From: Sinohyriopsis cumingii
Lineage: Eukaryota > Mollusca > Bivalvia > Unionida > Unionidae
Reading direction: 5' to 3'
Length of the DNA: 64,000 bases
Assembly: GCA_028554795.2 (NCBI GenBank)
Contig: CM068832.1
Span: forward strand, 82,515,680-82,579,679
Part shown: in pieces, positions 1 through 64,000 of the stretch
How the letters are laid out: the number at the start of each line of letters is the position of its first letter
Numbering within the stretch: position 1 is the first letter of the stretch
Program-made: the position numbers and the translations under genes
The notes under the pieces: generated by a model
The model's database searches: none
What the model saw: only the letters and a program-made list of their open reading frames with translations
Told to the model about the DNA's origin: nothing

Positions 1-92
1 GTATTAGCCCTTTGCATGACTCGGACGGGGATCGAATCCGTGAACGTCCGAAATCGATTCGGACGCTTTAACCACTTAAGTCTCCAGAGAGG
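1..92 (-). mobile_element. tRNA-like SINE head, fragment
   Basis: Read on the minus strand, the segment has a box-B-like motif (GGATTCGATCC, close to GGTTCGANTCC) preceded by a tRNA-arm-like stretch containing AGTGGTTAAAGCG. It differs from the commoner SINE family elsewhere in the window. It runs off the window edge, so its full form is unknown. It could also be a degenerate tRNA pseudogene. Confidence 0.35.
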
Positions 93-99
93 TCGACAC

Positions 100-200
100 A
101 TATGTACATACATACATATATACATACATACATACATACATACAGACATACATACATAAACTGACACACACACAAACATACACACACACACACGAACACA
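100..200. repeat. TACA/CA simple repeat
   Basis: A run of TACA tetranucleotides passes into CACACA dinucleotides. It sits where the other units of the neighbouring array also carry a CA tract, so it marks the left edge of the first array unit. Confidence 0.8.
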
Positions 201-3200
201 TATATAGCCATTACCTTAATTTTTTTTATTTACAGAGACGAACACACGATGATATTTAATATATTCTAAATTTAGCAGACAAAGTAATAGCTTATATTTA
301 CTTTCCATGGAGTGCATTCCCATCCTAATAAAATTGTCACATTATATACATGCGAACACTTCACTTTATATATATATGGAGTGTTCTAGCAGCGATTCGG
401 AATAAAGCGAAATGACTAATAATCTTATTTGGTAGCATGCTTTTCTTTAAAATGCTTAAAACTATTTACCCATATCACTCCTGATTTTGCCGCCACTATT
501 GAATTAGATTAGATTTAGTTCTTAATAAAAAGAAACGGTTAATATCGTGTATGATATATCACAAAATAATAACATCTAGGTCATAATACATTCCAATGCC
601 AAAAGTAATTTTGTCATATTGCATTAATATTAACATTGATTATAAGATGGCATGGCTATACCTATGCAGCATTGTTTTCTGTCTCTAAATAAGTATTTTC
701 ACACCAGTGTACGAACGGGACATGCAAGAAAGTACCAATACAAAATACATAATTAAAGAAATACGGCATTGTTCCAAACTTACTCTCTGTAGGGGAATAT
801 TTCAAATCGTACTTTAATCTCTCTCTCTCTCTTTCATAAGCACAAGGTAAGAAGAATAGAGCACATGGTTCGCCGCTTACATTATACGATATCAATCAAT
901 TCCTTTAGCCAAATTGTCCTTTTGTTTGAAACTGGTTACCGCTATACGGAGAACAAGAGACGCATTTAAAAGATATTCACCATGTATTATAATAGTCTAT
1001 TGGCATACTTAGAAAAGGAATCTCTAATCAGACGGGGTCATTATTGCTAGATACAATTACTACACTCCATACAGCTGAACGACCTCTACTTATTGGGTCA
1101 TTGGAATACTATGGTTTATTGTTTTGAATATATTTAGTATCTTCTGTACTGTATTTTGTCAAACCTCATGCTATATCAACAAAGTGAATTAGCCAAAAGA
1201 AACCAATTTATTTCGTCTTTTCTTTTGCTGAGTTTCTTGAAAGGATCGATTTTATACCTACTCAAATACATTTCTACAAATACCGCTTTAATAACAACTT
1301 TGCACACTAGAACAATTTTTCAACGTGATGGAAGTAGCAGGACATTTTCTGCTTATATTTTCCTATTTTCTTTTTCATCGTAAATACACTATGTTCTCCT
1401 ACTTTGCTTGTCTGACCGATTGTTCTGTTCTCTGTCATATGAAACACCAATGTCTCTATAGCTACCGTTGTCGAACGTGTTGAAATATAATGAATGTAAA
1501 TGAATGTTAGTGTTCGGAACTGACATTGATATAATTATATTGGATGTGTCAGTTGTTTGCATTTGTGTCATATTATCAGGTTTATTTCTTAGCTCTAACA
1601 GTATAAATAGTTTGCAGAAGGTATGACGTTTAACACAATGTTGTCACGTATTGATAGGTCTCTGGAATTTACTCTTAAATCACAGAACCTGGCTGAAGCA
1701 GACTGTTGCAAAACATTAGACTCGTTATTTTCTTTGGTCCTCATTATCATCTTGAATAAACTTAAATGGACTCGCTACTCTAGTTTAAATTGTACATGGA
1801 ATTTCATTTTTTCAAAGAACAATGTACAAAGAATAGAACACATGGTTTGCCGCTGACACAAACGATATGAATCAATTCCGTTAGCTAAAGGTTATTTTTG
1901 CTAAAAAAATATAACGAAGTGTAATATAATAGTCTAGTGGCATACTTAGAAAAGGAACATCAAAACAGAGGAGGCTATTCATACTAGATACAATTACTCT
2001 CCCTAAAACTGGATAAAATCTACTTACAGTGTTACTGAAATGCTATGGCTTTTCTTTATATTCAGTATGTTCTGTACTGAATTTGGCCCAATTTAAAAGG
2101 TTCATTATAGATCGAGACTAGAAAAATAGCTAACTCAAAACAAGGATTTTTATTTTGTCGTTGCTTTTTCCGAGTTTCTTGAAACGATCGATTGCTTACC
2201 TTCATAAATCTAGGTATACGACTACCTCAGTGGTAACATAGCTTTGTAGACCAGAACGAAGTTTCAACATTATGGTTGTAGCAGGATTGTGTCTGCTTAT
2301 CTTTAAACTATTTTTCTCTTCATCATAAATAACACTCTGCCCTTTTACTTTGCTTGTTTAACCTATGTTTCTTTTTATTATTTTCTGAAATGTCACTCCT
2401 CTATATTGACCGTAGGTAACAGAGTTAAGATATAATGAATGTAATTGCACGCAAGTGTACGCAAATAATTATGATATATTTATATTTGATATATATATTT
2501 ATTGCATTTGCGTAATATTATCAGGTATGTTGTATATACCTAACAGTATACATGTTTTCCATAGCGTACGACTTGTCAATTAAATATAAATATAATATTT
2601 CAGGCCTGAGACCAACGATCGTCAGGCTTTGATAGGTATTTGGAGATTAGTCTTAAATCACAGGACTTTGTTAAATCAAAATGATGCAACACATTAGGTT
2701 CATTCAATATATTGGTCCTCATCACCATTTCGAATAAACTTGTATCGACTCGCATCATATCTGAAAAAAACCTTCCTGGTGAAAAATGTAATGTCAAATT
2801 AAGAATTCGAATTTTAAGAGAAATGCAACTATTTTAATTTTTAAATTGTGTGTGTGAATATGTTTGTTTGTGTGTTTGCGTGATGGAGATTCTCATTTTT
2901 TTCTGCTAGCATATCTTGAGAGGAGTTCATTAGGTACTGTTAGCAAGGCATTATTTAATCCACCAATGTTAAGAACATAAGATTGTCGCATTGATATACA
3001 CGTTCCATGATATAAAAACTACAAATAAACATCGATCTAAAGTCTGTCATCTGAATGAGTAATGAATAAATAAACCGTCAATGTAGCAAACACATGTTTG
3101 ATGCTGATGTAACGTAATTTGGTGACATGTGGTTCTGTCGTAAATGAAAATAGTTAGTCAGGCGTAATGAATAATTCCTAAGACAAGTACAATATCTGAA

Positions 3201-3239
3201 TGCTTCTCTTCCTTTCTTTCTCTCTCCATCACACACACC

Positions 3240-3303
<64 letters not shown>
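190..3303. repeat. Tandem array unit 1 (half A then half B)
   Basis: This segment is repeated 3,117 bp downstream with very few changes across its first two thirds. It has two halves: A (about 650-1,800) and B (about 1,860-2,800). The halves are related to each other: both carry an AGAATAGA[GA]CACATGGTT motif, then a stretch naming ATTCAGTATGTTCTGT-like sequence, then a box around CTTAAATCACAG. Short open frames (for example 662-895 minus and 1,156-1,383 plus) recur in unit 2 but show no protein family, and I do not regard them as genes. Relative to unit 3 it lacks about 590 bp near position 445. No transposon hallmark was recognised. Confidence 0.75.

Positions 3304-3306
<3 letters not shown>
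3219..3306. repeat. (CA)n microsatellite
   Basis: Almost pure CA repeat with two interruptions. It lies at the junction of array units 1 and 2 and recurs in shortened form at about 6,910-6,940 and 24,810-24,840. Apparent open frames across it are repeat artefacts. Confidence 0.95.
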
Positions 3307-6300
3307 GAACACATATATAGCCATTAACTTAAATGTTTTTATTTACAAAGACGAAAACACGATGATATTTAATACATTCTAAATTTAGCAGACATAGTAA
3401 TAATTTACATTTACTTTCCATGGAGTGCATTCCCATCCTAATAAAATTGTCACATTATATACATGCGAACACTTCACTTTATATATATATATATGGAGTG
3501 TTCTAGCGGCGATTCGGAATAAAGCGAAATGACTAATAATCTTATTTTTTAGCATGCTTTTCTTTAAAATGCTTAAAACTATTTACCCATATCACTCCTG
3601 ATTTTGCCGCCACTATTGAATTAGATTAGATTTAGTTCTTAATAAAAAGAAACGGTTAATATCGTGTATGATATATCACAAAATAATAACATCTAGGTCA
3701 TAATACATTCCAATGCCAAAAGTAATTTTGTCATATTGCATTAATATTAACATTGATTGTAAGATGGCATGGCTATACCTATGCAGCATTGTTTTCTGTC
3801 TCTAAATAAGTATTTTCACACCAGTGTACGAACGGGACATGCAAGAAAGTACCAATACAAAATACATAATTAAAGAAATACGGCATTGTTCCAAACTTAC
3901 TCTCTGTAGGGGAATATTTCAAATCGTACTTTAATCTCTCTCTCTCTCTTTCATAAGCACAATGTAAGAAGAATAGAGCACATGGTTCGCCGCTTACATT
4001 ATACGACATCAATCAATTCCTTTAGCCAAATTGTCCTTTTGTTTGAAACTGGTTACCGCTATACAGAAAACAAGAGACGCATTTAAAAGATACTCACCAT
4101 GTATTATAATAGTCTATTGGCATACTTAGAAAAGGAATCTCTAATCAGAGGGGGTCATTATTGCTAGATACAATTACTACACTCCATACAGCTGAACGAC
4201 CTCTACTTATTGGGTCATTGGAATACTATGGTTTATTGTTTTGAATATATTTAGTATGTTCTGTTCTGTATTTTGTCAAACCTCATGCTATATCAACAAA
4301 GTGAATTAGCCAAAAGAAACCAATTTATTTCGTCTTTTCTTTTGCTGAGTTTCTTGAAAGGATCGATTTTATACCTACTCAAATACATTTCTACAAATAC
4401 CGCTTTAATAACAACTTTGCACACTAGAACAATTTTTCAACGTGATGGAAGTAGCAGGAATTTTTCTGCTTTTTTTTTCCTATTTTCTATTTCATCGTAA
4501 ATACACTATGTTCTCTTACTTTGCTTGTCTGACCGATTGTTCTGTTCTCTGTTATCTGAAACACCAATGTCTCTATAGCTACTGTTGCCGAACGTGTTGA
4601 AATATAATGAATGTAAATGAATGTTAGTGTTCAGAACTGACATTGATATAATTATATTGGATGTGTCAGTTGTTTGCATGTGTGTCGTATTATTAGGTTT
4701 ATTTCGTAGCTCTAACAGTATAAATAGTTTGCAGAAGGTATGACGTTTAACTCGAAGATAAATATCCTGTCTAGCTGTCGACAAAATGTTGTCACGTATT
4801 GATAGGTCTCTGGAATTTACTCTTAAATCACAGAACCAGGCTGAAGCAGCCTGTTGCAAAACATTAGGCTCGTTATTTTCTTTGGTCCTCATTATCATCT
4901 TGAATAAACTTAAATGGACTCGCTACTGTAGAAAATGTATTAAAAAACAATTCTGGGAAATTATTGATTATCAAGAATTCGACTTTCAAGGTCAATGCAA
5001 CTATTATACTTTTCAAAACTGTGTGTGTATGTGTGCGTGTGTATGTTTGTGTGGTAGCAATCCTCACTTTTATCTCATTCTCGTATGTAAATATATCTTA
5101 AGTGAACTTTATTCAGGCCTGTTTATAAGGCATTATATACTACCACGTCGTTTTTAACACAACAGTATCGTACAGACATGTACTCTATGATATATTAGTT
5201 AAAGGCAACATTGAGCAACATTTTGCAATATGAACGAGGACTGTTGTCAATATTGTAATAATGTCGACTTTCTCCGTGATTTTGTTAATAATGTGCGTTA
5301 TTTATTTGAATTAATTGCTCAGACCATATATTTAACCAAGGCCTCGTTATCAATGATGCAGCTATATCCAATCTAAGAATGAGAACACGTAAGACAGAGC
5401 CATTACAAGGAGCATAATTAAAGAAAAATGACATTGATCCAAACTTACTCTCTATAGAGGAGTAGATTAAATCGTATCTGAAATTTTATTTTTTTCAAAG
5501 AACAATGTAAAAAGAATAGAACACATGGTTCGCCACTAATACAAACGATATGAATCAATTCCGTTAGCTAAAGGTTATTTTTGATATAAAAAAAAGATAA
5601 CGAAGTGTAATATAATAGTCTAGTGGCATACTTAGAAAAGGAATATCAAAACAGAGGAGGTTATTCATACTAGATACAATTACTCTCCCTAAAACTGGAT
5701 AAAATCTACTTGCAGTGTTACTGAAATGCCATGGTTTTCTATATATTCAGTATGTTCTGTACTGAATTTGGCCCAATTTAAAAGGTTCATTATAGATCGA
5801 GACTAGAAAAATAGCTAACTCAAACCAAGGATTTTTATTTTGTCGTTGCTTTTTCCGAGTTTCTTGAAACGATCGATTGCTTACCTTCATAAATCTAGGT
5901 ATACGACTACCTCAGTGGTAACATAGCTTTGTAGACCAGAACGAAGTTTCAACATTATGGTTGTAGCAGAATTATGTCTGCTTCTCTTTAAACTATTTTT
6001 CTCTTCATCATAAATAACACTCTGCCCTTTTACTTTGCTTGTCTAACCTATGTTTCTTTTTCTTATGTTCTGAAATATCACTCCTCTATATTGACCGTAG
6101 GTAACAGAGTTAATATATATTGAATGCAATTGCACGCAAGTGTACGCAAATAATTATGATATATTTATATTTGATATATATATATTTATTGCATTTGCGT
6201 AATATTATCAGGTATGTTGTACATCCCTAACATTATGCATGTTTGCCATAACGTACGACTTGTCAATTAAATATAAATATAACATTTCAGGCCTGAGACC

Positions 6301-6940
6301 AACGATCGACAGGCTTTGATAGGTATTTGGAGATTAGTCTTAAATCACAGGACTTTGTTAAATCAAAATGATACAACACATTAGGTTAATTCAATATATT
6401 AGTCCTCATCACCATCTCTAATAAACTTGTATCGACTCGCAGCATATCTGAAAAAACCTTCCTGGTGAAAGATTTATATGTCAAATTAAGAATTTGAATT
6501 TCTAGATGAATGCAACTATTTTAATTTTTAAATTGTGTGTGCATATGCTTGTTTGTATGTTTGTGTCATGGAGATTCCCATTTCCTATTCATGCTTGCGT
6601 ATCTTAAGTGGAATTTATTAATTACTATTAGCAAAGCATTATTTAATCTACCAATGTTCTGAAGATAACATTGTCGGACCGACATACACATTCAATGATA
6701 TAAAAACTAAAAGTAAACATTGATCTGTTACCTGAATGAGAACTGCAAACGGAAAGCGTCAATGTAGCAAGCATGTTTGATGCTGATGTAACGTAACATG
6801 GTGACATGTGGTTCTGTCCCTAAATGAAAATAGTTGGTCAGTAGTATCGAATAATTCCTATGACCATTACAATATCTGAATGCATCTTTTCCTTTCTTTC
6901 TCTCTCTATCACACACACCAGCACACAAACACACACACAC
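3304..6940. repeat. Tandem array unit 2 (half A then half B)
   Basis: Near-identical to unit 1 over 3,307-4,900. It then carries about 560 bp (about 4,928-5,480) that unit 1 lacks, and rejoins unit 1 at the TTTTTTCAAAGAACAATG box. It shares with unit 1 the same missing 590 bp near 3,560, so both descend from one deleted ancestor that was then duplicated. The extra segment includes a box (5,215-5,370) that is related to the 120-bp repeats at 9.0-9.4 kb. No protein family was recognised. Confidence 0.75.
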
Positions 6941-8990
6941 GCGAAGACATATAGAGCCATTAACTTAAATATTTTCATTTACACAGATGAACACTCGATG
7001 ATATTTAATATATTCTAAATTTAGCAGACACAGTAGTAACTTCTATTTACGTTCCATGGAATGTATTCCCATCCTAATAAAATTGTGGCATTAAATACAT
7101 GCTAACACTTGACTTTATATATCAATGGAGTGTTGTAGCAGCGATTCGGAATAAAGCGAAATGACAAATAATCTTATTCGGTAGCATGCTTTTCTTTAAC
7201 GTGCTTAAATATTGCTAGTTGATCGAGGAATATAAACATTGGCAAACAGAAAGATAGCAAAACTATTGCATGTTTTCAGAATATAAAACGTTATTAAACT
7301 TAAGACATCGGTGAGGATGAAATTAACATTATATACCACAGCGTCCCGCCACAATACATCCAACTACTATCATTTGCAATGTCATATCTTTCCCCAAATC
7401 ATTTTTTATTAGTCTGCTGTATTATTAACGGTACACATTAACCAGAATGGTATGTCCTTTGTGCGCTTGACCCATATATATATCATCTTTATTAGGGTCT
7501 AGTTCACCTCAGACAGGCTAAGCTGTTGTGCATGTATTGTTCTTGCTTTGTATGAACAAGTGACTTCATGAAATAGTATAAGCATAATGCACACACTGCA
7601 TCATAAGTTTCGAGTGGACAAAAACCTGAAAAGTAATAAGACAAGAGGTCAGTCTCATATGGCCAGTTATTTTATTTATTCCACTTTCATCATTTGTCAG
7701 TTGTAAAATTATATTTGGTGTTTCTTTTGTGCCTCAAAAACAACCCGGATGTTTTTTAGCTTCATCCTTCTCGTTGTACACCATTTACCCATATATGTAC
7801 TGATTTTGTCGCCAATATTGATTTAGATTAGATTTTGTTCTTAATAAAAGAAACGGGTAATTTCGTGCATGCTATAACACAAAACAATAACATTTAGGTC
7901 ATAATCTATTGGAGTGCCAACAATAATTTTGTCATACTGCATTAATATTAACATTGATTGTTAGATGGCTAGACCAAGGCTGCATTGTTTTCTTTCTCTA
8001 AATAAGTATTTGCACACCAATGCCCGAACGTGACATGGAAGAATGTACCATTACAAAATATATAATTAAAGAAATATGGCTATGTTCCAAACTTACTCTC
8101 TGTAGGAGAGTATTTTAAATCGTAATTTAATCTCTCTCTCTCTCTCTCTTTCATAAGCATAATGTAAGAAGAATAGAGCCCATGGTTTGCACCTTACATT
8201 ATACGATATCAATCAATTCCTTTTGTCAAATTGTCCTTTTGTTTGAAACTGGTTACCCCTACACAGAGAACAAGGGACGCATTTAAAAGATAGTCATGAT
8301 TAATATAATAGTCAGCTGGCATACTAATAAAGGAAAGCTTTAATCAGAGGCGGCTATTATTGCTTAGATACAATTGCTCCCCTCCATACAGCTGAAAGAA
8401 TACTTTTTATGGGGTCATTGGAATACCATGGCTTATTGTTTTATTATGTTCAGTATTTTCGGTACTTTATTTTGTTCGAGACAAAAGTGTTTGCCATGTC
8501 GAGAAAATGAAATAGTCAAAACAAGCCGATATCTTTTTTTCTTTTCTTTTGCTGAATTTCTTGCAAGGATTGGTTGCCTACCTTCTCAAATTCTTTTCTA
8601 CGTCCACTGCCGTAATAACATCTTTGCAGACCACATCAGGGTTTAAACATTATGGTTGTAGCATGAATTTGTCTGCTTATGTTTACCCAATTTTCATCTT
8701 CGTAGTAAATACAAATGTTCTCTTACTTTGCTTGTCTGACCGATTTTTAACTTTGCTTTTTTCTGAAACACCACTATCTCTTTATTGACCTTTGCCGAAA
8801 GCGTTGAAATATAGTTAAGGTAAATGAACGTCAGCGTACGCAAATGACACTGATATATTTATATTGGTTATGCCATTTTTTAGCATGGGTGTTAGGTTAT
8901 CAGTAATATTTCATCGCTCTAACATTATACATATTTTCCAGAACGTATGACGTTTAACTTAGAGATAAAATTAAAAGAAAACATTGATCC
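6941..8990. repeat. Tandem array unit 3, diverged
   Basis: Same order of boxes as units 1 and 2 but clearly more diverged. It keeps about 590 bp (7,210-7,790) absent from units 1 and 2, with counterparts at 25,090-25,560 and 27,135-27,240. The A-half motifs are readable: the CT repeat at 8,130-8,150, the AGAATAGAGCCCATGG box and the GGGGTCATTGGAATACCATGG box near 8,411. Short open frames at 8,374-8,788 overlap in different frames and look incidental. Confidence 0.65.
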
Positions 8991-9440
8991 ACATTCTGTC
9001 AATTGAACGAGTACTGTTGTCTATCTTGTACCAATGTCTACTTTCACAGTGATTTTGTTAAAAATGTGCGTTATTTATTTGTAGTAATAGCTCAGAACAT
9101 ATATGTAGCCACGTGCTCGTTGTCAGTGATATAACTATATCCACAAGGTAAATGTTAATACTAATAGAGTGCGTCTTTACTTTGTAGTCATTCCTCTAAC
9201 TAAATGTGTAAACATGTCAACTGTGTACCAATGTCCACACTCGTTATGTTTTTAGTATACATGTGTGTTCTTATATTGAATTGATCGTTCAAACTAAATG
9301 TGTATTTATGTCGTCGTTGTTCATGAGGTACCAATGTCCCCATGCTCCATTTTGTTGATAATAATGTGCGTCTGTATTTTGTATTGATCGCGCAAAATAG
9401 AAGGATAAAGATGCCGACAGTCTGCTAGTAATACTGTGCC
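8990..9440. repeat. Degenerate tandem repeat of about 110-120 bp
   Basis: Three to four decayed copies of a unit naming ACCAATGTC, then GTTAATAATGTGCGT, then a box ending in CTCA or CGCA before the next copy. A related single copy is present in array unit 2 at 5,215-5,370, which ties this short array to the larger repeat family. Confidence 0.5.
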
Positions 9441-9700
9441 TTATTATATTGAATTTGTTTGATTAGTTCCCTTAGTCTATTATTTGCCTTCCTCAATTGT
9501 CGATTTCCATGTTGACTCTGTGGGGGCTATACGAAAACATGGTGCAACCTTTCTAGCATTTCCTTCACCAACCGCAAATCATTGAGTATCCCTTGTAATT
9601 ATGTAGCTTCTCTATGATATTGCTCGCCATCTTATCTTATGCACTGTTGAATGGCACGATTGACTGACTAACTGACTACTTAAATTTACGTCGATTTCGC
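9440..9700. other. No recognisable feature
   Basis: Unique-looking sequence with a short GACTGACTAACTGACTA run near 9,660. I see no gene, repeat family or RNA. Confidence 0.3.
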
Positions 9701-10140
9701 TGGGTCGGGCATGTGCGATGGGTTACTGCCTGCAGAGCAGGCTATTTAATTAATTGCGGGGGAAGAAAACAGAACAACATGCCCTACGCGTTTATACAAT
9801 CAAAATATACTGGTAAATTAAGCCGTCCGGTCGTGGAAATACAATGTCCCAAACGACCTGTATGTATGGCTGACATGAGTGTGGATATACCCAACTCGCA
9901 CTCAAATTTATAGTCCGTATCAACTGTCCTGACGCGTATTTTGAACCACCCATTTATAGCGCCCCCCGCCCGGTTCCGTTATACACGCTCTTCGGGGTAA
10001 CTGAAACATTAAGACGGGTGGGAATAGTTCCACATTCCGTCTTAATGAAAACGTCAGAGGGAGGAAGAAGGCAAGGGACCCGGCAAAGGGCCCTAGCGCA
10101 ACGGAAAGCTGAAACACCAGGTCGGACTAGAAATCAAAAT
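9700..10140. other. GC-richer patch with a strong hairpin
   Basis: Base composition is clearly richer in G and C than the surroundings. A plus-strand open frame (9,713-9,913) and a minus-strand one (9,920-10,117) do not resemble a family I know. An 11-bp perfect inverted repeat CATTAAGACGG/CCGTCTTAATG (10,007-10,017 and 10,037-10,047) encloses a 19-nt loop that has its own partial GTGGGA/TTCCAC pairing. It may be an old mobile-element fragment. Confidence 0.35.
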
Positions 10141-11200
10141 TTAGTCCAGTTATTCTATAGGACAATTATAATAACCAATAATATGTAAGCCACCTATGCA
10201 ATTAACCGAATCCATAACGTTATGAGAGATATAAACCAAGAGTCAAGAAATTATCTGAGGATGGTGTAAGCGCTATTAAAATAATTTAATACTCAGAGGC
10301 TACTAAACGAAACTGAAAATGGGCATTTACGTTTTCAATGTACACTTTTTTATTTTATTTAAATTTTGTTTCCTTATTTTCAAATGTGTGTGGGTTTCGT
10401 TTGCATAGTATGAATATGACCATTTACACAAAATATAAAAAAGTATTTATGAGACCATTATTCAAAGACTGAACACAGTTTTTAAATGGTAAAACTACAA
10501 AAGGAAGATAATCAGATTATTTGCGTGAAATATCTTTGATAGATAGATATTGAACATATATAATAACATAGTGCATACTTTGTTGACATGACAGTCGTAT
10601 GATATCTCCAAAAATGTGACTTAACACCATTGAAAAATGTATATAATTAATCCATAAAGGTGATTGGTTAAATTATTTTGGATGTGTAGTAATTAATTTT
10701 AATGAAAAAGAAATTACATATCATTTTGCGTTGCTAATCTACTTCTCAAGAAACAAATCATCTGTATAAACTTTAAAGACTATAAATGTTGAAGGATATA
10801 ATTACTAATGTCACCATATTACATACATAAATCCCAACCATACGTATGCAATATATGTACTCATTGCAGGACATGTTGCTTTTATGTGTTTTTCAAAATG
10901 ATCTTGCGAAGCGTAAGAACTGAATTGCTATATTTTATGTTTACTTACCGCTTGGTGCATTCAATCGAAATCAATGAGAGGGATACAATTATGAAAAGAT
11001 AAAGAACCATTTTTAATATTTTGTTGTGCGTCGTTCCAAAAGCGAAAACAACGTGATTTTTCTGCAAATTTGAACGTAGAACAGCCTCTTCTTGGAATGT
11101 GTTCTTCTGCAATACAGTATGAGCTTCAATCTTGTATTTTACAAACAAACTGGTAAAAGGGTTCAATTAAGTCTGTGCGAAATAACATCGTGACCTGTTG
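10140..11200. other. No recognisable gene
   Basis: AT-rich sequence. A 73-codon minus-strand frame at 10,945-11,166 has a hydrophobic end but matches no family known to me. I do not call it. Confidence 0.3.
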
Positions 11201-11204
11201 ACTA

Positions 11205-11398
<194 letters not shown>

Positions 11399-11399
11399 C

Positions 11400-12040
11400 C
11401 AATTACACACTATGCATATTATTCAAAGGAGTTGAAACATTTGTAATTACGCAACGCTTTATTCCAAAGAAGAATTAGAACTAACTCGGAAAGCGGGTAT
11501 ATATTTTCGTTCTGATTGATCCTTCATACTAAAATTTTAAACTGAATCTAAATGTGAAGAAAACTTCATTATTGACGAAGTATCTCATCTAGAACACACA
11601 TGGGTCTGTTTTGAAATATTGCCGAAGTTAATATAAGTTTTCAGACTGTTTGATGCCATGATCACGTCAACATTAACATATGATGAAATGTTAACTAGTG
11701 AATATGCAAATATAATTAAAGAGAGGTTATAATCTGGATTTCTGGAGGCATCCGAGGCATCCATCCGAGGCATACAGACTCCCTTTTAAAACGAGGAAAA
11801 TGTGGAAGATTACCTCAAAGGTTTTAGTTATTATTGTAAATGTCTTAATTATTGAATTAGGCTGAACAAAATGGGTTTATCTGATATCCAAGGCCATTTG
11901 TATTATGCTGAATAAAGTTGAGTTGGTAATGTTACATGGGTTTCGAAAGTTAAAGAAACATTAGTCTCCTATTGATTTGGTTCGGGATTCTTCCTTTTAT
12001 TTCTTTTTAGTTTCTCTGTGTTATATATATTTGTAATAGG
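11400..12040. other. No recognisable feature
   Basis: AT-rich sequence between two repeats. A small GAGGCATCC direct duplication lies near 11,745-11,773. Nothing else is seen. Confidence 0.3.
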
Positions 12041-12049
12041 TGCTCTACA

Positions 12050-12770
12050 TCATTGCAATATTGCTATGCAACTGTAGCATTATGGGATTATGTACTACAG
12101 TGCTAATAACTATTGTTATTGTCATATATCTGTAGTACTTATGTGTCTATGGCCTATATGACCAATATTACCAATACATTTTTGCCATTGTATTTGTTAT
12201 GCATCTGTATCATTATGGACCTCTGACCTACATTACAAATAAATTACTGTCGTTATCAGTGTGAGGTAACTTTAGCAATTTATGGGAGTATAGCCTACAT
12301 TGCCAGTAAACTATTGATAGTGTCATTGCTATGAAATTGTAGCATTATGGGCCTATAACCTACATTACATATAAACTATTGATAGTGTCATTGCTATGAA
12401 ATTTTACCACTATGGGCCTATAACCTACATTACATATAAACTATTGATAGTGTCATTGCTATGAAATTTTACCATTATGGGCCTATAACCTACATTACAT
12501 ATAAACTATTGATAGTGTCATTGCTATGTAATTGTACCATTATGAGTAGGTTGCCTACATTACCAATGAAATATTGCCATTGTCATTGATATATAACGGT
12601 AACATAACTGGCCTATGACCTACATTACTTATAAGCTATTGTTATTGTCATTGCTATGTAACTTTGTCATTATGGGCTTACGACCTACATTACCAATAAA
12701 CTATTGCCATTGTCATTGATATTCAAATGTAATTTAAATGGCTTAAATTACCAATAGACAATTGTCAATA
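12050..12770. repeat. 65-bp minisatellite, about 11 copies
   Basis: The core box CTATTGATAG starts at 12,311, 12,376, 12,441 and 12,506, exactly 65 bp apart. Each unit also carries a GTCATTGCTATG box, a CATTATGGGCCTATAACC box and a CTACATTAC box. The four central copies are nearly identical and the flanking ones are diverged, the usual sign of unequal exchange acting in the middle of an array. Confidence 0.9.
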
Positions 12771-12779
12771 TCTGAGCTG

Positions 12780-13588
12780 CAGAACTGAAAGTAAAATGTA
12801 TTCCCGTACATGACACCTGCTTTTAGGGCATATAGCACCTACCAGAGTATCTAGCAAGCATTTATTTTATATTATCCTAGCTTTTTATCGTATATATGTG
12901 TATGTGTGTATGTGTGGTTAAATTAAAACAACAATATATATTTGAACTTCCTTTGTGATTTTCTTTCGAAACAATCCCGACTCTTCCGTGAAATGAACCA
13001 CGTATCCATTGTATCACATTTTGATCAATAAACGTTTTTTTTTTTTATTACATTCCATCGTCAGGCAAATGCACATTCGAACTATAAAACCTTTCTTTCA
13101 GACTAATCAGCCCTTCGGATTAATGCACCTTTGGATCACAGAACCCTCGGAACAATAAACCTATCTTTCCAACCAACGTGCCTTGGGACCATTGAACATA
13201 CGTACCATTGAACCTTTCTTTTATATTGGTGATCCTTCTATTCGATGAAACTTTGAAACAGTGTACCTTTCTTTTGTATCATAGAACATTCGGACCAATG
13301 CATTTCCGAACTGTTGATATGTAACCAAAGATACTATTGTTATGTGTATTTAATTTAAAATGTGTACTTGACTTTTTTCCGTGATTGAATACTGATGTTT
13401 CGTCTCGCTGAGGTCTGACTTGCTTTTAAAGTAATTTACTCATTTTTTAGTTTAAGGACTAATATTGTTTACGACCTTAGAATGTTTAAAAATCAAACTT
13501 GTTTACAATTTGGTGGAATTTTCTATCGGATATGTGGGGTTTCCATGGCAATCTGTATTGCGACAAAGGTAAAATAAAATATGTATAG
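12780..13588. repeat. Degenerate short repeats, otherwise unannotated
   Basis: From about 13,060 to 13,330 the phrases CCTTTCTTT, TTCGGA and ACCATTGAAC recur at irregular spacing of about 30-60 bp, suggesting a very old minisatellite. The rest, up to the LTR, shows no gene. Confidence 0.35.
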
Positions 13589-14534
13589 TGTTACGTATAT
13601 CTGATTTATTATATATTTATTTTAATTGTTTGTTCGTCAGTTTTAATTTTTTTTCTTACATAATATTGTAAGGTAAATTTATTCACTGGAGATGCTATTT
13701 TTCCAGAAAATTGGTTGACCTGAATAATTTTTTTTATAAGCACTAGGTGTTGGCCTGGATTCTGACAATGATCCAAAATTTGTAAACAAAGTTATATTTG
13801 TATTTTAAATTGATTCGTGGTTGGTAAGGGCATGATGGGGCTTAGGTTTAAGGTGTAAACTTCTTTAAATTATTTTATTTCTTATAGAAACTGCATGGTT
13901 TTCGTCAGGGTCAGTTTTGGTGTACGTGACATAAACACGATGACGTGACCCCACCGCCCTTTGATTTTGCAATTCTGTTTTTTTTCTTCCATTATTACGC
14001 ATTTTTTGGTTTTAATACATATGTCTAGAGAGAGTTTCTCAGGTTTTGGGCTTTTACACTTGGTATCAAATTTTCTTCTTTGTTGTTGCCAGATTTTTAA
14101 GTTAATTATCTTGAGATCATTTGGATTTCAAAGAGAATAATTCTTTATTCTCTGGAAATCGTTGAAGAGTGCTCATACAGAATTTTTGGGAAGACATTTC
14201 TTACAAATTTTATTCTGATTTCCAACACAGAAGTGCTATTTACAAGGAACTGTAAACGACAACTTACGACTTACGTCATCGCCTTCCGTCTTTGATTCTT
14301 CCTCGGGACTCGAACTTGAATTCAGTAGAACATTTTATTATTAGGACTTTTGCAATTTAATTCGTGGATTATTCTTGGATTATTTTTGGATTTGATTCCT
14401 GAAACCTTAAGTTCTTATTTTTTTTCCATTTTTACAGAATATTTCCTGGGAAATAAATTATTTGTTAAATTTTGCAAAGCTTGTTGTTTTCACTCTTTCT
14501 GTTTTTCTGTGTATTCGAGCCTAAACACGTAACA
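13589..14534 (+). mobile_element. 5' long terminal repeat of a Gypsy-type (Gmr1-like) element
   Basis: The segment starts with TGTTACGT and ends with ACGTAACA, a perfect 8-bp terminal inverted repeat of the TG...CA kind used by LTR elements. It is followed at once by a primer-binding-site-like stretch. Inside are CRE-like boxes (ATGACGTGAC near 13,940 and TTACGTCATC near 14,270) that could bind bZIP factors. The matching 3' LTR is not in the window because a LINE cuts the element, so LTR-LTR divergence cannot be used for dating. Confidence 0.7.
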
Positions 14535-14560
14535 CAGAAATTGGGTGCTCGCCCTTTGAT
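14535..14560 (+). other. Putative primer-binding site
   Basis: Just inside the LTR end lies ATTGGGTGCTCGCCC, in the place and with the general look of the tRNA primer-binding sites of Gypsy-type elements. The tRNA species was not determined. Confidence 0.5.
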
Positions 14561-14696
14561 ATTTTTGAATTTTGGCTAAAATATTTCAGAAAACTTTGTG
14601 TTTTTTGAAATTTTGAAATTGAATTCCACTAGTGTTTTAAGTCTTTAATGAGATTGACAAGCTTCTTCTAAAACATCATCAAAGTAGAGAATTCGT

Positions 14697-15590
14697 TTGA
14701 ATTTTACACAGGATTGGTTGGACATTTTGGAAATGGAAGTGCAACTAAAAAAAGTTGTAATTAGAGATAAGACAGGTCCAGTTCCACATGGAAAAATACA
14801 AATGGAAATAGAGATGGAAGTAAGACAAATGCAGTTTCAGAAAGAAATGGAAGTAAGACGCATGGAATTCCAAAATCAGAGTGAGGAGAGATAAAGACAA
14901 ATGCAGTTACAAAAGGAAGAAAGAGAGAAAGAAAGATAAATGCAGTTACAAAAAAGAACAAATACAAATGGAAGAAAGAGAGAAAGAGGGAGATATGCAA
15001 ATGCAAATGCAAAGAGAGAAGAATGAAAGGGAATTTCTAACTCGGTTATAAGATTTAGCGCTAGGAAAGGAAAAACACTGCCCTACTTTTGATGTTTTAA
15101 GAAATATAAATTCAGTACCTCGATTTCTGAAAGAAGAAGAAGTATACATATATTTTGTATTCGTTTTGAAACAATTGCTGAGAGTTTCAAGTGGTCAAGA
15201 GAGTACTGGACTCTATTGGTAAAGCTAGTGATATTTACAATTCACTGTCACTAGAACGGAGCGCTGACTGTGATGTGGAGGACACTATCTTGATTGGTTA
15301 ACCGTTAGTCCCTGAGGTTTATCGGCAAAAATTCAGAAACTATAGAAAAGAAGGTGGACAAACTCATATCGAATTTGCTAGAGAATAAGAGCAATTATCT
15401 GATAGATGGTGCTTAGCCAAGAAAGTTGAGCGATATTATGAAAGTCTCAAGCAACTTGCATTAATTGAAGATTTCAAAAATTGTCTCCATAATGACATTA
15501 AGTCTTACCATGACGAGCATCAGATTGAAACCTTGGAAAATGCTGCTCGTGCTGCTAGCAAATATTCTTTATATCACACAGTTCCTTTGT
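14697..15590 (+). pseudogene. gag-like region of the LTR element, broken
   Basis: The first open frame (14,697-14,894) encodes a highly charged, Glu/Lys/Met/Gln-rich helical stretch with repeated EMEVR and MQFQ phrases, a known look for the N-terminal gag of invertebrate Gypsy elements. Similar purine-rich coding continues past stop codons to about 15,010. Coding-like sequence then continues to about 15,590 in shifting frames. The position between the LTR/PBS and the zinc knuckle fits gag. It is a dead copy. Confidence 0.6.
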
Positions 15591-15699
15591 AAATAAGACT
15601 TATACTCAACAGTCTTTTGGCAGAACAATATTTCAAATTAATACAAGCCCTTCAAGAACTCAAACTAGCACAACTTCTAAAATCAACCTTCAGAGAAGC

Positions 15700-15982
15700 T
15701 TGATTCAAGATCCTTGTCTCTTCCTACGTGTACCTGTTGCAAGACAAAAGACACGTTATTTCTGATTGCTACAAATTGAAAAATAGGCATCAGAATCAAG
15801 ACAGAACTATTCTCAATGCTCTTATTTCTAAGAGGTCAAGGTCACGGTCATGTATTGAAAGCAATACATTTGTTGGGTCTAATAAACCCCAGTCTTATTT
15901 TATTATGGAGAATTATGAACCATTCATATCGAAGGATTCTATATCACGCTTGAGTGATTTGGCCAAACCCACCCCATTATAA
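15700..15982 (+). pseudogene. Zinc-knuckle region of the LTR element
   Basis: The open frame starting at 15,728 reads HVISDCYKLK after a cysteine-bearing stretch, the second half of a CCHC zinc knuckle (the C-X4-H-X4-C spacing is partly kept; the first cysteines fall in a neighbouring frame). It is the nucleic-acid-binding end of gag in this element class. The frame then runs into a Ser/Arg-rich stretch and reaches the start of the protease region. Confidence 0.55.
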
Positions 15983-16089
15983 TTTTAAGGGACAAAGGAG
16001 ATTCTCAGAGTCTTTTATTGTCTGGTACTTTGCGTTTTTCTGAGAAGTCTTCTTCTAATGAGAGTGTTCTTACTCAGGGAGTAGAGTGA

Positions 16090-16683
16090 GGCTTTGTTAA
16101 TGTTCCCTCCATTATGTAAATTTGTCATCAGACTTAGTTTCAGGATCCTTGACAGTGGGAACGGTCTGTTTTACCCGTTGGGGGCATTCGTTTATTTCTA
16201 GGCAACGACGTAGCTGGAGCCAAGGTTGCGGTTAATCCACTTGTACCTGACAAGCCTTGCTTGGATCAGAAAGTCGATCCAATTGGAGAAGAATTCCCTG
16301 AAATATGTCCAGCTTGTGCATCTACCAGAGCTATGGCAAAGAAAGCTCTTGAGCATGATGTTGATAAGGACATTATTCCTTGAGCTGACACATGTATTGG
16401 TCAGGCTTTTGATGAGGTCTCTTTCACTCCTTCTTTGGATCAATCAGAGGGTATTGATCACAGTGATCCCCATTTAATGACTCATTCTCTTTATTCTAGC
16501 CAGGGTGATGAACGACAATCGCTTGTCGTCGAACATGAAAAAGATCCCGAGATCTCCTGTTTGTTTGAGAAGGCTATTAGTGAAACTGAAGCCACTGAAG
16601 TTCCTGTCTGTTATTTCATTAAAAAAGGAATTCTTGTGAAAAAATTGAGACCTCCCGAGGTACTGATGACGAATGGTCAGTGA
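16090..16683 (+). pseudogene. Retropepsin-like protease and linker, broken
   Basis: The frame from about 16,165 contains FLGNDVAGAKV (about 16,194-16,226), the C-terminal motif of Gypsy-type retropepsins (I/LLGND followed by Gly-rich sequence). The N-terminal part with the catalytic Asp is in a damaged frame upstream. The same frame continues, across a single TGA at 16,381, to 16,683 as an acidic linker leading to the integrase. It follows the zinc knuckle and precedes integrase, as expected for a Gmr1-like polyprotein. Confidence 0.6.
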
Positions 16684-16699
16684 ACTATCAAATTATAGT

Positions 16700-17155
16700 T
16701 ACAAAAATGTACGGACAGGAAATACTTAATCTGGCCCATGAAACTCCAGTGCCTGGTCATTTAGGGATCAAACAAACTTATCACAACATCTTAACTCACT
16801 TCTATTGGCCATAAATCAAGAGTGATCTTGGTAAATGCTGTATATCTGGTCATACCTGTCAAATGTTATACAAACCAAATCAGAAAATTCCCAAGGCTTG
16901 TCTACAAACTATTCCTGCCTTTGACGAACTAACCAATACCAGTTGACCATTATGTGTGCATCAACAAGGTTTCCAGAGGCAATTCCCTTGAGGAATATAA
17001 AATCTAAAATAATAGTTAAAGCTTTGATAACGTGTTATACTCAATTTTGTCATTCTAGCTCTATCCAATCAGGACATGGGTTAACTATTAGGTCTGGAAC
17101 TTCCAGCCTATATTGCTTGAATTTGGCATTCATCAATTCAAGTCAGAAGTGAAGT
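16700..17155 (+). pseudogene. Integrase of the LTR element, broken
   Basis: The N-terminal zinc-binding region can be read: an HLGIKQTYHNI segment, HFYWP, then spaced cysteines ending in HTCQ (about 16,757-16,862). These correspond to the HHCC domain of Gypsy integrases. The catalytic core follows in a second frame (16,943-17,152), with STRFPEAIPLRNI, a typical core-domain segment; the second catalytic Asp region is degraded. Frames shift at least twice and stops interrupt. It lies upstream of the RT, the reverse of most Gypsy elements. Confidence 0.7.
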
Positions 17156-17329
17156 CATGATTTGACAGAACTAAAATGAAGAGAACTTTTGAGTTTTGTA
17201 ATAATGGGATTCTGTATCTCTTGCTCATTCTTCAGATTTTTTCTTCAGATTAGATATTACGGCCCTTACAAGGTTAAGAAGAAAATGAATGAGTTAATTT
17301 ATAATATTAGTGCTCCTGATATCTAAATA

Positions 17330-17880
17330 AATTATATCAGTACCAGTATATTGAAAGGGATAGTCATGTTAAACATGCAATTAATTTAGTTGTACCTGTC
17401 CGACTCAGTGAAGATATAAGTGAAGGAATATCATCAGATTCTACTGATATTGGAGTGACAAATCTTCGGAATTCAGAAATTATGAATGATCTGGACCAGA
17501 AACTTTCACATTTGCAAGAGCAAGATAGAAATTAACTTAAACAGTTATTATTTTAATATGAGCACTTATTTCCAGATGTTCCTACAAGGAAAATCATAAT
17601 TTTCCATGACGTTGAAAATCTAAATTACAAACTTGTAAACGAACACCCGTACAGGATGAACCCTCTCAAACAGGAATACTTGAATAAAGAAATTCAATAT
17701 TTGTTGGAGAACGATTAAATAGAGCCCAGTAGAACTGAGTGGAGTTCGCCATGCATACTTGTTCCAAAAGCAAATAAAACTTTCATTATGTGTACTGTTT
17801 TATAGGACGGTGAATGGTGTGACAAAAACAGATTCATTCCCATTACCAATAATCATTGACTGTATTGACTTCACCCCCAC
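17330..17880 (+). pseudogene. Reverse transcriptase N-terminal part of the LTR element, truncated
   Basis: Reading across a few stops, the segment near 17,640-17,770 shows HPYRMNPLKQEYLNKEI and WSSPCILVPK, the fingers-subdomain signature of Gypsy-type RT. A linker precedes it with FPDVPTRK (about 17,572-17,595). The sequence becomes unreadable after about 17,800, before the catalytic YxDD, where the downstream LINE begins. RNase H and the 3' LTR are absent. Integrase before RT in one continuous polyprotein order is what is known for Gmr1-like elements. Confidence 0.7.
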
Positions 17881-17899
17881 CCCACCACACCCTACATAA

Positions 17900-22750
<4,851 letters not shown>

Positions 22751-22752
22751 AA

Positions 22753-22980
22753 GTAGGGTGCTTGAGTGGCGTTCGACGTTACAGATCACCAACATCTCAC
22801 GTTTGTCCGCATGGGTTTGAATCTCATCTTGGCCAATGTTGGTATGTGAGAAAACTAACCAGTTGCCCTCCATCACTTATTGGTTATTCCTCCAACAAAT
22901 ATACTGGCTGTCATGTATAGCCTATACTGGTCTGAAAATTGGCATTAAATCGACTAAAGCAAACCAGACCTATATCAACA
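22753..22980 (+). mobile_element. tRNA-derived SINE, diverged copy
   Basis: Shares with the other copies a tRNA-like head (CTTGAGTGGC, then GGGTTTGAATCTC as box B), the middle box GGTATGTGAGAAA, and the 3' box ACTGGCTGTCATGTATAGCCTA. No clean (CAA)n tail is left. Diverged relative to the copies at 30.2, 62.3 and 63.8 kb. Confidence 0.7.
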
Positions 22981-23600
22981 GAATTTTCAATGAAACAAGT
23001 GGAATAAGACATGATATTGTGTTGTGACACATATGTTTGGGGCTACATAATTCTTCCCCCTGCACCATTATGAACACTTGGTTCAAAAATGAAATTTAGA
23101 ACACAAGATGCAAACACTTCAATACAAGTTGAATGATTCATACCAATAAGCAAAACAATATATCTTGAGGACCAAAATGAAGTATGTGTAATATAAAAAG
23201 AATACAAATTTAACAATTGAAACATTTTAAAAGAAACTGTGCAATGGCAGAGAGATAATGCTGAAAGCATTACAACTTTCGAAATTATTTCATATTTGGC
23301 ATCCAATTTGATATTTCTGGCTATAAAAATGATTTTAAATGTATAATTTGTATTTGTAGCTTAAAAATAAAAAAACAATACGCTTTCCTAGGAAACATAT
23401 TGCAGAATTCATGTCCAGGCTACAAAAATGGAAATATTGGTATTGCTACATAAAAGATTCGATTACATCTTTTGTTTATATGGTATTATGTATATTACTC
23501 ATTGTGTTGATGCATTTCATATAATCAACGCCATTAATCAGAAATGATTTTAAATGTATAATCTGTATTTGTAGCTTATAATAAAAAAAAATACGCTCTC
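22980..23600. other. No recognisable gene; short local duplication
   Basis: The phrase AATGATTTTAAATGTATAAT, followed by TGTATTTGTAGCTTA and an A-rich tract with ACGCT, occurs at 23,328 and again at 23,544, a local duplication of about 70 bp. A minus-strand frame at 23,043-23,306 matches nothing I know. Confidence 0.4.
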
Positions 23601-23609
23601 CTCCTGAAA

Positions 23610-24830
23610 CAGATTACAGAATAGGGTCAGTGGAATACCATGGCCTATTGTTTTCAATATATTCAGTATGTCCTGCACTGAATTTGGCCCAATTTATAAG
23701 GTTCATTATATATGGAGACAATATAAATCGCTTCTTCCAAGGATCGATGCTTACCTTCTCAAATCCAGTCCTATTATTACCTCCGTATTAACATAACTTT
23801 GTAGGCAGTAAGAGGTTTCAACATTATGATTGTAGCAGGAGTTTGAATACTTATCTTTATCCCAATTTTATCTTCATGATAAATAACACTCTGCCCGCTT
23901 GCATTACATGGCTGACCGATGTGGTTTTTATTTTTATTTTGTCTTAAACGTCACTCCCTCTATATTGACTGTTGATAACATAGTTAAAATATAATGAATG
24001 TAACTGCAGGCTAGTGTGCGCAAATAATAATTATTTATTTATATTAGATATGTCAGTGTGTTGCATTTATGTAATATTATCATGTATATTGTATAGCTCT
24101 AACATTATACATGTTTTCCATAAGGTATGACCTGTAAATTAAAATGCAAAATATATCATTTCGAGCCTGAGACCATGCTTTGATAGGTATTTTGAGTTTA
24201 CTCTTAAATCACAGGACTTTGTTAACACGAAATGTTGCAACACATTACGTTCATTCTATATATTAATCCTCATTAACGTCTCGAATAAATGTACATGGAC
24301 TCGCTACTTGGATCATATTTATAAAAAAAAAGTTTCTGGTAAAAGATTGATTGTCAAGTTACGAATTCGAATTTCAAGATGAATGCAACTATTTAATTTT
24401 TTTACATGTGTTTGTATGTGCTTGTTTGTGTGTTCGTTTAATGGAAATTCTCAATTTTGTTTCATGCTGTCATCATATGTTATATGTTATATGGAATTTA
24501 TTTAGCACTTCAATAAGGCATTAATAACTGCACCAATGTTCTAAACACAACATTGTCGCACCGACATCCACGTTCCATGATCTAAAAACTAAAAGTTAAG
24601 ATTGTTCTAACGTCTGTCAACTGAATAAGTACTGAAAAAAGAAAGTATCAATGTAGAAAACACATGTATGATGTTTATGTAAGTTAATTGCTGACGTGTG
24701 ATTCTGTCGAGAAATGAAAGTAGATGGTCAGGTTTAATGCATAAATCCTAAGACAAGTACAATATAAGAATGCTTCTCTTCCTTTCTCTCTCTTTCTCTC
24801 TCTCTCTGTCTCACCCACACATAAACACAT
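23610..24830. repeat. Dispersed copy of the 3-kb repeat family, half B type
   Basis: Carries the B-half boxes in order: CTGAATTTGGCCCAATTTA, the AACATTATGATTGTAGCAGG box, the ATAATGAATGTAA box, TTTGATAGGTATTT with TCTTAAATCACAGGACTTTG, and the ACGTTCCATGAT box near 24,569. Order and orientation match unit 1 (about 2,030-3,010). It is clearly diverged. It joins directly to the A-type copy that follows. Confidence 0.65.
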
Positions 24831-26285
24831 ACACGTACACATATATACCCATTAACACATATGTTTTCTTTCACACATATGTACAAACAAGGATATTTAA
24901 TATATTCACAACCTAACAGACACTTGTATTTATGTTCCATGGAATGTATTCCTATACAATTACAATTGTAGCAATAAATACATGCGAACACTTGACTTCA
25001 TATATTGGTGGAGAGTTCCAGCAGGGATTCGGTATAAATGACAATTAATCGTATTCGGTAGCATGCTTTATTTTCACATGCTTAAACATTGCCAGTTGAT
25101 CAAGGAATATAAACATTTACAAACAGAAAGATAACAGAAATATCTTATATTTGCAGAATACAAAACATTATTAGACTTAAGACATCGGTGAGGATGAAAT
25201 TAACGATATATCATAACCTCCCACGCCATACCCCCACCCTCCATCTATTGCAATGTGCTATCTTTAGCCAAATAGTAGTCTGCAATATATTCAACTGTAA
25301 ACAATAACCAGAATGACATGTCCGTTGTCCGCTTGGCACATACATATCATCGTTATTAGGGCCTAGTCCACCTGAATCAGGCCTAATATGTTATGCATAT
25401 ATTGTTATTGCTGGTATGAACGAATGGACCATATCACAACAAAACAAATACAATAAGAAGTCAACCTGATATTGTCAGTTTTTGTACCTGAAAATCAACA
25501 CGCTTGTTTCTTTTCTTTATCGATCTCGTTCCACACCATTTTCAGATATCAGTACTGATTTTGTCGCCAATATAGAATAGTTTATGCAATGACACAAAAC
25601 AATAACATCTAGGTCAAATGCTATTGCATTACCAAAACTAAATGTCATCTTATATTAATATTAACATTGATCGTAAGATGTTTATACCTAGTAAGCTTTG
25701 TTTTCTTTTTCCAAAGAAATATTTGTACACCAATATACGAATAAGACATAAGAAAGTACCATTACAAAACACTTAATTAAAGAAATATGGCATTGTTCCA
25801 AACTTACTCTCTGTAGGGAAGTAATTTAAATCGTACATCAATCTTTCTCTTTTCTAAGCACAATGTAAGAAGAATAGAACATATGGTTCGCCGCTTATGT
25901 TATACGTAATCCATGAAATCCTTTTGTCAAATTCTCATTTGCTTTGAAACTGGACGCGTTCAAAAGTTAATCACGTGTAATATAATAGTCTAGTGGCATA
26001 CTTATAAAAAAGAATCTCTAATCAGAGAGGGCCATTAATGCTAGATACAATTACTCCCCTCCACATAGCTGAATGACCTCTACTTATGGGGTCATTGGAA
26101 TACCATGGCTTATTGTTTTGAATTTATTCAGTATGTTCTGTACTTTTATTTGTCCGAGTCAAAAGTTCATGCTTTATCGAGAACATGAAAGAGCCAAAAC
26201 AAAACAATTTCTTTTTATCTTTTCTTTTACTGAGTTTCTTGCAAGGGTGGATTGCATACCTTCTCAAATACCTTTCTGCAATACC
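24831..26285. repeat. Dispersed copy of the 3-kb repeat family, half A type
   Basis: Starts at a short CA-rich tract and follows the order of array unit 3, including the 590-bp segment missing from units 1 and 2 (here about 25,090-25,560). Clear boxes are AGAATAGAACATATGGTTCGCCGCTTA near 25,870 (first 20 bases best conserved) and GGGGTCATTGGAATACCATGG near 26,088. A SINE interrupts it at 26,297. Confidence 0.65.
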
Positions 26286-26296
26286 ACTACCACCGT

Positions 26297-26545
26297 TGTA
26301 GTTGTTGTTGTTGATGTTGTGGGTTTACCGCCATTGTTCAGCACACGATAGGCTATGCATGGCGGCCAGTATTAATGGTGGAGGAAGAATCCAGGAAGAA
26401 CCACCGACCCACGAGAAGTTACTGGCAAGCTTTCTCACATACCCACATTGGCCGAATGCTAGACACGAACCCACGCAGACCGATGTGAGATAGCAGTGAT
26501 ACGTAACTGAGAGAGCTTTAAACCACTCGGCCACTCGGGGTCCTG
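26297..26545 (-). mobile_element. tRNA-derived SINE with perfect 11-bp target duplication
   Basis: Minus-strand copy: (CAA)n-type tail at 26,297-26,320, the CCAGTATTAATGGTGGAGGAAG box, TGGCAAGCTTTCTCACATA box, box B (rc of ACACGAACCCAC) and box A (rc of CCACTCGGCCACTC). ACTACCACCGT flanks it on both sides (26,286-26,296 and 26,546-26,556), proof of retroposition into the 3-kb repeat copy. No protein coding. The tRNA head looks Ser/Leu-like. Confidence 0.9.
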
Positions 26546-26556
26546 ACTACCACCGT

Positions 26557-27240
26557 AACACCATTTTTGCAGACCAGTGGACATTATTTAGCCCTCTTGA
26601 TAAAGCATTATTTACACAATCATTTCTTTGGACACAACATTGTCGTACAGACATGCATTCGATGATATGTAAATTAAAAGACGACATTAACCTACATTAT
26701 GTCAACTGAACGAGTACTGAATATAGATAGCATGATTGTAGAGTGCACATGTCTGATGCTGATGTAAGGTGACTTACCGACACGTGGTTACGTCGAGAAA
26801 TGAAATTATATGATCAGACGTAATGTATAATTCCTATGATCGTTTTAGTAATCATCATACTGCTCTCTCTTTCTTTCCCTCTATCTCAAAATCTCACTAT
26901 CTGACGGACATATATACACTTACTCGCACATATGAACAAACACATAGATTTAATACATTCGCGGGTTAACATTTTAATAACTTGTGTTTACGTTCCAAGG
27001 GTTTGATCTCCATACCTTTACAATTGTCACATTATATGCATGCGAACACTTTATCTGATCTTTTGTCGGAAACGTTCTAGCAGATATTCATAATAAAACA
27101 TAAAGACAATTAAGCATATCCGGTAGCGTGCCTTACCAATTGATCACGAGATGGAAACCTTAACAAACAGAAGGATAGCAAAAATAGCTCTCTGCAGAAA
27201 ATAAAATGTCAGTAAACTTAAGATATCATTAAAGATAAAA
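26557..27240. repeat. Continuation of the 3-kb repeat family
   Basis: After the SINE the family resumes with the box around AAAGCATTATTTACAC, the GATGCTGATGTAA box near 26,756 and the CT-rich, CA-poor stretch to 26,910, then the A-half start and part of the 590-bp segment (27,135-27,240). It ends near a purine-rich tract. These correspond to about 2,945-3,230 and 7,000-7,330. Confidence 0.55.
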
Positions 27241-28010
27241 TTATAAAAAGAAGAAGAAAAAGGAAGAAAGAAGAAAACGAGGAGAAGGAATGAGATGAAT
27301 AAGAAGGAGAATGTTTTATTAACAATTTTAGGCCATATGCCAATATTATAAAGCAATAAAATATGCTGTAGTGTGGGCCATATGTACAGGGCCTAAACTG
27401 TGCATTATCTAGTGAGTTAGAAAAAGATCTAAATTATATTTTGGATATTATATTTAGTCAATTTAGTCAAAGTATCTGTCTTCTAGCTGTACAAAATAGT
27501 AACGTTTTACTCTACTGTAATAACGTGTCGCTGACAACAAAATTATTGTTCACAAAGATAAGATACAGTGAACATTGGGGCCTCTTAATGGAAAATGTGT
27601 ATATTACATTTTAGAAAGAAAACTCTGAAACAGTGGGTCACATAAAGGATTATTTTTTACAATTGTCATTAAAGATAGTAGCCACTCGTGAAATTCACAC
27701 TAGTCATTGTAAGCCAATATGTTTGTGCAACCTGTACCTCTTTATTTCATTAAACGTTTGGATTTTCAGTATGCTGCGCCAGAACACATAGTTAGACTCT
27801 TACCAGGACACTCTTGTCTTTTTATCATATGTTATAATATTATAAAGGGTATGACAGCACAAATCGCTTTTCTCTAAGTGATACTGAATTCACTAATTGT
27901 CACCTTAACATTTTTGATTACTTCATCACCTCTAACTAGGATCATCATTTGGTCAGCACCTAGCTCAAAAACCGAATGTGACATAATCAGATAAATTAGC
28001 ATAAAAATGT
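27240..28010. other. Purine tract, then no recognisable feature
   Basis: 27,246-27,312 is a GAA/GGA-rich tract. From there to 28,010 the sequence is AT-rich, with the left edge of the virus-derived element probably somewhere inside. I see no gene and could not identify a terminal repeat. Confidence 0.3.
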
Positions 28011-28012
28011 GA

Positions 28013-28201
28013 CTATCTCAGAACCCACTTACATTTACCATTGATATAGACACCTTACATCCTGAAAACGAACATGAATTTGATTTACATCGGCAGTATG
28101 TTAATCACTCACCAAAAGATGAAGTCCAACTATATAAATACAATTTTAAATCGGTTGAATTTTTCTGGAATTTAAATACACAAAATCAGCACTGTCAATA
28201 A
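28013..28201 (+). pseudogene. Unrecognised open frame at the left end of the virus-derived element
   Basis: A 62-codon stop-free frame (TAA at 28,199) without an early ATG. The amino-acid make-up looks like real coding: IDIDTLHPENEHEFDL near the start, then a mixed acidic/aromatic run with VEFFWNLN near the end. I know no family for it. It is the leftmost coding-like segment on the plus strand, diverging from the minus-strand block that follows, so it may be part of the same element. Confidence 0.4.
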
Positions 28202-28832
28202 TTTCGTTGATCCAGTTAGAAGGTTTATTCGACGCCTTAGGTACGAATTAATTATATTCAGTTTAATTTTAGCAAATAGGATAAAGGTTTTGTTTTTGTT
28301 TGGGTACATCGCCGTTACATTAGAATTTGTTAGTTTTCGCTATTAAGATATTCTCCGCTTAACAGTGTTTTAGCTGTTGCGATCAGAAAGATATCCTGTT
28401 CGTATAAATCCTAACTTTACCGTTAATCATCCTGTCAGTTATCAACAACATCCTCATTTAATGTATATCTGCAGTTCAAGCAATATACATGTGACTCGTG
28501 AAGATCGGTTGTTATTTTTGAGTACATGTGATGACAAACATGATCGTGGAAGTTAGTATATATTTATACAAATATCACTAGTAGCACATTAAGTAATTTG
28601 AATTACTGACCTTTTCTGTTCTAATTAAAGACTTTTTGATTTTATCTGTCAAAGCCTGACTTAAAGAAAAGACCAGATACTTCTCCGTCAAGCGCAGCAA
28701 TAAGTGGTTTATATTCATTAATATTTCTTTTAATTTGCTATCTTTTCTGATATCTTTACTGTACTTTTTTCTGCTATTTCTTCAATACTCTTAGCAATAT
28801 TAATTTCGCGATACTAGGCTCTTATATGACAT

Positions 28833-29078
28833 TTATAAGTTAACAGGGGACGCGACGTTTGCTGAAAAGTCGCACAAAATTATATAATTTCGTTCGATAT
28901 TTACCGATTGTATCTCATCTAAATTTATTCTAGAACCAATTTATTCAGGATCATCTAAAACTTCCTGATATTTATTCTGGTATTTTTTCTCAAATCTGCT
29001 GGATGGAATTGGTAGATTATCTCTCAACATACTGTCAACTACAAGAAACTCTCTGATCCGGTGGTCTATATCATACAT
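28833..29078 (-). pseudogene. Unrecognised protein fragment of the virus-derived element
   Basis: An 82-codon frame from ATG at 29,078 to TAA at 28,833 with one in-frame TAA at 28,941-28,943. Reading through shows a well-mixed soluble protein with YDIDHRIREFLVVDSM near the start, SSRFEKKYQNKYQEVL before the stop and NYIILCDFS after it. I cannot assign a family. It is the downstream end of a minus-strand block of several such pieces running from 31,976. Confidence 0.45.
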
Positions 29079-29379
29079 AACTCCTCTCAGATATTACCTT
29101 GTTTGAGCAAGCAGTTTGTTGATAGTACTTACTGGTGCTTTTCAGGCGGATATTTTAGTCACAACACGTCGTTCGATCCTTGTATCATCAGCTGTTCAAG
29201 TTACAACGATTCCTGAAATTATAAGCAGAACTGGATGTTACGTCGCTCGACCAGATGTACTACCCCTCCTGTCCAAATAACGGGTAGATATGACATCAAC
29301 TTTAAAATTTTTACATAATGACGATAAGCTCTTCTAGTACAATAAGATTTCTTACGACAGAAGTTTTAGTACGCGATTA

Positions 29380-30190
29380 GCTCATTCTGATCTTGTTCTA
29401 GAAGGTCATATAAAATATGATTGAAATCGATAACTTGTCGTGTCTTTATTATTCTGTTCAATAATACCTACTTTCTTCAGCAGCTTCGTCAGCTGAAAAC
29501 CTGAACTTAGGATCTGCCATAAACTCGCGCTATCAAATCTAGCTGATGTTTGTGTCACTTAATTGTTCTTCCTTATCTTTAGTATCAACTTTTCTCCCTT
29601 ATTAATTAAAAACCCCATCAACATTATTAAACTTATCGATACTCTCCAGAGTGATAACATAGTTCCAACATATCAATCCATTCTAATGATGCCTTAATAA
29701 TATCAAGCGAAGTTTTTTCCAAGAGTATATATTGACGGACTACTGAGTATGCTACAGCAAGCTAAGATCTTCATTCAGTAATGCTATCAAGCGTTATTTT
29801 TTCGTCTACTAAAGGTTTACATTTAATTATTTCGGGATCTGAAAGAAAATAGTTATATTTTTAAAATCACTTTGAACACTGATTTGTTCGTTCGAGTTCT
29901 TTTTCCTTTGTATATGTTTTCGTTGCCTCTGGAAGCGTGTTTTCGTACATATGATCTATTGTATCCATATCATTAGCATAATTTGTTACAGTTTCTTCAT
30001 ACTTGTCGATATACTCGACAACTTTTTAAAAGATCTCTAGGATAAAATCGATGTTTAAAATGTTTCGCAAGTACAAGGTAAACATTCGCAAAAGTATCTA
30101 AAATATCAGCTTTTGCTAATACACCGTTAATGGCAGGTTTACGATGTTTCTATGTTTGCTTTCATTTATTTGTATTTTAATTTTGTTAAT
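29380..30190 (-). pseudogene. Frameshifted remnants of a minus-strand protein gene
   Basis: Several coding-like pieces follow each other in different frames. The clearest is 30,025-29,867 (53 codons), acidic, with YIDKYEETVTNYANDMDTI. Just upstream another frame reads DTFANVYLVLAKHFKHRFY (about 30,100-30,044). A third piece at about 29,550-29,410 reads LWQILSSGFQLTKLLKKVG. Together they look like one long protein with accumulated indels. No motif places it in a family. Confidence 0.45.
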
Positions 30191-30202
30191 AGTTTAATAG
30201 TT

Positions 30203-30437
30203 TCGGGGGGGGGCGAGTGGCCGAGTGGTCTAAAGCGCTCTCCGTTACGGATCATTGCTATCTCCCCTCTGTCTGCGTGGGTTCGAGTCTAGCTACTCGC
30301 GGGTCGGTGGTTCTTCCAGGGTTTTCCAGGGTTCTTCCTCCACCATTAATACTGGTTGCCATGCATAGCCTATCGTATGGTGAAAAATGGCGTTAAACCC
30401 CACAACAATAACAACAACAACAGCAACAGCAACAACC
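30203..30437 (+). mobile_element. tRNA-derived SINE, near-complete, inserted in the virus-derived element
   Basis: Starts after a run of G with box A GAGTGGCCGAGTGGTCTAAA, box B GGGTTCGAGTCT, the middle box GGGTCGGTGGTTCTTCC, the CCTCCACCATTAATACTGG box, GTTAAACCCCAC and a CAA/CAG-rich tail. Flanks ATAGTTTC and ATAGCTTC (one mismatch) look like the target duplication. It splits a minus-strand viral reading frame: the codons for CPFEEDLAGERQKEISMVEY (30,509-30,450) lie right next to the insertion. Confidence 0.9.
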
Positions 30438-30439
30438 AT

Positions 30440-30530
30440 AGCTTCTAGACGATATTCCACCATACTTATCTCTTTCTGACGCTCTCCTGCTAAATCTTCT
30501 TCAAATGGGCAAGTCATTTTTGTTTCACTT
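30440..30530 (-). pseudogene. Minus-strand viral-element fragment cut by the SINE
   Basis: The frame starting with ATG at 30,517 (MTCPFEEDLAGER...) reads as coding for about 27 codons and then enters the SINE. Upstream pieces at about 30,750-30,560 in two other frames (ELGLDYNDVETVLAVNGET; then IEAHTALYALTKSKHE) belong to the same decayed gene. No family recognised. Confidence 0.45.
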
Positions 30531-30833
30531 AAGCGTTATCAAGATTTTTGTATTAGTTTGTTAAATTTATTCTTATCCTTCAGGTGCTACTCGTGTTTCG
30601 ATTTTGTCAATGCGTATAATGCAGTATGAGCTTCAATATCACTTTAATTTTGGGTCGATGTCACAAGTACACAATAAACTGTTGTTAATGCTTTCAGAAT
30701 CAGATGTTTCACCATTTACTGCCAGAACAGTTTCAACATCATTATAATCCAGTCCAAGTTCTCTTTAGAATCATGGTCTAGCAAAAAGGTCACGAATTGT
30801 AACAGTTTTACTTAATACAAGGTTCTTTCATCG

Positions 30834-31175
30834 TCACTCCATATTTTTATGCTGAGTGCCTTTTGTTTTGTCAGCAAACGTTCTTCTGTTTACGCTTTTG
30901 CCACGATAAATCGTCAGAGCATTGTCACGAATAAACTCAAGTGTAGTGTTAGGAAGACGCTCCTCTAGCTGTTTCTTCATAGCTGTATTTGAGCAATAAC
31001 TAACAAATACGTCATACCGATCTAAAATTTCTCATCTGCTCAGAAGCAATGCGCGAACTGACTGATAGTTTAACCATTTGTCTGAAAACTCGTCATATCT
31101 GTCGTCGTGTTTTAGACTGTGCAGATCAGCATCTACTTTTGACTGAACTGGTGGAATGTTACTCTTTCCAGAGCT
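30834..31175 (-). pseudogene. Unrecognised conserved-looking protein with one nonsense codon
   Basis: One frame of 114 codons from just after a TAA at 31,178 to a TGA at 30,834, with a single in-frame TGA at 31,034-31,032. It has no early ATG, so the true start is lost. It shows a charged N-terminal part (VDADLHSLKHDDRYDEF), then RYDVFVSYCSNTAMKKQL, then EFIRDNALTIYRGKSVNRR. The last stretch looks like a nucleic-acid-interaction or structural segment but I know no family. It sits immediately downstream of the tail-fibre-like gene on the same strand. Confidence 0.5.
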
Positions 31176-31289
31176 TTATATCCGAGATAAGATTAAAAAC
31201 AAAACATACCACTATTGGTAAACGTCAACTATAGGATTCCTCTTTATTTTGTTGTTTACACTAAATAATCCAACAAGAATATTTCAGAA

Positions 31290-31976
31290 GTCGTTAAAAC
31301 AGGATTGAATGGTTCCGCATTTGTACAAAAGATTTTGAGCCACTTGTACGTATGTAATTTTGATGCTGTGTCAAGGGTAAAGCTGGTCCAATTTAAACTT
31401 CAACAGCATTATATACTGTTATAAAATTATGGTCTTCATTAGATCCATCTAATCACTGTTTAGAAATGCATCCGGATTCTGGTGATGTTCAACCTCGCAG
31501 CTGAAAATTCCACATTTCAATTGCAGAAGGAAGTGTTATCTTAATCCGCAATTCGTGTCAAGACCACTTGATGCCCACTCCATTCCAACATTGTTCACAA
31601 AAAACATAAGTAGGCATAAGTAGGCTTGTTTCCCGGACAGCTTGATGATGCTGTTGCAACAAACCCCAATCGACTATTAGTAGCGTCAAATAAATGTAGT
31701 ATAAATCCAACTATTTTTTATTTTCTTTATTCAACCGCCGACAGTAAGAGAATAAGCATACGTTTCATTGATACTTATTCGTACTGCAGATGATATCACT
31801 TTATTGTTAAGACTTTCTGTCATAATATCTCCGCTTTTCATTACGTTTTGACTACTTACCTTATTTAGCTGGTTCATACTAACAGCTTGAGTTGTATCAC
31901 TTCCAGCAAACGAATAATCAAGTTCCAAGTTCAAAATGTTCTTGCCGGACATTTCAAGATCTCCTATTATTGTCAC
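31290..31976 (-). pseudogene. Phage-tail-fibre-like protein, broken
   Basis: The frame begins with ATG at 31,976 and reads GDLEMSGKNILNLELDYSF early on, the GD(I/L)-M-(G)-K-I-NL repeat known from tail-fibre and receptor-binding proteins of phages and of some large animal DNA elements. The open frame ends at 31,731. Coding continues in shifted frames: a segment with DATNSRLGFVATA (about 31,690), then ITLPSAIEMWNFQLRG (about 31,540) and LDGSNEDHNF (about 31,450), resembling a C-terminal beta-rich binding domain. At least four stops or indels make it dead. The role is inferred: an attachment protein of the ancestral virus-like element. Confidence 0.6.
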
Positions 31977-32237
31977 CAGATTTACTTACATAAATATTTT
32001 ATTGTATTTTTCTGGCTTTTATTAATGTACCCTCTCCATTTCCAACTAAAATTCTAAACTTTGTGTAATAGTTCATTCTATTCATCTTGTCTGATAAAAT
32101 TCTGGATAACATTCATCAAAATATTGTCTGATAAAATGTAGTTTTCTCAACTTACAGAGTCTGATAAAATGAATGTTCGATATTGTCTGATGACATATAA
32201 TTTAGTTTAAATCCATATAGAATGAGCATTATTAACT

Positions 32238-32720
32238 TTGATGCAAAAATACCTTATCGAACATCAGCATAGTCAAATAGTTGAAGGTACTGACTCTGCA
32301 AAAACGAACTTGTCAATGAATATATTGTGTAAGATTTTTCTGAACTATGACAAAGTTTATATTTACATGCTTAATTTGTTGCAAGATAGGTACGAATTGC
32401 TCATCGAAAATACAAGGAAAAACTAAAATAAATACTTGGTGCAAAGGAAGATATTTTTTTTATTAGAAGACAACCGGAAGATGTTGCTGTTGCTCAGGTC
32501 CATTTGAACGACCATAAGATTATATTATTTGACGACAGTTCCCTGAGCAACCACGAAATGGTCGGGATTAAATCACATTAATAATTGTTAGAGAACTGGA
32601 AATGCAATGCAATTTACCTTCCGCAAGGGTTTTGTAACGTCAGTCATTTTATCAGGAGAAACTCGTGCGTTTTATACTATTTCCTGGCATTGACAATACC
32701 GACTTCCAGAATATAGCATG
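32238..32720 (+). pseudogene. Genome-packaging ATPase (A32/FtsK-HerA-like), broken
   Basis: The first open frame (32,238-32,426) carries a P-loop-like GTDSAKTN at 32,286-32,309, in which the usual glycine before Lys is Ala, followed by a strand reading YDKVYIYM. In a second frame the Walker B region KIILFDDS lies at 32,516-32,539. After two stops, a segment with AIYLPQGF and FIRRNS (about 32,615-32,670) matches the glutamine sensor and arginine region of A32-type packaging ATPases. In the family this enzyme pumps DNA into the capsid. Neighbouring capsid-like remnants support the call. Frameshifts, stops and the altered P-loop show it is inactive. Confidence 0.65.
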
Positions 32721-32936
32721 AGGGTTATGTGTGGATGTCTCAAGAAATAAATTTGTTGAGCTTTAACATAAAGCAACAAGCAGAGGCCAACACGGATGCT
32801 ATGTGTTTGACAGATTCGCAACTGATCGTAGGCGTATATTTTGCTGTGGTAAAGACGAGTTCTTGCTTAAAGATTAATCTAACACTTTGCTTACTACGGC
32901 GACTAGCCAAATAATAATGTAACAGAATGCTATAAA

Positions 32937-33368
32937 ATGGACCCTAAGAAAATTGAACTTCTAAATAATGTGTTTGGGACAATAGCCGCATTTAAGACAC
33001 AATTTGAAGAAGCACGATTCGGACAACAACAAACTGCAGAGAAAACTGAAAGACTTTATAAACCAGTAACTGAAGCAGTGCTCGGTAAACAACTGGGTAT
33101 TGCAACTTTATCATCAGAAGATCTGGAACAGTTGAAAGAAAGAAAAAAATCTGTGAGACACTATTGAAGAAAAGCAGCAACAAGCTCCAAAACAAATTTA
33201 AAAACAATCGGAAAATCAGATGAAACCCAACGTGAAATGATACAAAATATTGATGTGCAGTGGATATAAGATGAAGAAGAAAACCAAAAATTGCTAGAGA
33301 AAAAAGAGAGGCACAACGAGAAAAAAAGTAATGCGCAAAAAATCAACTTTTTGCATATATATTGATTC

Positions 33369-33464
<96 letters not shown>

Positions 33465-33640
33465 TCGATGATGAATTATTTGTAGAACCATTGTTTGTAT
33501 TAATTATTTTTTTTAGAAAGCGAAAGATGATGACAGGAATAAAATCATCAATGAAATAGAAACTATAAGTACAAATAATGAGAGCGCCACTCATGATATG
33601 GAATCAGCTAATCAAGAAGAAGCAAGAAATTTATATAAAA
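32937..33640 (+). pseudogene. Charged coiled-coil protein of the virus-derived element, broken
   Basis: The open frame (32,937-33,167) encodes a 76-residue helical, Glu/Gln/Lys-rich protein with EKTERLYKPVTEAVLGK in its middle. The same frame continues past TGA with SDETQREMIQNIDVQ, past a TAA (about 33,270) with an acidic/basic stretch, to a TGA near 33,363. A (TA)n expansion then interrupts, and a further acidic segment (KAKDDDRNKIINEIE) runs from about 33,518 to a TGA near 33,643. I associate proteins of this type, with a central KP(V/I)TEA-like phrase, with large virus-like elements of invertebrates; the function is unknown. It sits between the ATPase and the minor-capsid-like remnant. 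Confidence 0.5.
33369..33461. repeat. (TA)n microsatellite
   Basis: About 90 bp of pure TA repeat that lies inside the coiled-coil pseudogene. Long repeat-coded frames across it on the minus strand are artefacts. Confidence 0.95.
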
Positions 33641-34065
33641 AATACTGAACAGTATTATTTAAGGTACTTATATTAAGATTATTGGGTAAATAATAAAGGG
33701 GAAAATAATTTACTGAGGGTAGACATAAGTTACGAACACTTGGAGGAACACTTAACGAGAGAAGAGTAAATAAAAACAGGCTTTGGTATTAAAATATTTT
33801 TCTAAATAAGTGAAATTAAATGAACAATTGCTGCTTATTTTATCAAAAGGACTTGGAAACGTCAGCAGAGAAATCGACAATTAAATTGTTGAAATTTTAG
33901 ATCATTGCCGATCGATCGGATCTCTAATATAGACGAATAGTTTGTGCTGGATAACGATTTGATCTAGTCCGAGAGTACATTTTGACAGGCAAAGTTTTAT
34001 ATATTAACTGTTATAATAATAGTTTAAACAGCGTTGTTACTCGATTAATATCACGCTACAGCTGA

Positions 34066-34729
34066 CAGCACGAACCTTTTGTTACGTATATCTCGCCAAT
34101 CGAACTTGGTCCGAATCAGCTATATAAAATAGGATTCGTTTCAGCTACTGCTTGGTATGCGATGGTCAAGATAAACACCGTGGACAAAGATGATTTTACG
34201 TTTCATTCTGGAGTTTGGACTTCGGTCAGGATACCGCAAGATGCTTACAACATAATATATTTAAACAAGATTATATAACTGATAATTTTTATCTATAACA
34301 CATTTCGAGCAAAGATCACGGTAAGAATAATATTCTTGTTGGTTTTAGCAAACACAACATCATCGGATCAGTACTCTGATTTAAAAAACAGCAGCTGTTG
34401 ATGTTGCTTCAATTTTATATGAGGATGAGTCTCTTGTCAACATCACAGACGTAAACACAATTCTGATATATTGGTCAATTGCGATGGGAAGCAGAAGGCA
34501 TACAATTTATAATTTTAGTCCTGAAGTTCCGCCAGGCTTGTTAATGAAGGGTACTCATAGACAGATTATATATTATCCAATTAGCGTTGACAGTCAGATT
34601 TCGGCTATTACAATGACAATGACCGCACAGTCTAATCTTACTTACGAATTTTTAACCTACCACCTGAACTTAAGATTGCAGGTTCTAGCACCCAGTAATC
34701 AGCTTGATCACCAAACGTTTATCTAACGA
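34066..34729 (+). pseudogene. Minor-capsid-like protein of the virus-derived element, broken
   Basis: A 70-codon frame (34,066-34,278) without start codon shows HEPFVTYISPIELGPNQLYK and ends in RIPQDAYNIIYLNKII before a TAA. Short pieces in two frames follow (ILVGFSKHNIIGSVL near 34,340). The last frame (34,484-34,729) has SRRHTIYNFSPEVPPG and then a beta-rich end (SQISAITMTMTAQSN ... LRLQV). This layout, an alternating beta-strand N-part with a C-terminal FSP-V-PPG turn, belongs to a family of uncharacterised proteins common in metazoan genomes next to double-jelly-roll capsid-like genes. I infer a vertex or minor capsid role. Stops and at least two shifts make it dead. Confidence 0.55.
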
Positions 34730-35025
34730 TTCAGATAAATAATGAAGCAATAAAATATGTATCGGCAAAAGATGGTATGTTACTTCGGAAACAATTTCTC
34801 AAAATAGTTGAAAATAAAGTAGCTCCTGTCGTAATATATGCATCAACACATTTGCAATAGGAGCCGCATCACCAGCAAAGAACGCTGTCGGACAAAAGAT
34901 CGCTAAGATCGCTGGTAATCTCGAAGGCGTACTACCCGCTTCTCAACAAACGATAAATTAGGCTATTTTGTTAAAATCGCGTCAACTTCAGAATCAGCAA
35001 GAGCTATGATGAAAACAACAAGGAA
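34730..35025 (+). pseudogene. Small unrecognised virus-element frames
   Basis: Two overlapping frames look coding. One reads IKYVSAKDGMLLRKQFLK and ends at TAG near 34,858. The other, from about 34,830 to TAG near 34,960, is Ala/Gly-rich with FAIGAASPAKNAVGQKIAK. A single one-base shift would join them, but this is inference. Small Ala/Gly-rich hydrophobic proteins accompany capsid genes in this element class; the role is unknown. Confidence 0.4.
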
Positions 35026-35083
35026 AATGTTATCTAATACATTCTAAGAAATTGATCAAACCTGGTTATACGTGCCAGACTAA

Positions 35084-36060
35084 AACCCGACATTGCAGCT
35101 TTCTAGCAACAGAGCTTCGAAATTGTATCCAGAGAACAACAAAATGATGTCAATCAATAATTTTCTTGAGTTAACAGAGGAAATACCAACAGACGACTCA
35201 TCAACAGAGTTCGAGTAAGTAAAATATCCAGACGAAAGTTCAAACGAGCCTAATGAGATGGGCCAGTGTACATTTAATGCACGTGCTGAAGATATATTTG
35301 TGCTGCCGCATAAAGCTGTTCTCGCAATAGAATTCTAATAACTGTATTTGTAGATTTTGCTCCTGTTGTTGAAATTGCGCTTATTACGAACCTCTGGAGT
35401 TTTTTTAGGAAGCGTTGGTATTCAACTCGTCAATCACACTGTGGAAAATATTTCCATGCATTTGCCAGTTGCTAGAACCATTTTGAATATAGTGTCGTTC
35501 AGTAAAGATTACTCGAGAAGCATCGTAAGGATACAGGACTGCTGATGCATCTGATTTACTGAGAGTTGCTACAGCATCAGCTGAGGGTGCTAACCACGCC
35601 GAGACTAGTGCTACTATTATTGCGTTTTTAGTTCTGCTTCAGGCTCAGTATGCAACAGTTCCCTCAGCTGATAATGCAGAAGGAAATACTATAAAAACGA
35701 TAATAGCTCTTTGTAATACGATTCTAATTACCCCTCTATGTGCTGCAGCTAACACAGATTCTATACTCGGAAAAACGCAATATATTATTCCAATGATCAA
35801 CGCTCGATCTTACAAAGAAGTTTAAGCTAAAGACGATATGTTATAGATAGTTCAAATCAAGCTAAATGATGTTTCCGTTAAGTATAATATTTGCTTTTTG
35901 TAGGATTTATGACAAGGTATTTCGTGGCTTGAAACACACGCTTATTATTACATGCTCATTTTTGTCACCGTTACGTTTACATTCTCAGAATGGTGCAGTA
36001 TGTTACGATATTGAACACCTTCATTTTGCACGACACGTGTGCCTAAAGATAGTGTAATAT
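35084..36060 (+). pseudogene. Double-jelly-roll major-capsid-like protein, broken
   Basis: The first frame (35,084-35,338) has one TAA at 35,216 and contains NFLELTEEIPTD and then EDIFVLPHKAVLAIEF, the N-terminal strand pattern of the double jelly-roll-like family. A next frame (35,357-35,545) reads NHTVENISMHLPVARTILN. A third (about 35,545-35,830) is Ala-rich, with QAQYATVPSADNAEG. The best-preserved family signature is in 35,866-36,057: FPLSIIFAFCRIYDKVF and GLKHTLII. In the family these proteins build icosahedral capsids of Polinton/adintovirus-like agents. The copy has at least five disruptions and is not functional. Confidence 0.6.
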
Positions 36061-36065
36061 ATTAG

Positions 36066-36461
36066 GAACTACTTTATAAACAAACCATCTACACGTGTGT
36101 GGTAGACGCTTTATGTTTTGGTGAAAGTACTGACGATATCGTTAACAATATGGACGAGTTCACGGAATCAGAAACGAACCTATCAAAGAAACAAACAAAA
36201 GCAATATCAGCAACAAACGATGTAGAAGCAGTAATTGAAAATACCGATCTGGTGATTCAAACAGTTGTTTAGGAGAATATCCATATCTTTATGCAGATAG
36301 TGTGGTAAAGACTACGATGAGTGCTCCCTAGGATCTAGCAAACTATATTATATTCAACCATACTGAGGCCAAAGGCTATCACATATCTATCAGAGGCGTA
36401 TCACTTTACAAGTCTGTGAAAATACTAGGTTCGAGAAAAAAAGTATATAAATGTTTTTGAT
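36066..36461 (+). pseudogene. Two overlapping viral-element frames, unrecognised
   Basis: Frame one (36,066-36,272, 68 codons) is acidic, with FGESTDDIVNNMDEFTESE. Frame two runs from about 36,223 to a TGA near 36,461, with one in-frame TAG near 36,329, and reads GEYPYLYADSVVKTTM then EAKGYHISIRGVSLYKS. They overlap by about 45 bases in different frames, so they may be one protein with a shift or two genes. No family recognised. A further coding-like piece (SIDETHRKVQVIAEVPLIAR) lies at about 36,575-36,640. Confidence 0.4.
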
Positions 36462-36699
36462 AGGAAACTAAAAGCCTAAAGCCCAATAATCCAAGACGAC
36501 GAAAATGTATTATTTTCGCAGCGTAAAAGCTTTTTTTCAATTTTCTATGTGCAATTGTTTTGATAAAATGTTAGGCTCTCGATAGACGAAACACACCGTA
36601 AGGTACAGGTAATAGCTGAGGTTCCTCTAATAGCAAGATAAAAGTGACAGGACATAAAAATGTTTTCTGTAGCTGGTAAAAAGAATGGTAATAAATAGA

Positions 36700-37165
36700 C
36701 TTACATTTTTGCGTTTTGACTTTCCTCTAAATGTCCTTTCTTAGCTAGTTCTTCCAATCCGAGATATGTGTCCTGCAAAACCTGCTACACAACGAAACTG
36801 TACTGAAATTTCGAGTAGGCTACTCCATATGAAATCCATTCCCCTCACTGCACCCAATAGTATAGTCCCTCATAATCAGAAAAATATAATTGATTTGGAT
36901 CAAAAAAGAAACAAAATTCATGCGCTTTCATTAATAATATGGCTCTAAATTTCAGTTTTAAGTAGACCAAAACGACATTTCGAATTGAAATTGATGTACA
37001 GTGCGGGACTAAGTTGAATGTTGCTGAGCAGAGCTATGTGCTCATGAATACTATTATAATGTATTGATGAATCTACGGTTGTGAATCTATTTTGGAAAAA
37101 AGCATACATTCAATTATATTTTTTGTAATGCCTTAGGTAGTTAAACAAAATGAGCATATGATACA
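36700..37165. other. No recognisable gene
   Basis: AT-rich sequence between the plus-strand capsid remnants and the minus-strand remnant to the right. A 60-codon plus frame (36,766-36,948) matches nothing known to me. Confidence 0.3.
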
Positions 37166-37170
37166 AAAGG

Positions 37171-38086
37171 TTACTGCATTTGCATAGGAAAAATGAATTC
37201 AATTTTGTTCTGAAAAATACTACACTCCGAAGGGCCGTAAAGTATTTTCAGAAACACTCGTCCATATTTTCCAATACTAAGGCAGTAACTTAATTTTTTT
37301 GACAGAGCATATCCGAACGACTGTCTGATAAGAACTGCTGGTACTGCAGCTCCAGATGTTGGTGACGACAAAAAGACAACGCGTATGCACTAATAACATA
37401 TGACAGATTCTTGACACTTAACGTTTTAAAAGGTAGAAGGAGCATGAAAGTGTGAGTGACGTCTACCATTGTTTCGCAAGAATGAAGTATATCTATCATA
37501 TAAGTACGTTTATCAGAAGCACAAGCTTGCACAAGGCGCTGCAAACATACTAGCGGTTTCAATTAAGATTTCGGAACCTCACGAGGTCAACGCGTACGAA
37601 CAATATTACTTTTGACACCAACTCATATTCACAAATTTTAGCAAGATAAAAACATTTCATGCTAGATTCATAAGCAGCACAAGTCACTGCCATGTCGAGA
37701 TCGCAAGGAATCTACAGTAGTGTTCTATACCTGCACTTGCAACTATCGCAAGAACAATATTACCAAAGATACTTCCAATGCTTAGAACACCAGGTATTGC
37801 TGCAGCATCAGGCGCTGTTTTAGGCGCGAGAAATAAAGCGGTACAAAGGAACGGAGTCCTGAGATGAAATTAAAATTGAGTTGAAATTTATTTTCTGCTT
37901 TCATTAAAAACTGCTTTTGCCAGCTCGCTTAATCGCAACATTATACTCTGATGCTGGTTGATTCTCTAAGTAGGTAAAACAATTTTGAGAAATCATCATA
38001 CTCTCAAGTAAAGATTGGCAAAACCTAATACAATAATGAGTGTAAAAGCAAGACCCAGCTAATTCATAACAAAAACGAGAGAGCAA
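37171..38086 (-). pseudogene. Minus-strand remnant with Gly/Ala-rich hydrophobic segment
   Basis: Coding-like pieces run on the minus strand in shifting frames: 38,086-37,904 (60 codons, with ENQPASEYNVAIKRAGK), about 37,825-37,690 with AIPGVLSIGSIFGNIVLAIV, a membrane-like segment, and 37,562-37,290 (90 codons, KRTYMIDILHSCETMVD) overlapping 37,371-37,171 (RQSFGYALSKKLSYCLSIG). They converge on the capsid-like genes. The hydrophobic stretch resembles small accessory proteins found beside capsid genes in such elements, but a family cannot be named. Confidence 0.4.
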
Positions 38087-38089
38087 GAA

Positions 38090-38722
38090 AATGTTCTGGA
38101 CTCATCCAAAATAAGATGAAAATAAGTCGAAACGTTTATCTAATGTTAGTAACATCAGCTATGCATGTTGGAGAATCATCGTCAATTAAAATCGAAAACC
38201 ACTTTAGTCCAAACACAGGCCTTTGTAATTCTACCACTGCAAGGTTGACAATGTATTTTCTATGTGGATTGGAATGTAGAATAAATATTATTCATTATTA
38301 TTTTTCAATGCCACCCAAACTATTTTTAAACTTGTACATTGACTAAAAAAATTACTCAAAATAAAACGAAAACTCTTTTTATTTTTTGATGTCTTCTTGT
38401 GAAAAGGTCATGAGCAAAAATACATCACTTTGCTGAAATTTTGAAGTTTGCTAAGAAATATGAGAACCAAGTTTGAGTCAAAAAGTCTTAGACTTGTAAT
38501 TATAGAAAGACTGCTCTTTCATATTTTTTTTTACAAAAACCACAGTGTGTACAATTTGTGCTATATTAAGTCTACAGTGATATCTTCTGGATTACTCTGG
38601 AACTACCGTCCTTACAGGAAATGCTACTATGGCTGATGGTTAATTTACACTCATTCTTTTAGGATTCTTCAATATAACTAAAAGACATAAAAACGAACTT
38701 TGTTCTGTGCCCCAAAAACATA
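38090..38722. other. No recognisable gene
   Basis: AT-rich. Short plus-strand frames (38,116-38,346 and 38,448-38,636) show no motif or splice context. The right end of the virus-derived element probably falls here. Confidence 0.3.
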
Positions 38723-38919
<197 letters not shown>

Positions 38920-39690
38920 AGTTTCTGTCGTTTTCTTCCATTTCCTCTGAGCTTCTGACATTTTTATTAAAGTGATAGAATTTCAAATGCCTGGAGTTAA
39001 AGTTGGCCTAATTCAACTGAATCATATATGAGAAGTTGTTTGATTATATACAATGTTAGTAATTGAAGCCATAATTGTGGGTGGATCAGAATAAATTGTT
39101 AAAAATTTGAAAGCCCTTTATTCAATGATGTTGTTTGTAAATTTAAATGCTACTGTTTTCACTTTCCGGAGAAGTCATTTTACTTTGTATGTATTTGTAG
39201 AAAAGGGGGCTAAATATGATGGTAATTCATAATCATTTGCACACATTTGAAATGATTAAATTTATACTGAGATGCTGTACAATTTGATGAAATATTGTTC
39301 AGTAGTTTCTGTGAAATTACTTATAGATGCTTTCTTTTGCTGATAGTATTAGTTCAAGCAGATCAGCATAATATGAATCATTCTTGAAGATCTGTTATAC
39401 ATAATATGAGTAGAGACATGCACGTGTAATGGTGATACTAAAATAATATCTGTAAATTTATGTGCAAAATGTTCTAGAGGCGATCAAAAGAATACATGAA
39501 TGATAATTGCACATAGCATATGTCCAAAAGAGGACGCACAATAGATGAAGTATCATGCCATAAACATTATGGTTAGCTAATTCATTTAACATAGCATCTT
39601 TATTGTCTGACATTGACACTTTGCATTTGAACACAAGACCCAGCGAGATTATTCTAACTTCAAAAGGTGAAATCCATTTGCGGTTACTCA
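38920..39690. other. No recognisable gene
   Basis: AT-rich sequence. The minus-strand frame at 39,458-39,745 overlaps the 3' end of the DIRS-like remnant and is not convincing on its own. Confidence 0.3.
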
Positions 39691-41294
39691 AATGTTTGAG
39701 ATGCCAAGCATACAACCCACTTACGCTACGAAGACTGGGCATCAAAGGTTAAATCCTGCTTTCCTGGTTCATTGGAAGAAAGAGTCATGTTCAGCTGCCA
39801 CGACTTATCTCTGTGTGCTTCAAGAAGTGCTCAAGGGTGCAGACAAGATCATGCATGACCTAAATTTATCCATGGATGACTGACATCAGACAGTAAATAG
39901 TTCCTGGCCACAAAGCCTTGTTGTGTCAAAAGGATCATCAAAGCATATGATCTTAACAGACAATATATCAGGTTGACTAAAAATGGCATGCAATTCTTTC
40001 ACACTGCAAGCCGAAGCTAAAGCTATCATAAAAGGTGTTTTGTACGATAAAAGTTTCTGAGATGAGTCATTTTGAGACCAAGATCAGATTCCATTTTGGA
40101 AACCAGGCAATAGAGTTTGGTCCTACTCAAATCAAAATTTGCCAGTAGGTCTGATTGAATATTATCGTGACCGATATTTCCCATGCCATGGTACTTCAAT
40201 GTGTCATATAAGTGGTATTCTTTGGTGGTAACTGGAGTGCCAACGCTTTTTCCTCATAGAGCAAGTGAACAACCTTGTCTAGATGAGGAACTAAAACACT
40301 CAAGGGGATGATAATATTGACTCTACACCAGGCACGTGAAATATGCCAATATTCCGCATTAGCCTTCAGAATGTAGGACCTTCTTTTTCTTGAAATTATT
40401 ACAACAACTTAATAATGAATTAATTGGCATTCATGGCAAACATCTAGTGTGAAGAAGAATATGGCCTGGACAGCAGTGAAACATCCTTTACAGTGGTTGT
40501 TTGAGACGATTCAGCTTTGACCTAATATTCCTGTATAGGTCTATTTTCAGCTTAAATAGATTGCTAACCTAGGACATGTCCTGTCTGACAGAATTATCTG
40601 ACCCACTATTTTTTGTAATAATCCTTGTATCAAGACTGTTGGAGTGAGGAAGGAAGTAGCAAACGCTTATACTCTTTCCCTTTTGATGAATAGATCATCC
40701 ATAGGTAAAGCTGCTGGGTCTTGTAATGGTGAGGCAAAGGTGGGGAGTTTTTGGTTCCACCTTTCACACACAGATCAATCCTTGGACAGCACGAAATTAT
40801 CACGAACAAACAACAGGAGAAGGGACCATTATTTACAGATAACCAGGCCTTGTCTAGACAAAAAAATTGGCAAGATCTCTAAGTCTTTCAGGAATGTGTC
40901 TGATTTGGATGTCATTCTGAATATTGCAACAACAAGGATGAAGATGCCAGACCAGAACAAACAGGTGATATGATGGACAATTTAGTGCCCCCATCTCCTC
41001 ATTTGAAGAGGTAAGTCACCAATAAACTGTTTTGGGACACACTCGGTACCTCAACAAGTTTTCCCAACAAGTCAGACGTTACAGAGCTGAAAGGCATTAA
41101 TACCTGTTTTCATTTCTAGAAGGTTGAGTTGAACAGATCTTTCGATTAGTCCATATTCGCTGCTGACGTATCAAGGTCTGGCAGCAAATGGAGTCCCCAA
41201 CCATATGTACTGCAACATGTACATAAAAAAAAATTTGTGGTTGCTCCAGAGGAACTCCTGTCATGAGCCAGTTATGGTTGTGCCACCAAAACAT
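39690..41294 (-). mobile_element. DIRS-like tyrosine-recombinase retrotransposon, decayed
   Basis: Read on the minus strand from 41,294. First come RNase-H-side segments: WWHNHNWLMTGVPLEQP (41,288-41,238), a QLLEMKTGINAF-like piece near 41,110, then ERWNQKLPTFASPLQDPAAL (about 40,770-40,710) and a stretch with YFLPHSNSLD. A tyrosine-recombinase-like part follows: LLYEEKALA (about 40,265), WFPKWNLIL (about 40,105), then PFMIALASACSVKELHAIF (40,035-39,979), the core helix segment, and a KWVVCLASQ piece near 39,720. RNase H followed by tyrosine recombinase is the DIRS order. The RT part is missing or unreadable, and many stops are present. Confidence 0.6.
39979..40270 (-). pseudogene. Tyrosine-recombinase remnant of the DIRS-like element
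   Basis: Contains the N-terminal core-binding helix (LLYEEKALALQ) and the start of the catalytic domain (FMIALASACSVKELHAIFSQ), with the conserved A-x-A/S-(K/R)-x-x-E-L-x-A-L pattern; here the usual arginine or lysine of the motif reads VKEL. Further stops lie between, and the C-terminal R-H-R-Y residues cannot be located. Confidence 0.55.
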
Positions 41295-41628
41295 GAATGA
41301 TTATACTGCATTCCTGATACTTTTTTAGTAGAATTTAAACGAGCCGCTATTTACAACAGTTGATTAATAAAGATAGTGCAGAACTCAAATATTTGTGCTG
41401 AAGCCATTTTTCTTCTTTCAGTCATGACAGTTTTTCTTGCAACCCTTTGTGAACATGTATGGAAAACGTAAGACTGAATTTTAAAACACAAGCAGGGAAA
41501 AACAAGCTCTGCGGATATTTTATAAAAAGAAAACGTGTGAAATGTATGCATATTACTTATAACTAAATCAGGTACATGATCTGCCATTGTAAACTTGAAC
41601 AAAAGCATGCTTTTACTCATATACTTGT
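41295..41628. other. No recognisable gene
   Basis: A minus-strand frame (41,638-41,351) has no recognisable motif. It may be part of the DIRS-like element upstream of RNase H but I cannot show it. Confidence 0.3.
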
Positions 41629-41629
41629 T

Positions 41630-41878
41630 AGGCGCCATTGGTGGCTGAGTGGTGTTAGGTGCTCACCTTTATAAAAATACTCACACCTCTCCCCAACCTG
41701 CTCGAGTTCGAGTCTCGGCATCACCAATGTAGGTGTGAGAGAAATCATGTCAGTAGCTTCGCATAGATGATGTTTCTTTCCGGGCTCTTCCTCAAATAAT
41801 ATACTGGCCGACATGCATAGCCTGCCATGTGCTTGTCACTGACATTAAACCACCACGTAAACGAAAACAAATCACCTG
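41630..41878 (+). mobile_element. tRNA-derived SINE, subfamily with different head
   Basis: Box A GGTGGCTGAGTGGTG, box B GAGTTCGAGTCTCGG, then GTGTGAGAGAAATCATG, a 3' body CTCAAATAATATACTGGCC and GACATGCATAGCCTG, and an A-rich end. It shares the general body with the common family but differs through the middle, so it is a separate or recombinant subfamily. Confidence 0.75.
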
Positions 41879-41879
41879 C

Positions 41880-43080
41880 TAGCTGTCTCCTTAATACAGG
41901 ATGCCTTGAGCTCCTTAAACCTCCATCTTCACTTTAAAAAGTCCATATCTAAACTGACTTACTATGGCCATTCATGCAGTGAGTAAACAAGTTTCAGTAA
42001 AAACATGAATAAAGGCAGGAAAGGTAAGAACATTTTGAAAACGAACAGGGCAAAATTGCATCAGATGAAAAAGAATGAAAAGGTAGGAAAATCCAGTGAT
42101 GCTGGAAACACTGCCGTTATCTTCCAGTTTGTTAAGTCCTAAACTATTAAAGGGTTTTCTTTACTCCAAGAGCAAGCCATCCACAAAGTTTGCTAAATGA
42201 AGACAGTGTACAACTCAAGTCACATCATAGTACAGTGCTCCCTTCCTAATGGTGGGCAAACATCAGCACAAAACCCACAGAAAATTAACTTTATATTATA
42301 CTACTGGCAAAGTTGAAAATTACCTGTAATTTAATCAGTAAGATAGATAATCAAAATATAAATAAAGCTTTTTCCAGCAGAGACATTTTTGGGACCCGCT
42401 ACCTTGCACAATACAGAAAGGACATGGATCAGATGAACACATTATATTTGTACTTAATAATGTCATCTTATGCTGAAGACTGAAAAAGTGTGTTTTGACA
42501 GCTACGCTTGGTTGTTTAGTGACAGTTCTTTCTCAACCGATTTCTGCAGCCATATAATCTGTCCAAAGAGATTTATGTTATATGACAATCTGATGTAACT
42601 GTGCTGTGCACAGGATTTATTTCACCTTAATCTTTACACAACTTGTACCTTTGTAGAATATTTCCAAACTTACCATTGCATTTATTTTTCCAATCATTTT
42701 AATATGAATAGAATTCCAATATTTTTCAAGTTATATGTCTCATGAGTATTCACCAAGATGGAATATTGATTTTTAAAAACATTTATGTAACAAATAAAGA
42801 AAATTACACTTGTAAATGATCACAGTCCTAATAAACATGTTATACCTATACCTTGCAGGCATTACGTGTGGCGTCTTTAAAATTTCCCCTAACTTCGGGC
42901 TAACATTATCTTCTTACAACTGTACGATTTCTTGTAATATTCCTAATACATATACACATATTTGTACCAGTAGCAACATTACAATCTTATATTGCCTTCA
43001 GGCTGACATAATCTTCCAACAATCGTATGTTTTTTTTGTTTGAATAACAATACTTGATGATATAGATTGTTCAGATAAAC
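41880..43080. other. No recognisable gene
   Basis: AT-rich sequence. On the minus strand AATAAA-type signals lie at about 42,618 and 42,683, downstream of the exon candidate at 43.1 kb; they may be incidental. Confidence 0.3.
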
Positions 43081-43083
43081 ATA

Positions 43084-43254
43084 CTATACATGTACGTTGT
43101 TGATGTTACCAACAACAGCTTTACAATCCTCTACTGATTTCAAATGGATTTGATCGTCTAAAACATGTTTGATTTGTTGTATAAAATTAATTCTATCTGC
43201 ATCAAAAAGTTTCATTTCACCATCATCCATGACCTTGTTTCGTACAACAGAAAC
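43084..43254 (-). CDS. Candidate host-gene exon (protein unrecognised)
   Basis: On the minus strand a good acceptor (a T-rich tract, then TATGTGAATACTTTCAG) ends at 43,255. The frame begins at a codon boundary with VSVVRNKVMDDGEMKLFDAD and continues with FIQQIKHVLDDQ and SVEDCKAVVGN. The residues are well mixed and hydrophilic with regular hydrophobics, as in a helical protein. It either ends at the TAG at 43,084 (terminal exon, 56 residues) or splices at GTTG|GTAACA (43,110). No other exon of the gene could be recognised, and I do not know the family. Confidence 0.45.
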   Translation of the reverse strand, partial: VSVVRNKVMDDGEMKLFDADRINFIQQIKHVLDDQIHLKSVEDCKAVVGNINNVHV

Positions 43255-43539
43255 CTGAAAGTATTCACATAAAAGAAATTGATTTAAAGAGGATGTACAA
43301 ATGGGAGGTTTGAAGTATAGGTACTTAGAGCTCTGATCCATGGTGTTGTATACTTTCAATGTGACTCGCTAGAGACGTCATCAACTTTAAAACGTTTACG
43401 ACAAAATGTGTCCATATCTAAATCGCTAAGTGATTAACTTTTTAGAACTCTTGTCCTGTAATAAACGGTGTATCATATTTTGAATTTATATTACCCTTTT
43501 GTTATTTACAATACAACTCACGTGATCTTTTGAAATGCC

Positions 43540-43835
43540 GTGCTTTACGGTGGAGGTGGCGAGTGTGCAACGGTTTAGTAGACTCTACACCATACCCTTA
43601 GAGAGTGACGTTGGCATCTAATGAAAATTGCTCCGAACGCCAAACTTTTTTGCACAGTTGCATCTGATGAACACAGTAGAGTGGACATGATCTCTATAAA
43701 ATGGGCATGTTTTGCTGTGTATGACCCTCGCAAACCTGCTCTACAGAGGTTTGGAGTCACTGATATGCCTACATGGTTATCTCTTTCAGAAGCAATTTGC
43801 TTACTTTTGTATACTAAAACAATGTGATCATTCAT
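43540..43835. other. GC-richer segment with opposed open frames
   Basis: The plus strand is open at 43,621-43,827 (68 codons) and the minus strand at 43,835-43,575 (86 codons). Base composition is less AT-rich than its surroundings. Neither frame shows a family motif or a clear splice site. It could be an exon or an old mobile-element piece. Confidence 0.3.
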
Positions 43836-43917
43836 TTAATTATACATATTTACAAGTTCTAACAAAGATAAAATATGATAAATAATGTCAAATTAAATTT
43901 TAAATATTAACATAATG

Positions 43918-44108
43918 ACGGGGTTGCGTGGGTTCAAGTCTCAAGTTCGGTCAATGCATGTATGTGAGAAAGCTTGATCGTAGCTTCCCGTGGGTTGGTA
44001 GTTCTTACCTGGGTTTTTCCAGGTTTTTCCTCCACCATTCAAACTGGCTGCCATGTATAACCTTTCATACACTTAAAATTTCATTAAAACAGCAACAACA
44101 ATAAAAAA
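43918..44108 (+). mobile_element. tRNA-derived SINE, 5'-truncated
   Basis: Begins inside the tRNA region at GCGTGGGTTCAAGTCTC (box B), then TATGTGAGAAAGCTTGA, GTGGGTTGGTAGTTCTTACC, TTTTTCCTCCACCATTC, ACTGGCTGCCATGTATAACC and a short CAACAACAATAAAAA tail. Box A is missing. Confidence 0.8.
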
Positions 44109-44261
44109 CGAAATGACAATTCCTTGCGAACTGTATTAACACCCTATTTTGCACACTGAATTTAATTATGTGTTCGATGAATTATTATCAGAATCTACAT
44201 AACCATTCATATATATTTGGAAAGGATGGTCATGAATTCTCTATCTCATGCTCATAATCGA

Positions 44262-44430
44262 GTGTGTGTGTGTGTGTGTTTCTTCTAAATCAAACACTTT
44301 GTCCACTTGACCACAGTAACTATACTTATAAAGCAATGTATCACAAAGAAGAACATGTCAGATATTATCGAGATAATCAATCAATCAATCAATTAATAAA
44401 TCAGTCCATCAATCAATCAATCGATCATTA
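44262..44430. repeat. (GT)n and (CAAT)n simple repeats
   Basis: A short GT run (44,262-44,279) and a CAAT tetranucleotide tract (44,377-44,430) with single-base changes. The plus-strand frame across it is a repeat artefact. Confidence 0.85.
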
Positions 44431-44439
44431 TTTTGGAAC

Positions 44440-45590
44440 TACATCAAACCTATGAATGTTATTAATTCAAGAAAGAGTTACCTACTCTATATTTATATGG
44501 TATAATCTGATGCCCATTTCAACATACTGGATTAAAAAAAAAAATACTAAATTTAGTACATTAAACATGTAGAGTTACAATTTGAAAAGCAGATTTTGAT
44601 TTGATATGCAATATTTTTTTTCAGAATTTCATGTTAAGGGAATCAAGTCTTGCATTCGAAAGGAAGATAATGGCAGAAACGTCATTACAAATTGGAAACA
44701 AGCTACACTACTTAATGTAGGTTACAACAACATAATAATGCAAAAACTATTTGATGATTAGTTTTAATATCAAAACATAGCCTAATGCAATAAAATGTGA
44801 AATTTAGGGCACAGTGAGCATATTTTGCACACGTTAATACTAGCTAAGGTGCATACAATAAGATGCGAAAATTATTTTAGCTGGGGATCCAAGATTCGTT
44901 CGGTTTAACTTTGGACCAACTCTTTTGACCAACCCCAAAAGTCTGTTGAACCAGTCCAAATTTGATCATAACAGGTATATTGAACCAAGTAGATAAAGAC
45001 ACGGGTAGAAACGAGAATTTAACAATTGGATTTAACAGGAAACTATATCCACCACTTTGACCAAGTATTGTACAGAATAACATACATTCTTGGTTTGACT
45101 TGAATGAAATGTTGAGATCTACTTACAACATGACAGGGCTCAGCAGAAATTGTCTCATAATTATCTAGTTTAATGATTCAATCATGACGACTTAAAACAA
45201 AACCCGAATGATATTCAATGAGGCATGAAAATGTAGATCACATTAAATTCTTTTGTGATAATTGTGTACTACTTATCAAGATGCATTGCATAGTCAAACT
45301 GTATGATTCCAGGAACAACTGTATTTATACACATGCAACATTTCTGTGGTCAAGCTAAATACAAATGTATTTATATAACCCATAAAATGTAAACTTAGGT
45401 CACTATACCATTTTGTTGAGTATAACTAATGTTCTACTGCGCAAACATAGCCTCCATGAATTCGATGCAAGCTATTTGTTTGTTTCAACTGCTGAATGTT
45501 AAAACCATCTGACATATCTTGGCAATAACATGATTTAAAAAATATATAATCTGACAGCCCTAATGGATATACCATTGACATAATATTCGT
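44440..45590. other. No recognisable gene
   Basis: AT-rich. The minus-strand frame at 44,877-45,083 has no family motif. Confidence 0.3.
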
Positions 45591-46519
45591 CGAAGACCAA
45601 TTAGATATCGTTGTCTTTTGGTGAAAACCCTATGTGAATATCACAAAGGATTCTTGTCTTTCAAAATCGCCACCATGGTTGGCAATGCTGATTGAGAAGG
45701 CTTCATTTTTATGTAGGCCCGTCTACACAACATAAATACCATGTTGACAAAATTTTCCATTTACGATATGAAGTGATAAATATATTTGCAACCTGGCTGC
45801 AGTGGTGGCCATATTGGATCTCAGATAGTCACCTTTTACATACTTAATCAAGTAGACATACATAGTCTTTTCATAAAAATCACATGTTGATATGACTTTG
45901 TTTAGAAAGTATAGTGATGTTCAAGATAACTACTATTTATTTCAAGAATAATAGGCTAGACATCATAAGTAATCTTTTGATTAGCTCAGCTTAAAAACCG
46001 CCCATTCCATCACAGAAGTGATACGATTTTCAAGATGGGTGCCATAGTGGCCTTATTGGTTATCATATTGCTGGTTATTTATATGGATTTAATGCCATTA
46101 TTAAGCACATGACAGTATATTTGGTTAAAGAACCCATGAAAACCCTGCGAAGAAACATCAACCCATTGAGAGCTACTGGCAAACTTTCTTACATACCCAT
46201 GTTGGCCAAGCCAGATAATCAAACCTTCATGGACAGAGGTGAGATGCGAATAAAATCTGCCTTAGATCACTATGACACTGTTACTAGATTGAAACTGTTT
46301 CATTTAGGGCAAGGTAGATATTGTTAATAATCTTTCAGTGAAACGGTTTCTTTTAGAACAAAGTAGACATCGTAAGAAATATTTCCATTCAGAAACAGTA
46401 GCAATAAAAATATTTTAAGATGATTTTTGTGATACCCATATTGATGTTTGAGTGACACTTTTTTCCATAATGAACCAACTAGACATCATGCGAAGATCTT
46501 GAAATTGATGGTACTGATT

Positions 46520-46520
<1 letters not shown>
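45590..46520. repeat. Degenerate dispersed-tandem repeat with AGACATC box
   Basis: The phrase (A/T)AGA(C/T)AT(C/A) followed 6-12 bases later by GTCTTTT, ATCTTTT or a similar word recurs near 45,601, 45,853, 45,958, 46,317, 46,367 and 46,490. Between some copies lies GCC(A/G)(C/T)CATG-like or GTGGCC(A/T)TATTGG sequence. Spacing is irregular (about 60-260 bp), so it is an old, eroded array. A SINE fragment lies inside. Confidence 0.4.
46098..46245 (-). mobile_element. SINE fragment, diverged
   Basis: Minus-strand match to the common SINE middle: GAGCTACTGGCAAACTTTCTTACATACCC and ATGTTGGCCAAG (first 20 bases of each best conserved), then a remnant of box B (rc) and GACAGAGGTGAGATG. Both ends are lost. 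Confidence 0.6.
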
Positions 46521-47296
<776 letters not shown>

Positions 47297-47749
47297 CATA
47301 CTACATTAATATAGACAGAAAGTGTGATTAAATCAATAATTGAAACCTTTTACCAAGATACTGTTCTGAATGATACACGTATATGTTGAATTCTTTTAAT
47401 TGGAAATTATACCATTATATGCAAAAGCTTCTACAAAATTAAAGGAATTTTTAACTGGGCAAACAACATAGGATCATCTGCAGTTATATAAATCTGCTTG
47501 GAAGAAATGTGTCATCTGCATGATATACAGATTGAACAACGCAGTAATCAATAGCTCAAATAGCGGAATTGTGCCAAATTGTAGCACCAAGGTCAAATTC
47601 CCAAAGGTCCCCTTTTTCTTCTTTTTTCCTCTTTCTTTTAATAATTAATATCCATAATATCAACAGTTGTCAATTTACAGTTTGAAATAAAATTAGTAAC
47701 TGCTCAGTTTTCAAAATCAACAAACATAATCCGTAATTTGAAAATCATT

Positions 47750-48545
47750 TTATTTTTATGTCGTGCAAGGCAACATTTTTTTATCAATATGTAGTTCATC
47801 TAAAATGGGACTATACATGGGTGACCAATCATGTCTGCACCATAAAATAATTGCGTCGGAACCAGTGTTGCTAAGCGACTATTCTTCCATAATTAGATAG
47901 TATAACCTTTATACAAGTTTATTAATATTCAATTTTTTTCAAACTGAGTTTTGATCACATTTTCCGGCGCACTCATCCACATGAAGAAAAATCGGTTTTA
48001 GATTGACTTGCTTAATATATCAATGATGTTTCTAAGAATCACTGAAAATAGAAACCATTTCCAAACAGTGGGAACCGTGTCCAGAGTCACGATGGAAGCC
48101 AAGTAACTGAACGTATTTATGATTTTTTTTAATTGAAAATATTATTTGCATTACTTCTATGCCAAACACCAGCAATAATATGAGCCTCAATCATTTGCAT
48201 TCACGTTATTTTTATGTTCCTAAACTGTACTATTTGCATGGGTATGGCATTCATTTAATAGGAAACTTGACGAGAGTGGTCGAATATCTTTGCATCAGAA
48301 AATGATTGTGGTGTAACCAGTGTTGTGAAGCGATTATTATTCCATAGTTATATAGTACAATTTTTTATACCTGTATGTTTATGCTACAAATTTTAAGACC
48401 TAATGTTTTATCAAATTTTCCTAATCACTCTTCCAAATCAAGAAAAACTGGATTTGGACAGACATAAATATTTACGTGACGACTAAATCAATGACGTTTC
48501 TAACAATTACTGAAATTAGAAATTAAACATTTTGTTTCCAAACTA
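47750..48545. repeat. Two-copy direct repeat of about 440 bp
   Basis: A first copy (about 47,755-48,075) and a second (about 48,200-48,545) share boxes in the same order: ACCAGTGTTG(C/T)(T/G)AAGCGA, then TCCATA(A/G)TTA(G/T)ATAGTA, a TCACT/ACTCATCC box before AAGAAAAA, and TCAATGA(T/C)GTTTCTAA. Both end in a TTTCCAAAC box. The function is unknown. Confidence 0.6.
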
Positions 48546-50325
48546 GGTCATATTTTAACTATGATGTTCCTTCTTCCTTTTCTAATGATGACTATTTCCA
48601 AATTTTTTGGCTTGAAAATGAATCAATTACTGTAATCGAATAAGGTTTAAATTCTGGTTCAAGAGAACAACTTGCCGAATACCTCATAAAATGTACTTCA
48701 AATTGGATGCATCCACTTGGAAACTGAATGAATTCCCCAGAATATCAGTTGATTACCTGCGTGACATCACTAAGGGTATTTATCTCGTCGAACAGGCTCC
48801 AAAGTATACAAATCAGTATCTCAGAGAGGGTTAATATGAGGTTATAGCATACATGGATTTTCCAGGTAGGTTACATGTAAAATCATGTCTCGCCACTTCA
48901 AAATAAAATCCACTGTGGATCCAATACAAGCTGAAATATTCCATGGACTCCATCATGGGATGATATTGTACCAGCAAGGTTTGGTGCTCGGGCTATTGGG
49001 TGTTGTTCCCATCTATTTAGTTTCCTGTGGTTTCCTATGTTTTTTGTCTGCAAAGGATGGGTACATGAGTTTACCAAGAAAGCCTCACTAACTAGTCATC
49101 TTAAGCATGCATCATCTATTCCAGAATGTAAATATGACAACGGGGAATCAAATGAGGAGTTGTTTTTCTACACTGTGACCACTACCTTTATCAATAGTCA
49201 TCGGGCGTCTTTTATGTTTATATGACAAATTATGATTTTGTATAATTTGAATTGTCATCCACATTATGACGTTTCCATTATTACGGCATTTTATTTGTGT
49301 GATACTAAGGAAGAGAGAATGATAATACATAACAATTGCCAGATAAAGCTTTCCATGGCTCTCATCACTGAAATGTAATAGTACCCCACCTACCGCCACT
49401 ACTAAATGTGAAATTTATTTAAAAAATATCAGAAGCCATACAAATCTGAAACATACCAGTGTTGACACCATTAAAAAATCAAAATACTTGTACACGCAGA
49501 TCGAAATGGTTATATATAATTCATTCAATTTTATCATCAGCAAATAATTAAAAATTGCGACTGGTTACCTTGTTGGGCTGGTTCCTTAAGCACTTGCTTA
49601 GTATGCTTAAGGGGTAATCTGGCAATGTACATACCACATTCAAATGAATACAAAAAAGTATATTTTAAGACATACTCATTAATAATTTGACTTTTTATGT
49701 CCATGTTGGCCTGAATATTTTAGTTTTAGTGCTTTGTATTCTCTCTAACGACTGTGCAGTTATTGCAAGTTCTGTCTGGTCACCTGCAAGCCAATCTAAG
49801 TAGGGACCAAGGTTAAATACACCACACACAAAAAATGGGAATTACAGTAACAGTTGTTCATCTCAACTGTACAAACGGCAGGAGGTATCACCTCTGGGTC
49901 ATCTTGTGGGTGTATGAGTGGAAACGTTACAATCATCAGGATTTGCTATTAGTTTTGATTAACTGTTACCGTTAGGTAATATGTGTTTATTGGATGCATT
50001 TCTTTTGTCGGATGATTCGTCGTCTCTTGCTTGCATAGATTTTCATTTTAACACTTCCCTGTAACTCCAGAAAGTCTTACGGCGAGATATTCGCATGATT
50101 TTGGCGTAGGAATACGGAAAGTATGTCCGCCTACATGTATATTATACAGTACTTAAAATATTTATGCACAAAATTTGCCTTTTGAAACCACTGTCAAATT
50201 ATATTAGTCAATGTACTAATGTGACTAGCTTTACTTTAATGGTATATATACGTGTTTGAATTTCTTCGTTTCTCCCGCCAAGGGCCCCATTTTTTAGTCA
50301 CTGCAAAGCGTTTAATAAAGGCCTA
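48546..50325. other. No recognisable gene
   Basis: A plus-strand frame at 48,885-49,091 is rich in aliphatic residues, and an overlapping one reads FTKKASLTSHLKHA near 49,050, vaguely zinc-finger-like but lacking the cysteine pair. A short palindrome CCTTAAGCACTTGCTTAGTA... with its complement CTTAAGG lies near 49,586-49,614. Nothing firmer. Confidence 0.3.
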
Positions 50326-50329
50326 CGTG

Positions 50330-52745
50330 TGCTGTCTTGCCACTGCTGCAGATCCTGTCAACATGCTCAGTGTCTACGCTCCCACCCTCACGTCATAAGA
50401 AGACACAAATGATCAGTTTTGTGGGCAGCTGGAGGAACAGATAAACGGATGACCTAAATATGAGCCACTATTCCTCCTCTTCGACTTTAAGGTCAGAGTA
50501 GGTGTTGACCACGAGTCATGGCCTATTTGTGCCGGACATCATGGCACTGGAAAGACCAAAGTAAATCGACAGAGACTGCTGAAGCTACTATGACCTGTGC
50601 GTTACAAACACCTTCTTTATGTTTGCGCCACAACACAAAGTGTCATGGAAATATACCAGGTCTCAATGCTGGCACCAGCTCGACATGGTCATCACCAGGC
50701 GCTCTGCCGTGAACAGCATCCTCTCAAGCAGAAGCTTCCACAGTGCAGACTCCAACTCCCACCACGCCCTCGTGATCAGCAGGATGCGCCTACAGCCACA
50801 CACACCACACCACTCAAAACCAAAAGGTAGCCCTCGCATCAACACTGCGCAGAAATCGGTCTAATCCAATGTGGAGGAGTATGTGTCCGCCCTGGACCAG
50901 GCTCTCCAGAACCTGCCAGAGCACGATGTCACAGCCACGTGCAACGCCATGAAAGGACCCATCTACAGCACATCCATGTCCACGTTTGGCAAGAAGGAAC
51001 GGCCCAGTAAGGACTGGTTCAACGCACATCTTTCAAAGATGGAATAAATAATCGAATTCAAACGAAAGACCTTCATAGCTTACAAATATTCCCGAATGAA
51101 CGGACTCTTGCTACCCGCAGACGTGCCCGAAGCATCATCCAACGCATTGCTAGACAGTGGAAGAAAGAGAACTGGCATCAACTGTGTGAAGGAATCCAGC
51201 GCAGTGCCGAGTCTGGAAACATCCAAGGTATGTACAGTGGCATCCAGAAGGCTCTAGGCTTTACAGTGAAAGGGCTCGCTCCCCTGAAATCTCAGTGCGG
51301 CTTCAGAGAAGGAAGATCGACAACAAACATGATATTCTCCCTCCTACAACTCCATGAAAAGAGCAGAAAGCAAGGTCAGCCACTCATCATGATGTTCATC
51401 GACCTCACTATGGCCATCGACCTGGTCAGCAGGAAGGGCTTATTTGAACTTCTCAGTAAGATCGGATGTCCCTTAAAACTACACAGCATTATAATATAGT
51501 TCCATGCCGATATGAAGGAAACAGTCTTGTACTTGGATCCTCCGCAGACTCCTTCCCCATCAACAGCGGCATGAAGCAAGGCTGCGTGCTGACGACGACC
51601 CTTTTCGGGATCTTCTTCTCCCTGCTCTTTTCATACGCCTTTGACTCGTCCACTGATGGCGTATATCTGAACACCAGGTTCGACGGAAGGCTTTTCAACC
51701 TAGCATGACTAGGCTCGAAGACCAACGTGAAGTCGGTGCTCATCAGGGATATGCTTTATGCGGATGGCGCGGTTCTTGTGATCCAATCCGAAGTTGCCCT
51801 CCAGAGAATGGGAGACCGTTTCGCTGATGCCTGTAAGCAGTTCGGGCTCACCATCAGTCTGAACAAGACAAACGTCAGCGTGCAAAATGCTACCACTGCC
51901 CCTTCCATTAAAATTGACGGTATTACCCTGGAAGCGATCAACAACTTTACTTACCTGGGATCAAGCAACAGCAACACTCTCTCACTCGATGTGGAGCTGG
52001 ACAGAAGGCTTGGAAAGGCAACATCATCATGACAGGACTAAAAAGATGGTGTGGGAAAACAACGCGCAGACAGAGCACATCAAGATCCGACTTGCGTTCT
52101 CTGCCCCCTCCTATATGGAAGTGAGATCTGGATCACCTATATGAGGAAAGAGTGTCGGCTCAACTCCTTCCATATGTGGTGCCTAAGACACATCCTGAAA
52201 ATTAGCTGGCAAGACCGCGACCCACACAGCGAGATCTTGTAGCGTGCGAGTATCCTCAGCATGTACGCCCTGCTGAGCAAATGCGCCTTCGATGGCTGGA
52301 TACGTCTGACGCATGGATGAAGGGAGGCTGCCAGAGGACATCCTATATGGACAGCTGGCCACTGACACCAGAAGAGTTGACCTCCAACAATCCGTTTCAG
52401 GGATGTGTGTAAGAGGGTGATGAAGGCATGGAACATTTAATCCGACGGCTGGGAAGTACAGGCCGAGGACCAAGGCAACTGGAACAGACGGTCCGTAAGT
52501 GCGTATCAGTCGCTGATGTGAGGAGAGGACAGCTGGCGGCAGAGAAACGTGAGAGAAAGAAGACTTGCCAGTACGTCAGCACCAGTTGCAACAGGGACTG
52601 ACACTGGCGCATAGGCCTACATAGCGACAGCAGACATTACTAAAACCCAAGTGACAGACGACACTTCAAGGGCGCTATTCCCATGGTCTCTCGAGACTGA
52701 ACCGCCAACGATGCAATGCATAACGTGTGCATAGAAGGATAGATA
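50330..52745 (+). mobile_element. Endonuclease-RT LINE (second family), dead
   Basis: GC-richer than its surroundings. Domains in order: an endonuclease part starting at about 50,350 (LSVYAPTLTS; then FDFKVRVGVDHESWPI near 50,485; RHGHHQALC region near 50,680; TTPLKTKR), RT (FREGRSTTNMIFSLLQLHEK from 51,301; DLTMAIDLVSRKGL near 51,400; SGMKQGCVLTTTLFGIFF near 51,569; LYADGAVLV near 51,753), then LLYGSEIWITYM (about 52,110), FHMWCLRHILKISWQDRDP (52,170-52,226) and a C-terminal Cys/His end (TCQYVSTSCNRD near 52,563). Several frameshifts occur and 5' truncation is likely. Clade not assigned. Confidence 0.85.
51230..52032 (+). pseudogene. RT domain of the second LINE
   Basis: Three frames cover RT: 51,230-51,499 (motif A region, with AIDLVSRKGL where the usual motif-A Phe reads Ile), 51,466-51,708 (motif B, GMKQGCVLT) and 51,727-52,032 (motif C plus thumb). 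Motif C reads LYADGAV: the second catalytic aspartate is Gly through one base change (GAC or GAT to GGC). With the shifts between frames, the enzyme is dead. Confidence 0.8.
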
Positions 52746-52749
52746 GAGA

Positions 52750-53350
52750 ATATTCATAGAGTGGTCCTAGTTACTTTAAACGATGAAAATTAAAGTAGAA
52801 CAATACTTTTGACTCGTTTTTCATCCAAGTTTATCTGCAAACATGTTCCCAAAAATTCCTTGGTGTTTGTATTCAATCTATAAATCCCCGAATCTTACAC
52901 GATGTATATCATCATCTTTGCAGAATATAAGTGCTGGTAAATAGCATTTGCAAAACGAATAATAAAATGATAATGTTGCCATCTGTTCACTATAGATATA
53001 TGTTCTTTACAAACGTGTATATCCTCTCATTTCACAGACAACTGTATGCAGTCAGTGTAGACCTAATGCAGTATTCCCAGGCTGATTTAATAATAGACGC
53101 AAAAGGACAAGAGAGTACAATACATATTGTCTGTTTCTTTCCTGTATTCTCCAATGATATTACTTCTAAAAAATATTACACATTTTTCAGAAGTTTATTA
53201 AAAGTGCTGAGCCAATAATGTTTTATTTATTATCACTGTCCATAATATATCTTTATGGATGAATACATAGTTTTCAAATAGATTATAGTTTGACTATAGG
53301 CTACCTCAAGGGGAGTAAAAGACAAGTTTTCTTCTTCTAAAGATAGAAAC
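52750..53350. other. No firm feature; weak exon-like segment
   Basis: The plus-strand frame 52,931-53,218 contains a stretch after CTCTCATTTCACAG (ends 53,037) reading LYAVSVDLMQYSQADLI, with an acceptor-like tract upstream but no clear donor. Not called as an exon. Confidence 0.25.

Positions 53351-53352
<2 letters not shown>

Positions 53353-53409
<57 letters not shown>
53353..53409. repeat. (GT)n microsatellite
   Basis: About 56 bp of pure GT repeat. Confidence 0.95.
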
Positions 53410-53411
<2 letters not shown>

Positions 53412-54600
53412 AGCCATGGATATATAGGAATAAAATTACATAAATACATAAAGAACACTTGTCTTTGCCAGTGAAGGTAATAGACCCATCAATTCAGCGA
53501 AGAAGCTAATTTACAGACCCCTCTTAACGCCTCCTTTACAATCATATTCAATAACATCAAACAATCATTTAAATAATTCAATAATATTAAACATCATTCA
53601 ATAATATTATTCAATATTTTATTGAAGAACATATTTCTGGATTCTATGATTAAGTACCCTTTTTGACAACGTATTTTAGACAGAGTTTTCAGTTGACGTA
53701 TAATTTCGATATTGTATATTTGTTACGATGGACCATTTTGGAATAGTTTTAGAAACCAAACGTTTTCATAGAGTTGTATAACCCCTAAATATACTATAAA
53801 TGCATATTGAAAATTCGAAACTGAGAGAATAGCTCATGGTAAAGCATTATTTATGAGATGTCAATGGAGAAAATGACTACTTTTCTTGACTTTTTCGATA
53901 GTGTTTTGACACCCTGTAACCATGGCAACGGACACGTGAACACAAAACTGATGTCAGAAATAAATGTTAAAGACTCATATTTACAGTATACAGCATAAAA
54001 GGACATTTGGAGACGGGGCAGAAAATGAACCTTATTCAATAAAGCATGTGTAAAATTAGTTTTCTATTTAATTATTTTGGCGAATGTCTTTAACAGAGAG
54101 ATCAAGTTGGCTAGTGGCCCATTAGCCCATTGCTTGTGAGTTTTGATGAGGACACATTAACAATTGCAGCCGTAAACCCTCGGGCTATTAGCATTTTCAG
54201 AAGTTATTATTATATGCTGGCCAGTGATAAATTAAAGCCCCCATCAGTACCATCAATTGCAAGGAGTTGTTGGTATGCATTCAATGATTTACATAAGATA
54301 TTTGCAATTAAAATGAATTTTCAATTCAATAGTATGTATAATTCAAATACAAAGCAAGACAATAAGAGAGTAGCCTCTACAAAGTTTCACAAGAAAACTG
54401 AGCAGAGTGCACTGAATACAAGCATTATAACAAATGAGCGACTGGCCACTTAAATGTAACAATAAAAGACTGACTTAAAATAATTGAATATAAACAATCA
54501 TAACACATGTTCACATTTTAATTCACTTCACATGTTATTTCAATTACATAAAGAATTCCTTACAAGTGTTTCATGTGAATACTTTGTGCTTGTGCTCAGT
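53410..54600. other. No recognisable gene
   Basis: A short ATTCAATAATATTA repeat lies near 53,550-53,625. The 107-codon plus frame 54,130-54,453 has mixed composition but no motif, splice signals or neighbours, so I leave it uncalled. Confidence 0.3.
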
Positions 54601-54619
54601 ATCCTTCATTTTTACACCT

Positions 54620-54880
54620 AGTGGTTACGTTCGATATCATCAATTGGCATACATAGTGGTTATGGTCGATATCTGCATATGTTTACGTATTTGTTATGGT
54701 TGATATATTCATTTGTATACATGGAAACAGCTGATATCTTCGTTGTCTACATAGTTATGGTCGACATCTTCAATTGTATACATAGAGATTATGGTCGATA
54801 CTCTTCATTAGTATACTTAGTGCATATGGTTGATTTGTACACATAATGTATTCACAGTGGTTACAGCCAACATGCTTCGT
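54620..54880. repeat. Degenerate minisatellite of about 36-40 bp
   Basis: Six to seven eroded copies of a unit naming GTGGTTATGGTCGATATCTTC, then ATTTGTATACATA (first 20 bases of the core vary between copies). Copies start near 54,622, 54,656, 54,697, 54,735, 54,765 and 54,787. Confidence 0.65.
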
Positions 54881-57800
54881 TTATAAACGTCATTGTTTTT
54901 TAAAATAAACACAAATGAAAACCACAGCACATCTGGAAGTCAGCATTGACAGTGTGGCAAAGTTATGGTTCCACACATTACATCAAATAATCAGCTACCT
55001 AATATCTTTATTGCATGTTTGTTTACACAGTTTATATGTTGTGAGCGTTGGTTAGTTTATGTGACTTAACATACGTTGTCTGATACATTGCGTGGCTTGT
55101 TTAATAATTCCGGGATATATTTCTTAATGATTTTTGACCCATTGTCACAACTTTCTATCTCTACATCACTTTGGTCAGGGTATGATCTAGGTGATCATAT
55201 TACATTTTGTTTTGTTGTTTAAACAAAAGTACTCAGTGGGTTTTCCAGTTCCATTTGTAAAGGAAAAAGTAAAGCAAATTAATGGCATAATTGTTTCAAA
55301 CAATTTAATAACAAAGGTTAATACAATTAAAATAAAAATGTGAAGAACTCTTGTAATTTACAGATTTACAGGATATGGTCGGATTATCAATGTATGGCAG
55401 AAGCTGACCATGATTGATAATGTGTGAGCTATTCAAATGTTAGTTGTTTTTCCAAGCTGACCTCTTGTGAAAACTGAACCATTGCTTATTGTAGGAAGGA
55501 GGGCAACTGCAAAAATAAGTACATGTAGGTTTGCTGACAGGATCACTGGCTTTTTACAAAATACACACTGTATATAACGTAAATGTGTTTATTCTAAGAT
55601 TTGTATTAGTGTATATGTGATATAAATCTAATCTGACCAGTGTCAGACTGTTGTAGAGAGTTCTTCTGTAACTTCGTAAAAAGGTGGAATAACCTTATTA
55701 TGATGATAAATTGTTTTTTTTTTTTGCTGACAGGCCATTAGACTCTACAAACATATGCCTGTCATTATGTATGAGTTTCTAATTTGAGAGCTATGGTACA
55801 TGCATGTTCGGTTATATAATCATTCTGTTATTCAGGAAATATGATACCCTATCATCAGTAAAACCTACAGTGAGCCTTGTCAATACAATTTTAATATTTA
55901 AGTCTCCTATTAGTGTATAAAATCATGGAGCGAATTTTAAAAATATTTTCCTTACTGAGCAGGTATCCATTATATAGAGGTGTATATTATGCTTTATCAT
56001 TTAACATGTATTTTTTATTGTAGTTATATAGTTGGCCTTATCATAAAGCAGGTATCGATTCTATAGAGATGTATATTAAGCCAAGTGCGAGATCAATGTG
56101 TCAGTGTCTAATTCACAAACTGACCAGAAAGACTTTAACGTAAACATATGATTTGTGGTGGATGTATTTATACCAAATCTTCTCAACTGAGGTGTTTACT
56201 GCTATGATATATCCATAGTTTCTTTAGATTATGCCAGGAAAAGCTAGGTTATAGTTCAGGGCATTGTTTATCAGGCAGATTATTGTTCTGTAAAGATGCT
56301 GAGTGCCAAAGTTTGATCCATATTTTTTAGGTTCTTAAGCACTTTCATTCAGGTGTTCGAGAAAGTTTTAAAGCACTCGTTAGAAACAAATTTGTGATTA
56401 TTAGTGAGGTCATTTTATTTAAATCTACAAAGTTTAATCTTGTGACGAATCTTAACATGGAAAAATACGGGGATGTGTTATTACTTTGAGCAACAATTGA
56501 TGATTGGTCCTCATGACGGTATCCATGAATAATTCTGAAGGTCATCCGTTAATTAGTTCAAACTACTATTGCTGTGGAAAGGTTGGTGATTTGATGGTAT
56601 TAGCTAATTACTTGAACATACTGTTGCTATATAAATATGAGTGGATGGTTGGTTTTATCAGCTAATTTATACAAATTACCATTGGTATACAAAGGCGATG
56701 GGTGGATGATTGGAATCAATACCAGTGATGCAATAAATGGTTACATGTGTATTTGTTTAGTTCCTTCAAACTGTTGATGTTAAACCCTATGTTATTGTTA
56801 GAATGGAAACTTCATATAGGTCAATACAAGCATTATTGGATTTTGGATTGAAACTGGTATGCAATAGACTCTGTGAAACTAAACATCTACTGCATTAAAC
56901 CAGTCTGATATAGACTTTGTGAAACTACTGATAAACATCTGCTAAGCTTAACTGGTATGCTTTGGGAATGATTTGGCAAAATTTACACATCAATAAAATC
57001 CCAATCATGATCATTTAATCCTATATACAATTGCATTTATATAAAAAATATGTAAGTTCATTGTGTTTATTATTAAATGACAACAATATACATTTTTTCC
57101 ATTAAACCAGAAAGTGTTGCATTATCAGCTTATACCTTTGTCTGACATGACGTTGTGTCATTAAGTGCAATTTCATTGTATTTCATTATCTATGTATGTA
57201 ATATGGCAAAAATACAAGATGTAGTTGAATTGACCTAAAAAAACAATAGTCATGTGATTTTAATTTTTTTCTTTCTTTCAGGCACTAATCATTGAGACCT
57301 TTAGAAAAGTATTGGAACCAACCACATAGAGTGATGATAATAATGAACTTTTGCCTTTGAATGCAGCCTTTGAACTCTTGCAGACTGGTTGTTTTACAGT
57401 CCTTGCATTTATATTCATTACATTACTCGAAATGTGCCTCAGACACTTTTTGGTTTCTATTGCAGTTTATTGAGGCAATATCATAGATGTTTGAAAACAT
57501 AATGTATTGCTTACCCTTCTTTTTCGAGTAATGAATCTAACGTTTTTATCTACAATGATAAAATGCTCATTAGTATTCCCAACATCACATGCATTTCACT
57601 TAGGTGTAGGAGATTTTATCATGAAAAGCTGATAAGATGAAAATTTATATATACTTGTGTGTAAATCGAGTCCAACAGTAAACAACATAGACCCTAATAT
57701 GGCATTGTATAATACTGACTGCTCCTAACAATCTGCATAAACCCAGACCTGCTGCACATTTTATGACGGCATATATCGGTCTGTGCAATTTGCATTCGGA

Positions 57801-58585
57801 CTTGTATGTATGTATTGTATGCATACTTATAGAAAGATGTGAATAAATTTCAGATAATACTTTCTTTAAATTCCAACACTAGAAGATTTAGAACAATCCC
57901 TTAAACCTATATAGTGCTTATTTACAATTATTTTAACACGGCCGAACATTTCAGTGTTGCAGTTACCAACAATCAAAATTGAAACCTCAGACAATATGGA
58001 AATAGAGCATTCACAAGTTCATGTTCTGGTGACCTGTGTAATTTCTGGTCCACTTATTCTTAGTAGAGTATCATATAAAACATTGCAGTTTTGTGTTAAG
58101 AATAGTTGTCAGTAGTGTTAGTTGCTTCTAAACGATGTAACTAACTGAGTAATTTATCACAATAGTTTTAAAATGGGGGTGTGTGACAATATATTCTTTG
58201 ATATTCGCTATCAATAAAAATGTTATCTTGATCACATAAACCAGTACCACATATACAATACAGCAAGTCAGATTAATACATGTACATATCGTTTTTAAAT
58301 TGCAGAGTTTCAGAAACTTTTTATTTCATAATCTACGATTAGTGATGATAAAATGAAGAACTTGTGATATTTATTGCCATCTGTTTTACCTCTTGAGTAC
58401 CTAATATATTTTTTTATATTGTTTTCATTAGAGCAAATCCTAAAGGTTCATGTAAGTCATTGCAACATTTCCTTTGTGTTCATGTAACTGTAATGATAAG
58501 CTTTTAAATAGAAACCTTGAACTCTGTATATTTATATTGGCATTATCTATTTTATTATTAAATTAAAAGCATTCCTATTATGTCC
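54880..58585. other. No recognisable gene
   Basis: Long AT-rich stretch. GATTGGTT/GGATGGTTGG-like words recur loosely at 56,500-56,720. Open frames are short and without motifs (for example 56,345-56,545 minus). It may be intronic or intergenic. Confidence 0.3.
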
Positions 58586-58697
<112 letters not shown>

Positions 58698-58699
58698 AT

Positions 58700-59555
58700 G
58701 TGTGTTTGTGGAATTAAAAGTGTATGGATACTTCAGCATTTCATGTACATCTTTTCATTCAGATTCAGAAATATTTCATACTACATTTTTAGAATTGTCC
58801 TGTAGTCTAAATGTATTTTTTTCTTACTTCGAGATCTACCAATTAAATTCTTTAGACTTCAAGACAACATCATCCAATTACATTATGCTATGATTGTATG
58901 TCTGCATTAAAAAAAATCAATCAATCTGATTAAAATCAATCAATCTTTGTATATGAATATGTAAAAGAGGTAAAGGTCAAATGCAGCACATTGGATATTT
59001 CCATGTGCACATTACATAATTCTATTGTGTCAGTTGCTTCTCTGTTGACAATTATAAGCAGTACTTCAAACGTTACAAATAGCTAGCAGATGTCCGATAA
59101 AACAACCCCACAAATTAGTGTTGATACTGATAGACGCTGTTGTGGATCTGATGTCACCAGTTCATTAAAATATGCAATTTTGCTTCATGCAGATCATTCC
59201 GGAGCAAACCTGCGTACACCTTAGACACATACCGGTAACTGGGAACAGCCATATCAAGCGCAAAAATCAAAATGGCCACAGGACAGATGGTTGTGCTATT
59301 CCAGGTGGATTTACAAGACACTAAACATATGATTTGCTCAGGAAATATAATATACATGCCAACAAAAGAAACCTTCAGCCGACGGTAGCTGCACAGCCAC
59401 GATAAATACCGGTAGGTGTATAAAATATACATCAATGTGTGCAGTCAAATGTGCTGCAGATAATTGCAGCTTTTAATGAATAGGTGATATCAGCCCCTCA
59501 CCCGAAAATCAATATCATCACGGGTCAAGGGCTGTTTTATCGGACTAGCCCATTA
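58700..59555. other. No recognisable gene
   Basis: Short frames at 58,702-58,893 (plus) and 59,154-59,435 (minus) show no family motif. A duplicated AAATCAATCAATCT phrase lies near 58,915-58,945. Confidence 0.3.
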
Positions 59556-59569
59556 GGACTGCATAAATG

Positions 59570-61240
59570 AAGAGTTAGCTAATGTGTCACAGTATGATAC
59601 AGGTTATTACTTTAATGAAGAGTCAGCCAATTTGTCACATTATGATATAGGTTATCATTTTAATGAAGAGGCAGCCAATTTGTCACATTATGATACAGTA
59701 TATTACTTCAATGAAGAGTCAGCCAATTTGTCACATTATGATACAGGTTATTACTTTAATGAAGAGGCAACCAGTCTGTCACATTATGATATAGGTTATT
59801 ACTTTAATGAAGAGTCAGCCAATTTGTCACATTATGATAAAGGTTATTACTTTAATGAAAAGGCAGCCAATTTGTCACATAATAATACAGGTTGTTACTT
59901 CAATGAAGAGTCAGCTGATTTTTCACATTATGATACAGGTTATTACTGTAATGAAGAGGCAGCCAATTTGTCACGTTATGATAATGGTTATTACTTTAAT
60001 GAAGAGTTAGCCAAGTTGTCACATTAGGATACGTGTTATTACTTTAATGAAGAACTAACCAATTTGTCACATTATGATTTATGTTATTACTTTAATGAAT
60101 AACTAGCCAATGTGTCACATTATGCTACATGTTATTACTTTAATGAAAAACTAGCCAATTTGTCACAATATGATACAGGTTATTCATTTAATGAAGAGTC
60201 AGCCAATTTTTCACATTATGATACAGGTTATTACTTTAAAAAAGAGGAAGTCAATTTGTCACAGTATGATAAATGTTATTACTTTAATGAAGAGGCAGCT
60301 AATTTGTCACATAATGATACAGGTTGTTACTTTAATGAAGAGTCAGCCAAGCTGTTACATTAGGATACGTGTTATTACTTTAATGAAGAACTAGCCAATT
60401 TGTCACATTAGGATACACGTTATTACTTTAATGAAGAACTAGCCAATTTGTCACATTATGATAAAACTTATTGCTTTAATGAAGAGTCAGCCACTCTGTC
60501 ACATTATGATACATGTTAAAACTTTAATGAAGAACTAGCCAATTTGTCACATTATGATACAGGTTATTACATTAATGAAGAGAGAGCCAGTTTGTCACAT
60601 TATGATACATGTTATTACTTCAATTAAGAACTAGCCAATTTGTCACATAATGGTAAAGGTTATTACTTCAATGAAGAGTCAGCTGATTTGTCACATTATG
60701 ATACAGTTTATTACTTTAATGAAGAGTCGGCCAATATGACACATTTTGATACAGGTTATTACTTTAATGAAGAAACAGCCAATTTGTCACATTATGATAC
60801 AGGTTATTACTTTAATGAAGAGTCAGCCAAGTTGTTACATTAGGATACGTGTTATTACTTTAATGAAGAACTAGCCAATTTGTTAAATTAGGATGCACGT
60901 TATTACTTTAATGAAGAACTAGCCAATTTGTCACATTATGATGCAGGTTATTACTGTAATGAAAAGGCAGCCAATTTGTCACATTATGATAGAGGTTATT
61001 ACTTTAATGAAGAATCAGCCAAGTTGTCACATTATGATACAGGTTATTACTTTAATGAAGAACTAGCCAGTTTGTCACATTTATGATACACGTTATTACT
61101 TTAGTGAAGAGTCAGCCAGTTTGTCACATTTATGATACAGGTTATTACTTTAGTGAAGAGTTAGCCAATTTGATACACTATAATACTTATCTTCATTGTA
61201 GTGAAGGACTAGCCAATTTGTCACATTATGATACAGGTTA
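59570..61240 (+). repeat. 48-bp minisatellite, about 35 copies
   Basis: The unit consists of a GAAGAGTCAGCCAATTTG box, a TCACATTATGATACAGG box and TTATTACTTTAAT; the period is exactly 48 bp in most of the array. Because 48 is a multiple of three, frames persist: 147 codons at 59,584-60,027, 83 at 60,112-60,363 and 67 at 60,640-60,843, encoding a 16-residue repeat with NLSHYDTGYYFNEE. Other frames are open too (59,807-60,010), so openness does not prove coding. Common stops come from TATGAT changed to TAGGAT, shared by several units, which points to spread of variants by unequal exchange or conversion. Confidence 0.95.
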
Positions 61241-61243
61241 TTA

Positions 61244-61676
61244 GGGGCCGTCCACTTAGTACGTAAGCATGGAGAGGGGAGGGTCTACTGATAATATACG
61301 TACGCATAGGAAACGGGGGGCGGTGAGACCTCAATAATAATTTGTCTAATACGTAACCTGTTCGACCGAGTTCAGTCAGCCTTTGAATTGTAGTGGACAC
61401 TATAAAAAAATTTTAAAGTTACGCATCTTATTTCCTTGATTCAGCCAGACATTAAATGTCGGTGGACTATCTGTTTTATTAAAAACGTTAATATTATTAA
61501 TCAATGATCGTTTCTGCGTGGATTAAATATAGGCCGTTCAATACAATTCTGGGGGTGGGGGAGTGCATCAAGCGTACATACGCAGGAGGGGGTGTAAAAA
61601 AGTATGCATGTGTCTTGGGGAGGGAGAGAGGTCAAACTTTGCCAGATTTTTGCGTACGTACTAAATGGATGACCCC
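61244..61676. mobile_element. MITE with 25-bp terminal inverted repeats and TTA duplication
   Basis: The left end GGGGCCGTCCACTTAGTACG and the reverse complement of the right end, GGGGTCATCCATTTAGTACG, match with few changes over about 25 bp. The element is 433 bp and is flanked by TTA on both sides (61,241-61,243 and 61,677-61,679). The 48-bp array continues after it (ATTTTAATGACGGACTAGCC), which proves insertion. A 3-bp TWA-type duplication and G-rich ends fit a PIF/Harbinger-mobilised MITE. The 79-codon frame inside (61,504-61,743) crosses the right boundary and is not a gene. Confidence 0.85.
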
Positions 61677-61745
61677 TTATTTTAATGACGGACTAGCCAA
61701 TTTCTTAATTAAGATACAGATTATTACTTCAACAAAATTGTAGAA
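61677..61745 (+). repeat. Last 48-bp minisatellite units beyond the MITE
   Basis: Two decayed units (TTATTTTAATGACGGACTAG...; then GATACAGATTATTACTTC) lie directly after the MITE and complete the array. Confidence 0.8.
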
Positions 61746-62272
61746 ATTACTGTGCAGTAAATACTTGCATTTGGTTTCATTCTTCTCAGTATGGGATGAT
61801 ATTATTAAATTGTTTTCATTGTAGGACAACATAGTATAAACACAAAATTGAATATATTATTTTGATATCCATATATATTTTGTTGTTCTCATGCAATGCT
61901 GAGATTAATTACAAGAGTTTACTTCATTTTTATAATCAATAATTGTATAAACATCAACAGTTTCATTCATCATGACAAGAGTGTCATTACCCAACATCGA
62001 CAGTTTTATTCATCAAACAAGAGTTTCATTTGGTGAAATCTTTGATATGATTTATCCCCACATTAACAGTTTAATATATATTGACCAGAACTTTTTGTAG
62101 GTGAGGACCATGATATGAATGAAGTGACATCAACAATTTCTATGTTCTTCACAATAGTTTTATAGAACATGGTAAGAACCATGATGATTTAACCCATAAC
62201 ACCTGAAAACTATGTAACACAGCACCCTAAATTTGAAGTTAATATCACTACTTTCAAAGAAGTTACTACCAT
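61746..62272. other. Loose repeat of ACA(T)CAACAGTTT..ATTCATCA words
   Basis: Between 61,950 and 62,140 phrases such as CATCAACAGTTTCATTCATCA, CATCGACAGTTTTATTCATCA (first 20 bases shown differ by two) and ACATTAACAGTTTAATATAT recur about 45-65 bp apart, an old minisatellite. No gene. Confidence 0.4.
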
Positions 62273-62282
62273 TGTATTCACT

Positions 62283-62535
62283 GTTGTTGTTGTTGTTGTG
62301 GGGTTTAACGCCATTTTTCAGCACACGACATGCTTTACATGGCAGCCAGTATTAATGGTGGAGGAAGAACCCGAGAAAACCCCGGGAAGAACCACCGACC
62401 CACGAGAAGCTACTGGCAAGCTTTCTCACATAACCACGTTGACCGAATCCTAGACTCGAACCCACGTAGACAGAGGTGAGATGGCAGTGATCCGTAACAC
62501 AGAGCGCTTTAGACCACTCGGCCACTTGGGGACCC
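62283..62535 (-). mobile_element. tRNA-derived SINE, near-complete
   Basis: Minus-strand copy: (GTT)n tail, GGGGTTTAACGCCATTTTTC, CCAGTATTAATGGTGGAGG, the TGGCAAGCTTTCTCACATA box, box B (rc of GACTCGAACCCAC), box A (rc of AGACCACTCGGCCACTTG). Flanks TGTATTCACT (62,273-62,282) and TGTATTAACT (62,536-62,545) are the target duplication with one change. Confidence 0.9.
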
Positions 62536-62545
62536 TGTATTAACT

Positions 62546-63240
62546 GAATCTTTGGCTTAGCCGTTAAGACAATAACATTGGCTTATGTATATTTAGCTAA
62601 TGGGTCACATTCAGAAACTATGACAGTTTAATGGTAAGGTCGACTAGAGTATATTTAGCTAATCAAAATTCAGAAATTTTGGTAATGTAATAGTCCATTC
62701 GAGATAAAGGGAAGGGCAATAGATAGAAAGGCAGACATGGATTAGGAAAAATTATATTTTTGTTCTGACTTGAATGCTTTGTAAACAATCTACCAAATAT
62801 AAACAACAGAGAAACTTGTGTGTATACATGCCATATTTATTCAAAATGTGATCACAAAAATAAAGAAATTAAATCACACACAAATATAAGTATACAAGAC
62901 TTGTAACAGATTACCCTATTTTAAATCTGGATTGCTCTAAATCTATTAGGCACCAGTTCTACTTAAAATCATAAGTTTTGTCTACAAACATTGAGTGATA
63001 TTTCTTATTAATGGGCTGGTCTGCGTTTCATGAATTTGGACACAGGATGGAGAAAGTCAGAGGAACGTTTTGTTTTAATTTCAAGAAGAACAAAAAACAA
63101 TACATGTCCAACCGATACACACTGAATGGTTGTTGGTGAAAGCAGACCAGTATGAGTGGATGAGAAGAAAAGGCCAACCTACAAATACATGTATTTTCAC
63201 GTCCTTGATGTGTGATCAAATTCAGTTACTTTCCTTGAAA
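62546..63240. other. No recognisable gene
   Basis: AT-rich. A short duplication naming GTATATTTAGCTAAT occurs near 62,587 and 62,649. The minus frame 63,028-63,219 has no motif. Confidence 0.3.
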
Positions 63241-63279
63241 TAGGTAACACCATCAAGATTCTTGTGTTCCTGCTTTAGT

Positions 63280-63545
63280 TTTTCTTTCCTTACCAATAAA
63301 ATGTTTACAAATAAATAATATCCTTCCCTGCTTTAGTTATTAATTCGTTGCCAACACTATCTGTACCATAAAATAATATCCTTCCCTACTTACCAACACA
63401 ATCTATATCAATAAATATCTTCCCTGCTTTAATCCGTACTTACCAACACAATCAATACAAACAAATACCCTTCCCTGCTTTATTCCTTACATACCAAAAC
63501 AATATATACAAATAAATAATATCCTTCCCTGCTTAATTTATTTCT
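63280..63545. repeat. Degenerate minisatellite with CCTTCCCTGCTTTA box
   Basis: Five copies of a roughly 55-65 bp unit, (AATAATA)TCCTTCCCTGCTTTA followed by CTTACCAACACAATCTATA, near 63,318, 63,380, 63,418, 63,468 and 63,520. Confidence 0.7.
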
Positions 63546-63790
63546 TGCACAATCTGTATACTTCAATATCAGTTTTTGCTGACAAGTCTTAAAGCATTTT
63601 ACCATTTGACTTTTTATTAAAACTGTAAATATAACCTACAGTTGCATGAGATTATAATGATTCATATGGTGCAGCCTTTCTAAAAAAATACATTTAAATG
63701 AGCGACAAAAAGCAACATCAGAGTACCCTAAATTTTAAAAAGAGAAAAACTAAAGAACAATGATGTAATTGTGCCTTTCGTTTCAAATCA

Positions 63791-64000
63791 GGGGCCCTGA
63801 GTGGCCGAGTGGTCTAAAGCGCCCTTTGTCACGGATCAGTGCCATCTCACCTCTGTGTAAGTTTCGAGTCTCGGGCTCGGCCAATGTGGATATGTGAGAA
63901 AGCTTGCCAGTAGCTTCTCATGGGTTGGTGGTTCTTCCTGGGGTTTTCCCGGTTTCTTCCACCACCATTAATAATGGCCGCCATGTAAAACCTATCTTGT
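63791..64000 (+). mobile_element. tRNA-derived SINE, cut by the window end
   Basis: Best-preserved head of the family: GAGTGGCCGAGTGGTCTAAA (box A), AAGTTTCGAGTCTCGG (box B with one change), ATATGTGAGAAAGCTTGCCA, CATGGGTTGGTGGTTCTTCC, then CCACCATTAATAATGGCCGC. The 3' tail lies outside the window. Confidence 0.9.

Follow-up and report, generated by a model that had tools for sequence, protein, structure and literature searches.

What kind of sequence occupies positions 28,013 to 38,086 of this 64,000-nucleotide stretch of the Sinohyriopsis cumingii genome (the whole stretch analysed, here called the window)? The initial annotation read it as a decayed virus-derived element in which remnants of an ATPase, a helical protein, a protein in the minor-capsid position and a double-jelly-roll capsid protein follow one another on the plus strand. 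Copies of the element support this reading, and we put at roughly 0.92 the probability that the locus is a dead, mutation-riddled copy of a virus-derived element of the Polinton/Maverick/adintovirus kind that has kept its virion module. The copy at 28,071-37,848 has no present function that we can see.

Copies in the host genome and coding history

The recognised element, taken without strand from the first to the last base aligned by blastn to any retrieved copy, spans 28,071-37,848, near the extent first proposed, and is a single member of an interspersed family in the 2.9 Gb host genome. The initial annotation had suggested seeking intact relatives there, and relatives do exist: eight retrieved copies on other contigs contain parts of the element in conserved order at 65-86% identity, with dispersed-repeat rows excluded from the blastn comparison with their stretches. 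The left limit of alignment, 28071, is set by copy C18 and the right limit, 37848, by C11, with C6 (37846), C12 (37843) and C4 (37820) ending close by. Since C11 and C4 are similar to each other further rightward, the element may originally have ended to the right of 37848, or its right end may have been lost here. Within the element, 30190-30430 (no strand assigned) is a later dispersed-repeat insertion; it resembles at least 5 other places in the window, and C6, where the repeat is absent, passes directly from 30204 to 30439.

Copies of related genes elsewhere in the genome number over one hundred. The minor-capsid piece at 34385-34723 has at least 150 scored genomic matches including itself, all at E<=1.6e-10 (the best 150 of 723 candidates). 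Among the matches listed, 44 of 150 for this gene have a same-strand capsid match 0.66-1.27 kb downstream, with about 0.02 expected by chance, and 41 of 150 for the ATPase have a same-strand minor-capsid match downstream, at 1.68-2.50 kb in 37 of the 41.

At the level of sequence, most of the named frames are shown to have been coding formerly. First, in a comparison with the eight genomic copies using reading frames chosen beforehand, substitutions across 11 plus-strand pieces peak at third codon positions (842/3137 vs 1425/6300, p=4e-6; frame-shifted controls p=0.83 and p=1). Nine pooled pieces give p=1.3e-7, an excess that disappears in shifted frames, though all these p-values are optimistic because the copies share descent; the excess is absent in three of the nine and in two pieces outside the pool. 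Second, purine content switches strand at 32,250, the strongest such switch of the 64 kb, and more weakly at 28,150, the left edge. The switch at 32,250 was reached by 0, 1 and 7 of 1000 permutations of 500-, 1000- and 2000-base blocks, or by 4, 5 and 40 of 1000 when 33-34 kb was left out. Less favourably, G at codon position 1 exceeds 95% of shuffled frames in only five of ten plus-strand pieces. Open-reading-frame pieces of at least 60 aa number 32 vs 19.4, above all 200 shuffles; we set this aside as weak evidence by itself, a control at 9-17 kb being equally above all shuffles (33 vs 15.4). The stretch 36066-36269 is coding-like in composition and was dropped from the element parts because no copy matches it.

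At the right end, a possible small hydrophobic, alanine-rich protein was read by eye at 37721-37864, tentatively on the plus strand, in DNA common to C6, C11, C12 and C4. Minus-strand frames at 37293-37562 and 37687-37869 also match copies and show no third-position excess (p=0.42 and 0.46).

The virion module and the divergent fibre-like gene

The capsid gene is shown to be of the double-jelly-roll kind by sequence comparison with unbroken relatives. Its first half lies on the plus strand at 35084-35542 in three pieces (35084-35215, 35219-35335 and 35354-35542) that match 5, 10 and 11 distinct natural frames, with third-position excess at p=0.006 and 7e-5. The relative L213 matches a 458-aa open-frame capsid of the same genome (L244) at 3.4e-12, with 23% identity over 114 aa, and that capsid, a distant relative, exceeds the profile cut-off. 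The middle piece (35529-35822, plus strand) is 44% identical over 61 aa to L235:2-484 (1e-12), which matches PF21738 DJR-like_dom at 3e-4; the piece shows no third-position excess (p=0.74). The following plus-strand piece (35866-35949), with the FCRIYDKVF...GLKHTLII motifs, is 73% identical over 26 aa to L226:173-478 (4e-10) and 62% over 24 aa to the L244 capsid (4e-7). In the best matches, copies share just the first 28 residues of this piece, and third-position excess over 35866-36054 has p=0.04. Altogether three of ten natural frames matched PF21738, at 4.8e-6 (L226:173-478, the best value), 1.7e-4 and 3e-4; every natural-frame Pfam match falls below the curated cut-offs, 4.8e-6 just under. 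The motifs first quoted for this strand were located as described: KIILFDDS in 32432-32578, NFSPEVPPG in 34385-34723 and FCRIYDKVF...GLKHTLII in 35866-36054.

Upstream on the plus strand, the protein in the minor-capsid position is represented by 34066-34275 (9 distinct natural frames, best 6e-15; third-position excess p=0.02) and 34385-34723 (19 distinct natural frames, best 3e-33; p=0.005). Its predicted structure was unusable (pLDDT 36) and it had no Pfam or PDB match; position beside the capsid gene and conservation suggest a minor capsid role.

A P-loop packaging-type ATPase is less firmly identified, again through relatives. Its first plus-strand piece (32226-32423), after which the frame is broken, matches a sole natural frame, L227:533-1084 (49% over 47 aa, 1.4e-10; third-position excess p=0.105), an unbroken 184-aa frame with Walker A and Walker B and a consensus P-loop. 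In the window, the GTDSAKTN string first reported lies within this piece, but its glycine positions differ from the Walker A consensus. The second part (32432-32713, plus strand) includes a Walker B-like stretch and two adjacent stops at 32579-32584, and shares 54% identity with L227 across 48 aa (3.6e-11) and 53% with L218 (third-position excess p=0.008). The plus-strand tail continues in a different frame at 32638-32718, 58% identical over 24 aa to L218:1681-1893 (3.4e-6); third-position excess is present over 32638-32874 in the tail frame (p=0.004), and has p=0.90 over 32717-32911 in the earlier frame. Pfam scores of the ATPase natural frame (ResIII 0.0055, Pox_A32 0.011, FtsK 0.093) are all under cut-offs, and, as a point against this identification, ResIII ranks ahead of Pox_A32. 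Next on the plus strand, a helical, coiled-coil-like piece (32907-33164) matches six distinct natural frames, L235 at 60% over 43 aa (2.9e-15), and was predicted by AlphaFold2 without alignment to form four helices (mean pLDDT 67.8); neither it (p=0.81) nor the next piece, 33168-33266 (p=0.98), shows third-position excess.

Divergent from the plus-strand genes, both in the window and in copies, is a gene shown by comparison with unbroken relatives to resemble phage tail fibres. Its minus-strand piece at 31734-31985 is the first of the minus block, as the initial annotation had it, and the copies agree. The piece (third-position excess p=0.04) matches seven natural frames in five loci, L220:2391-2645 at 54% over 72 aa (7e-17). 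That frame matches a 'putative tail fiber protein' of Roseobacter phage CRP-738 at 5e-6, and the best fibre match is that of another copy frame, L214:2648-2920, at 2e-6; the window piece itself gave nothing significant against phages (E 6 or worse). No endosialidase chaperone domain appeared in the window frames or the ten natural frames scanned. Beyond it in the minus block, 30837-31031 (minus strand) matches one natural frame only, L214:3450-3686 (60% over 43 aa, 3.5e-11), with third-position excess at p=0.19 and no significant family in Pfam or PHROGs scans.

Family knowledge suggests how the living ancestor may have worked. Its shell would have been built of trimers of the double-jelly-roll protein, with the neighbouring minor capsid protein closing the five-fold corners, the P-loop ATPase pumping DNA into the shell and the helical protein decorating or stabilising it, while the divergently transcribed fibre-like protein would have bound the host cell. 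Copies that integrated, by a route that we infer, would then have resided in the host genome, decaying.

Genes not found and the readings they permit

Searches with the broken window frames themselves found little. Pfam and PHROGs on ten window pieces each, PHROGs on seven more, and Pfam on whole frames over 20-46 kb gave nothing significant. The profile check that the initial annotation had set as a possible refutation thus returned no capsid or ATPase match; control reverse transcriptases were detected, in 18-20 kb with 4.7e-17 and in 50.5-52.5 kb with 5.7e-6. Because some unbroken relatives do match profiles, we consider the profile check too blunt for such decay. A profile scan of ten further natural frames gave no match, protein database searches no relative and PDB searches nothing convincing; the best PDB match, of the fibre piece to a designed protein (0.0036), has no stretch significant by itself. 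Comparison of phage DNA and phage proteins with window pieces produced no significant match. In viral contigs, scans for relatives gave 7 and 17 stretches, none confirmed, and further scans 0 loci. By eye, 70 viral-contig loci lacked a capsid frame, 114 polymerase-motif loci were mostly phage-like and one further locus was chance, as were 13 bacterial matches in a scan of genome contigs. The best tblastn value of 283 pieces against these 184 loci (the 70 and the 114) was E=0.02, and no capsid relative was found in the viral collection.

Pfam scans of window frames over 20-46 kb, with X at stops (both strands at 22.1-41.9 kb, one strand elsewhere), found no polymerase, RVE integrase or adenovirus-type cysteine protease, and neither of the adintovirus hallmarks, an OTU-type PolB and a chromodomain integrase. 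By self-comparison (E<=1e-4), no inverted pairs besides dispersed repeats flank the element, and the longest 25 of 268 inverted pairs are one AT run; the terminal inverted repeats proposed as a check are thus absent in long form, though short ones may exist. A Polinton/Maverick-type capsid module is established here; full Polinton membership is not, because polymerase, integrase, protease and long terminal inverted repeats were not found nearby.

Elsewhere in the same genome, in other families of this kind, open-frame DNA_pol_B_2 genes are many (at least 75, the best-scored 75 of 21,498 candidates), as are double-jelly-roll capsids (at least 126, the best-scored 126 of 15,190, all above cut-off and, by hand count, stop-free in all except 4). 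With this many polymerase and capsid genes still open, the genome probably harbours complete Maverick-type elements.

The abundance of these genes favours the account that we find somewhat likelier than its opposite, in which the locus belongs to a complete Polinton/Maverick family whose better copies have polymerase, integrase and protease, lost or unrecognisable here. Vertebrate copies are likewise described, in the available part of PMC8097293, as mostly degraded, with inverted repeats often indiscernible. Against this, a tblastn search with a 633-aa polymerase piece, covering the window plus 45 genome loci and limited in sensitivity by decay, gave nothing better than E=0.78, and none of the 75 best-scored polymerase matches comes as close as 20 kb to any of 181 capsid-gene positions, both lists being partial (the 181 are part of 300 listed matches from two gene searches).

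The same absences could instead mark a distinct capsid-and-fibre lineage that never had its own polymerase and borrowed replication and integration functions like a satellite. The reverse-transcriptase control shows that the scans can detect broken genes; yet decay conceals genes, the ATPase and the capsid having escaped these scans as well, the polymerase probe is possibly from another family and the search lists hold the best-scored part only, and we regard such a lineage as unlikely. Its stronger form, an abundant lineage with a capsid and a phage-derived receptor-binding fibre, lacking polymerase and integrase and living as a satellite of the complete Maverick-type elements that are seemingly still intact in this genome, appears quite unlikely.

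Integration of another double-jelly-roll virus, such as a giant virus or a protist polinton-like virus, would fit the Pox_A32 match (0.011) and the fibre genes reported for the latter in the accessible part of PMC12220804, but the many genome-wide copies favour a mobile or repeatedly integrating element and the capsid is distantly related to the genome's abundant open-frame capsid family, which leaves this origin doubtful. That host genes or chance open frames were mistaken for viral ones deserves almost no credence: profiles do not recognise the window frames and protein searches found no relative, but interspersed copies in fixed order on many contigs and the double-jelly-roll and tail-fibre matches contradict it.

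Comparison with known systems

A virus-derived element of the Polinton/Maverick/adintovirus kind would mean that a capsid-forming, fibre-bearing virus-like lineage, since decayed, was once widespread in this genome alongside Maverick-type families still open-framed. The genome is well suited to asking if elements of this sort are transposons or viruses, how they attached to cells and whether phages were the source of the fibre gene.

Capsid modules of this kind, and fibres in polinton-like viruses, have already been published. As described in the portion of PMC4028283 available, Polintons/Mavericks likewise have a double-jelly-roll capsid, an upstream penton-position gene and a packaging-type ATPase (less firmly identified here), in many copies in a eukaryote genome; unlike them, this element yielded no polymerase, integrase or protease. 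The adintovirus virion genes given in the accessible text of PMC11071296, PacK, Cah (coiled-coil), Penton and Hexon, are counterparts of the four plus-strand genes here, and a hydrophobic 'Macc' class is named too; adintoviruses are defined there by an OTU-type polymerase and a chromodomain integrase, neither seen here. The initial annotation called a capsid set with a fibre-like protein unusual. This holds in part, but protist polinton-like viruses also combine a double-jelly-roll capsid with a phage tail-fibre-like gene in the available portion of PMC12220804, where the endosialidase chaperone domain undetected in our frames is described as widespread; the fibre-bearing element here has a host genome of 2.9 Gb. 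A close parallel is offered by the degraded Mavericks of mammals (PMC9683012), which have broken frames, no terminal inverted repeats and a partial gene set; they were identified via an intact turtle relative, and the element described here via unbroken frames in copies within the same genome.

Divergent gene blocks in the window

The presence of a broken capsid-building gene set in the window was confirmed. The initial annotation had placed in 28,013-38,086 the broken plus-strand frames of four proteins (packaging ATPase, coiled-coil, minor capsid and double-jelly-roll capsid), and every motif that it quoted was found where it had been reported. Its further claim of a minus-strand block beginning with a tail-fibre-like gene was borne out by fibre frames in related copies. 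The strongest purine strand switch of the window lies at 32,250 (contrast 0.199, runner-up 0.110), with minus-like composition to the left from ~28,150 and plus-like composition to the right. Block permutations reached this switch in 0, 1 and 7 of 1000 cases, and in 4, 5 and 40 of 1000 once the kilobase with the greatest skew was left out. The switch thus indicates a divergent two-block layout without the reading of any protein.

Plus-strand open frames at 32.2-36.3 kb were also enriched in G at codon position 1, with a mean excess of 0.111 over nine frames compared to 0.018 (s.d. 0.057) for shuffled frames. Individually, only 5 of 10 named plus-strand pieces lay beyond 95% of shuffled frames, the remainder being those of the ATPase, the second one of the minor capsid and two of the capsid. 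Open-frame length was rejected as evidence of coding, not being distinctive on its own. Profile, protein-database, PDB and phage searches assigned no significant family to the window frames; such scans recognised reverse transcriptases elsewhere in the window in broken frames, with remnants at 18002-20001 (RVT_1 4.7e-17) and 50501-52502 (RVT_1 5.7e-6).

Two other features of the window had no Pfam family over cut-off. Repeated blocks at 130-9143 and 23621-27243, which match at 64-95% identity over up to 1.9 kb and contain short conserved open stretches, may represent a gene or repeat duplicated in tandem beside the element, and ~35 copies of a 48-base unit at 59566-61243, with an open frame encoding a 16-residue repeat, give the window's strongest period-3 signal.

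Copies and gene identities in the host genome

The window lies on contig C9 of the 2.9 Gb host genome. The minor-capsid stretch gave 22 DNA match rows in this genome: itself, a 97%-identical copy on the same contig and others at 63-77% identity. The 97% copy, at G000:C9:82296961 and ~253 kb from the window's own, matches 32.9-36.2 kb at 94% and probably arose by segmental duplication, not by a second insertion. Eight other copies, fetched as separate 10-kb stretches and compared with dispersed-repeat rows excluded, are collinear with the window across 28,071-37,848, each covering part of it (44 matched pieces, 65-86% identity). The copy on contig C6 lacks a dispersed repeat present at 30.2-30.43 kb, which therefore arrived later. 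Compared with the C6 and C11 copies, the window has ~0.8 kb of additional sequence between 35,949 and ~37,350, including an open piece (36066-36269) of coding-like composition matched by none of the copies and none of their unbroken, or natural, frames.

Natural frames in the copies are longer than those of the window. A 184-aa ATPase frame (locus L227:533-1084) has a consensus P-loop and Walker B, with Pfam matches that are all below cut-offs (ResIII 0.0055, Pox_A32 0.011, FtsK 0.093), and window ATPase pieces match natural frames at 1.4e-10 and 3.6e-11. The Double jelly roll-like domain (PF21738) matched 3 of 10 natural frames, all the second part of the capsid gene, at 4.8e-6, 1.7e-4 and 3e-4, the best scoring 26.4 bits, just under the cut-off of 27. 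Four first-part capsid and two minor-capsid natural frames had no PF21738 match, and a separate set of ten natural frames gave nothing significant. The frame with the best double-jelly-roll match shares 73% identity over 26 residues with the window's FCRIYDKVF piece (35866-36054). Distinct natural frames matched by window pieces numbered 6 for the helical piece, 9 and 19 for minor capsid, and 5, 10, 11, 5 and 9 for capsid; the fibre piece (31734-31985, minus strand) matched 7 in 5 loci. Among fibre frames, L220:2391-2645 matched a Roseobacter phage putative tail fibre at 5e-6 (4 records at E<=1) and L214:2648-2920 matched 16 phage records at E<=1 (best 2e-6), with tail-fibre annotation on all 4 of the former and all 10 best of the latter. 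The neighbour of this last fibre frame in the minus block of its copy, L214:3000-3239, had no match in Pfam or PDB; by eye, we take it to resemble a discoidin-type carbohydrate-binding head.

Divergence from the copies retains a trace of coding. In eleven plus-strand pieces picked before any copy was known, 842/3137 third positions differed compared to 1425/6300 first and second positions (p=3.9e-6), an effect lost when all frames were shifted by one or two bases (p=0.83, 1). Pooling nine pieces, with one end trimmed, gave 784/2873 compared to 1280/5763 (p=1.3e-7; shifted frames, p=0.95, 1). Shared ancestry of the copies makes these pooled p-values optimistic, though the phase is correct. Six of the nine reached p<0.05 individually, the exceptions being the first ATPase piece (32226-32423; 0.105), the helical piece (0.81) and the capsid middle piece (0.74). 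Outside this pool, no excess was found in the second helical piece (0.98) or in the ATPase tail in its first frame (0.90); the tail's other frame (p=0.004) and the minus-strand fibre piece (p=0.04) showed one, and five other minus-strand pieces gave p=0.19 to 0.52.

Gene order was conserved genome-wide in protein searches that scored the best 150 candidates per query, so that counts are lower bounds (minor capsid, of 723, E<=1.6e-10; capsid, of 13,306, E<=5e-23; ATPase, of 17,963). Among the best 150 each, 44 minor-capsid matches had a same-strand capsid match downstream, at 0.66-1.27 kb, with none in the 3 kb upstream, and 41 ATPase matches had a same-strand minor-capsid match <=5 kb downstream (37 of them at 1.68-2.50 kb) and none upstream. 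The main interpretation, that of a decayed virus-derived element with a capsid-building gene set, is supported.

Replication genes, element ends and other families

Frame scans of 20-46 kb (both strands for 22.1-41.9 kb) recognised no polymerase, integrase or protease. This absence is weak evidence, since the ATPase and capsid of the window escaped those profiles too. A 633-aa piece of a polymerase encoded elsewhere in the host genome had no match in 45 loci or around the window (best E=0.78), and among the matches listed, both lists being partial, none of 75 polymerase matches came closer than 20 kb to any of 181 capsid-gene positions. At the sensitivity used, no inverted repeats besides dispersed repeats flank the element.

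The host genome also holds long Maverick-type genes. The best 126 of 15,190 double-jelly-roll candidates all exceed the Pfam cut-off and are mostly open frames of ~456-458 aa without stops, from other, apparently young Maverick-type families; the best 75 of 21,498 polymerase candidates match DNA_pol_B_2, many as ~1,360 aa open frames without stops. At one such locus (L244, G000:C1:162036501-162043500), a 458 aa open-frame capsid has same-strand open frames of 612, 167, 177 and 177 aa nearby; of its frames >=100 aa, only the capsid matched window pieces.

Comparison with known systems

The comparison draws on excerpts of the published accounts. As described there, Polintons carry genes for polymerase, integrase, ATPase, protease and capsid and, close to the last, a penton gene (PMC4028283), and the ATPase of vertebrate Mavericks lies in the opposite module from minor capsid, capsid and protease, most copies being degraded and many without discernible inverted repeats (PMC8097293). 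Decayed Maverick copies are reported in mammals (PMC9683012) and phage-like fibre proteins in protist polinton-like viruses (PMC12220804). The closest match to the element's plus-strand set, within these excerpts, is that of adintoviruses, with PacK, coiled-coil Cah, Penton and Hexon genes (PMC11071296). No title describing the element's family appeared in the literature searched, where coverage of subscription papers is thin. We do not claim full Polinton membership, because defining features were looked for and did not appear. That the element is a fossil of known kind is well supported; its fibre gene is uncommon, and relatives with open frames occur in the same genome. The element differs from the known systems in its one-strand ATPase-to-capsid order, its divergent fibre and the apparent absence of a replication module, differences that are worth surveying.
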